Source: Ptiloglossa arizonensis (Eukaryota > Arthropoda > Insecta > Hymenoptera > Colletidae). From it: a stretch of DNA of 64,000 nt. The notes below the pieces were generated by a model that was not told the DNA's origin, searched no databases, and worked only from the letters and a program-made list of their open reading frames with translations. Location: contig NW_027478390.1 in the NCBI RefSeq assembly GCF_051014685.1, positions 1,772,501 through 1,836,500 of the forward strand, in the 5' to 3' direction. The position numbers and the translations under genes were made by a program. Below are positions 1-64,000 of this stretch, piece by piece (position 1 is the stretch's first letter; the number at the start of each line of letters is the position of its first letter).

Positions 1-2776
1 TCTCGAGTGCGTCAATCCGTTCGCGAGATATGGGAGTTTGAAGTTAAGGAATGGTAGAGAAACCATCAAAATTTTCGCAAGTCTGATACTCGAAACCAAT
101 AACTACATTGGCCTAGGGCAAAAATAAACATAGCTTTGTAATCGGGCGAGTTTCTACTTTCAGATGCTGCAGGAATTTCTCGATTTCCTCAATCCGTTCG
201 CGAGATATAGGAGTTTGAAGTGAAGGAATGGTTGAGAAACCATAAAAAATTTCACAAGTCTAATACTCGAAACCAATAACTCGAATGGCCTAGGGGAAAA
301 GTTCACCCACCGTTGCAATCGGGCGAGCTTCTAGTTTCAGATGCAACAGGAATTTCTCGAGTTCGTCAATCCGTTCACGAGATATAGGAGTTTGAAGTGA
401 AAGAATGTTTGAGAGACCATCAAAATTTTCGCAAGTCTGATACACGAAACCAATAACCACAATGGCCTAGGGGAAAAATACACATACCGTTGTAATCGGG
501 CGAGTTACTACATTCAGATGCAGCAGGAATTTCTCGAGTTCGCCAATCCGTTCGCGAGATACAGGAGTTTGAAGTGAAGGAATGATTGATAAAACATCAA
601 AATGTTCGCAATTCTGATACTCGAAACCAATAACTCGAATGGCCTAGGGGAAAAGTTCACACACCATTGCAATCGGGCGAGTTCCTACTTTCAGATGCAA
701 CAGGAATTTCTCGAGTTCGTCCGTCCGTTCGCGAGATTTGGGAGTTTGAAATTAAGGAATGGTTGAGGAACCATCAAAATTTTCGCAATTCTGGCACTCG
801 AAACCAATAACTCGAATGGCCTAGGGGAAAAGTTCACACACCGTTGTAATCGGGCGAGCTTCTGTTTTCAGATGCAACAGGAATTTCTCGAGTTCGTCAA
901 TCCGTTTGCGAGGTATGGGAGTTTGAAGTTAAAGAATGGTGGAGAAACCATCAAAATTTTCGCAATTCTGATACACGAAACCAATAACTACTATGGCCTA
1001 GGGCAAAAATACACACACCTTTGTAATCGGGCGAGTTTCTGCTTTCAGATGCAAAAGGAATTTCTCGAGTTCGCCAATCCGTTTGCGAGATATAGGAGTT
1101 TGAAGTGAAGGAATGGTTGAGAAATCATAAAAATTTTCACAAGTCTAATTCTCGAAACCAATAACTCGAATGGCCTAGGGGAAAAGTTCACACACCGTTG
1201 CTATCGGGTGAGCTTCTACTTTCAGATGCAACAGGAATTTCTCGAGTTCGTTAATCCGTTCGCGAGATATGGTAGTTTGAAATTAAGGAATGGTTGAGAA
1301 ACCATCAAAATTTTCGCAAATCTGATACTCGAAACCAATAATTACTATGGCCTAGGGCAAAAATACACATACCTTTGTAATCGGGCGAGTTTCTGTTTTC
1401 AGATGCAACAGGAGTTTCTCGAGTTCGTCAATCCGTTCGCGAGGTATGGGAGTTTGAAGTTAAGGAATGGTTGAGAAACCATCAAAATTTTCGTAAGTCT
1501 GATACTCGAAACCAATAACTACATTGGCCTAGGGCAAAAATACACATACCGTTGTAATCGGGCGTGTTTCTGCTTTCAGATGCAATAGGAATTTCACGAG
1601 TTCGTCAATCCGTTTGCGAGATATGGGAGTTTGAAGTTAAGGAATGGTTGAGAAACCATCAAAATGTTCGCAATTCTGATACTCGAATCCAATAACTACA
1701 ATGGCCTAGTGGAAAAATACACATACCGCTGTAATCGGGCGAGTTTCTTCTTTCAGATGCAACAGGAATTTCTCGATTTCCTCAATCCGTTCGCGAGATA
1801 TAGGAGTTTGAAGTGAAGGATTGGTTGAGAAACCACAAAGATTTTCGCAAGTCTGATACTCGAAACCAATAACTACATTGGCCTAGGGCAAAAATAAACA
1901 TAGCTTTGTAATCGGGCGAGTTTCTACTTTCAGATGCAGCAGGAATTTCTCGATTTCCTCAATCCGTTCGCGAGATATGGGAGTTCGAAATTAAGTAATG
2001 GTTGAGAAACCATCAAAATTTTCGCAAATCTGATACTCGAAACCAATAACTCGAATGGCCTAGGTGAAAAGTTCACACAGCATTGCAATCGGGCGAGTTT
2101 CTACTTTCAGATGCAACAGGAATTTCTCGAGTTCGTCAATCCGTTCGCGAGATATGGTAGTTTGAAGTTAAGGAATGGTTGAGAAACCTTCAAAATGTTC
2201 GCAATTCTGATACTCGAAACCAATAACTACTACGGCCTAGGGCAAAAATACACACACCGTTGTAATCGGGCGAGTTTCTTCTTTCAGATGCAACAGGAGT
2301 TTCTCGAGTGCGTCAATCCGTTCGCGAGATATGGGAGTTCGAAGTTAAGGAATGGTAGAGAAACCATCAAAATTTTCGCAAGTCTGATACTCGAAACCAA
2401 TAACTACATTGGCCTAGGGCAAAAATAAACATAGCTTTGTAATCGGGCGAGTTTCTACTTTCAGATGCAGCAGGAATTTCTCGATTTCCTCAATCCGTTC
2501 GCGAGATATAGGAGTTTGAAGTGAAGGAATGGTTGAGAAACCATAAAAATTTTCACAAGTCTAATACTCGAAACCAATAACTAGAATGGCCTAGGGGAAA
2601 AGTTCACCCACCGTTGCAATCGGGCGAGCTTCTAGTTTCAGATGCAACAGGAATTTCTCGAGTTCGTCAATCCGTTCACGAGATATAGGAGTTTGAAGTG
2701 AAAGAATGTTTGAGAGACCATCAAAATTTTCGCAAGTCTGATACACGAAACCAATAACTACTATGGCCTAGGGGAA
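1..2776 (+). repeat. 13-monomer higher-order repeat, ~2.30-kb period
   Basis: Bases 1 to about 475 recur at about 2,302-2,776 with very few differences. The recurrence includes rare private variants: a cgagtgcgtc block, aaaataaacatagctttg instead of the usual aaaatacacatacc, and gttcacccaccgttgc. The offset is 2,301 bp, 13 times 177. Only the ends of the second unit are visible, because the first unit enters from outside the window. Confidence 0.75.
485..501 (+). other. CENP-B-box-like motif (representative copy, present in most monomers)
   Basis: The motif taccgttgtaatcgggc matches the mammalian CENP-B box (YTTCGTTGGAARCGGGA) at 12 of 17 positions, and at 7 of the 9 core positions: CG, A and CGGG match, while the leading TT does not. 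It recurs about once per 177 bp across both arrays, and on the minus strand in the right array (for example 24,624-24,640). Some monomers carry weaker variants (accttt, aacgtt or gttgcaatcggg). Binding by any protein is not shown. Insects lack a clear CENP-B orthologue but carry pogo-derived relatives, so function is speculative. Confidence 0.5.
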
Positions 2777-3829
2777 AAATACACATACCGTTGTAATCGG
2801 GCGAGATTCTTCTTTCAGATGCAACAGGAATTTCTCGATTTTCTCAATCCGTTCGCGAGATATAGGAGTTTGAAGTGAAGGAATGGTTGAGAAACCATCA
2901 AAATTTTCGCAAGTCTGATACTCGAAACCAATAACTACATTGGCCTAGGCCAAAAATACACATAACGTTGTAATCGGGCGAGTTTCTGCCTTCAGATGCA
3001 ACAGGAATTTCTCCAGTTCGCCAATCCGTTTGCGAGATATGGGAGTTTGAAGTTAAGGAATGGCAGAGAAACCATCAAAATTTTCGCAAGTCTGATACTC
3101 GAAACCAATAACTACTACGGCCTAGGGCAAAAATACACACACCGTTGTAATCGGGAGAGTTTCTGTTTTCAGATGCAACAGGAGTTTCTCGAGTTCGTCA
3201 ATCCGTTTGCGAGATATGGGAGTTTGAAGTTAAGGAATGGTTGAGAAACCATCAAAATTTTCGCAGGTCTGATACTCGAGACCAATAACTACAATGGCCT
3301 AGGGGAAAAATACACATACCTTTGTAATCGGGCGAGTTTCTACTATCAGATGCAGCAGGAATTTCTCGATTTCCTCAATCCGTTCGCGAGATATGGGAGT
3401 TTGATGTGAAGGAATGGTAGAGAAACCATCAAAATTTTCGCAAGTCTGATACTCGAAACCAATAACTACTATGGCCTAGGGCAAAAATAAACATACCGTT
3501 GTAATCGGGCGAGTTTCTTCTTTCAGATGCAACAGGAATTTCTCGAGTTCGTCAATCCGATCGCGAGGTATGGGAGTTTGAAGTTAAGGAATGGTAGAGA
3601 AACCATCAGAATTTTCGCAATTCTGACACTCGAAACCAATAACTACTATGGCCTAGGGCAAAAATACACATACCTTTGTAATCGGGCAAGTTTCTGTTTT
3701 CAGATGCAGCAGGAATTTCTCGAGTTCGTCAATCCGTTTGCGAGATATGGGAGTTGGAAGTTAAGGAATGGTTGAGAAACCATCAAAATTTTCGCAAGTC
3801 TGATACTCGAAACCAATAACTACAGTGGC

Positions 3830-6800
3830 CTAGGGGAAAAATACACATACCGTTGTAATCGGGCGAGTTACTACATTCAGATGCAGCAGGAATTTCTCGA
3901 GTTCGTCAATCCGTTCGCGAGATATAGGAGTCTGAAGTGAAGGAATGATTGATAAACCATCAAAATGTTCGCAATTCTGATACTCGAAACCAATAACTAC
4001 AATGGCCTAGGGGAGAAACACACATACCGTTGTAATCGGGCAAGTTTCTTCTTCCAGATGCAACAGGAATTTCTCGATTTCCTCAATCCATTCGCGAGAT
4101 ATAGGAGTTTGAAGTGAAGGAATGTTTGAGAGACCATCAAAATTTTCGCAAGTCTGATACCCGAAACCAATAACTACATTGGCCTAGGGCAAAAATACAC
4201 ATAACGTTGTAATCGGGCGAGTTTCTGCCTTCAGATGCAACAGGAATTTCTCCAGTTCGTCAATCCGTTTGCGAGATATGGGAGTTTGAAGTTAAGGAAT
4301 GGCAGAGAAACCATCAAAATTTTCGCAAGTCTGATACTCGAAACCAATAACTACAACGGCCTAGGGCAAAAATACACACACCGTTGTAATCGGGCGAGTT
4401 TCTGTTTTCAGATGCAACAGGAATTTCTCGAGTTCGTCAATCCGTTTGCGAGATATGGGAGTTTGAAGTTATGGAATGGTTGAGAAACCATCAAAATTTT
4501 CGCAGGTCTGATACTCGAGACCAATAACTACAATGGCCTAGGGGAAAAATACACATACCGTTGTAATCGGGCGAGTTACTACATTCAGATGCAGCAGGAA
4601 TTTCTCGAGTTCGTCAATCCGTTCGCGAGATATAGGAGTCTGAAGTGAAGGAATGATTGATAAACCATCAAAATGTTCGCAATTCTGATACTCGAAACCA
4701 ATAACTACAATGGCCTAGGGGAAAAGTTCACACACCGTTGCCATCGGGCGAGCTTCTTCTTTCAGATGCAACAGGAATTTCTCGAGTTCATCAATCCGTT
4801 CGCGAGATATGGTAGTTTGAAGTTAAGGAATGGTTGAGAAACCATCAAAATTTCGCAAGTCTGACACTCGAAACCAATAACTACAATGGCCTAGGGGAAA
4901 AATACACATAACGTTGTAATCGGGCGAGTTTCTTCTTTCAGATGCAACAGGAATTTCTCGATTTCCTCAATCCTTTCGCGAGATATAGGAGTTTGAAGTG
5001 AAGGAATGGTTGAGAACCCATCAATATTTTCGCAAGTCTGATACTCGAAACCAGTAACTACAATGGCCTAGGGGAAAGTACTCATACCGTTGTAATCGGG
5101 CGAGTTACTACATTCAGATGCAGCAGGAATTTCTCGAGTTCGTCAATCCGTTCGCGAGATATAGGAGTGTGAAGTGAAGGAATGATTGATAAACCATCAA
5201 AATGTTCGCAATTCTGATACTCGAAACCAATAACTACAATGGCCTAGGGGAGAAACACACATACCGTTGTAATCGGGCAAGTTTCTTCTTCCAGATGCAA
5301 CAGGAATTTCTCGATTTCCTCAATCCATTCGCGAGATATAGGAGTTTGAAGTGAAGGAATGTTTGAGAGACCATCAAAATTTTCGCAAGTCTGATACCCG
5401 AAACCAATAACTACATTGGCCTAGGGCAAAAATACACATAACGTTGTAATCGGGCGAGTTTCTGCCTTCAGATGCAACAGGAATTTCTCCAGTTCGTCAA
5501 TCCGTTTGCGAGATATGGGAGTTTGAAGTTAAGGAATGGCAGAGAAACCATCAAAATTTTCGCAAGTCTGATACTCGAAACCAATAACTACAACGGCCTA
5601 GGGCAAAAATACACACACCGTTGTAATCGGGCGAGTTTCTGTTTTCAGATGCAACAGGAATTTCTCGCGTTCGTCAATCCGTTTGCGAGATATGGGAGTT
5701 TGAAGTTATGGAATGGTTGAGAAACCATCAAAATTTTCGCAGGTCTGATACTCGAGACCAATAACTACAATGGCCTAGGGGAAAAATACACATACCGTTG
5801 TAATCGGGCGAGTTACTACATTCAGATGCAGCAGGAATTTCTCGAGTTCGTCAATCCGTTCGCGAGATATAGGAGTCTGAAGTGAAGGAATGATTGATAA
5901 ACCATCAAAATGTTCGCAATTCTGATACTCGAAACCAATAACTACAATGGCCTAGGGGAGAAACACACATACCGTTGTAATCGGGCAAGTTTCTTCTTCC
6001 AGATGCAACAGGAATTTCTCGATTTCCTCAATCCATTCGCGAGATATAGGAGTTTGAAGTGAAGGAATGTTTGAGAGACCATCAAAATTTTCGCAAGTCT
6101 GATACCCGAAACCAATAACTACATTGGCCTAGGGCAAAAATACACATAACGTTGTAATCGGGCGAGTTTCTGCCTTCAGATGCAACAGGAATTTCTCCAG
6201 TTCGTCAATCCGTTTGCGAGATATGGGAGTTTGAAGTTAAGGAATGGCAGAGAAACCATCAAAATTTTCGCAAGTCTGATACTCGAAACCAATAACTACA
6301 ACGGCCTAGGGCAAAAATACACACACCGTTGTAATCGGGCGAGTTTCTGTTTTCAGATGCAACAGGAATTTCTCGAGTTCGTCAATCCGTTTGCGAGATA
6401 TGGGAGTTTGAAGTTATGGAATGGTTGAGAAACCATCAAAATTTTCGCAGGTCTGATACTCGAGACCAATAACTACAATGGCCTAGGGGAAAAATACACA
6501 TACCGTTGTAATCGGGCGAGTTACTACATTCAGATGCAGCAGGAATTTCTCGAGTTCGTCAATCCGTTCGCGAGATATAGGAGTCTGAAGTGAAGGAATG
6601 ATTGATAAACCATCAAAATGTTCGCAATTCTGATACTCGAAACCAATAACTACAATGGCCTAGGGGAAAAGTTCACACACCGTTGCCATCGGGCGAGCTT
6701 CTTCTTTCAGATGCAACAGGAATTTCTCGAGTTCATCAATCCGTTCGCGAGATATGGTAGTTTGAAGTTAAGGAATGGTTGAGAAACCATCAAAATTTCG

Positions 6801-8117
6801 CAAGTCTGACACTCGAAACCAATAACTACAATGGCCTAGGGGAAAAATACACATAACGTTGTAATCGGGCGAGTTTCTTCTTTCAGATGCAACAGGAATT
6901 TCTCGATTTCCTCAATCCTTTCGCGAGATATAGGAGTTTGAAGTGAAGGAATGGTTGAGAACCCATCAATATTTTCGCAAGTCTGATACTCGAAACCAGT
7001 AACTACAATGGCCTAGGGGAAAGTACTCATACCGTCGTAATCGGGCGAGTTACTACATTCAGATGCAGCAGGAATTTCTCGAGTTCGTCAATCCGTTCGC
7101 GAGATATAGGAGTCTGAAGTGAAGGAATGATTGATAAACCATCAAAATGTTCGCAATTCTGATACTCGAAACCAATAACTACAATGGCCTAGGGGAGAAA
7201 CACACATACCGTTGTAATCGGGCAAGTTTCTTCTTCCAGATGCAACAGGAATTTCTCGATTTCCTCAATCCATTCGCGAGATATAGGAGTTTGAAGTGAA
7301 GGAATGTTTGAGAGACCATCAAAATTTTCGCAAGTCTGATACCCGAAACCAATAACTACATTGGCCTAGGGCAAAAATACACATAACGTTGTAATCGGGC
7401 GAGTTTCTGCCTTCAGATGCAACAGGAATTTCTCCAGTTCGTCAATCCGTTTGCGAGATATGGGAGTTTGAAGTTAAGGAATGGCAGAGAAACCATCAAA
7501 ATTTTCGCAAGTCTGATACTCGAAACCAATAACTACAACGGCCTAGGGCAAAAATACACACACCGTTGTAATCGGGCGAGTTTCTGTTTTCAGATGCAAC
7601 AGGAATTTCTCGCGTTCGTCAATCCGTTTGCGAGATATGGGAGTTTGAAGTTATGGAATGGTTGAGAAACCATCAAAATTTTCGCAGGTCTGATACTCGA
7701 GACCAATAACTACAATGGCCTAGGGGAAAAATACACATACCGTTGTAATCGGGCGAGTTACTACATTCAGATGCAGCAGGAATTTCTCGAGTTCGTCAAT
7801 CCGTTCGCGAGATATAGGAGTCTGAAGTGAAGGAATGATTGATAAACCATCAAAATGTTCGCAATTCTGATACTCGAAACCAATAACTACAATGGCCTAG
7901 GGGAGAAACACACATACCGTTGTAATCGGGCAAGTTTCTTCTTCCAGATGCAACAGGAATTTCTCGATTTCCTCAATCCATTCGCGAGATATAGGAGTTT
8001 GAAGTGAAGGAATGTTTGAGAGACCATCAAAATTTTCGCAAGTCTGATACCCGAAACCAATAACTACATTGGCCTAGGGCAAAAATACACATAACGTTGT
8101 AATCGGGCGAGTTTCTG
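3830..8117 (+). repeat. 11-monomer higher-order repeat, 1,945-bp period, ~2.2 copies
   Basis: Units at roughly 3,830-5,774 and 5,775-7,719, plus a partial copy to about 8,117, are nearly identical. For example, the rare cctaggggaaagtactcat variant occurs at ~5,066 and ~7,011, with one nearby C/T difference. The period is 1,945 bp, two bases short of 11 x 177, so one monomer pair carries small deletions such as catcaaaatttcgcaag near 4,851. Internally the unit alternates a 7-monomer and a 4-monomer block sharing a gggagaaacacacataccg variant. The high identity implies recent amplification or homogenisation. Confidence 0.85.
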
Positions 8118-11100
8118 TTTTCAGATGCAACAGGAATTTCTCGAGTTCGTCAATCCGTTTGCGAGATATGGGAGTTGGAAGTTAAGGAATGGTTGAGAAA
8201 CCATCAAAATTTTCGCAGGTCTGATACTTGAGACCAATAACTACAATGGCCTAGGGGAAAAATACACATACCGTTGTAATCGGGCGAGTTTCTACTATCA
8301 GATGCAGCAGGAATTTCTCGATTTCCGCAATCCGTTCGCGAGATATGGGAGTTTGAAGTGAAGGAATGGTAGAGAAACCATCAAAATTTTCGCAAGTCTG
8401 ATACTCGAAACCAATAACTACTATGGCCTAGGGCAAAAATAAACATACCGTTGTAATCGGGCGAGTTTCTTCTTTCAGATGCAACAGGAATTTCTCGAGT
8501 TCGTCAATCCGATCGCGAGGTATGGGAGTTTGAAGTTAAGGAATGGTAGAGAAACCATCAGAATTTTCGCAATTCTGACACTCGAAACCAATAACTACTA
8601 TGGCCTAGGGCAAAAATACACATACCTTTGTAATCGGGCGAGTTTCTGTTTTCAGATGCAACAGGAATTTCTCGAGTTCGTCAATCCGTTTGCGAGATAT
8701 GGGAGTTGGAAGTTAAGGAATGGTTGAGAAACCATCAAAATTTTCACAAGTCTAATACTCGAAACCAACAACTACAATGGCCTAGGGGAAAAATACACAC
8801 ACCGTTGTAATTGGGCGAGTTTCTGTTTTCAGATGCAACAGGAATTTCTCGAGTTCGTCAATCCGTTTGCGAGATATGGGAGTTTGAAGTTAAGGAATGG
8901 TTGAGAAACCATCTGAATGTTCGCAATTCTGATACTCGAAACCAATAACTACAATGGCCTAGGGGAAAAATACGCACACCGTTGTAATCGAGCGTGTTTC
9001 TTCTTTCAGATGCAACAGGAATTTCTCGATTTCCTCAATCCGTTCGCGAGGTATGGGAGTTTGAAGTTAAGGAATGGTAGAGAAACCATCAGAATTTTCG
9101 CAATTCTGACACTCGAAACCAATAACTACTATGGCCTAGGGCAAAAATACACATACCTTTGTAATCGGGCGAGTTTCTGTTTTCAGATGCAACAGGAATT
9201 TCTCGAGTTCGTCAATCCGTTTGCGAGATATGGGAGTTGGAAGTTAAGGAATGGTTGAGAAACCATCAAAATTTTCGCAAGTCTGATACTCGAAACCAAT
9301 AACTACAATGGCCTAGGGGAAAAATACACATACCGTTGTAATCGGGCGAGTTACTGCATTCAGATGCAGCAGGAATTTCTCGAGTTCGTCAATCCGTTCG
9401 CGAGATATAGGAGTCTGAAGTGAAGGAATGATTGATAAACCATCAAAATGTTCGCAATTCTGATACTCGAAACCAATAACTACAATGGCCTAGGGGAGAA
9501 ACACACATACCGTTGTAATCGGGCAAGTTTCTTCTTCCAGATGCAACAGGAATTTCTCGATTTCCTCAATCCATTCGCGAGATATAGGAGTTTGAAGTGA
9601 AGGAATGTTTGAGAGACCATCAAAATTTTCGCAAGTCTGATACTCGAAACCAATAACTACATTGGCCTAGGGCAAAAATACACATAACGTTGTAATCGGG
9701 CGAGTTTCTGCCTTCAGATGCAACAGCAATTTCTCCAGTTCGTCAATCCGTTTGCGAGATATGGGAGTTTGAAGTTAAGGAATGGCAGAGAAACCATCAA
9801 AATTTTCGCAAGTCTGATACTCGAAACCAATAACTACAACGGCCTAGGGCAAAAATACACACACCGTTGTAATCGGGCGAGTTTCTGTTTTCAGATGCAA
9901 CAGGAATTTCTCGAGTTCGTCAATCCGTTTGCGAGATATGGGAGTTTGAAGTTAAGGAATGGTTGAGAAACCATCAAAATTTTCGCAGGTCTGATACTCG
10001 AGACCAATAACTACAATGGCCTAGGGGAAAAATACACATACCGTTGTAATCGGGCGAGTTTCTACTATCAGATGCAGCAGGAATTTCTCGATTTCCGCAA
10101 TCCGTTCGCGAGATATGGGAGTTTGAAGTGAAGGAATGGTAGAGAAACCATCAAAATTTTCGCAAGTCTGATACTCGAAACCAATAACTACTATGGCCTA
10201 GGGCAAAAATAAACATACCGTTGTAATCGGGCGAGTTTCTTCTTTCAGATGCAACAGGAATTTCTCGAGTTCGTCAATCCGATCGCGAGGTATGGGAGTT
10301 TGAAGTTAAGGAATGGTAGAGAAACCATCAGAATTTTCGCAATTCTGACACTCGAAACCAATAACTACTATGGCCTAGGGCAAAAATACACATACCTTTG
10401 TAATCGGGCGAGTTTCTGTTTTCAGATGCAACAGGAATTTCTCGAGTTCGTCAATCCGTTTGCGAGATATGGGAGTTGGAAGTTAAGGAATGGTTGAGAA
10501 ACCATCAAAATTTTCGCAAGTCTGATACTCGAAACCAATAACTACAATGGCCTAGGGGAAAAATACACATACCGTTGTAATCGGGCGAGTTACTACATTC
10601 AGATGCAGCAGGAATTTCTCGAGTTCGTCAATCCGTTCGCGAGATATAGGAGTCTGAAGTGAAGGAATGATTGATAAACCATCAAAATGTTCGCAATTCT
10701 GATACTCGAAACCAATAACTACAATGGCCTAGGGGAGAAACACACATACCGTTGTAATCGGGCAAGTTTCTTCTTCCAGATGCAACAGGAATTTCTCGAT
10801 TTCCTCAATCCATTCGCGAGATATAGGAGTTTGAAGTGAAGGAATGTTTGAGAGACCATCAAAATTTTCGCAAGTCTGATACCCGAAACCAATAACTACA
10901 TTGGCCTAGGGCAAAAATACACATAACGTTGTAATCGGGCGAGTTTCTGCCTTCAGATGCAACAGGAATTTCTCCAGTTCGTCAATCCGTTTGCGAGATA
11001 TGGGAGTTTGAAGTTAAGGAATGGCAGAGAAACCATCAAAATTTTCGCAAGTCTGATACTCGAAACCAATAACTACAACGGCCTAGGGCAAAAATACACA

Positions 11101-12586
11101 CACCGTTGTAATCGGGCGAGTTTCTGTTTTCAGATGCAACAGGAATTTCTCGCGTTCGTCAATCCGTTTGCGAGATATGGGAGTTTGAAGTTATGGAATG
11201 GTTGAGAAACCATCAAAATTTTCGCAGGTCTGATACTCGAGACCAATAACTACAATGGCCTAGGGGAAAAATACACATACCGTTGTAATCGGGCGAGTTA
11301 CTACATTCAGATGCAGCAGGAATTTCTCGAGTTCGTCAATCCGTTCGCGAGATATAGGAGTCTGAAGTGAAGGAATGATTGATAAACCATCAAAATGTTC
11401 GCAATTCTGATACTCGAAACCAATAACTACAATGGCCTAGGGGAGAAACACACATACCGTTGTAATCGGGCAAGTTTCTTCTTCCAGATGCAACAGGAAT
11501 TTCTCGATTTCCTCAATCCATTCGCGAGATATAGGAGTTTGAAGTGAAGGAATGTTTGAGAGACCATCAAAATTTTCGCAAGTCTGATACCCGAAACCAA
11601 TAACTACATTGGCCTAGGGCAAAAATACACATAACGTTGTAATCGGGCGAGTTTCTGATTTCAGATGCAACAGGAATTTCTCGAGTTCGTCAATCCGTTT
11701 GCGAGATATGGGAGTTGGAAGTTAAGGAATGGTTGAGAAACCATCAAAATTTTCGCAGGTCTGATACTCGAGACCAATAACTACAATGGCCTAGGGGAAA
11801 AATACACATACCGTTGTAATCGGGCGAGTTTCTACTATCAGATGCAGCAGGAATTTCTCGATTTCCGCAATCCGTTCGCGAGATATGGGAGTTTGAAGTG
11901 AAGGAATGGTAGAGAAACCATCAAAATTTTCGCAAGTCTGATACTCGAAACCAATAACTACTATGGCCTAGGGCAAAAATAAACATACCGTTGTAATCGG
12001 GCGAGTTTCTTCTTTCAGATGCAACAGGAATTTCTCGAGTTCGTCAATCCGATCGCGAGGTATGGGAGTTTGAAGTTAAGGAATGGTAGAGAAACCATCA
12101 GAATTTTCGCAATTCTGACACTCGAAACCAATAACTACTATGGCCTAGGGCAAAAATACACATACCTTTGTAATCGGGCGAGTTTCTGTTTTCAGATGCA
12201 ACAGGAATTTCTCGAGTTCGTCAATCCGTTTGCGAGATATGGGAGTTGGAAGTTAAGGAATGGTTGAGAAACCATCAAAATTTTCACAAGTCTAATACTC
12301 GAAACCAACAACTACAATGGCCTAGGGGAAAAATACACACACCGTTGTAATTGGGCGAGTTTCTGTTTTCAGATGCAACAGGAATTTCTCGAGTTCGTCA
12401 ATCCGTTTGCGAGATATGGGAGTTTGAAGTTAAGGAATGGTTGAGAAACCATCTGAATGTTCGCAATTCTGATACTCGAAACCAATAACTACAATGGCCT
12501 AGGGGAAAAATACGCACACCGTTGTAATCGAGCGTGTTTCTTCTTTCAGATGCAACAGGAATTTCTCGATTTCCTCAATCCGTTCG
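7038..12586 (+). repeat. 20-monomer (3,540-bp) repeat with embedded 10-mer periodicity
   Basis: About 2.0 kb at 7,038-9,046 recurs at 10,578-12,586, offset 3,540 bp (20 x 177). Both copies share private variants such as atacgcacaccgttgtaatc with cgagcgtgtttc (near 8,970 and 12,510) and aattttcacaagtctaatac followed by ccaacaactac. Blocks starting near 8,479, 10,249 and 12,019 also repeat at 1,770 bp (10 monomers). The first 3,540-bp unit overlaps the end of the 11-mer block, so the array shows layered rounds of unequal exchange. Confidence 0.8.
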
Positions 12587-13779
12587 CGAGATATGGGAGT
12601 TTGAAGTGAAGGAATGTTAGAGAAACCATCAAAATTTTCGCAAGTCTGATACTCGAAACCAATAACTATTATGGCCTAGGGCAAAAATAAACATACCGTT
12701 GTAATCGGGCGAGTTTCTTCTTTCAGATGCAACAGGAATTTCTCGAGTTCGTTAATCCGTTCGCGAGATATGGGAGTTTGAAGTTAAGGAATGGTAGAGA
12801 AACCATCAAAATTTTCGCAAGTCTGATACTCGAAACCAATAACTACTACGGCCTAGGGCAAAAATACACATACCGTTGTAATCGGGCGAGTTTCTGTTTT
12901 CAGATGCAACTGGAATTTCTCGAGTTCGTCAATCCGTTTGCGAGATATGGGAGTTTGAAGTTAAGGAATGGTTGAGAAACCATCAAAATTTTTGCAAGTC
13001 TGATCCTCGAAACCAATAACTACAATGGCCTAGGGGAAAAATACACATACCGTTGTAATCGGGCGAGTTTCTACTTTCAGATGCAGCAGGAATTTCTCGA
13101 TTTCCACAATCCGTTCGCGAGATATAGGAGTTTGAAGTTAAGGAATGGTTGAGAAACCATCTGAATGTTCGCAATTCTGATACTCGAAACCAATAACTAC
13201 AATGGCCTAGGGCAAAAATACACACACCGTTGCAATCGGGCGAGCTTCTACTTTCAGATGCAACAGGAATTTCCCGATTTCCTCAATCCGTTCGCGAGAT
13301 ATAGGAGCTTGAAGTGAAGGAATGGCAGAGAAACCATCAAAATTTTCGCAAGTGTGATACTCGAAACCAATAACTACATTGGCCTAGGGCAAAAATACAC
13401 ATACCTTTGTAATCGGGCGAGTTTCTGTTTTCAGATGCAACAGGAATTTCTCGAGCTCGTCAATCCGTTTGCGAGATATGGGAGTTGGAAGTTAAGGAAT
13501 GGTTGAGAAACCATCAAAATTTTCGCAAGTCTGATACTCGAATCCAATAACTACAATGGCCTAGGGGAAAAATACACATACCGTTGTAATCGGGCGAGCT
13601 TCTACTTTCAGATGCAACAGGAATTTCTCGACTTCGTCAATCCGTTCGCGAGATATGGGAGTTTGAAGTTAAGGAATGGTTGAGAAACCATCAAAATTTT
13701 CGCAAGTCTGATCCTCGAAACCAATAACTACAATGGCCTAGGGGAAAAATACACAAACCGTTGTGATCGGGCGAGTTTC

Positions 13780-14280
13780 TACTTTTAGATGCAACAGGAA
13801 TTTTTCGCATTCATTAATCCGCTCGCAAGATATGGGAGTTTGGATTTAAGCAATGTTTGAGGAACCATACAAATTTTCGCAATTCTGATGCTAGTAACGA
13901 ATAACTAGAATGGCCTAGAGTAAAAGTACACATACCGTTGTAATCGGGGGAGTTTCTGCTTTCAGATGCAACAGGAATTTCTCGAGTTCGTCAAACCTTT
14001 CGCGAGATATAGGAGTTTGAAGTGAAGGAATTGTTGAGAAACCATCAAAATTTTCGCAAGTCTGATACTCGAAACCAATAACTGGAATGGCCTAGGGGAA
14101 AAATACACATACCGTTGTAATCGGGCGAGTTTCTACTTTCAGATGCAACAGGAATTTTTCGGATTCATTAATCCGCTCAGGAGATATGGGGGTTTGGATT
14201 TAAGAAATATATGAGGAACTATACAAATTTTCGAAATTCTGATGCTTGAAACGAATAACCAGAATTGCCTAGGGCAAAAG
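13780..14280 (+). repeat. Divergent satellite monomers of subfamily C
   Basis: Two monomers here, separated by an ordinary one, differ from the bulk at many fixed positions: ttcattaatccgctc, gtttggatttaag, aaccatacaaattttcg, and gaaacgaataac with agaatggcc or agaattgcc. The same variant set appears in the right array in inverted orientation (near 25,710-25,840, 27,495-27,610, 28,020-28,140, 28,555-28,670, 30,495-30,610, 30,850-30,975, 31,210-31,320, 41,805-41,930 and 42,160-42,270). It is therefore a real subfamily rather than random decay. Confidence 0.8.
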
Positions 14281-14664
14281 TACACATACCGTTGTAATCG
14301 GGCGAGTTTCTGCTTTCAGATGCAAAAAGGAATTTCTCTAGTTCGTCAATCCGTGCGCGAGATATGGGCGTTTGAAGTTAAGGAATGGTTGAGAAACCAT
14401 CAAAATTTTCGCAAGTCTGATACTCGAAACCAATAACTACAATGGCCTAGGGGAAAAATACACATACCGTTGTAATCGGGCGAGTTTCTTCTTCCAGATG
14501 CAACAGGAATTTCTCGATTTCCTCAATCCGTTCGCGAGATATAGGAGTTTGAAATTACGGAATGGTTGAGAAACCACAAAAATTTTCGCATGTCTGATAC
14601 TCGAAACCAATAACTACAATGGCCTTGGGGAAAAATACACATACCGTTGTAATCGGGCGAGTTT

Positions 14665-16567
14665 CTACTTTCAGATGCAATAGGAATTTTTGGGTTTGGT
14701 CAATCCGCTCGCGAGGTATGGGAATTTGAAGCTAAGAAATGGTTAAGAAGGCAACAAAATTTTCGCACTTCTGCTGCTCCAAACGCTTAACCAGAATGGC
14801 CCAGGGCAAGAACACATTCCGTTGTAATCGGGCGAGTGTCTACTTTCAGACGCAGCAGGAATTTTTGGATTTGGTCAAACGGTTCGCGAGATATGGGAGT
14901 TTGAAGCTAAGAAATGGTTGAGAAGACAACAATTTTTTCGCACTTCTGCTGTTCCAAACGCTTAATCAGAATGGCCTAGGGAAAAAATACTCATACCGAT
15001 GTAATCGGGCGAGTTTCTGCTTTCAGATGCAAAAAGGAATTTCTCTAGTTCGTCAATCCGTTCGCGAGATATGGGCGTTTGAAATTAAGGAATGGTTGAG
15101 AAACCATCAAAATTTTCGCAAGTCTGATACTCGAAACCAATAACCACAATGGCCTAGGGGAAAAATACACATACCGTTGTAATCGGGAGAGTTTCTACTA
15201 TCAGATACAACAGAAATTTTACGGATTCGTCAATTCCGTTCGCGAGATATGGGAGTTTGAAGTTAAGGAATGGTTGATAAACCATCAAAATTTTCGCAAG
15301 TCTGATACCCGAAACCAATAACTACAATGGCCTAGGGGAAAAATACACATACCGTTGTAATCGGGCGAGTTTCTACTTTCAGATGCAACAGGAATTTCTC
15401 GATTTCCTCAATCCGTTCGCGAGATATAGGAGTTTGAAGTGAAGGAATGTTTGAGAAACCATCAAAATTTTCGCAAGTCTTATACTCGAAACCAATAACT
15501 GGAATGGCCTAGGGGAAAAGTACACATACCGTTGTAATGGGGCGCGTTTCTACTTTCAGATGCAACAGGAATTTCTCGAGTTCGTCAGTCCGTTCGCGAG
15601 ATATAGGAGTTTGAAGTGAAGGAATGGTTGAGAAACCATCAAAATTTTCGCATGTCTGATACTCGAAACCAATAACTACAATGGCCTAGGGGAAAAATTA
15701 TCCTTTGTAATCGGGCGAGTTTCTGCTTCCAGATGCAACAGGAATTTTTGGGTTTGGTCAATCCGTTTGCGAGATATGGGAGTTTGAAGCTAAGAACTGG
15801 TTGAGAAGACAACAAATTTCTCGCACTTCTGCTGCTCCAAACGCGCTACATGAACGGCCTAGGGAAAAAATACACATACCGTTGTAATCGGGAGAGTTCC
15901 TACTTTCAGACGAAATAGGAATCTTTGGGTTTGGTGAATCCTTGCGCGATGTATGGGAGTTTGAAGCTAAGGAACAGTTGAGAAGGCATCAAATTTTGCG
16001 CATTTCTGCTGCTCCAAACGCCTAACCAGAATGGCCTAGGGAAAAAATACACTTACCGTTGTAATCGGGCGAGTTTCTACTTTCAGATGCAATAGGAATT
16101 TTTGGGTTTGGTCAATCCGTTCGCGAGATATGGGAGTTTGAATCTAAGAAACGGTTGAGTAGGCAACAAATTTGTCGCACTTCTGCTGCTCCAAACGCTT
16201 AACCAGAATGGCCTAGGGAGAAAATACTTATATCGTTGTAATCGCGCGAGTGTCTACTTTCAGATGCAATAGGAATTTTTGGGTTTGGTCTATCCGTTCG
16301 CGAGATATGGGAGTTTGAAGCTAAGAAATGGTTGAGAAGACAACAAATTTTTCGCAATTCTGCTGCTCCAAACGCTTAACCAGAATGGCCTAGGGAAAAA
16401 ATACACATACCGTTGTAATCGGGCGAGCTTCTACTTTCAACCGCAGCAGAAATTTTTGGGTTTGGTCAAACCGTTCGCGAGATATGGGAGTTTGAAGCTA
16501 ATAAACGGTTGAGAAGACAACAAATTTTTCGCACTTCTCCTGCTCCAAACGCTTAACCATAATGGCC
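14665..16567 (+). repeat. Zone enriched in satellite subfamily B, next to the core
   Basis: Most monomers here share diagnostic blocks absent from the bulk array: tttttgggtttggtcaatc, gaagctaagaaatggttgag, aggcaacaaatttttcgcac and tctgctgctccaaacgctta, with cctagggaaaaaatac. A few ordinary A-type monomers are interleaved (about 15,005-15,715). The same B type flanks the minisatellite on the other side (24,305-25,545, inverted), so B monomers mark the inner edge of both arrays. The CENP-B-like motif is kept in most of them. Confidence 0.85.
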
Positions 16568-18179
16568 GTTTCTCCGTTTCTCGGTTTCTCCGCTTCTCCG
16601 TCTCTCCGTTTCTCCGTTTCTCCGTTTCTCCGTTTCTCGGTTTCGCTGTTTCTCCGTTTCTCCGTTTCTCCGTTTCTCGGTTTTTCCGTTTCTCCGCTTT
16701 TCCGTTTCACAGTTTTTTGTTCGTTTCTCCATTTATTTCTCCGATTCTCCGTTTCTTTCTTCGTTTCTCCGTTTCTTTCTTTGTTTCTTCGTTTCTTTCT
16801 TCGTTTCTCCATTTATTTTTCCGTGTCTTCGTTTCTTTGTTCGTTTCTCCGTTTCTTTGTTCGTTTCTCCGTTTCTTTGTTGGTTTCTCCGTTTATTTCT
16901 TCGTTTCTCCATTTATTTCTCCGATTCTCCGTTTCTTTCTTCGTTTCTCCGTTTATTTGTTCGTTTCTCCATTTACTTCTCCGTTTGTCCGTTTCTTTCT
17001 TCATTTCTCCGTTTCTTTCTTCGTTTCTTCGTTTCTTTCTTCGTTTCTCCATTTATTTCTCCGTGTCTTCGTTTCTCCGTTTCTTTGTTCGTTTCTCCGT
17101 TTCTTTGTTCGTTTCTCCGTTTCTTTGTTCGTTTCTCCGTTATTTGGTCGTTACACCGTTTCTTTGTTCGTTTCTCCGTTTCTTTGTTCGATTCTCCGTT
17201 TCTTTGTTCGTTTCTATATTTCTTTGTTCGTTTCTCCGTTTCTTTGTTCGTTTCCCCGTTTCTTTGTTCGTTTCTCCGTTTCTTTCTCCGTTTCTCCGTT
17301 TCTTTCTTCGTTTGTCCGTTTCTTTGTTCGCTTTTCTATTTGTTTCTTCGTTTCTCCATTTATTTCTCTGTTTCTCCGTTTCTTTGCTCGATTCTCCCTT
17401 TCTCTGTTCGTTTCTCCGCTCCTTTCTTCATTTCTCCGTTTCTTTCTTTGTTTCTCCGTTGCTTTGTTCGTTTCTCCGTTTATTTCATCATTTCTCCATT
17501 TATTTCTCCGATTCTCCGTTTCTTTCTTCGTTTCTCCGTTTATTTGTTCGTTTCTCCATTTACTTCTCCGTTTCTCCGTTTCCTTGTCCGCTTCTCCGTT
17601 TCTCCGTTTCTTTGTTCGTTTCTCCGTTCCTTTCTTCGTTTCTCCGTTTATTTCTTCGTTTGTCCATTTACTTCTCCGTTTCTCCGTTTCTTTCTTCGTT
17701 TCTCTGTTTCTTTGTTCGTTTTTCCGTTTTTTGGTCGTTTCTCCGTTTCTTTGTTCGTTTCTCCGTTTCATTCTTCGTTTCTCCCTTTATTTCTTCATTT
17801 CTGCATTTATTTCTCCGATTCCCCGGTTCTTTCTTCGTTTCTCCGATTATTTGTTCGTTTCTCCATTTATTTCTCCGTTTCTCCGTTTCTTTGTCCGTTT
17901 CTCCGTTTCTCCGTTTCTTTCTTCGTTTCTCCGTTTCTTTCTTCGTTTCTTCGTTTCTTTCTTCGTTTCCCGTTTCTTTGTTCGTTTCTCCGTTTCTTTG
18001 TTCGTTTCTCCGTTTCTTTCTTTGATTCTCCGTTTCTTTCTTCGTTTCTTCGTTTCTTTCTTCGTTTCTCCGTTTCTTTCTTCGTTTCTCCGTTTCTTTC
18101 TTCGTTTCTCCGTTTCTTCCTTCGTTTCTTCGTTTCTCCGTTTCTCCTTTTCTCCGTTTCTCCGTTTCTTCGTTTCTAT
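16568..18179 (+). repeat. C/T-rich minisatellite (8-bp and 20-bp units), left arm
   Basis: The block starts abruptly after aatggcc of a B-type monomer. The first ~150 bp are close to pure gtttctcc octamers. The rest is mainly a 20-bp compound unit, cgtttctccgtttctttgtt, with ct/gt and atttattt variants. Very long open frames exist in several frames on both strands, because the unit has no stop codons. They encode low-complexity Phe/Ser/Leu/Val (plus) or Lys/Arg/Glu/Asn (minus) strings and are not genes. It ends at the NUMT boundary. The strand asymmetry (pyrimidines on plus) is strong and flips in the right arm. Confidence 0.95.
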
Positions 18180-18180
18180 T

Positions 18181-18220
18181 AAATGATTATAATATTTATA
18201 ATTTCTATTATAAATCATTT
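18181..18220. other. Imperfect hairpin at the minisatellite/NUMT junction
   Basis: aaatgattataata at 18,181 can pair with tattataaatcattt ending at 18,220 around an AT-rich loop, with one bulged base. The same hairpin, slightly changed, is present inverted at about 23,420-23,460 in the other arm. It could be a breakpoint feature or a remnant of a mitochondrial tRNA preceding nad2. I could not fold it into a recognisable tRNA. Confidence 0.5.
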
Positions 18221-19005
18221 GATCTATATTTAAATTAGACACTAATACTCTAAATACATATTTAATATATTTTTTATTCTCTTTAGCCTCCAGAAGAATT
18301 TTATTTATACTATTTACTGTATATAATAATTTACACAGAATCGGAAATAAATCTAATTATTTATTTATAATAATTATTTTTTATTCACTTATTTTAAAAA
18401 TTGGGATGTACTCTTTAAATGTTCGATTCATTTCTTTAATTTATTCATTAAATTGAATTAATCTATTCTTTATAATAACTTTAATAAAATTAATCCCTAT
18501 AATTATTATAGAACTCATATTAAAATTTAATAATGAAATTTATTTTATTTGCCTAATTAATGTAATTATTGCCCCTATCATTTGCTTAAATAAAAAATCA
18601 ATCAAAATAATTATAGGATATTCATCTATTATTCAAACATCTATTATAGTTATTTTATGAATAATTAACAAAAATACATTTTTAACATATTTCATTTTAT
18701 ATTCAATAATTTCTTCAATTTTAGTTTTTATATTTAAAACAATAAAGATTTTCTTCCTTATTTCTTCCTTATTTAATATATTAACCTCTAATAAAAGAAA
18801 AATGATTTTATACTCAATAATTATTATGTACCCAAATGTCCCACCTATAGCACTCTTTATACTGAAATGAATCGTCCTAGAAACATTAATAAATTCAAGA
18901 ATAAAATTTATACTTTTAATAAATGTATATCTTTTTAGAAGATTAATTACATCATGAAATTATTTAAAAATATCCTTCTTATATTTTTTCCCTTCAATTA
19001 AATAA
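18214..19005 (+). pseudogene. nad2: nad2 fragment (NADH dehydrogenase subunit 2), NUMT copy
   Basis: ND2 is a membrane subunit of respiratory complex I, encoded in mitochondrial DNA. Read in the invertebrate mitochondrial code, the frame is open for about 263 codons from ATC at 18,214 to TAA at 19,003-19,005. Insect ND2 is usually ~320-340 residues, so the N-terminus is short. Recognisable landmarks are LKIGMYSLNVRF (where LKxGxxPFHFWF is usual), LMKLIPM, NKKSMKMIMGYSSI (the usual NQTSLRKIMAYSSI) and NVPPMALFMLKW near the C-terminus. The histidine and proline of the PFHFW motif are altered, which suggests decay. No promoter or nuclear-code frame supports expression: TGA codons would truncate it in the cytosol. 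cox1 follows 118 bp downstream. Confidence 0.85.
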
Positions 19006-19123
19006 AAAATATATAACAAAATTAACCTTAATTTTCTAAACTATTATCTATTTATAACTTTTTTAATATTTATATTTACATTTATGATATACTGGTTATA
19101 TTAATTTTTAACATAATTAATAT
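19006..19123 (+). other. AT-rich gap between nad2 and cox1 remnants
   Basis: In most insects trnW, trnC and trnY (about 195 bp) lie here. Only 118 bp remain, and I see no convincing cloverleaf or anticodon arm for any of the three. The most likely reading is deletion and decay after insertion, or a rearranged tRNA order in the donor mitochondrial genome. Confidence 0.6.
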
Positions 19124-20649
<1,526 letters not shown>

Positions 20650-20653
<4 letters not shown>

Positions 20654-20712
20654 TATGGCAGATTAGTGCATGAATTTAAGATTCATTTATAAAATTTAAT
20701 ATTTTTATTAAA
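20650..20712 (+). tRNA. trnL2: tRNA-Leu(UAA) copy within the NUMT
   Basis: The sequence between cox1 and cox2 folds as mitochondrial tRNA-Leu(UUR). The acceptor is TTAATAT with TTATTAA (last pair mismatched) plus discriminator A. The D-arm region is ggcagattagtgc. The anticodon stem is ATGAA/TTCAT around the 7-nt loop TTTAAGA, with anticodon TAA at 20,677-20,679. Position and the tatggcagattagtgca signature are typical of insects. It overlaps the cox1 stop by a few bases, as in real mtDNA. In the nucleus it lacks recognisable A and B box promoters and is presumably not expressed. Confidence 0.88.
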
Positions 20713-20713
20713 A

Positions 20714-21366
20714 ATGTCCCATTGAAAAATAATTAATTTCCAAGACCCCAATTCGCCATATGCCGATAATTTAAATCTTTTTCACAACTTCACAATAATT
20801 ATAATAATTATAATCTCTTCCTTAACTCTAATAATTATATTAGATATTTTTACTAATAAATTTATCAATCGATTTTTACTTAAAAATCATCATATTGAAA
20901 TTTTATGAACTTTACTCCCAATAATAATTTTAGGAGTAATTGCACTTCCTTCTTTAAAAACCCTATATTTTATTGATGAACTATGAATACCCGTATACTT
21001 AACAATCAAATCAATTGGGCACCAATGATATTGATCCTATGAATACCCAGAATTTAATCATTTAAATTTTGACTCCTATATAGATAAAGATTTAAATAAT
21101 ATTTACATTTTTCGTCTCCTAGAAAAATGTTGTGAATATTAACAACATCAAACGACGTAATTCACTCTTGAACTGTTCCGTCTTTAGGCTTAAAAATAGA
21201 CTCAGTACCAGGGCGAATTAACCAAATAAATTTAATTACTAATCGACCTGGAGTATTTTTCGGACAATGTTCTGAAATCTGCGGAGCTAATCACAGATTT
21301 ATGCCAATTGTTGTGGAAAGAACTAATTATTCAAACTTTATTCATTGAATTAACAACCAAAATTAA
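20714..21366 (+). pseudogene. cox2: cox2 pseudogene with internal frameshifting deletion, NUMT copy
   Basis: COX2 carries the CuA centre of complex IV. The copy starts at ATG 20,714 (MSHWKMINFQDPNSPYADN) and runs in frame through the two membrane helices to GHQWYWSYEYPEF and FRLLE, then hits TAA at 21,140-21,142. The rest continues in another frame, from TTSNDVIHSWTVPSLG to a TAA at 21,364-21,366. It includes the CuA region [16 protein letters not shown]. The segment normally between LLE and the TTS-DVIHSW block is missing, so a few tens of bases were lost near 21,125-21,135, with a net shift of reading frame. Both halves are otherwise well preserved, including the CuA cysteines and histidine. 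Confidence 0.95.
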
Positions 21367-21404
21367 ATTTTAACCTACTCATATAATATTTAATTAAATC
21401 AAAT

Positions 21405-21466
21405 CATTAGATGTCTGACAAAAGAATTGATTTTTTAATTCAAATTATAGTAATAAATTACTTCAC
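21405..21466 (+). pseudogene. trnK: Truncated tRNA-Lys at the right end of the NUMT
   Basis: After a 38-bp AT-rich gap, cattagatgtctgac matches the 5' half of insect mitochondrial trnK, which normally follows cox2. A GAATT/AATTC anticodon stem encloses an 8-nt T-rich loop (one base longer than normal) with a TTT anticodon. The TpsiC side reaches ttacttc at about 21,464. The expected tctaatg acceptor half is absent and the sequence changes character, so this is the likely NUMT breakpoint. Confidence 0.75.
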
Positions 21467-21475
21467 TTTTTATTT

Positions 21476-21765
21476 TAAAACTTTAAGAATCATCTCTTTA
21501 CTTCGAAGCTTGATCAAAATTAATTTCTATAAGTTCTTAATCATTTGTAATGCATCAATAAGATGAATAATGTTCGATTAATATTGGGAACATGCATGAA
21601 TGTTAGTAAAACTCGCGGAAATGAATAAACATTCACCGAAACTATTCGCCTTCGCAGATTTTGCAATATCTTGACGTTTATTTATCATAATTATTAACAA
21701 TTGTCGTAGTACCATAGTTTAAATAATTATTAACAATGCCCTAGTATAAATAAAGGCTTAAAATA
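21476..21765 (+). repeat. Duplicated non-mitochondrial element, copy A
   Basis: This stretch is repeated in direct orientation at 22,016-22,305, ~541 bp away. The best-kept part is 21,628-21,700 against 22,171-22,243, with only 3 differences in 73 bases. The ~60 bases before it show about 90% identity and the ends are less similar. It ends with a TATA-like box. It is less AT-rich than the NUMT and has no mitochondrial similarity that I recognise. It may be a duplicated promoter, a transposon end or an LTR fragment; no terminal repeats or coding domains settle this. Confidence 0.8.
21745..21752 (+). promoter_or_regulatory. TATA-box-like TATAAATA, copy A
   Basis: TATAAATA followed by aagg resembles a strong insect TATA box. 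TCATT and TCATC candidate initiators lie 20-27 bp downstream, near 21,766-21,775, a little closer than the usual ~30 bp. A short open frame starts at 21,795. In this AT-rich context a chance match is quite possible. Retention in the second copy at 22,288 is the main argument for it. Confidence 0.35.
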
Positions 21766-21794
21766 TCATTTCATCGAAATATTCATTGCTCGCG

Positions 21795-21905
21795 ATGGAA
21801 TTTTTCGTTGAGATCAAACTGACATTCTCAAGGCTACACGTATCGATGATCGATTCACAAGCGTTCATCGCTATGATTGTTGTATCTAGAAAAACGATTA
21901 ATTGA
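21795..21905 (+). CDS. Possible 36-codon ORF downstream of TATA copy A (unrecognised)
   Basis: ATG at 21,795 opens a 36-codon frame ending TGA at 21,903-21,905. The predicted peptide begins MEFFVEIKLTF, has a modest hydrophobic run near its end (AFIAMIVV) and no recognisable domain or cysteine pattern. It lies 50 bp after a TATA-like box, and aataaa polyadenylation-like hexamers occur near 21,920 and 21,991. Length alone is not significant. It could be a first exon, a transposon relic or chance. Confidence 0.15.
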   Translation: MEFFVEIKLTFSRLHVSMIDSQAFIAMIVVSRKTIN

Positions 21906-22015
21906 ATTTCAGCGCTTTTAAATAAAAAATGCAACTACTACGCGTATTGTGTAAATTATAAAAATTAAGCAAATGTTAAATTAGTGTATTTAATAAACAA
22001 TTGTTACTTTCCCTG

Positions 22016-22305
22016 CTATAAAACTTTACGAAACACGTTTTACTTTGAATCTCGATCCAAATTAATTTCTATGAGGTACTTAATCATTTTCAATGCATAA
22101 ATAGGATGCACATTGTTCGATTAATATTGGGAACATACATAAATGTTAGTAACAATGGCGGAAATGAACAAACATTCACCGAAACCATTAGCCTTCGCAG
22201 ATTTCGCAATATCTTGACGTTTATTTATCATAATTATTAACAACCGCCGTTGGACCGTAGATTAAACAATTTTTCACAATGTTCCGGTATAAATAATGGC
22301 TATAA
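22016..22305 (+). repeat. Duplicated non-mitochondrial element, copy B
   Basis: This is the second copy of the ~290-bp element described at 21,476, in the same orientation. It keeps the conserved 73-bp core (22,171-22,243) and the TATAAATA box, but the sequence downstream of the box has diverged and the short ORF of copy A is not retained. The two copies make a tandem with a ~541-bp period. Confidence 0.8.
22288..22295 (+). promoter_or_regulatory. TATA-box-like TATAAATA, copy B
   Basis: This is the same octamer, at the same place relative to the duplicated core as in copy A, followed by atgg. An aaaataaaag polyadenylation-like hexamer lies about 75 bp downstream. No open frame of note follows on the plus strand. 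Confidence 0.3.
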
Positions 22306-22475
22306 AGCCATCAATTTCTTGAAGTATTTGGTTAGATCGAACAAATACAATCGAAGAAACCGTGCGATAAAATAAAAGAATATTTCTCTACATATCGGAA
22401 TTATAGTTTGTATGTATGCAAATATATTCTGAACCCGCAATTACAAATCCCTGTAACGTTGTAATTACATGGGTT

Positions 22476-22487
22476 GCCATCTAGTGG
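22476..22487 (-). promoter_or_regulatory. Insect CTCF-like motif 1
   Basis: gccatctagtgg is, on the minus strand, ccactagatggc. This fits the shared CTCF core CCASYAGRKGGC known from flies and vertebrates. It lies in the unique spacer, not in the satellite. Binding is inferred from the motif only. Confidence 0.4.
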
Positions 22488-22575
22488 AGAAAGGGTTAAA
22501 CTACACTTAAGGAATGAAAACACCTGGCGGAGAAACGCCCAAGTTTGTCGAGGAATTGTTCTAATTTCCACAAAT

Positions 22576-22584
22576 AGATGGCGC
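22576..22584 (+). promoter_or_regulatory. Insect CTCF-like motif 2
   Basis: agatggcgc matches the right half of the Drosophila CTCF consensus (AGRKGGCGC) exactly. It is about 100 bp from motif 1 and in the opposite orientation, so the pair faces divergent directions. A chance match to a 9-mer is possible. Confidence 0.35.
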
Positions 22585-22732
22585 GACAAGTACAATTTAC
22601 CGACATTAGAGATAAGTATTATATTACCATTTGTATGATATTCCCTACCGTACGATAAAATAAATAAATACTTTTGTACAAACTTTTGTATGTTTCATCT
22701 TTCGAATAAATGTAAAATTAAACCTTCCACGG

Positions 22733-23460
22733 TAAATTTTATTCTTGAATTTATTAATGTTTCTAGGACGATTTATTTTAGTATGAAGAGTGCTATAGGT
22801 GGGAAATTTGTGTACATAATAATTATTGAGTATAAAATAATTTTTCTTTAATTAGAGGTTAATATATTAAATAAGGAAGAAGAGTTAATCTTTATTATTT
22901 TAAATACAAAAATTAAAATTAAAGAAATTATTTAATACAAAATGAAATATGTTAAAAATGTATTTTTGTTAATTATTAATAAAATAACTATAATAGATAT
23001 TTGTATAACAGATGAATATCCTATAATTATTATGATTGACTTTTTTGTTTAAGCAAATGATAGGGGCAATAATTACATTAATTAAGCAAATAAAATAAAT
23101 CTCATTATTAAATTTTAATATGAGTTCTATAATAATTATAGGGATTAATCTTATTAAAGTTATTATAAAGAATAGATTAATTCAATTTATTGAATAAATT
23201 AAAGAAATGAATCGAACATTTAAGGAGTACATCCCAATTTTTAAGATAAGTGAAAAAAAAATAATTATTATAAATAAATAATTAGATTTATTTCCGATTC
23301 TGTGTAAATTATTATATACAGTAAATAGTAAAAATAAAATTCTTCTGGAGGCTAAAGAGATTAAAAAATATATTAAATATGTATTTAGAGTATTAGTGTC
23401 TAATTTAACTATAGGTCAAATGATTTATAATAGAAATTATAAATATTATAATCATTTAAT
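22733..23460 (-). pseudogene. nad2: Second, inverted and more decayed nad2 5' segment
   Basis: Reverse-complement similarity to 18,181-18,910 is continuous. Compared with the left copy it has a TAA stop (plus-strand tta at 22,773-22,775) where the left copy has TGA/Trp in the MLKW motif, a small deletion near 22,880, a one-base insertion near 23,041, and C-to-T and G-to-A type changes. The reading frame is therefore broken while the left copy stays open. It carries no usable product in either code. Confidence 0.88.
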
Positions 23461-24304
23461 CGAAACGGAGAAACGGAGAAACGGAGAAACGGAGAAACGA
23501 ACAAACGAAGGAAGAAACGGAGAAACGAAGAAAGAAACGGAGAAACGAAGAAAGAAACGGAGAAACGAAGAAAGAAACAGAGAAACGAAGAAATAAATGG
23601 AGAAACGAAGAAATAAACGGAGAAACGAAGAAAGAAACGGAGAAACGAAGAAAGAAACGGAGAAACGAAGAAATAAACGGAGAAACGAACAAAGAAACGG
23701 AGAAACGATGAAAGAAGCGGAGAAACGAACAAAGAAACGAAGAAACGAGCAAAGAAACGGAGAAACGAACAAAGAAACGGAGAAACAAACAAAGAAACGG
23801 GAAACGAAGAAAGAAACGGAGAAACGAAGAATGAAATGGAGAAACGAAGAAAGAAACGGAGAAACCAACAAAGAAACGAAGAAACGGAGAAACGAACAAA
23901 GAAACGGAGAAACGAAGAAAGAAACGGAGAAACGAAGAAATAATTGGAGAAACGAAGAAATAGTCGGAGAAACGAACAAAGAAACGGAGAAACGAACACA
24001 GAAACGGAGAAACCAACAAAGAAACGAAGACACGGAGAAATAAATGGAGAAACGAAGAAAGAAACGAAGAAACGAAGAAAGAAACGGAGAAACGAAGAAA
24101 GAAACGGAGAATCGGAGAAATAAATGGAGAAACGAACAAAAAACGGTGAAACGGAGAAACGGAGAAACGGAAAAACCGAGAAACGGAGAAAGGGAGAAAC
24201 GGAGAAACAGAGAAACAGAGAAACCGAGAAACGGAGAAACGGAGAAACGGAGAAACGGAGAAACGGAGAGACGGAGAAACGGAGAAACCGAGAAACGGAA
24301 AAAC
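23461..24304 (-). repeat. A/G-rich minisatellite, right arm (inverted copy)
   Basis: The plus strand reads as gaaacgga octamers and a 20-bp unit (gaaacggagaaacgaacaaa), the reverse complement of the left minisatellite. The order is mirrored too: 20-bp units near nad2, purer octamers from about 24,140 to 24,304, then a B-type satellite monomer starting at ggccattctgg. Long frames on both strands are low-complexity artefacts. The length differs from the left arm by roughly a factor of two. Confidence 0.95.
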
Positions 24305-25545
24305 GGCCATTCTGGTTAAGCGTTTGGAGCAGCAGAAGTGCGAAAAATTTGTTGCCTACTCAACCATTTCTTAGCTTCAAACTCCCATATCTCGCGAACG
24401 GATTGGCCAAACCCAAAAATTCCTATTGCGTCTGAAAGTAGAAGCTCGCCCGATTACAAAGGTATGTCTATTTTTCCCTGGGCCATTCTGGTTAAGCGTT
24501 TGGAGCAGCAGAAGTGCGAACAATTTATTGCCTTCTCAACCATTTCTTAGCTTCAAACTCCCATACCTCGCGAACGGTTTGACCAAATCCAAAAATTTCT
24601 GCTGCGTCTGAAAGTAGAAACTCGCCCGATTACAACGGTATGAGTATCTTTTCCCTAGGCCATTCTGGTTAAGTATTTGGAGCAGCAGAAATGGGCAAAA
24701 TTTGTTGCCTACTCAACCATTTCTTAGCTTCAAACTCCCATATCTCGCGAACGGTTTGACCAAACCCAAAAATTCCTGCTGCGTCTGAAAGTAGACACTA
24801 GCCCGATTACAACGGTATGTGTATTTTTTCCCTAGGCCATTTTGGTTAAGCGTTTGGAGCAGCAGAATTGCGAAAAATTTGTTGGCTTCTCAAACATTTC
24901 TTAGATTCAAACTCCCATATCTCGCGAACGGATTGACGAAACCCAAAAATTCCTGTTGCGTGTGAAAGAAGAAACACTCCCGATTACAACGGTGTGTGTA
25001 TTTTTTCCCTAGGCCATTCTGGTTAAGCGTTTGCAGCAGCAGAAGTGCGAAAAATTTGTTGCCTTCTCAACCATTTCTTAGCTTCAAACTTCCATATCTC
25101 GCGAACGGATTGACCAAACCCAAAAATTCCTGCTGCGTCTGAAAGTAGAAACTCGCTCGATTGCAACAGAATGTGTATTCTTTCCCTAGGCCACTCTGGT
25201 TAAGTATTTGGAGCAGCAGAAATGCGCAAAATTTGTTGCCTACTCAACCATTTCTTAGCTTCAAACTCCCATATCTCGCGAACGGATTGACCAAACCCAA
25301 AAATTCCTATTGCGCCTGAAAGTAGAAGCTCGCCCGATTACAAAGGTATGTCTATTTTTCCCTGGGCCATTCTGGTTAAGCGTTTGGAGCAGCAGAAGTG
25401 CGAACAATTTATTGCCTTCTCAACCATTTCTTAGCTTCAAACTCCCATATCTCCCGAACCGATTGACCAAACCCAAAAATTCCTGTTGCATCTGAAAGTA
25501 GAAACTCGCCCGATTAGAACGGTATGTGTATTTTTGCCCTAGGCC
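24305..25545 (-). repeat. Subfamily B monomers at the inner edge of the right array
   Basis: About seven monomers carry the B signature (ctggttaagcgtttggagcagc, ttgaccaaacccaaaaattc, caaccatttcttagcttcaa). At about 25,545 the array switches to A-type monomers with ggtttcgagtatcag. This mirrors the B zone at 14,665-16,567 and shows that the inverted symmetry extends into the satellite. Confidence 0.85.
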
Positions 25546-28500
25546 ATTGTGGTAATTGGTTTCGAGTATCAGACTTGCGAATATTTTGATGGTTTCTCAA
25601 CCAGTCCTTAATTTCAAACTCCCATATCTCGCGCACGGAATGACGAACTGGGGAAATTCCTGTTGCATCTGATAGCAGAAACACCCCCGATTCCAACGGT
25701 ATGTGTACTTTTGCTCTAGGCCATTCTAGTTATTCGTTTCAATCATCCGAATTGCGAAAATTTGTATGGTTCCTCAAGCATTTCTTAAATCCAAACTCCC
25801 ATATCTTGAGAGCGGATTAATGAATCCGAAAAATTCCTGTTGCATCTGAAAGTAGAAACTCGTCCGATCACAACGGTATGTGAATTTTTCCCCAAGGCCA
25901 TTGTAGTTATTGGTTTCGGGTATCAGATTTGCGAAAATTTTGATGGTTTCCCAACCGTTCCTTCACTTCAAACTCCCATATCTCGCGAACGGATTGTGGA
26001 AATCGAGAAATTCCTGCTGCATCTGAGAGTAGAGACTCGCCCGATTACAACGGTATGGGTATTTCTCCCCTAGGCCATTTTAGTTACTGGTTTCGGGTAT
26101 CAGACATGCGAATATTTTGATGGTTTCTCAACCATTCCTTAAATTCAAACTCCCATATCTCGCGAACGGATTGAGGAAATCGAGAAATTCCTGCTGCATT
26201 TGAAAGTAGAAACTCGCCCGATTACAACGGTATGTGTGTTTCTCCCCTAGGCCATTGTAGTTACCGGTTTCGGGTATCAGACATGCGAAAATTTTGATGG
26301 TTTCTCAACCATTCCTTAACTTCAAACTCCCATATCTCGCGAACGGATTGAGGAAATCGAGAAATTCCTATTGCATTTGAAAGTAGAAACTCGCCCGATT
26401 ACAACGGTATGTGTATTTCCCCCCTAGGCCATTGTAGTTATTGGTTTCGAGTGTCAGACTTGCGAAAATTTTGATGGTTCCTCACCCACTCCTTAACTTC
26501 AAACTCCCATATCTCGCGAACGGACTGACGAACTCGAGAAATTCCTTTTGCGTCTGAAAGTAGAAACTCTCCCGATTACAACGGTGTATGTATTTTTCCC
26601 CTAGGCCATTGTAGTTATTGGTTTCCAGTATCAGACATGTGAAAATTTTGACGGTTTGTCAACCATTCCTTAACTTCAAACTCCTATATCTCGCGAACGG
26701 ATTGAGGAAATCGAGAAATTCCTGTTGCATTTGAAAGTAGAAACTCGCCCGATTACAACGGTATGTGTATTTCCCCCCTAGGCCATTGTAGTTATTGGTT
26801 TCGAGTGTCAGACTTGCGAAAATTTTGATGGTTTCTCAACCATTCCTTCAATTCAAACTCCCATATCTCGCAAACGGATTGTCGAATCCGAAAAATTTCT
26901 GTTGCATCTGAAAGTAGAAAATGTCCCGATTACAACAGTATGTGTATTTTTCCCATAGGACACTGTAGTTATTGGTTTCGGGAATCAGACTTGCGAAAAT
27001 TTTGACGGTTTCGAAACCATTCCTTCACTTCAAACACCTACATCTCGCGAACGGATTGAGGAAATCGAGAAATTCCTGTTGCATCTGAAAGTAGAAACTC
27101 GCCCGATTACGACGGTATGGGTATTTCTCCCCTAGGCCATTTTAGCTACTGGTTTCGGGTATCAAACATGCGAAAATTTTTATGGTTTCTCAACCATTCC
27201 TTAACTTCAAACTCCCATATCTCGCGAGCGGATTAATGAATCCCAAAAATTCCTGTTGCATCTGAAAGTAGAAACTCGCCCGATCACAACGGTATGTATA
27301 TTTTTCCCCTAGGACATTGTAGTTATTGGTTTCGGGTATCAGACTTGCGAAAATTTTGTTGGTTTCTCAACCATTCCATAATTTCAAACTCCCATATCTC
27401 GCGAACGGAATGAGGAACTCGAGAAATTCCTGTTGCATCTGAAAGCATAAACTCCCCCGATTACAACGGTATGTGTACTTTTACCCTAGGCCATTCTAGT
27501 TATTCGTTTCAAGCATCAGAATTGCGAAAATTTGTATGGTTCCTCAATCATTGCTTAAATCCAAACTCCCATATCTTGCGAGCGGATTAATGAATGCGAA
27601 ATATTCCTGTTGCATCTGAAAGTAGAAACTCGCCCGATCACAACGGTATGTGTATTTTTCCCCTAGGCCATTGTAGTTATTGGTTTCGGGTATCAGACTT
27701 GCGAAAATTTTGATGGTTTCTCAACCATTCCATAACTTCAAGCTCCCATATCTCGCGAACGGATTGACGAATCCGAAAAATTTCTGTTGCATCTGAAAGT
27801 AGAAGCTCACCCGATTACAACGGTATGTGTATTTTTCCCCTAGGCCATTGTAGTTATTGGTTTCGAGCATCAGACTTGCGAATATTTTGATGGTTTCTCA
27901 ACCAGTCCTTCACTTCAAACTCCCACATCTCGCGAACGGAATGAGGAACTCGAGAAATTCCTGTTGCATCTGAAAGCAGAATCTCCCCCGATTACAACGG
28001 TATGTGTACTTTTACCCTAGGCCATTCTAGTTATTCGTTTCAAGCATCAGAATTGCGAAAACCTGTATGGTTCCTCAAACATTGCTTAAATCCAAACTCC
28101 CATATCTCGCGAGCGGATTAATGAATCCGAAAAATTCCTGTTGCATCTGAAAGTAGAAACTCGCCCGATCACAACGGTATGTATATTTTTCCCATAGGAC
28201 ACTGTAGTTATTGGTTTCGGGTATCAGACTTGCGAAAATTTTGATGGTTTCGAAACCATTCCTTCACTTCAAACACCTATATCTCGCGAACGGATTGAGG
28301 AAATCGAGAAATTCCTGTTGCATCTGAAAGTAGAAACTCGCCCGATTACGACGGTATGTGTATTTCTCCCCTAGGCCATTGTATTTATTGGTTTCGAGTA
28401 TCAGACTTGCGAAATTTTGATGGTTTCTCAACCAGTCCTTCACTTCAAACTCCCACATCTCGCGAACGGAATGAGGAACTCGAGAAATTCCTGTTGCATC

Positions 28501-31500
28501 TGAAAGCAGAATCTCCCCCGATTACAACGGTATGTGTACTTTTGCCCTAGGCCATTCTAGTTATTCGTTTCAAGCATCAGAATTGCGAAAATTTGTATGG
28601 TTCCGCAAACATTTCTTAAATCCAAACTCCCATATCTCGCGAGCGGATTAATGAACCTGAAAAATTCCTGTTGCATCTGATAGTAGAAACTCGCCCGATC
28701 ACAACGGTATGTGTATTTTTCCCCTAGGTCATTGTAGTTATTGGTTTCGGTTATCAGACTTGCGAAAATTTTGATGGTTTCTCAACCATTCCATAACTTC
28801 AAACTCCCATATCTCGCGAACGGATTGAGGAAATCGAGAAATTCCTGCTGCATCCTAAAGTAGAAACTCGCCCGATTACAACGGTATGTGTATTTCTCCC
28901 CTAGGCCATTGTAGTTACTGGTTTCGCGTATCAGACATGCGAAAATTTTGATGGTTTCTCAACCATTCCTTAACTTCAAACTCTCATATCTCGCGAACGG
29001 ATTGAGGAAATCGAGAAATTCCTGCTGCATCTGAAAGTAGAAACTCGCCCGATTACAACGGTATGTGTACTTTTGCCCTAGGCCATTGTTGTTATTGGTT
29101 TCGAGTATGCGACTTGCGAAAATTTTGATGGTTTCTCACCCATTCCTTAACTTCAAACTCCCATATCTCGCGAACGGACTGACGAACTCGAGAAATTCCT
29201 TTTGCGTCTGAAAGTAGAAACTCTCCCGATTACAACGGTGTATGTATTTTTCCCCTAGGCCATTGTAGTTATTGGTTTCCAGTATCAGACATGTGAAAAT
29301 TTTGACGGTTTCTCAACCATTCCTTAACTTCAAACTCCTATATCTCGCGAACGGATTGAGGAAATCGAGAAATTCCTGTTGCATTTGAAAGTAGAAACTC
29401 GCCCGATTACAACGGTATGTGTATTTCCCCACTAGGCCATTGTAGTTATTGGTTTCGAGTGTCAGACTTGCGAAAATTTTGATGGTTTCTCAACCATTCC
29501 TTCACTTCAAACTCCCATATCTCGCAAACGGATTGACGAATCCGAAAAATTTCTGTTGCATCTGAAAGTAGAAACTGTCCCGATTACAACAGTATGTGCA
29601 TTTTTCCCCTAGGCCATTGTTGTTATTGGTTTCGAGTATCAGTCTTGCGAAAATTTTGATGGTTTCGAAACCATTCCTTCACTTCAAACTCCCATATCTC
29701 GCGAACGGATTGAGCAAATCGAGAAATTCCTGCTGCATCTGAAAGTAGAGGCTCGCCCGATTACAACGGTATGGGTATTTCTCCCCTAGGCCATTTTAGT
29801 TACTGGTTTCGGGTATCAGACATGCGAAAATTTTTATGGTTTCTCAACCATTCCTTAACTTCAAACTCCCATATCTCGCGAGCGGATTAATCAATCCGAA
29901 AAATTCCTGTTGCATCTGAAAGTAGAAACTCGCCCGATCACAACGGTATGTATATTTTTCCCCTAGGACATTGTAGTTATTGGTTTCGGGTATCAGACTT
30001 GCGAAAATTTTGATGGTTTCTCAACCATTCCATAACATCAAACTCCCATATCTCGCGACCGGATTGAGGAAATCGAGAAATTCCTCCTCCATCTGAAAGT
30101 AGAAACTCGCCCGATTATAACGGTATGTGTAGTTCTCCCCTAGGCCATTGTATTTACTGGTTTCGGGTATCAGACTTGCGAAAATTTTGATGGTTTCGAA
30201 ACCATTCCTTCACTTCATACTCCTATATCTCGCGAACGGATTGAGGAAATCGAGAAATTCCTGTTGCATCTGAAAGTAGAGACTCGCCCGATTACAACGG
30301 TGTGTGTGTTTCTCCCCTAGGCCATTGTAGTTATTGGTTTCGAGTATCAGACTTGCAAAAATTTTGATGGTTTCTCAACCATTCCATAATTTCAAACTCC
30401 CATATCTCGCGAACGGAATGAGGAACTCGAGAAATTCCTGTTGCATCTGAAAGCAGAAACTCCCCCGATTACAACGGTATGTGTACTTTTACCCTAGGCC
30501 ATTCTAGTTATTCGTTTCAAGCTTCAGAATTGCGAAAATTTGTATGGTTCCACAATCATTGCTTAAATCCAAACTCCCATATCTTGCGAGCGGATTAATG
30601 AATGCGAAATATTCCTGTTGCATCTGAAAGTAGAAACTCGCCCGATCACAACGGTATGTGTATTTTTCCCCTAGGCCATTGGAGTTATTGGTTTCGGGTA
30701 TCAGACTTGCGAAAATTTTGATGGTTTCTCAACCATTCCTTAACTTCAAACTCCCATATCTCGCGAACGGATTGAGGAAATCGAGAAATTCCTGCTGCAT
30801 CTGAAAGTAGAAACTCGCCCGATTACAACGGTATGTGTACTTTTGCCCTAGGCCATTCTAGTTAGTCGTTTCAAGCATCAGAATTGCGAAAATTTGTATG
30901 GTTCCTCAAACATTTCTTAAATCCAAACTCCCATATCTCGCGAGCGGATTAATGAATCCGAAAAATTCCTGTTGCATCTGATAGTAGAAACTCGCCCGAT
31001 CACAACGATATGTGTATTTTTCCCCTAGGCCATTGTAGTTATTGGTTTCGGGTATCAGACTTGCGAAAATTTTGATGGTTTCTCAACCATTCCATAACTT
31101 CAAGCTCCCATATCTCGCGAACGGATTGACGAATCCGAAAAATTTCTGTTGCATCTGAAAGTAGAAGCTCACCCGATTACAACGGTATGTGTATTTTTCC
31201 CCTAGGCCATTCTAGTTATTCGTTTCAAGCATCAGAATTGCGAAAACCTGTATGGTTCCTCAAACATTGCTTAAATCCAAACTCCCATATCTCGCGAGCG
31301 GATTAATGAAACCGAAAAATTCCTGTTGCATCTGAAAGTAGAAACTCGCCCGATCACAACGGTATGTATATTTTTCCCATAGGACACTGTAGTTATTGGT
31401 TTCGGGTATCAGACTTGCGAAAATTTTGATGGTTTCGAAACCATTCCTTCACTTCAAACTCCTATATCTCGCGAACGGATTGAGGAAATCGAGAAATTCC

Positions 31501-31989
31501 TGTTGCATCTGAAAGTAGGAACTCGCCCGATTACGACGGTATGTGTATTTCTCCCCTAGGCCATTGTATTTATTGGTTTCGAGTATCAGACTTGCGAAAT
31601 TTTGATGGTTTCTCAACCATTCTTTAACTTCAAAGTCCCAAATCTCGCGAACGGATTGACGAATTCGAAAAATTTCTGTTGCATCTGAAAGTAGAAACTC
31701 TATCTATTAAAACGGTATGTGTATTTCTCCCCTAGGCCATTGTAGTTACTGTTTTCGTGTATCAGAATTGCGAAAATTTTGACGGTTTCTCAACCATTCC
31801 TTAACCTCAAACTCCCAAATCTCCCGAACGGATAGACTAACTCGAGAAATTCCTGTTGCATCTGAGAGTAGAAACTCTCCCGATTACAACGGTTTGTGTA
31901 TTTTTCCCCTAGGCCATTGTAGTTATTGGTTTCGCGTAACTGACTTGCGACTATTTTGATGGTTTCTCAACCATTCCTTAACTTCAAAC

Positions 31990-33850
31990 TCCCATATCTC
32001 GCGAACGGATTGACTAAACCCAAAAATTGCTATTGCGCCTGAAAGTAGAAGCTCGCCCGATTACAAAGGTATGTGTATTTTTCCCCTAGGCCACCCTGGT
32101 TAAGCGTTTGGAGCAGCAGAAGTGCGAAAAATTTGTTGTCATCTCAACCATTTCTTAGCTTCAAACTACCATATGTCGCGAACGGATTGACCAAACTCAA
32201 AAACTCCTGCTGCGTCTGAAAGGAGAAACTCGCCCGTATACAACGGAATGTGTATTCTTTCCCTAGGCCATTCTAGTTAAGCGATTGGAGAGGCAGAAGT
32301 GCGAAAAATTTGTTCCCTTCTCAACCATTTCTTAGCTTCAAACTCCCATATCTCGCGAACGGATTGACCAAACCCAAAAATTCCTGCTGCGTCTGAAAAT
32401 AGAAACTCGCTCGATTCCAACGGAATGTGTGTTCCTTCCCTAGGCCATTCTGGTTAAGTGTTTGGAGAGGCAGAACTGCGAAAAATTTGTTGCCTTCTTA
32501 ACCATTTCTTAGCTTCAAACTCCCATATCTCGCGAACGGATTGACCAAACCCAAAAATTCCTATTGCGTCTGAAAGCAGAAGCTCGCCCGATTACAACGG
32601 TATGTGTATTTTTCCCTAGGCCATTCTGGTTAAGCGTTTAGAGCAGCAGAAGTGCGAAAAAATTTGTTGTCTTCTCAACCATTTCTTAGCTTCAAACTCC
32701 CATATCTCGCGAACGGATTGGCCAAACCCAAAAATTCCTGCTGCGTCTGAAAGTAGAAACTCGCTCGATTCCAACGGAATGTGTATTCTTTCCCTAGGCC
32801 ATTCTGGTTAAGCGTTTGGAGAGGCAGAAGTGCGAAAAATTTGTTGCCTTCTTAACCGTTTCTTGGCTTCAAACTCCCATATCTCGCGAACGGTTTGACC
32901 AAACCCAAAAATTCCTGCTGCGTCTGAAAGTAGACTCTCGCCCGATTACAACGGTATGAGTATTTTTTCCCTAGGCCATTCTGGTTAAGTGTTTGGAGCA
33001 GCAGAAGTGCGCAAAATTTGTTGCCTTCTTAACCATTTCTTAGCTTCATACTCCCATATCTCGCGAACGGATTGACCGAACCCAAAAATTAATATTGCAT
33101 CTGAAAGTAGAAACTCGCCCGATTACAACGGTATGTGTATTTTTTCCCTAGGCCATTCTGGTTAGGCGTTTGGAGCAGCGGAAATGCGCAAAATTTGTTG
33201 CCATCTCAACCATTTCTTAGCTTCAAACTCCCATATATCGCGCAAGGATTCACCAAACCAAAAAATTCCTATTTCGTCTGAAAGTAGAAACTCTCCCAAT
33301 ACAACGGTATGTGTATTTTTTCCCTAGGCTATTCTGGTTAAGCGTTTGGAGAGGCAGAAGTGCGAAAAATTTGTTGCCTTCTTAACCATTTCTTAGCTTC
33401 AAACTCCCATATCTCGCGAACGGTTTGACCAAATCCAAAAATTCCTGCTGCGTCTGAAAGTAGACACTCGCCGGATTACAACGGTATTTGTATTTTTCCC
33501 CTAGGTCATTCTGGTTAAGCGTTTGGAGCAGCAGAATTGCGAAAAATTTGTTGCCTCCTCAACCATTTCTTAGCTTCACACTCTCATATCTCGCGAACGG
33601 ATTGACCAAACCCAAAAATTCCTGCTGCGTCTGAAAGTAGAAACTCGCTCGATTCCAACGGAATGTGTATTCTTTCCCTAGGCCATTCTGGTTAAGCGTT
33701 TGGAGAGGCAGAAGTGCGAAAAATTTTTTGCCTTCTTAACCATTTCTTGGCTTCAAACTCCCATATCTCGCGAACGGTTTGACCAAACCCAAAAATTCCT
33801 GCTGCGTCTGAAAGTAGAAGCTCACCCGATTACAACGGTATGTGTATTTT
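31990..33850 (-). repeat. Internal island of subfamily B monomers (copy 1)
   Basis: About ten monomers with the B signature sit inside the A/C-type array, including variants ggagaggcagaagtgcg and aatgtgtattctttccctag. The corresponding island in segmental copy 2 is at about 42,945-44,440 and is two monomers shorter. The island shows that B monomers are not limited to the inner edge of the array. Confidence 0.85.
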
Positions 33851-36325
33851 TCTCCTAGGCCATTGTAGTTATTGGTTTCGAGTATCAGACTTGCGAAAAT
33901 TTTGATGGTTTCTCAACCATTCCTTAACTTCAAACTCCCATATCTCGCGAACGGATTGACGAACTCGAGAAATTCCTGTTGCATCTGAAAACAGAAACTC
34001 GCCCGATTACAACGGTATGTTTATTTTTGCCCTAGGCCATAGTAGTTATTGGTTTCGAGCATCAGACTTGCGAAAATATTGATGGTTTCTCAACCATTCC
34101 TTCACTTCAAACTCCTATATCTCGCGAACGGATTGAGGAAATCGAGAAATTCCAGCTGCATCTGAAAGTAGATACTCGCCCGATTACAACGGTATGTGTA
34201 TTTTTTCCCTAGGCCATTGTAGTTATTGGTTTCGAGTATCAGACTTGCGAAAATTTTGATGGTTTCTCAACCATTCCTTAACTTCAAACTCCCATATCTC
34301 GCAAACGGATTGACGAACTCCAGAAATTCCTGTTGGATCTGAAAGTAGAAACTCGCCCGATTACAACGGTATGTGTATTTTTCCCCTAGGCCATTGTAGT
34401 TACTGGTTTCGAGTATCAGACTTGCGAAAATATTGATGGTTTCTCAACCATTCCTTCACTTCAAGCTCCTATATCTCGCGAACGGATTGAGGAAATCGAG
34501 AAATTCCTGTGGCATCTGAAAGGAGAAACTCGCCCAATTACGACGGTATCGGTGTTTTTCCCCTAGGCCATTGTAGTTATTGATTTCGAGTATCAGACTT
34601 GCGAAATTATGATGGTTTCTCAACCATTCCTTAACCTCCAACTCCCATATCTCGCAAACGGATTGACGAACTCGAGAAATTCCTGTTACATCTGGAAACA
34701 GAAACTCGCCCGATTACAAAGGTATGTGCATTCTAGCCCTAGGCCATAGTAGTTATTGGTTTCGAGTATCAGACTTGCGAAAATTTTGATGGTTTCTACC
34801 ATTCCTTCACTTCAAACTCCTATATCTCGCGAACGGATTGAGGAAATCGAGAAATTCCTGCTGCATCTGAAAGTAGAAACTCGCCCGATTACAACGGTAT
34901 GTGCATTTTTCCCCTAGGTCATTCTGGTTAAGCGTTTGGAGCAGCAGAATTGCGAAAAATTTGTTGCCTCCTCAACCATTTCTTAGCTTCACACTCTCAT
35001 ATCTCGCGAACGGATTGACCAAACCCAAAAATTCCTGCTGCGTCTGAAAGTAGAAACTCGCTCGATTCCAACGGAATGTGTATTCTTTCCCTAGGCCATT
35101 CTGGTTAAGCGTTTGGAGAGGCAGAAGTGCGAAAAATTTTTTGCCTTCTTAACCATTTCTTGGCTTCAAACTCCCATATCTCGCGAACGGTTTGACCAAA
35201 CCCAAAAATTCCTGCTGCGTCTGAAAGTAGAAGCTCACCCGATTACAACGGTATGTGTATTTTTCCCCTAGGCCATTGTAGTTATTGGTTTCGAGTATCA
35301 GACTTGCGAAAATTTTGATGGTTTCTCAACCATTCCTTAACTTCAAACTCCCATATCTCGCGAACGGATTGACGAACTCGAGAAATTCCTGTTGCATCTG
35401 AAAACAGAAACTCGCCCGATTACAACGGTATGTTTATTTTTGCCCTAGGCCATAGTAGTTATTGGTTTCGAGTATCAGACTTGCGAAAATATTGATGGTT
35501 TCACAACCATTCCTTCACTTCAAACTCCTATATCTCGCGAACGGATTGAGGAAATCGAGAAATTCCTGCTGCATCTGAAAGTAGAAACTCGCCCGATTAC
35601 AACGGTATGTGTATTTTTCCCCTAGGCCATTGTAGTTATTGGTTTCGAGTATCAGACTTGCGAAAATTTTGATGGTTTCTCAACCATTCCTTAACTTCAA
35701 ACTCCCATATCTCGCAAACGGATTGACGAACTCGAGAAATTCCTGTTGGATCTGAAAGTAGAAACTCGCCCGATTACAACGGTATGTGTATTTTTCCCCT
35801 AGGCCATTGTAGTTACTGGTTTCGAGTATCAGACTTGCGAAAATATTGATGGTTTCTCAACCATTCCTTCACTTCAAGCTCCTATATCTCGCGAACGGAT
35901 TGAGGAAATCGAGAAATTCCTGTTGCATCTGAAAGGAGAAACTCGCCCAATTACGACGGTATCGGTGTTTTTCCCCTAGGCCATTGTAGTTATTGATTTC
36001 GAGTATCAGACTTGCGAAATTATGATGGTTTCTCAACCATTCCTTAACCTCCAACTCCCATATCTCGCAAACGGATTGACGAACTCGAGAAATTCCTGTT
36101 ACATCTGGAAACAGAAACTCGCCCGATTACAAAGGTATGTGCATTCTAGCCCTAGGCCATAGTAGTTATTGGTTTCGAGTATCAGACTTGCGAAAATTTT
36201 GATGGTTTCTACCATTCCTTCACTTCAAACTCCTATATCTCGCGAACGGATTGAGGAAATCGAGAAATTCCTGCTGCATCTGAAAGTAGAAACTCGCCCG
36301 ATTACAACGGTATGTGTATTTTTCC
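33501..36325 (-). repeat. 8-monomer tandem duplication, ~1.41-kb period
   Basis: The unit begins at cctaggtcattctggttaag (33,501 and 34,913). It holds two B-type monomers followed by six A-type monomers, including the cggtatcggtgtttttcccc variant. The two copies are nearly identical, differing for example in tgtggcatctg against tgttgcatctg. The same duplication is present in segmental copy 2 (44,099 and 45,512), so it predates the 10.95-kb duplication. Confidence 0.83.
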
Positions 36326-39300
36326 CCTAGGCCATTGTAGTCAGTGGTTTCGAGTATCAGACTTGCGAAATTATGATGGTTTCTCAACCATTCCTTAACT
36401 TCCAACTCCCATATCTCGCAAACGGATTGACGAACTCGCGAAATTCCTGTTGCATCTGAAAACAGAAACTCGCCCGATTACAAAGGTATGTGTATGTTAG
36501 CCCTAGGCCATAGTAGTTATTGGTTTCGAGTATCAGACTTGCGAAAATTTTGGTGGTTTCTACCATTCCTTCACTTCAAACTCCTATATCTCGCGAACGG
36601 ATTGAGGAAATCGAGAAATTCCTGCTGCATCTGAAAGTAGAAACTCGCCCGATTATAACGGTATGTGTATTTTTCCCCTAGGCCATTGTAGTTATTGGTT
36701 TCGAGTATCAGATTTGCGAACATTTTGATGGTTTCTCAACCTGTCCTTAACTTCAAACTACCATATCTCGCTAACGGATTGACGAACTCGAGAAACTCCT
36801 GTTGCATCTGAAAGTAGAAGCTCGCCCGATTGCAACGGTGTGTGAACTTTACCCCTAGGCCATTCGAGTTACTGGTTTCGAGTAATAGACTTGTGAAAAT
36901 TTTTATGGTTTCTCAACCATTCCTTCACTTCAAACTCCTATATCTCGCGAACGGATTGAGGAAATCGACAAATTCCTGCTGCATCTGAAAGTAGAAACTC
37001 GCCCGATTACAACGGTATGTGTTTTTTTCCCCTAGGCCATTGTAGTTATTGGTTTCGAGTATCAGACTTGCGAAAATTTTGATGGTTTCTCAACCATTCC
37101 TTAACTTCAAACTCCCATATCTCGCGAACGGATTGACGAACTCGAGAAATTCCAGTTGCATCTGAAAACAGAAACTCGCCCGATTACAACGGTATGCTTA
37201 TTTTTGCCCTAGGCCATAGTAGTTATTGGTTTCGAGTATCAGACTTGCGAAAATTTTGATGGTTTCTCAACCATTCCTTCACTTCAAACTCCCATATCTC
37301 GCGAACGGATTGACGAACTCGAGAAATTCCAGTTGCATCGGAAAACAGAAACTCGCCCGATTACAACGGTATGCTTATTTTTGCCCTAGGCCATAGTAGT
37401 TATTGGTTTCGAGTATCAGACTTGCGAAAATATTGATGGTTTCTCAACCATTCCTTCACTTCAAACTCCTAAATCTCGCGAACGGATTGAGGAAATCGAG
37501 AAATTCCTGTTGGATCTGAAAGTAGAAACTCGCCCGATTACAACGGTATGTGTATTTTTCCCCTAGGCCATTGTAGTTACTGGTTTCGAGTATCAGACTT
37601 GCGAAAATATTGGTGGTTTCTCAACCATTCCTTCACTTCAAGCTCCTATATCTCGCGAACGGATTGAGGAAATCGAGAAATTCCTGTTGCATCTGAAAGG
37701 AGAAACTCGCCCAATTACGACGGTATCGGTGTTTTTCCCCTAGGCCATTGTAGTTATTGATTTCGAGTATCAGACTTGCGAAATTATGATGGTTTCTCAA
37801 CCATTCCTTAACCTCCAACTCCCATATCTCGCAAACGGATTGACGAACTCGCGAAATTCCTGTTGCATCTGAAAACAGAAACTCGCCCGATTACAAAGGT
37901 ATGTGTATGTTAGCCCTAGGCCATAGTAGTTATTGGTTTCGAGTATCAGACTTGCGAAAATTTTGGTGGTTTCTACCATTCCTTCACTTCAAACTCCTAT
38001 ATCTCGCGAACGGATTGAGGAAATCGAGAAATTCCTGCTGCATCTGAAAGTAGAAACTCGCCCGATTATAACGGTATGTGTATTTTTCCCCTAGGCCATT
38101 GTAGTTATTGGTTTCGAGTATCAGATTTGCGAACATTTTGATGGTTTCTCAACCTGTCCTTAACTTCAAACTACCATATCTCGCTAACGGATTGACGAAC
38201 TCGAGAAATTCCTGTTGCATCTGAAAGTAGAAGCTCGCCCGATTGCAACGGTGTGTGAACTTTACCCCTAGGCCATTCGAGTTACTGGTTTCGAGTAATA
38301 GACTTGTGAAAATTTTTATGGTTTCTCAACCATTCCTTCACTTCAAACTCCTATATCTCGCGAACGGATTGAGGAAATCGACAAATTCCTGCTGCATCTG
38401 AAAGTAGAAACTCGCCCGATTACAACGGTATGTGTTTTTTTCCCCTAGGCCATTGTAGTTATTGGTTTCGAGTATCAGACTTGCGAAAATTTTGATGGTT
38501 TCTCAACCATTCCTTAACTTCCAACTCCCATATCTCGCAAACGGATTGACGAACTCGCGAAATTCCTGTTGCATCTGAAAACAGAAACTCGCCCGATTAC
38601 AAAGGTATGTGTATGTTAGCCCTAGGCCATAGTAGTTATTGGTTTCGAGTATCAGACTTGCGAAAATTTTGGTGGTTTCTACCATTCCTTCACTTCAAAC
38701 TCCTATATCTCGCGAACGGATTGAGGAAATCGACAAATTCCTGCTGCATCTGAAAGTAGAAACTCGCCCGATTACAACGGTATGTGTTTTTTTCCCCTAG
38801 GCCATTGTAGTTATTGGTTTCGAGTATCAGACTTGCGAAAATTTTGATGGTTTCTCAACCATTCCTTAACTTCCAACTCCCATATCTCGCAAACGGATTG
38901 ACGAACTCGAGAAATTCCTGTTACATCCGGAAACAGAAACTCGCCCGATTACAAAGGTATGTGCATTCTAGCCCTAGGCCATAGTAGTTATTGGTATCGA
39001 GTATCAGACTTGCGGAAATTTTGATGGTTTCTACCATTCCTTCACTTCAAACTCCTATATCTCGCGAACGGATTGAGGAAATGGAGAAATTCCTGCTGCA
39101 TCTGAAAGTAGAAACTCGACCGATTACAACGGTATGTGTATTTTTCCCCTAGGCCATTGTAGTTATTGGTTTCGAGTATCAGACTTGCGAAATTATGATG
39201 GATTCTCAACCATTCCTTAACTTCCAACTCCCATATCTCGCAAACGGATTGACGAACTCGCGAAATTCCTGCTGCATCTGAAAACAGAAACTCGTCCGAT

Positions 39301-42300
39301 TACAAAGGTACGTGTATGTTAGCCCTAGGCCATAGTAGTTATTGGTTTCGAGTATCAGACTTGCGAAAATTTTGATGGTTTCTCAACCATTCCTTAACTT
39401 CAAACTCCCATATCTCGCGAACGGATTGACGAACTCGAGAAATTCCTGTTGCATCTGAAAACAGAAACTCGCCCGATTACAACGGTATGTTTATTTTTGC
39501 CCTAGGCCATAGTAGTTATTGGTTTCGAGTATCAGACTTGCGAAAATACTGATGGTTTCTCAACCATTCCTTCACTTCAAACTCCTATATCTCGCGAACG
39601 GATTGAGGAAATCGAGAAATTCCTGCTGCATCTGAAAGATGAAACTCGCCCGATTACAACGGTATGTGTATTTTTCCCCTAGGCCATTGTAGTTATTGGT
39701 TTCGAGTATCAGACTTGCGACAATTTTGATGGTTTCTCAACTATTCCTTAACTTCAAACTCCCATATCTCGCAAACGGATTGACGAACTCGAGAAATTCC
39801 TGTTGCATCTGAAAACAGAAACTCGCCCGATTACAACGGTATGTTTATTTTTGCCCTAGGCTATAGTAGTTACTGGTTTCGAGTATCAGACTTGCGAAAA
39901 TATTGATGGTTTCTCAACCATTCCTTCACTTCAAACTCCTATATCCCGCGAACGGATTGAGGAAATCGAGAAATTCCTGTTGCATCTGAAAGAAGAAACT
40001 CGCCCGATTACAACGGTATGTGTATTTTTGCCCTAGGCCGTAGTAGTTATTGGTTTCGAGTATCAGACTTGCGAAAATTTTGATGGTTTCTCAACCATTC
40101 CTTAACTTCAAACTCCCATATCTCGCGAACGGATTGACGAACTCGAGAAATTCCAGTTGCATCTGAAAGAAGAAACTCGCCCGATTACAAAGGTATGTTT
40201 ATTTTTGCCCTAGGCCGTAGTAGTTATTGGTTTCGAGTATCAGACTTGCGAAAATTTTGATGGTTTCTCAACCATTCCTTAACTTCAAACTCCCATATCT
40301 CGCGAACGGATTGACGAACTCGAGAAATTCCAGTTGCATCTGAAAGAAGAAACTCGCCCGATTACAAAGGTATGTTTATTTTTGCCCTAGGCCATAGTAG
40401 TTATTGGTTTCGAGTATCAGACTTGCGAAAATATTGATGGTTTCTCAACCATTCCTTCACTTCAAACACCTATATCTCGCGAACGGATTGAGGAAATCGA
40501 GAAATTCCTGCTGCATCTGAAAGTTGAAACTCGCCCGATTACAACGGTATGTGTATTTTTCCCCTAGGCCATTGTAGTTATTGGTTTCGAGTATCAGACT
40601 TGCGACAATTTTGATGGTTTCTCAACCATTCCTTAACTTCAAACTCCCATATCTCGCAAACGGATTGACGAACTCGAGAAATTCCTGTTGCATCTGAAAA
40701 CAGAAACTCGCCCGATTACAACGGTATGTTTATTTTTGCCCTAGGCCATAGTAGTTACAGGTTTCGAGTATCAGACTTGCGAAAATATTGATGGTTTCTC
40801 AACCATTCCTTCACTTCAAACTCCTATATCCCGCGAACGGATTGAGGAAATCGAGAAATGCCTGCTGCATCAGAAAGTAGAAACTCGCCCGATTACAACG
40901 GTATGTGTATTTTTCCCCTAGGCCATTGTTGTTATTGGTTTCGAGTATCAGACTTGCGAAAATATTGATGGGTTCTCAACCATTCCTTCACTTCAAACTC
41001 CTATATCTCGCGAACGGATTGAGGAAATCGAGAAATTCCAGTTGCATCTTAAAACAGAAACTCGCCCGATTACAAAGATCTGTGTATTTTTGCCCTAGGC
41101 CATAGTAGTTATTGGTTTCGCGTATCAGACTTGCGAAAATTTTGATGGTTTCTACCATTCCTTAACGTCAAACTACCATATCTCGCGAACGGATTGACGA
41201 ACTCGAGAAATTCCTGTTGCATCTGAAAGAAGAAACTCGCCCGATTACAACGGTATGTGTATTTTTGCCCTAGGCCGTAGTAGTTATTGGTTTCGAGTAT
41301 CAGACTTGCGAAAATATTGATGGTTTCTCAACCATTCCTTCACTTCAAACTCCTATATCTCGCGAACGGATTGAGGAAATCGAGAAATTCCTGCTGCATC
41401 TGAAAACAGAAACTCGCCCGATTACAACGGTATGTGTATTTTTGCCCTAGGCCGTAGTAGTTATTGGTTTCGAGTATCAGACCTGCGAAAATTTTGATGG
41501 TTTCTCTACCATTCCTTCACTTGAAACAGCTATATCTCGCGAACGGATTGAGGAAATCGAGAAATTCCTGTTGCATCTGAAAGAAGAAACTCGCCCGATG
41601 GCAACGGTGTGTGAACTTTTCCCCTAGGCCATTCGAGTTATTGCTTTCGAGTATTAGACTTGAGAAAACTTTTATGGTTTCTCAACCATTCCTTAACTTC
41701 AAACTCCCATATCTCGCGAACGGATTGAGGAAATCGAGAAATTCCTGCTGCATCTGAAAGTAGAAACTCGCCCGATTACAACGGTATGTGTACTTTTGCC
41801 CTAGGCCATTCTAGTTAGTCGTTTCAAGCATCAGAATTGCGAAAATTTGTATGGTTCCTCAAACATTTCTTAAATCCAAACTCCCATATCTCGCGAGCGG
41901 ATTAATGAATCCGAAAAATTCCTGTTGCATCTGATAGTAGAAACTCGCCCGATCACAACGATATGTGTATTTTTCCCCTAGGCCATTGTAGTTATTGGTT
42001 TCGGGTATCAGACTTGCGAAAATTTTGATGGTTTCTCAACCATTCCATAACTTCAAGCTCCCATATCTCGCGAACGGATTGACGAATCCGAAAAATTTCT
42101 GTTGCATCTGAAAGTAGAAGCTCACCCGATTACAACGGTATGTGTATTTTTCCCCTAGGCCATTCTAGTTATTCGTTTCAAGCATCAGAATTGCGAAAAC
42201 CTGTATGGTTCCTCAAACATTGCTTAAATCCAAACTCCCATATCTCGCGAGCGGATTAATGAAACCGAAAAATTCCTGTTGCATCTGAAAGTAGAAACTC

Positions 42301-42944
42301 GCCCGATCACAACGGTATGTATATTTTTCCCATAGGACACTGTAGTTATTGGTTTCGGGTATCAGACTTGCGAAAATTTTGATGGTTTCGAAACCATTCC
42401 TTCACTTCAAACTCCTATATCTCGCGAACGGATTGAGGAAATCGAGAAATTCCTGTTGCATCTGAAAGTAGGAACTCGCCCGATTACGACGGTATGTGTA
42501 TTTCTCCCCTAGGCCATTGTATTTATTGGTTTCGAGTATCAGACTTGCGAAATTTTGATGGTTTCTCAACCATTCTTTAACTTCAAAGTCCCAAATCTCG
42601 CGAACGGATTGACGAATTCGAAAAATTTCTGTTGCATCTGAAAGTAGAAACTCTATCTATTAAAACGGTATGTGTATTTCTCCCCTAGGCCATTGTAGTT
42701 ACTGTTTTCGTGTATCAGAATTGCGAAAATTTTGACGGTTTCTCAACCATTCCTTAACCTCAAACTCCCAAATCTCCCGAACGGATAGACTAACTCGAGA
42801 AATTCCTGTTGCATCTGAGAGTAGAAACTCTCCCGATTACAACGGTTTGTGTATTTTTCCCCTAGGCCATTGTAGTTATTGGTTTCGCGTAACTGACTTG
42901 CGACTATTTTGATGGTTTCTCAACCATTCCTTAACTTCAAACTC

Positions 42945-44440
42945 CCATATCTCGCGAACGGATTGACTAAACCCAAAAATTGCTATTGCGCCTGAAAGTA
43001 GAAGCTCGCCCGATTACAAAGGTATGTGTATTTTTCCCCTAGGCCACCCTGGTTAAGCGTTTGGAGCAGCAGAAGTGCGAAAAATTTGTTGTCATCTCAA
43101 CCATTTCTTAGCTTCAAACTCCCATATCTCGCGAACGGATTGACCAAACCCAAAAATTCCTATTGCGTCTGAAAGCAGAAGCTCGCCCGATTACAACGGT
43201 ATGTGTATTTTTCCCTAGGCCATTCTGGTTAAGCGTTTAGAGCAGCAGAAGTGCGAAAAAATTTGTTGTCTTCTCAACCATTTCTTAGCTTCAAACTCCC
43301 ATATCTCGCGAACGGATTCGCCATACCCAAAAATTCCTGCTGCGTCTGAAAGTAGAAACTCGCTCGATTCCAACGGAATGTGTATTCTTTCCCTAGGCCA
43401 TTCTGGTTAAGCGTTTGGAGAGGCAGAAGTGCGAAAAATTTGTTGCCTTCTTAACCGTTTCTTGGCTTCAAACTCCCATATCTCGCGAACGGTTTCACCA
43501 AACCCAAAAATTCCTGCTGCGTCTGAAAGTAGACTCTCGCCCGATTACAACGGTATGAGTATTTTTTCCCTAGGCCATTCTGGTTAAGTGTTTGGAGCAG
43601 CAGAAGTGCGCAAAATTTGTTGCCTTCTTAACCATTTCTTAGCTTCATACTCCCATATCTCGCGAACGGATTGACCGAACCCAAAAATTAATATTGCATC
43701 TGAAAGTAGAAACTCGCCCGATTACAACGGTATGTGTATTTTTTCCCTAGGCCATTCTGGTTAGGCGTTTGGAGCAGCGGAAATGCGCAAAATTTGTTGC
43801 CATCTCAACCATTTCTTAGCTTCAAACTCCCATATATCGCGCAAGGATTCACCAAACCAAAAAATTCCTATTTCGTCTGAAAGTAGAAACTCTCCCAATA
43901 CAACGGTATGTGTATTTTTTCCCTAGGCTATTCTGGTTAAGCGTTTGGAGAGGCAGAAGTGCGAAAAATTTGTTGCCTTCTTAACCATTTCTTAGCTTCA
44001 AACTCCCATATCTCGCGAACGGTTTGACCAAATCCAAAAATTCCTGCTGCGTCTGAAAGTAGACACTCGCCGGATTACAACGGTATTTGTATTTTTCCCC
44101 TAGGTCATTCTGGTTAAGCGTTTGGAGCAGCAGAATTGCGAAAAATTTGTTGCCTCCTCAACCATTTCTTAGCTTCACACTCTCATATCTCGCGAACGGA
44201 TTGACCAAACCCAAAAATTCCTGCTGCGTCTGAAAGTAGAAACTCGCTCGATTCCAACGGAATGTGTATTCTTTCCCTAGGCCATTCTGGTTAAGCGTTT
44301 GGAGAGGCAGAAGTGCGAAAAATTTTTTGCCTTCTTAACCATTTCTTGGCTTCAAACTCCCATATCTCGCGAACGGTTTGACCAAACCCAAAAATTCCTG
44401 CTGCGTCTGAAAGTAGAAGCTCACCCGATTACAACGGTAT
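42945..44440 (-). repeat. Internal island of subfamily B monomers (copy 2)
   Basis: This is the counterpart of 31,990-33,850 in the second segmental unit. It starts with the same gactaaacccaaaaattgc variant but lacks two monomers, so the tgtcatctcaacc monomer joins directly to one carrying attcctattgcgtctgaaag. The deletion is an exact multiple of the monomer, as expected for unequal exchange. Confidence 0.8.
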
Positions 44441-47400
44441 GTGTATTTTTCCCCTAGGCCATTGTAGTTATTGGTTTCGAGTATCAGACTTGCAAAAATT
44501 TTGATGGTTTCTCAACCATTCCTTAACTTCAAACTCCCATATCTCGCGAACGGATTGACGAACTCGAGAAATTCCTGTTGCATCTGAAAACAGAAACTCG
44601 CCCGATTACAACGGTATGTTTATTTTTGCCCTAGGCCATAGTAGTTATTGGTTTCGAGTATCAGACTTGCGAAAATATTGATGGTTTCTCAACCATTCCT
44701 TCACTTCAAACTCCTATATCTCGCGAACGGATTGAGGAAATCGAGAAATTCCAGCTGCATCTGAAAGTAGAAACTCGCCCGATTACAACGGTATGTGTAT
44801 TTTTCCCCTAGGCCATTGTAGTTATTGGTTTCGAGTATCAGACTTGCGAAAATTTTGATGGTTTCTCAACCATTCCTTAACTTCAAACTCCCATATCTCG
44901 CAAACGGATTGACGAACTCGAGAAATTCCTGTTGGATCTGAAAGTAGAAACTCGCCCGATTACAACGGTATGTGTATTTTTCCCCTAGGCCATTGTAGTT
45001 ACTGGTTTCGAGTATCAGACTTGCGAAAATATTGATGGTTTCTCAACCATTCCTTCACTTCAAGCTCCTATATCTCGCGAACGGATTGAGGAAATCGAGA
45101 AATTCCTGTGGCATCTGAAAGGAGAAACTCGCCCAATTACGACGGTATCGGTGTTTTTCCCCTAGGCCATTGTAGTTATTGATTTCGAGTATCAGACTTG
45201 CGAAATTATGATGGTTTCTCAACCATTCCTTAACCTCCAACTCCCATATCTCGCAAACGGATTGACGAACTCGAGAAATTCCTGTTACATCTGGAAACAG
45301 AAACTCGCCCGATTACAAAGGTATGTGCATTCTAGCCCTAGGCCATAGTAGTTATTGGTTTCGAGTATCAGACTTGCGAAAATTTTGATGGTTTCTACCA
45401 TTCCTTCACTTCAAACTCCTATATCTCGCGAACGGATTGAGGAAATCGAGAAATTCCTGCTGCATCTGAAAGTAGAAACTCGCCCGATTACAACGGTATG
45501 TGCATTTTTCCCCTAGGTCATTCTGGTTAAGCGTTTGGAGCAGCAGAATTGCGAAAAATTTGTTGCCTCCTCAACCATTTCTTAGCTTCACACTTTCATA
45601 TCTCGCGAACGGATTGACCAAACCCAAAAATTCCTGCTGCGTCTGAAAGTAGAAACTCGCTCGATTCCAACGGAATGTGTATTCTTTCCCTAGGCCATTC
45701 TGGTTAAGCGTTTGGAGAGGCAGAAGTGCGAAAAATTTTTTGCCTTCTTAACCATTTCTTGGCTTCAAACTCCCATATCTCGCGAACGGTTTGACCAAAC
45801 CCAAAAATTCCTGCTGCGTCTGAAAGTAGAAGCTCACCCGATTACAACGGTATGTGTATTTTTCCCCTAGGCCATTGTAGTTATTGGTTTCGAGTATCAG
45901 ACTTGCGAAAATTTTGATGGTTTCTCAACCATTCCTTAACTTCAAACTCCCATATCTCGCGAACGGATTGACGAACTCGAGAAATTCCTGTTGCATCTGA
46001 AAACAGAAACTCGCCCGATTACAACGGTATGTTTATTTTTGCCCTAGGCCATAGTAGTTATTGGTTTCGAGTATCAGACTTGCGAAAATATTGATGGTTT
46101 CACAACCATTCCTTCACTTCAAACTCCTATATCTCGCGAACGGATTGAGGAAATCGAGAAATTCCTGCTGCATCTGAAAGTAGAAACTCGCCCGATTACA
46201 ACGGTATGTGTATTTTTCCCCTAGGCCATTGTAGTTATTGGTTTCGAGTATCAGACTTGCGAAAATTTTGATGGTTTCTCAACCATTCCTTAACTTCAAA
46301 CTCCCATATCTCGCAAACGGATTGACGAACTCGAGAAATTCCTGTTGGATCTGAAAGTAGAAACTCGCCCGATTACAACGGTATGTGTATTTTTCCCCTA
46401 GGCCATTGTAGTTACTGGTTTCGAGTATCAGACTTGCGAAAATATTGATGGTTTCTCAACCATTCCTTCACTTCAAGCTCCTATATCTCGCGAACGGATT
46501 GAGGAAATCGAGAAATTCCTGTTGCATCTGAAAGGAGAAACTCGCCCAATTACGACGGTATCGGTGTTTTTCCCCTAGGCCATTGTAGTTATTGATTTCG
46601 AGTATCAGACTTGCGAAATTATGATGGTTTCTCAACCATTCCTTAACCTCCAACTCCCATATCTCGCAAACGGATTGACGAACTCGAGAAATTCCTGTTA
46701 CATCTGGAAACAGAAACTCGCCCGATTACAAAGGTATGTGCATTCTAGCCCTAGGCCATAGTAGTTATTGGTTTCGAGTATCAGACTTGCGAAAATTTTG
46801 ATGGTTTCTACCATTCCTTCACTTCAAACTCCTATATCTCGCGAACGGATTGAGGAAATCGAGAAATTCCTGCTGCATCTGAAAGTAGAAACTCGCCCGA
46901 TTACAACGGTATGTGTATTTTTCCCCTAGGCCATTGTAGTCATTGGTTTCGAGTATCAGACTTGCGAAATTATGATGGTTTCTCAACCATTCCTTAACTT
47001 CCAACTCCCATATCTCGCAAACGGATTGACGAACTCGCGAAATTCCTGTTGCATCTGAAAACAGAAACTCGTCCGATTACAAAGGTATGTGTATGTTAGC
47101 CCTAGGCCATAGTAGTTATTGGTTTCGAGTATCAGACTTGCGAAAATTTTGGTGGTTTCTACCATTCCTTCACTTCAAACTCCTATATCTCGCGAACGGA
47201 TTGAGGAAATCGAGAAATTCCTGCTGCATCTGAAAGTAGAAACTCGCCCGATTATAACGGTATGTGTATTTTTCCCCTAGGCCATTGTAGTTATTGGTTT
47301 CGAGTATCAGATTTGCGAACATTTTGATGGTTTCTCAACCTGTCCTTAACTTCAAACTACCATATCTCGCTAACGGATTGACGAACTCGAGAAATTCCTG

Positions 47401-48582
47401 TTGCATCTGAAAGTAGAAGCTCGCCCGATTGCAACGGTGTGTGAACTTTACCCCTAGGCCATTCGAGTTACTGGTTTCGAGTAATAGACTTGTGAAAATT
47501 TTTATGGTTTCTCAACCATTCCTTCACTTCAAACTCCTATATCTCGCTAACGGATTGAGGAAATCGACAAATTCCTGCTGCATCTGAAAGTAGAAACTCG
47601 CCCGATTACAACGGTATGTGTTTTTTTCCCCTAGGCCATTGTAGTTATTGGTTTCGAGTATCAGACTTGCGAAAATTTTGATGGTTTCTCAACCATTCCT
47701 TAACTTCAAACTCCCATATCTCGCGAACGGATTGACGAACTCGAGAAATTCCAGTTGCATCTGAAAACAGAAACTCGCCCGATTACAACGGTATGCTTAT
47801 TTTTGCCCTAGGCCATAGTAGTTATTGGTTTCGAGTATCAGACTTGCGAAAATTTTGATGGTTTCTCAACCATTCCTTCACTTCAAACTCCCATATCTCG
47901 CGAACGGATTGACGAACTCGAGAAATTCCAGTTGCATCGGAAAACAGAAACTCGCCCGATTACAACGGTATGCTTATTTTTGCCCTAGGCCATAGTAGTT
48001 ACTGGTTTCGAGTATCAGACTTGCGAAAATATTGATGGTTTCTCAACCATTCCTTCACTTCAAACTCCTAAATCTCGCGAACGGATTGAGGAAATCGAGA
48101 AATTCCTGTTGGATCTGAAAGTAGAAACTCGCCCGATTACAACGGTATGTGTATTTTTCCCCTAGGCCATTGTAGTTACTGGTTTCGAGTATCAGACTTG
48201 CGAAAATATTGATGGTTTCTCAACCATTCCTTCACTTCAAGCTCCTATATCTCGCGAACGGAATGAGGAAATCGAGAAATTCCTGTTGCATCTGAAAGGA
48301 GAAACTCGCCCAATTACGACGGTATCGGTGTTTTTCCCCTAGGCCATTGTAGTTATTGATTTCGAGTATCAGACTTGCGAAATTATGATGGTTTCTCAAC
48401 CATTCCTTAACCTCCAACTCCCATATCTCGCAAACGGATTGACGAACTCGAGAAATTCCTGTTACATCTGGAAACAGAAACTCGCCCGATTACAAAGGTA
48501 TGTGCATTCTAGCCCTAGGCCATAGTAGTTATTGGTTTCGAGTATCAGACTTGCGAAAATTTTGATGGTTTCTACCATTCCT

Positions 48583-51500
48583 TCACTTCAAACTCCTATA
48601 TCTCGCGAACGGATTGAGGAAATCGAGAAATTCCTGCTGCATCTGAAAGTAGAAACTCGCCCGATTACAACGGTATGTGTATTTTTCCCCTAGGCCATTG
48701 TAGTCATTGGTTTCGAGTATCAGACTTGCGAAATTATGATGGTTTCTCAACCATTCCTTAACTTCCAACTCCCATATCTCGCAAACGGATTGACGAACTC
48801 GCGAAATTCCTGTTGCATCTGAAAACAGAAACTCGCCCGATTACAAAGGTATGTGTATGTTAGCCCTAGGCCATAGTAGTTATTGGTTTCGAGTATCAGA
48901 CTTGCGAAAATTTTGGTGGTTTCTACCATTCCTTCACTTCAAACTCCTATATCTCGCGAACGGATTGAGGAAATCGAGAAATTCCTGCTGCATCTGAAAG
49001 TAGAAACTCGCCCGATTATAACGGTATGTGTATTTTTCCCCTAGGCCATTGTAGTTATTGGTTTCGAGTATCAGATTTGCGAACATTTTGATGGTTTCTC
49101 AACCTGTCCTTAACTTCAAACTACCATATCTCGCTAACGGATTGACGAACTCGAGAAATTCCTGTTGCATCTGAAAGTAGAAGCTCGCCCGATTGCAACG
49201 GTGTGTGAACTTTACCCCTAGGCCATTCGAGTTACTGGTTTCGAGTAATAGACTTGTGAAAATTTTTATGGTTTCTCAACCATTCCTTCACTTCAAACTC
49301 CTATATCTCGCTAACGGATTGAGGAAATCGACAAATTCCTGCTGCATCTGAAAGTAGAAACTCGCCCGATTACAACGGTATGTGTTTTTTTCCCCTAGGC
49401 CATTGTAGTTATTGGTTTCGAGTATCAGACTTGCGAAAATTTTGATGGTTTCTCAACCATTCCTTAACTTCAAACTCCCATATCTCGCGAACGGATTGAC
49501 GAACTCGAGAAATTCCAGTTGCATCTGAAAACAGAAACTCGCCCGATTACAACGGTATGCTTATTTTTGCCCTAGGCCATAGTAGTTATTGGTTTCGAGT
49601 ATCAGACTTGCGAAAATATTGATGGTTTCTCAACCATTCCTTCACTTCAAACTCCTAAATCTCGCGAACGGATTGAGGAAATCGAGAAATTCCTGCTGCA
49701 TCTGAAAGTAGAAACTCGCCCGATTACAACGGTATGTGTATTTTTCCCCTAGGCCATTGTAGTTATTGGTTTCGAGTATCAGACTTGCGAAATTATGATG
49801 GTTTCTCAACCATTCCTTAACTTCCAACTCCCATATCTCGCAAACGGATTGACGAACTCGAGAAATTCCTGTTACATCCGGAAACAGAAACTCGCCCGAT
49901 TACAAAGGTATGTGCATTCTAGCCCTAGGCCATAGTAGTTATTGGTATCGAGTATCAGACTTGCGGAAATTTTGATGGTTTCTACCATTCCTTCACTTCA
50001 AACTCCTATATCTCGCGAACGGATTGAGGAAATCGAGAAATTCCTGCTGCATCTGAAAGTAGAAACTCGACCGATTACAACGGTATGTGTATTTTTCCCC
50101 TAGGCCATTGTAGTTATTGGTTTCGAGTATCAGACTTGCGAAATTATGATGGATTCTCAACCATTCCTTAACTTCCAACTCCCATATCTCGCAAACGGAT
50201 TGACGAACTCGCGAAATTCCTGCTGCATCTGAAAACAGAAACTCGTCCGATTACAAAGGTACGTGTATGTTAGCCCTAGGCCATAGTAGTTATTGGTTTC
50301 GAGTATCAGACTTGCGAAAATTTTGATGGTTTCTCAACCATTCCTTCACTTCAAACTCCTATATCCCGCGAACGGATTGAGGAAATCGAGAAATTCCTGT
50401 TGCATCTGAAAGAAGAAACTCGCCCGATTATAACGGTATGTGTATTTTTCCCCTAGGCCATTGTAGTTATTGGTTTCGAGTATCAGATTTGCGAACATTT
50501 TGATGGTTTCTCAACCTGTCCTTAACTTCAAACTACCATATCTCGCTAACGGATTGACGAACTCGAGAAATTCCTGTTGCATCTGAAAGTAGAAGCTCGC
50601 CCGATTGCAACGGTGTGTGAACTTTACCCCTAGGCCATTCGAGTTACTGGTTTCGAGTAATAGACATGTGAAAATTTTTATGGTTTCTCAACCATTCCTT
50701 CACTTCAAACTCCTATATCTCGCGAACGGATTGAGGAAATCGACAAATTCCTGCTGCATCTGAAAGTAGAAACTCGCCCGATTACAACGGTATGTGTTTT
50801 TTTCCCCTAGGCCATTGTAGTTATTGGTTTCGAGTATCAGACTTGCGAAAATTTTGATGGTTTCTCAACCATTCCTTAACTTCAAACTCCCATATCTCGC
50901 GAACGGATTGACGAACTCGAGAAATTCCAGTTGCATCTGAAAACAGAAACTCGCCCGATTACAACGGTATGCTTATTTTTGCCCTAGGCCATAGTAGTTA
51001 TTGGTTTCGAGTATCAGACTTGCGAAAATATTGATGGTTTCTCAACCATTCCTTCACTTCAAACTCCTATATCTCGCGAACGGATTGAGGAAATCGAGAA
51101 ATTCCTGCTGCATCTGAAAGTAGAAACTCGCCCGATTACAACGGTATGTGTATTTTTCCCCTAGGCCATTGTAGTCATTGGTTTCGAGTATCAGACTTGC
51201 GAAATTATGATGGTTTCTCAACCATTCCTTAACTTCCAACTCCCATATCTCGCAAACGGATTGACGAACTCGCGAAATTCCTGTTGCATCTGAAAACAGA
51301 AACTCGCCCGATTACAAAGGTATGTGTATGTTAGCCCTAGGCCATAGTAGTTATTGGTTTCGAGTATCAGACTTGCGAAAATTTTGGTGGTTTCTACCAT
51401 TCCTTCACTTCAAACTCCTATATCTCGCGAACGGATTGAGGAAATCGAGAAATTCCTGCTGCATCTGAAAGTAGAAACTCGCCCGATTATAACGGTATGT

Positions 51501-53530
51501 GTATTTTTCCCCTAGGCCATTGTAGTTATTGGTTTCGAGTATCAGATTTGCGAACATTTTGATGGTTTCTCAACCTGTCCTTAACTTCAAACTACCATAT
51601 CTCGCTAACGGATTGACGAACTCGAGAAATTCCTGTTGCATCTGAAAGTAGAAGCTCGCCCGATTGCAACGGTGTGTGAACTTTACCCCTAGGCCATTCG
51701 AGTTACTGGTTTCGAGTAATAGACTTGTGAAAATTTTTATGGTTTCTCAACCATTCCTTCACTTCAAACTCCTATATCTCGCTAACGGATTGAGGAAATC
51801 GACAAATTCCTGCTGCATCTGAAAGTAGAAACTCGCCCGATTACAACGGTATGTGTTTTTTTCCCCTAGGCCATTGTAGTTATTGGTTTCGAGTATCAGA
51901 CTTGCGAAAATTTTGATGGTTTCTCAACCATTCCTTAACTTCAAACTCCCATATCTCGCGAACGGATTGACGAACTCGAGAAATTCCAGTTGCATCTGAA
52001 AACAGAAACTCGCCCGATTACAACGGTATGCTTATTTTTGCCCTAGGCCATAGTAGTTATTGGTTTCGAGTATCAGACTTGCGAAAATATTGATGGTTTC
52101 TCAACCATTCCTTCACTTCAAACTCCTAAATCTCGCGAACGGATTGAGGAAATCGAGAAATTCCTGCTGCATCTGAAAGTAGAAACTCGCCCGATTACAA
52201 CGGTATGTGTATTTTTCCCCTAGGCCATTGTAGTTATTGGTTTCGAGTATCAGACTTGCGAAATTATGATGGTTTCTCAACCATTCCTTAACTTCCAACT
52301 CCCATATCTCGCAAACGGATTGACGAACTCGAGAAATTCCTGTTACATCCGGAAACAGAAACTCGCCCGATTACAAAGGTATGTGCATTCTAGCCCTAGG
52401 CCATAGTAGTTATTGGTATCGAGTATCAGACTTGCGGAAATTTTGATGGTTTCTACCATTCCTTCACTTCAAACTCCTATATCTCGCGAACGGATTGAGG
52501 AAATCGAGAAATTCCTGCTGCATCTGAAAGTAGAAACTCGACCGATTACAACGGTATGTGTATTTTTCCCCTAGGCCATTGTAGTTATTGGTTTCGAGTA
52601 TCAGACTTGCGAAATTATGATGGATTCTCAACCATTCCTTAACTTCCAACTCCCATATCTCGCAAACGGATTGACGAACTCGCGAAATTCCTGCTGCATC
52701 TGAAAACAGAAACTCGTCCGATTACAAAGGTACGTGTATGTTAGCCCTAGGCCATAGTAGTTATTGGTTTCGAGTATCAGACTTGCGAAAATTTTGATGG
52801 TTTCTCAACCATTCCTTCACTTCAAACTCCTATATCCCGCGAACGGATTGAGGAAATCGAGAAATTCCTGTTGCATCTGAAAGAAGAAACTCGCCCGATT
52901 ATAACGGTATGTGTATTTTTCCCCTAGGCCATTGTAGTTATTGGTTTCGAGTATCAGATTTGCGAACATTTTGATGGTTTCTCAACCTGTCCTTAACTTC
53001 AAACTACCATATCTCGCTAACGGATTGACGAACTCGAGAAATTCCTGTTGCATCTGAAAGTAGAAGCTCGCCCGATTGCAACGGTGTGTGAACTTTACCC
53101 CTAGGCCATTCGAGTTACTGGTTTCGAGTAATAGACATGTGAAAATTTTTATGGTTTCTCAACCATTCCTTCACTTCAAACTCCTATATCTCGCGAACGG
53201 ATTGAGGAAATCGACAAATTCCTGCTGCATCTGAAAGTAGAAACTCGCCCGATTACAACGGTATGTGTTTTTTTCCCCTAGGCCATTGTAGTTATTGGTT
53301 TCGAGTATCAGACTTGCGAAAATTTTGATGGTTTCTCAACCATTCCTTAACTTCAAACTCCCATATCTCGCGAACGGATTGACGAACTCGAGAAATTCCA
53401 GTTGCATCTGAAAACAGAAACTCGCCCGATTACAACGGTATGCTTATTTTTGCCCTAGGCCATAGTAGTTATTGGTTTCGAGTATCAGACTTGCGAAAAT
53501 ATTGATGGTTTCTCAACCATTCCTTCACTT
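48583..53530 (-). repeat. 14-monomer higher-order repeat, 2,471-bp period, two copies
   Basis: Blocks at 48,583-51,053 and 51,054-53,530 share the same ordered variants: ggttattggtatcgagtatc with cttgcggaaat, ggtacgtgtatgttagccct, and ttgcaacggtgtgtgaactt with gttactggtttcgagtaata. The offset is 2,471 bp, 14 x 176.5. Further partial copies follow to about 54,740. This is the main reason segmental copy 2 is longer than copy 1. Confidence 0.82.
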
Positions 53531-56500
53531 CAAACTCCTAAATCTCGCGAACGGATTGAGGAAATCGAGAAATTCCTGCTGCATCTGAAAGTAGAAACTC
53601 GCCCGATTACAACGGTATGTGTGTTTTTCCCCTAGGCCATTGTAGTTATTGGTTTCGAGTATCAGACTTGCGAAATTATGATGGATTCTCAACCATTCCT
53701 TAACTTCCAACTCCCATATCTCGCAAACGGATTGACGAACTCGCGAAATTCCTGCTGCATCTGAAAACAGAAACTCGTCCGATTACAAAGGTACGTGTAT
53801 GTTAGCCCTAGGCCATAGTAGTTATTGGTTTCGAGTATCAGACTTGCGAAAATTTTGATGGTTTCTCAACCATTCCTTAACTTCAAACTCCCATATCTCG
53901 CGAACGGATTGACGAACTCGAGAAATTCCTGTTGCATCTGAAAACAGAAACTCGCCCGATTACAACGGTATGTTTATTTTTGCCCTAGGCCATAGTAGTT
54001 ATTGGTTTCGAGTATCAGACTTGCGAAAATATTGATGGTTTCTCAACCATTCCTTCACTTCAAACTCCTAAATCTCGCGAACGGATTGAGGAAATCGAGA
54101 AATTCCTGCTGCATCTGAAAGTAGAAACTCGCCCGATTACAACGGTATGTGTATTTTTCCCCTAGGCCATTGTAGTTATTGGTTTCGAGTATCAGACTTG
54201 CGAAATTATGATGGTTTCTCAACCATTCCTTAACTTCCAACTCCCATATCTCGCAAACGGATTGACGAACTCGAGAAATTCCTGTTACATCCGGAAACAG
54301 AAACTCGCCCGATTACAAAGGTATGTGCATTCTAGCCCTAGGCCATAGTAGTTATTGGTATCGAGTATCAGACTTGCGGAAATTTTGATGGTTTCTACCA
54401 CTCCTTCACTTCAAACTCCTATATCTCGCGAACGGATTGAGGAAATCGAGAAATTCCTGCTGCATCTGAAAGTAGAAACTCGACCGATTACAACGGTATG
54501 TGTATTTTTCCCCTAGGCCATTGTAGTTATTGGTTTCGAGTATCAGACTTGCGAAATTATGATGGATTCTCAACCATTCCTTAACTTCCAACTCCCATAT
54601 CTCGCAAACGGATTGACGAACTCGCGAAATTCCTGCTGCATCTGAAAACAGAAACTCGTCCGATTACAAAGGTACGTGTATGTTAGCCCTAGGCCATAGT
54701 AGTTATTGGTTTCGAGTATCAGACTTGCGAAAATTTTGATGGTTTCTCAACCATTCCTTAACTTCAAACTCCCATATCTCGCGAACGGATTGACGAACTC
54801 GAGAAATTCCTGTTGCATCTGAAAACAGAAACTCGCCCGATTACAACGGTATGTTTATTTTTGCCCTAGGCCATAGTAGTTATTGGTTTCGAGTATCAGA
54901 CTTGCGAAAATATTGATGGTTTCTCAACCATTCCTTCACTTCAAACTCCTATATCTCGCGAACGGATTGAGGAAATCGAGAAATTCCTGCTGCATCTGAA
55001 AGTTGAAACTCGCCCGATTACAACGGTATGTGTATTTTTCCCCTAGGCCATTGTAGTTATTGGTTTCGAGTATCAGACTTGCGACAATTTTGATGGTTTC
55101 TCAACTATTCCTTAACTTCAAACTCCCATATCTCGCAAACGGATTGACGAACTCGAGAAATTCCTGTTGCATCTGAAAACAGAAACTCGCCCGATTACAA
55201 CGGTATGTTTATTTTTGCCCTAGGCTATAGTAGTTACTGGTTTCGAGTATCAGACTTGCGAAAATATTGATGGTTTCTCAACCATTCCTTCACTTCAAAC
55301 TCCTATATCCCGCGAACGGATTGAGGAAATCGAGAAATTCCTGTTGCATCTGAAAGAAGAAACTCGCCCGATTACAACGGTATGTGTATTTTTGCCCTAG
55401 GCCGTAGTAGTTATTGGTTTCGAGTATCAGACTTGCGAAAATTTTGATGGTTTCTCAACCATTCCTTAACTTCAAACTCCCATATCTCGCGAACGGATTG
55501 ACGAACTCGAGAAATTCCAGTTGCATCTGAAAGAAGAAACTCGCCCGATTACAAAGGTATGTTTATTTTTGCCCTAGGCCGTAGTAGTTATTGGTTTCGA
55601 GTATCAGACTTGCGAAAATTTTGATGGTTTCTCAACCATTCCTTAACTTCAAACTCCCATATCTCGCGAACGGATTGACGAACTCGAGAAATTCCAGTTG
55701 CATCTGAAAGAAGAAACTCGCCCGATTACAAAGGTATGTTTATTTTTGCCCTAGGCCATAGTAGTTATTGGTTTCGAGTATCAGACTTGCGAAAATATTG
55801 ATGGTTTCTCAACCATTCCTTCACTTCAAACTCCTATATCTCGCGAACGGATTGAGGAAATCGAGAAATTCCTGCTGCATCTGAAAGTTGAAACTCGCCC
55901 GATTACAACGGTATGTGTATTTTTCCCCTAGGCCATTGTAGTTATTGGTTTCGAGTATCAGACTTGCGACAATTTTGATGGTTTCTCAACCATTCCTTAA
56001 CTTCAAACTCCCATATCTCGCAAACGGATTGACGAACTCGAGAAATTCCTGTTGCATCTGAAAACAGAAACTCGCCCGATTACAACGGTATGTTTATTTT
56101 TGCCCTAGGCCATAGTAGTTACTGGTTTCGAGTATCAGACTTGCGAAAATATTGATGGTTTCTCAACCATTCCTTCACTTCAAACTCCTATATCCCGCGA
56201 ACGGATTGAGGAAATCGAGAAATGCCTGCTGCATCAGAAAGTAGAAACTCGCCCGATTACAACGGTATGTGTATTTTTCCCCTAGGCCATTGTTGTTATT
56301 GGTTTCGAGTATCAGACTTGCGAAAATATTGATGGGTTCTCAACCATTCCTTCACTTCAAACTCCTATATCTCGCGAACGGATTGAGGAAATCGAGAAAT
56401 TCCTGCTGCATCTGAAAGTTGAAACTCGCCCGATTACAACGGTATGTGTATTTTTCCCCTAGGCCATTGTAGTTATTGGTTTCGAGTATCAGACCTGCGA

Positions 56501-59500
56501 AAATTTTGATGGTTTCTCTACCATTCCTTCACTTGAAACAGCTATATCTCGCGAACGGATTGAGGAAATCGAGAAATTCCTGTTGCATCTGAAAGAAGAA
56601 ACTCGCCCGATGGCAACGGTGTGTGAACTTTTCCCCTAGGCCATTCGAGTTATTGCTTTTGAGTATTAGACTTGAGAAAACTTTTATGGTTTCTCAACCA
56701 TTCCTTCACTTCAAACTCCTATATCTCGCGAACGGATTGAGGAAATCGAGAAATTCCTGTTGCATCTGAAAGAAGAAACTCGCCCGATTACAACGGTATG
56801 TGTATTTTTCCCCTAGGCCATTGTAGTTATTGGTTTCGAGTATCAGACTTGCGAAAATATTGATGGTTTCTCAACCATTCCTTCACTTCAAACTCCTATA
56901 TCTCGCGAACGGATTGAGGAAATCGAGAAATTCCTGTTGCATCTGAAAGAAGAAACTCGCCTGATTACAACGGTATTTGTATTCTTCCCCTAGGCCATTG
57001 TAGTTACTGGTTTCGAGTATCAGACTTGCGAAAATATTGATGGTTTCTCAACCATTCCTTCACTTCAAACTCCTATATCTCGCGAACGGATTGAGGAAAT
57101 CGAGAAATTCCTGTTGCATCTGAAAGTAGAAGCTCGCCCGATTGCAACGGTGTGTGAACTTTTCCCCTAGGCCATTCGAGTTATTGGTTTCGAGTATTAG
57201 ACTTGTGAAAATTGTTATGGTTTCTCAAACCATTCCTTCACTTCAAACTCCTATATCTCGCGAACGGATTGAGGAAATCGAGAAATTGCTGCTGCATCTG
57301 AAAGTAGAAACTCGCCCGATTACAACGGTATGTGTATTTTTCCCCTAGGCCATTGTAGTTATTGGTTTCGAGTATCAGACTTGCGAAAATTTTGATGGTT
57401 TCCCAACCATTCCTTAACTTCAAACTCCCATATCTCGCAAACGGATTGACGAACTCGAGAAATTCCTGTTGCATCTGAAAACAGAAAACTCGCCCGATTA
57501 CAACGGTATGTGTATTTTTGCCCTAGGCCGTAGTAGTTATTGGTTTCGAGTATCAGACCTGCGAAAATTTTGATGGTTTCTACCATTCCCTAACTTCAAA
57601 CTCCCATATCTCGCGAACGGATTGACGAACTCGAGAAATTCCTGTTGCATCTGAAAGAAGAAACTCGCCCGATTACAACGGTATGTGTATTTTTGCCCTA
57701 GGCCATAATAGTTATTGGTTTCGAGTATCCGACTTACGAAAATATTGATGGTTTCTCAACCATTCCTTCACTTCAAACTCCTATATCTCGCGAATAGGAT
57801 TGAGGAATTCGAGAAATTCCTGTTGCATCTGAAAACAGAAACTCGCCCGATTACAAAGGTCTGTGTATTTTGCCCTAGGCCGTAGTAGTTATTGGTTTCG
57901 AGTATTAGACTTGTGAAAATTTTTATGGTTTCTCAACCATTGCTTCACTTCAAACTGCTATATCTCGCGAACGGATTGACGAACTCGAGAAATTCCTGTT
58001 GCATCTGAAAACAGAAACTCGCCCGATTACAACGGTATGTGTATTTTTGCCCTAGGCCGTAGTAGTTATTGGTTTCGAGTATCAGACTTGCGAAAATATT
58101 GATGGTTTCTCAACCATTCCTTCACTTCAAACTCCTATATCTCGCGAACGGATTGAGGAAATCGAGAAATTCCTGTTGCATCTGAAAGAAGAAACTCGCC
58201 CGATTACAACGGTATGTTAATTTTTTCCCTAGGCTAATGTAGTTATTGGTTTCGAGTATCAGACTTGCGAATATTTGATGGTTTCTCAAACATTCCTTAA
58301 CTTCAAACTCCCATATCTCGCAAACGGATTGACGAACTCGAGAAATTCCTGTTGCAATCTGAAAACAGAAACTCGCCCGATTACAACGGTATGTGTGTTT
58401 TTGCCCTAGGCCGTAGTAGTTATTGGTTTCGAGTATCAGACCTGCGAAAATTTGATGGTTATCTACCATTCCTTCACTTCAAACTCGTATATCTCGCGAA
58501 CGGATTGAGGAAATCGAGAAATTCCTGTTGCGTCTGAAAGAAGAAGCTCGCCCGATGGCAACGGTGTGTGAACTTTTCCCCTAGGCCATTCGAGTTATTG
58601 GTTTCGAGTATTAGACTTGAGAAAACTTTTATGGTTTCTCTACCATTCCTACACTTCAAACTCCTATATCTCGCGAACGGATTGAGGAAATCGAGAAATT
58701 CCTGTTGCATCTGAAAGAAGAAACTCGACCGATTACAACGGTATGTGTATTTTTCCCCTAGGCCATTGTAGTTACTGGTTTCGAGTATCAGACTTGCGAA
58801 AATATTAATGGTTTCTCAACCATTCCTTCACTTCAAACTCCTATATCTCGCGAACGGATTGAGGAAATCGAGAAATTCCTGCTGCATCTGAAAGTAGAAA
58901 CGCGCCCGATTGCAACGGTATGTGTATTTTTGCCCTAGGCCGTAGTAGTTATTGGTTTCGAGTATCAGACCTGCGAAAATTTTGATGGTTTCTACCATTC
59001 CCTAACTTCAAACTCCCATATCTCGCGAACGGATTGACGAACTCGAGAAATTCCTGTTGCATCTGAAAGAAGAAACTCGCCCGATTACAACGGTATGTAT
59101 ATTTTTGCCCTAGGCCATAGTAGTTATTGGTTTCGAGTATCAGACTTGCGAAAATATTGATGGTTTCTCAACCATTCCTTCACTTCAAACTCGTATATCT
59201 CGCGAACGGATTGAGGAATTCGAGAAATTCCTGTTGCATCTGAAAACAGAAACTCGCCCGATTACAAAGGTCTGTGTATTTTTGCCCTAGGCCATAGTAG
59301 TTATTGGTTTCGAGTATCAGACTTGCGAAAATTTTGATGGTTTCTACCATTCCCTAACTTCAAACTCCCATATCTGGCGAACGGATTGACGAACTCGAGA
59401 AATTCCTGTTGCATCTGAAAGAAGAAACTCGCCCGATTACAACGGTATGTTTATTTTTGCCCTAGGCCATAGTAGTTATTGGTTTCGAGTATCAGACTTG

Positions 59501-62500
59501 CGAAAATATTGATGGTTTCTCAACCATTCCTTCACTTCAAACTCCTATATCTCGCGAACGGATTGAGGAAATCGAGAAATTCCTGTTGCATCTGAAAGAA
59601 GAAACTCGCCCGATTACAAAGGTATGTGTATTTGTCCCCTAGGCCATTCGAGTTATTGGTTTCGAGTATTAGACTTGTGAAAACTTTTATGGTTTCTCAA
59701 CCATTCCTTCACTTCAAACTCCTATATCTCGCGAAAAGGTTGAGGAAATCGAGAAATTCCTGCTGCATCTGAAAGTAGAAACTCGCCCGATTACAACGGT
59801 ATGTGTATTTTTCCCCTAGGCCATTGTAGTTACTGGTTTCGAGTATCAGACTTGCGAAAATATTGATGGTTTCTCAACCATTCCTTCACTTCGAACTCCT
59901 ATATCTCGCGAACGGATTGAGGAAATCGAGAAATTCCTGTTGCATCTGAAAGAAGAAACTCGCCTGATTACAACGGTATGTGTATTTTTCCCCTAGGCCA
60001 TTGTAGTTACTGGTTTCGAGTATCAGACTTGCGAAAATATTGATGGTTTCTCAACCATTCCTTCACTTCAAACTCCTATATCGCGCGAACGGATTGAGGA
60101 AATCGAGAAATTCCTGTTGCATCTGAAAGTAGAAGCTCGCCCGATTGCAACGGTGTGTGAACTTTTCCCCTAGGCCATTCGAGTTATTGGTTTCGAGTAT
60201 TAGACTTGTGAAAATTTTTATGGTTTCTCAACCATTCCTTCACTTCAAACTCCTATATCTCGCGAACGGATTGAGGAAATCGAGAAATTCCTGCTGCATC
60301 TGAAAGTAGAATCTCGCCCGATTACAACGGTATGTGTATTTTTCCCCTAGGCCATTGTAGTTATTGGTTTCGAGTATCAGACTTGCGAACATTTTGATGG
60401 TTTCTCAACCATTCCTTAACTTCAAACTCCCATATCTCGCAAACGGATTGACGTACTCGAGATATTCCTGTTGCATCTGAAAACAGAAACTCGCCCGATT
60501 ACAACGGTATGTGTATTTTTGCCCTAGGCCGTAGTAGTTATTGTTTTCGAGTATCAGACTTGCGAAAGTTTTGATGGTTTCTCTACCATTCCTTCACTTG
60601 AAACAGCTATATCTCGCGAACGGATTGAGGAAATCGAGAAATTCCTGTTGCATCTGAAAGAAGAAGCTCGCCCGATGGCAACGGTGTGTGAACTTTTCCC
60701 CTAGGCCATTCGAGTTATTGGTTTCGAGTATTAGACTTGAGAAAACTTTTATGGTTTCTCAACCATTCCTTCACTTCAAACTCCTATATCTCGCGAACGG
60801 ATTGAGGAAATCGAGAAATTCCTGCTGCATCTGAAAGTAGAAACTCGCCTGATTACAACGGTATGTATATTTTTCCCCTAGGCCATTGTAGTTACTGGTT
60901 TCGAGTATCAGACTTGCGAAAATATTGATGGTTTCTCAACCACTCCTTCACATCAAACTCCTATATCTCGCGAACGGATTCAGGAAATCGAGAAATTCCT
61001 GCGGCATCCGAAAGTAGAAACTCGCCCGATTACAACGGTATGTGTATTTTCCCCCTAGGCCATTGTAGTTATTGGTTTCGAGTATCAGACTTGCGAATAT
61101 TTTGATGGTTTCTCAAACATTCCTTAACTTCAAACTCCCATATCTCGCAAACGGATTGACGAACTCGAGAAATTCCTGTTGCATCTGAAAACAGAAACTC
61201 GCCCGATTACAACGGTATGTGTGTTTTTGCCCTAGGCCGTAGTAGTTATTGGTTTCGAGTATCAGACCTGCGAAAATTTTGATGGTTTCTCTACCATTCC
61301 TTCACTTGAAACAGCTATATCTCGCGAACGGATTGAGGAAATCGAGAAATTCCTGTTGCATCTGAAAGAAGAAGCTCGCCCGATGGCAACGGTGTGTGAA
61401 CATTTCCCCTAGGACATTCGAGTTATTGGTTTCGAGTATTAGACTTGAGAAAACTTTTATGGTTTCTCAACCATTCCTTCACTTCAAACTCCTATATCTC
61501 GCGAACGGATTGAGGAAATCGAGAAATTCCTTATGCATCTGAAAGAAGAAACTCGCCCGATTACAACGGTATGTATATTTTTCCCCTAGGCCATTGTAGT
61601 TACTGGTTTCGAGTATCAGACTTGCGAAAATATTGATGGTTTCTCAACCATTCCTTCACTTCAAACTCCTATATCTCGCGAACGGATTCAGGAATTCGAG
61701 AAATTCCTGCGGCATCTGAAAGTAGAAACTCGCCCGATTACAACGGTATGTGTATTTTCCCCCTAGGCCATTGTAGTTACTGGTTTCGAGTATCAGACTT
61801 GCGAAAATATTGATGGTTTCTCAACCATTCCTTCACTTCAAACTCCTATATCTCGCGAACGGATTGAGGAAATCGAGAAATTCCTGTTGCATCTGAAAAC
61901 AGAAACTCGCCCGATTACAACGGTATGTGTATTTTTCCCCTAGGCCATTGTAGTTACTGGTTTCGAGTATCAGACTTGCGAAAATATTGATGGTTTCTCA
62001 ACCATTCCTTAACCTTCAACTCCCATATCTCGCGAACGGATTGAGGAAATCGAGAAATTCCTGTTGCATCTGAAAGAAGAAACTCGCCCTATTACAACGG
62101 TATGAGTATTTTTCCCCTAGGCCATTGCAGTTACTGGTTTCGAGTATCAGACTTGCGAAAATATTGATTGGTTCTCAACCATTCCTTCACTTCAAACTCC
62201 TACATCTCGCGAACGGATTGAAGAAATCGAGAAATTCCTGTTGCAACTGAAAACAGAAACTCGCCCGATTATAACGGTATGTGTATTTTCGCCCTAGGCC
62301 GTAGTAGTTATTGGTTTCGAGTATCAGACTTGCGAGAATTTTGATGGTTTCTCTACCATTCCTTAACTTCAAACTCCCATATCTCGCGAACGGATTGAAG
62401 AAATCGAGAAATTCCTGTTGCATCTGAAAACAGAAACTCGCCCGATCACAAAGGTCTGTGTATTTTTGTCCTAGGCCATAGTAGTTATTGGTTTCGAGTA

Positions 62501-64000
62501 TCAAACTTGCGAAAATTTTGATGGTTTCTCAACCATTTCTTCACTTCAAACTCCTATATCTCGCGAACGGATTGAGGAAATCGAGAAATTCCTGTTGCAT
62601 CTGAAAGAAGAAACTCTCCCGATTACAACGGCATGTTTATTTTTGCCCTAGGCCAATGTAGTTATTGGTTTCGAGTATCAGAATTGCGAACATTTTGATG
62701 GTTTCTCAACCATTCCTTAACTTCAAACTACCATATCTCGCGAACGGATTGACGAACTCGAGAAATTCCTGTTGCATCTGATAGAAGAAGCTCGCCCGAT
62801 GGCAACGGTGTGTGAACTTTTCCCCCAGGCCATTCGAGTTATTGGTTTCGAGTATTAGACTTGAGAAAACTTTTATGGTTTCTCAACCATTCCTTCACTT
62901 CAAACTCCTATATCTCGCGAACGGATTGAGGAAATCGAGAAATTCCTTATGCATCTGAAAGAAGAAGCTCGCCCAATGGCAACGGTGTGTGAACTTTTCC
63001 CCTAGGCCATTCGAGTTATTGGTTTCGAGTATCAGACTTGCGAAAATATTGATGGTTTCTCAAACATTCCTTCACTTCAAACTCCTATATCTCGCGAACG
63101 GATTGAGGAAATCGAGAAATTCCTGTTGCATCTGAAAGAAGAAACTCGCCCGATTACAACGGTATGTATATTTTTCTCCTAGGCCGTTGTAGTTACTGGT
63201 TTCGAGTATCAGACTTGCGAATATTTTGATGGTTTCTCAAACATTCCTTAACTTCAAACTCCCATATCTCGCAAATGGATTGACGAACTCGAGAAATACC
63301 TGTTGTATCTGAAAACAGAAACTCGCCCGATTACAATGGTATGTGTGTTTTTGCACTAGGCCGTAGTAGTTATTGGTTTCGAGTATCAGACCTGCGAAAA
63401 TTTTGATGGTTTCTCTACCATTCCTTCACTTCAAACTCGTATATCTCGCGAACGGATTGAGGAAATCGAGAAATTCCTGTTGCATCTGAAAGAAGAAGCT
63501 CGCCCAATGGCAACGGTGTGTGAACTTTTCCCCTAGGCCATTCGAGTTATTGGTTTCGAGTATTAGACTTGAGAAAACTTTTATGATTTCTCAACCATTC
63601 CTTCACTTCAAACTCCTATATCTCGCGAACGGATTGAGGAAATCGAGAAATTCCTGCTGCATCTGAAAGTAGAAACACGCCCGATTACAACGGTATGTTT
63701 ATTTTTCCCCTAGGCCATTGTAGTTACTGGTTTTGAGTATCAGACTTGCGAAAATATTGATGGTTTTTCAACCATTCCTTCACTTCAAACTCCTATATCT
63801 CGCGAACGGATTGAGGAAATCGAGAAATTCCTGTTGCATCTGAAAACAGAAACTCGCCCGATTACAACGGTATGTGTATTTTTGCCCTAGGCCGTAGTAG
63901 TTATTGGTTTCGAGTATCAGACCTGCGAAAATTTTGATGGTTTCTCTACCATTCCTTAACTTCAAACTACCATATCTCGCGAACGGATTGACGAACTCGA

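What the first reader, a model, noticed from the sequence alone, without database searches (positions are those of the whole stretch)
14665..25545. Satellite orientation switch around a mirrored minisatellite/NUMT core
The satellite runs plus on the left and minus on the right. Moving inward on both sides the order is A-type monomers, B-type monomers, pyrimidine/purine minisatellite, then nad2. Both satellite/minisatellite junctions fall at the same ggcc of a monomer. The arms differ by several percent and the minisatellite by a factor of two, which argues against a simple assembly fold-back. Inverted satellite blocks with a unique core could promote cruciform structure or act in pericentromere organisation; that part is inference.
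Basis: partly seen in the sequence, partly recalled or inferred. Interest (0 to 1): 0.8.

Follow-up and report, generated by a model that had tools for sequence, protein, structure and literature searches.

The report
Mirror-image satellite DNA around mitochondrial insert
In a bee-like genome, repetitive DNA runs in opposite directions on the two sides of a nuclear copy of mitochondrial genes, and the mirror junction at its centre occurs about 1,460 times in the assembly, which makes it a traceable case of how large mirror-image blocks of heterochromatin can arise and spread.

Summary
A 177-bp satellite runs plus (1-16567), then minus (24305-64000). Between lie a mirrored minisatellite (1,611 and 844 bp), mirrored nad2 (94.7% identical) and a 3.8-kb unmirrored spacer (rest of nad2, cox1, cox2, 1,268 bp nuclear repeat). 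It is neither a local oddity nor a likely fold-back artefact. Ten further full copies on six contigs were compared. The 30-bp fusion junction (22732/22733) matches 1,463 places in the 999-Mb assembly, control 0; a cox1 word matches 422. In 17 of 17 core-facing satellite/minisatellite borders compared, the border is at the same monomer position. Best reading: a mitochondrial insert in a minisatellite array was joined to nuclear repeat DNA; one inverted duplication (fold-back or sister-chromatid fusion) made the palindrome, which was amplified in heterochromatin. One copy shows a left-to-right arm conversion tract. Longer, non-palindromic inserts exist elsewhere. Closest known kind: the Tribolium 'macro-dyad symmetry', called exclusive to that genus in 2026; here the inversion site is of organelle origin. 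A cruciform is unlikely with a 3.8-kb spacer. A centromere role is untested. Limits: no reads, species unnamed, few of the junction places read.

The parts
1..16567 (+). 177-bp satellite array, left arm (mostly A-type; B-type innermost from about 15708, and two B monomers near 14.6-15.0 kb)
16568..18177 (+). pyrimidine minisatellite (8/20-bp units), left arm
18178..18910 (+). mirrored part of nad2 pseudogene, left arm
   Evidence: table 5 translation
18911..21464 (+). unmirrored mitochondrial DNA: rest of nad2, cox1 (about 19121-20652, two in-frame TAA), cox2 (about 20714-21370, frame broken near 21123)
   Evidence: at C63 and C98 mitochondrial DNA continues past the equivalent of 21464
21465..22732 (+). 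nuclear repeat segment ('nuc') with an internal direct repeat (21476-21783 and 22019-22328, 83.7%)
22732..22733 (.). palindrome fusion junction nuc|inverted nad2; the 30-bp junction matches 1,463 places in the assembly
22733..23460 (-). mirrored nad2 piece, right arm
23461..24304 (-). minisatellite, right arm; both ends resemble those of the left arm, interior shorter
24305..64000 (-). 177-bp satellite array, right arm (B-type 24305-25516, then A-type with B blocks at 32048-34009 and 43043-44608)

Best explanation
A heterochromatic macro-dyad repeat made from a mitochondrial insert. Steps: (1) a long mitochondrial segment (nad2 through nad3 and beyond) entered a minisatellite array [supported: C63 has minisatellite in the same orientation on both sides of a longer insert]. 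(2) The insert was cut after cox2 and joined to a nuclear repeat [junction seen in 6 of 6 copies fetched with flanks]. (3) One inverted duplication joined position 22732 of that repeat to inverted nad2 at 18910, copying nad2, minisatellite and satellite to the other side; mechanism most likely fold-back of a broken, resected end or fusion of unequally broken sister chromatids [inferred from a single-copy spacer contiguous with the left arm]. (4) The palindrome was amplified and dispersed through heterochromatin by tandem and segmental duplication [1,463 junction places shown; route of spread inferred]. (5) Arms and copies go on exchanging sequence by gene conversion and unequal exchange [one clear arm tract shown; a second likely]. 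It most likely has no sequence-specific function; the core is an inert hinge that travels with the tandem repeats.
For: Same two nad2 arms and single core in 10 further full copies on six contigs, in sequence groups 97.3-99.9% alike. In 11 left and 11 right arms, 4 sites are fixed between left and right (415, 430, 683, 694), and the unrooted arm tree parts right arms from left arms (plus the one-armed C19) with 83% support, so the palindrome probably predates the spread. Core-facing satellite/minisatellite border at the same monomer position, to within a base, in 17 of 17 arms. Fusion junction in 1,463 places, control 0; in my longer fetched loci and the window the pattern hits once per palindromic core (12 of 12, with a second core on C66) and not in one-armed C19. 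Longer non-palindromic insert at C63, and at C98 as far as read (3 kb); other sequence instead of inverted nad2 after the nuclear repeat at C4:3062468 and C11:3821226. Conversion: the two near-identical IIIa copies differ in the right arm at 10 sites, all within 18-312, and at all 10 the C20 copy equals its own left arm. Spacer 3,822 bp; human fold-back duplications have a median of 3,428 bp (passages of PMC3907307).
Against: Microhomology at the fusion is at most 2 bp (TA), judged against two loci, and is within chance. C4/C11 could be secondary losses of the right arm instead of the earlier state. The arm tree is unrooted, support is moderate and conversion blurs it, so a single origin is likely but not proved. 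The four group-I copies have collinear flanks and could include haplotype or assembly duplicates. In the one densely repeated unit that I sampled on C4 the core is short (minisatellite by about 1.1 kb from the junction), and the cox1 word has only 422 places, so many of the 1,463 junctions are not the full 5.3-kb core. Satellite flanks on both sides were seen in only 5 of 12 stretches (window, C459, C23, C69, C252); elsewhere one or both arms were read only into minisatellite. No reads were available.
Confidence: 0.7

Rival explanations
1. The mirror order is favoured because it matters: macro-dyad satellite blocks shape (peri)centromeric chromatin, and the conserved hinge and borders are kept by selection, as proposed for Tribolium.
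For: Conserved inversion site (1,463 places) and border (17 of 17 compared), as reported for T. madens (PMC13081366, passages). Related repeats at scaffold ends opposite the telomere in 8 of 16.
Against: Copying of one ancestral structure explains the same conservation without selection. Arm lengths vary freely; on C23 the minisatellite after one core fills 8 of 8 probes over about 140 kb; some cores are cut or interrupted. No CenH3 data.
Confidence: 0.12
2. A mobile element made or spread the palindrome: the 1,268-bp nuclear segment is a transposon whose end was joined to the sister chromatid.
For: The 40 best of 2,746 candidates all cover the segment 1-1268, many on chromosome-scale scaffolds; inverted partners (85-88%) beside several copies.
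Against: In 6 of 6 copies fetched with flanks the segment is preceded by the same cox2 end, so its constant left edge comes from shared descent; in 2 of 6 the right side goes on as other sequence, in C4 as related repeat. I saw no terminal inverted repeat on comparing the two ends by eye.
Confidence: 0.08
3. Assembly artefact: the assembler folded one satellite/minisatellite arm back on itself.
For: Satellite and minisatellite blocks are hard to assemble; contig C23 begins inside a copy; four group-I copies are nearly identical.
Against: nad2 arms differ by 5.3%, minisatellite by a factor of two; groups differ by 1-3% yet share the junctions; 1,463 places, in both orientations.
Confidence: 0.03
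4. Two independent events placed oppositely oriented satellite/minisatellite/nad2 stretches on the two sides of a mitochondrial insert.
For: None found.
Against: Both outer borders (satellite|minisatellite, minisatellite|nad2) are at the same base on both arms; the first also in 17 of 17 arms.
Confidence: 0.02

Closest known systems
Macro-dyad symmetries of satellite DNA in Tribolium madens, T. freemani and T. castaneum (PMC13081366; I saw abstract and passages)
   Same: Kilobase-scale inverted subarrays of two intermingled tandem repeats; conserved inversion sites in thousands of places; conserved transition borders; setting in putative (peri)centromeric heterochromatin.
   Different: Here the host is bee-like, the hinge is a mitochondrial/nuclear core (5.3 kb with cox1 and cox2, or shorter) instead of a degenerate satellite subunit, and non-palindromic forms of the locus survive in the same genome. 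The paper says such symmetries were documented only in Tribolium.
Fold-back inverted duplications of the human genome (PMC3907307; I saw abstract and passages)
   Same: Inverted duplication with a single-copy spacer of a few kb (median 3,428 bp there, 3,822 bp here).
   Different: Those are nonrecurrent patient rearrangements, many next to terminal deletions; this one is old, inherited and amplified. Microhomology here is at most 2 bp and uncertain.
Y-chromosome palindromes with arm-to-arm gene conversion (recalled, no call)
   Same: Inverted arms round a spacer, sequence exchange between arms.
   Different: Arms here are about 95% alike in nad2 and hold no working genes that I saw; many copies instead of a few.
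Tandemly amplified nuclear mitochondrial insert, such as the cat Numt (recalled, no call)
   Same: A nuclear mitochondrial segment amplified with its surroundings.
   Different: Here it is mirrored, inside satellite and minisatellite DNA, with 422 places for a cox1 word.

Membership tests
satellite macro-dyad symmetry (Tribolium type) | inverted subarrays of tandem repeats over several kb | tested here: met
   minisatellite in opposite orientation on the two sides of the core in the window and in 9 of 11 fetched stretches (of the other two, one was not read on its left side and C19 is one-armed); satellite too on both sides in the window and 4 of these
satellite macro-dyad symmetry (Tribolium type) | inversion site conserved between many places | tested here: met
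   1,463 places with at most 2 mismatches in 30 bp, control 0
satellite macro-dyad symmetry (Tribolium type) | conserved transition zone between the two repeats | tested here: met
   same monomer position in 17 of 17 core-facing borders compared. Two other borders seen (C23:510713; C66:495506) face away from a core and were not compared; genome-wide count not obtained (unanswered searches)
satellite macro-dyad symmetry (Tribolium type) | many macro-dyads in succession in megabase blocks | tested here: inconclusive
   of the 100 junction places listed (exact matches on C1-C4), 51 of 52 on C4 are on one strand over 894 kb and 30 of 32 on C2 are on one strand over 589 kb; inside only one such unit was sampled, and it alternates minisatellite orientation
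satellite macro-dyad symmetry (Tribolium type) | confirmed on raw long reads | not testable with these tools
   no reads available
satellite macro-dyad symmetry (Tribolium type) | link to functional centromere (CenH3) | not testable with these tools
   no chromatin data; the Tribolium madens paper also calls its own link speculative
fold-back inverted duplication | single-copy spacer between inverted arms | tested here: met
   18911-22732, 3,822 bp; contiguous with the left arm as mitochondrial gene order
fold-back inverted duplication | inverted microhomology of 2-8 bp at the junction | tested here: inconclusive
   2 bp shared with the sequence that follows at C4 and C11
nuclear mitochondrial insert (NUMT) | mitochondrial gene order with decayed reading frames, embedded in nuclear DNA | tested here: met
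   nad2-cox1-cox2 in order; stops and a broken frame; cox1 82% to Colletes gigas
transposable element (for segment 21465-22732) | own ends with unrelated flanks | tested here: not met
   left flank is the same cox2 end in 6 of 6 copies fetched with flanks

The most novel reading that the evidence does not exclude
A fragment of mitochondrial DNA has become the conserved inversion hinge of a heterochromatic macro-dyad repeat that recurs about 1,460 times in a bee genome; the dyad order is itself favoured, through centromere organisation or because palindromes drive their own conversion and amplification, which would make macro-dyad satellite architecture convergent between beetles and bees.
Probability: 0.15. 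Interest if true: 0.9.

Novelty: new variant of a known kind. Interest (0 to 1): 0.7.

Why it matters
Macro-dyad satellite blocks were reported in 2026 as documented only in one beetle genus, and the passages that I saw give no account of how their inversion sites arose. Here the hinge is mitochondrial DNA of known gene order, so the order of events can be read: longer inserts, inserts joined to nuclear repeat, palindromes and short-core forms are all in one genome. That makes origin, spread and arm conversion of heterochromatic palindromes directly testable. It also shows that organelle DNA can become part of a heterochromatic repeat of several hundred copies or more, and it warns assemblers that such contigs may well be real.

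Tried and rejected
Xylocopa violacea as the source: rejected, because its assembly has 1,300 scaffolds and a 109-bp predominant satellite (PMC11589580, abstract and passages) while this one has 2,016 contigs and a 177-bp satellite.

tRNA and Rfam scans of 16000-25000 gave nothing useful (0 tRNA; one Rfam match at E 0.95, 22.5 bits against a cut-off of 44).

Segment 21465-22732 as a free transposon or foldback element (my idea) was dropped. An earlier count said 'C4 (x6)' for the continuing form; only one C4 copy (3062468) was read, four more on C4 and two on C6 are guessed from inverted partners, and C4:3433168 carries the palindrome junction.

My first monomer cutting caught only 51 monomers and was replaced. 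Search for a higher-order repeat: no strong regular one; one 10.6-kb duplication in the right array.

Counts of the core-facing satellite|minisatellite border, of the minisatellite|nad2 border, of the cox2|nuc junction and of the continuing form were asked for but not answered. A search with the stretch after cox2 of C63, meant to find a true mitochondrial contig for rooting, did not complete.

Literature: ten searches. I saw nothing in their listings on a palindromic NUMT-cored satellite or a NUMT repeat of this copy number; I opened five papers (abstract or passages only; of PMC13427858 one reference entry), and the library lacks most subscription journals.

Full report
WHAT IS THERE. The satellite in the window changes direction once. 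TRF gives a 177-bp unit plus-strand at 1-16533 and its reverse complement at 24339-64000. From both sides inward the order is satellite (B-type monomers innermost), pyrimidine/purine minisatellite, nad2. The mirrored nad2 pieces are 18178-18910 and 22733-23460, 94.7% identical over 734 aligned bases. The satellite borders lie at the same GGCC (16564-16567 and 24305-24308). The minisatellite arms are 1,611 and 844 bp; their outer and inner ends resemble each other, so the right arm has lost, or the left gained, inner units. Between the nad2 arms is an unmirrored 3,822-bp spacer: the rest of nad2, cox1, cox2 and 1,268 bp of nuclear repeat. The reading frames carry stops and a break, so this is a nuclear mitochondrial insert; its cox1 is nearest to bees (Colletes gigas 82%).

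NOT A SINGLE CASE. The window lies at C20:1772501-1836500 of a 998.67-Mb assembly of 2,016 contigs. The whole core occurs at ten further places that I compared, on six contigs (C20, C23, C66, C69, C252, C459). They fall into groups: I (four copies with the window, 99.7-99.9%), II (three, 99.8%), and four others, of which C20:1698k and C23:528k are 99.8% alike; between groups 97.3-98.8% (the first 77 bp of the C23:528k core were outside my stretch). A later search (32 of 3,351 candidates scored, so a lower bound) added C20:1961594 and C139:510535 in full and less complete copies on C139, C6 and C443. Groups I and II are 99-100% alike from about 20,200 on but 95-99% before it, a sign of recombination between groups. 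Flanks of group-I copies are collinear in part, with differences of whole monomers and lower identity further out.

HOW MANY. The 30-bp junction between the nuclear repeat and inverted nad2 matches 549 forward and 914 reverse places with at most two mismatches; the reversed control gives 0. In the window and my longer fetched loci the pattern hits once per palindromic core, 12 of 12, and not in the one-armed C19. A cox1 word matches 422 places, control 0. The two sets need not coincide. The output lists 100 of the 1,463 places, exact matches on C1-C4 only: 51 of 52 on C4 are on one strand over 894 kb (median spacing 12.6 kb), 30 of 32 on C2 over 589 kb (15.0 kb) (places with mismatches are not in these spacings). 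The one C4 unit that I sampled by four short stretches has minisatellite plus, nad2, the junction, minisatellite minus within about 1.1 kb, then minisatellite plus again: a short-core dyad. C66 holds a similar short core beside a full one.

WHERE. Of the 16 chromosome-scale scaffolds C1-C16 (32 ends, 400 bp each), 11 have a TTAGGTCTGGG-type telomere end, 13 have related satellite (79-92%), minisatellite or core at one end at least, and 8 have both. Against a continuous block: probes at C6:300, 500 and 1,000 kb and C10:17.5 Mb held none of these repeats, although C6 has copies at 24-197 kb and near 2.4 and 6.0 Mb. The telomere motif is reported from many aculeates (PMC10632776, one passage). 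On C23, twenty probes of 800 bp show minisatellite in 8 of 8 probes from 215 to 355 kb, satellite plus (375-410 kb, 3 probes), core I (422-427 kb), then satellite minus (450-510 kb, 4 probes). Block and direction changes thus occur at other places too; the NUMT core is one recurrent kind.

ORDER OF EVENTS. At C63 the insert runs on past cox2 for about 2 kb and then meets minisatellite in the same orientation as on its left side; at C98 mitochondrial-looking DNA fills the 3 kb read. No mirrored arm follows in the 5 and 3 kb read. By my reading of the letters (no search) the added genes are atp8, atp6, cox3 and nad3, with tRNA genes at C98. At C4:3062468 and C11:3821226 cox2 is joined to the nuclear repeat at the same base as in the window, but other sequence follows where the palindromes have inverted nad2; the two agree with each other for 110 bp at 95%, and in C4 related repeat goes on (2 of 6 copies fetched with flanks; the other four have the palindrome junction). 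The simplest order is: insert, join to the nuclear repeat, inverted duplication. The palindrome junction shares 2 bp with that other sequence, which is not more than chance. A single-copy spacer of a few kb contiguous with one arm is what fold-back of a broken end leaves: 766-70,466 bp, median 3,428 bp, in 21 sequenced human junctions (PMC3907307, passages). Fusion of unequally broken sister chromatids would look the same; I cannot tell them apart.

ONE ORIGIN, THEN EXCHANGE. In 11 left and 11 right arms, four sites are fixed differently between left and right, all in the spacer-side half (415, 430, 683, 694), and the unrooted tree parts the right arms (with the second C66 core) from the left arms and C19 with 83% support. 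So the palindrome is probably older than its spread. Copies C20:1698k and C23:528k differ in the right arm at ten sites, all between 18 and 312; at all ten the C20 right arm has the left-arm letter (over 1-414 it differs from its left arm at site 65 only), and beyond 312 it equals the C23 right arm. That is a conversion tract from a left-type arm; whether the donor was in cis cannot be told, since both left arms are identical where both were read. On C66 the left arm and the second core's arm are identical for 197 bp and then differ at 29 sites. The satellite next to the minisatellite ends at the same monomer position in 17 of 17 core-facing arms, though the satellite itself differs by up to 10%.

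WHAT IT DOES. I think most likely nothing sequence-specific: it is a recombination-built heterochromatic repeat whose core is an inert hinge. Shown: structure, junction count, non-palindromic forms, one conversion tract. Inferred: fold-back or sister fusion, route of spread. The cruciform idea is unlikely with 3.8 kb between the arms (general knowledge); short-core forms were not tested for it. A centromere role is open.

COMPARED WITH WHAT IS KNOWN. [quoted passage not shown] the authors state that it was documented only in Tribolium (PMC13081366, abstract and passages). Three of its features are met here, one is inconclusive, two cannot be tested. I found no report of a mitochondrial hinge or of such symmetry in a bee in the listings of my ten paper searches.

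LIMITS. No reads; the assembly is unnamed; group-I copies may include haplotypes; few of the 1,463 places were read; the genome search machine was mostly unavailable.

Noticed in passing
window 32500-38068 and 43099-48667: A 10.6-kb duplication inside the right satellite array (exact 80-mers at offset 10599); B-type blocks lie at or near the start of both.
   Followed up: partly
G000:C23:215000-355800: The pyrimidine/purine minisatellite alone fills 8 of 8 probes over about 140 kb, so it is a large repeat of its own.
   Followed up: partly
L022 (G000:C19:2035000-2038700): A one-armed relative: B satellite, minisatellite and 401 bp of nad2, then other DNA with a CTT-rich stretch and another mitochondrial-looking piece (my reading); a patchwork of inserts.
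   Followed up: partly
L055 (G000:C443:272800-274899) and L100 (G000:C11): Retroelement-like sequence follows the cut right nad2 arm on C443, and mariner-like sequence lies after the nuclear repeat on C11 (my reading, no family search). Three of four C443 copies share the same cut of the right arm.
   Followed up: no
G000 ends of C2, C3, C10, C13, C14 (L058, L059, L066, L089, L070): A second simple repeat, CGTATAA/CGTTATA-like, forms one end of these five scaffolds.
   Followed up: no
window 21123: cox2 lacks a net 31 bp here against the C252 and C66 copies, a marker that splits the 11 compared copies 9 to 2.
   Followed up: no
G000:C6 and G000:C443: Four copies each at about 30-74-kb spacing, with whole or cut right arms, whose hits skip the part between the two direct repeats of the nuclear segment; one copy of each was read there and has a single repeat unit.
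   Followed up: partly
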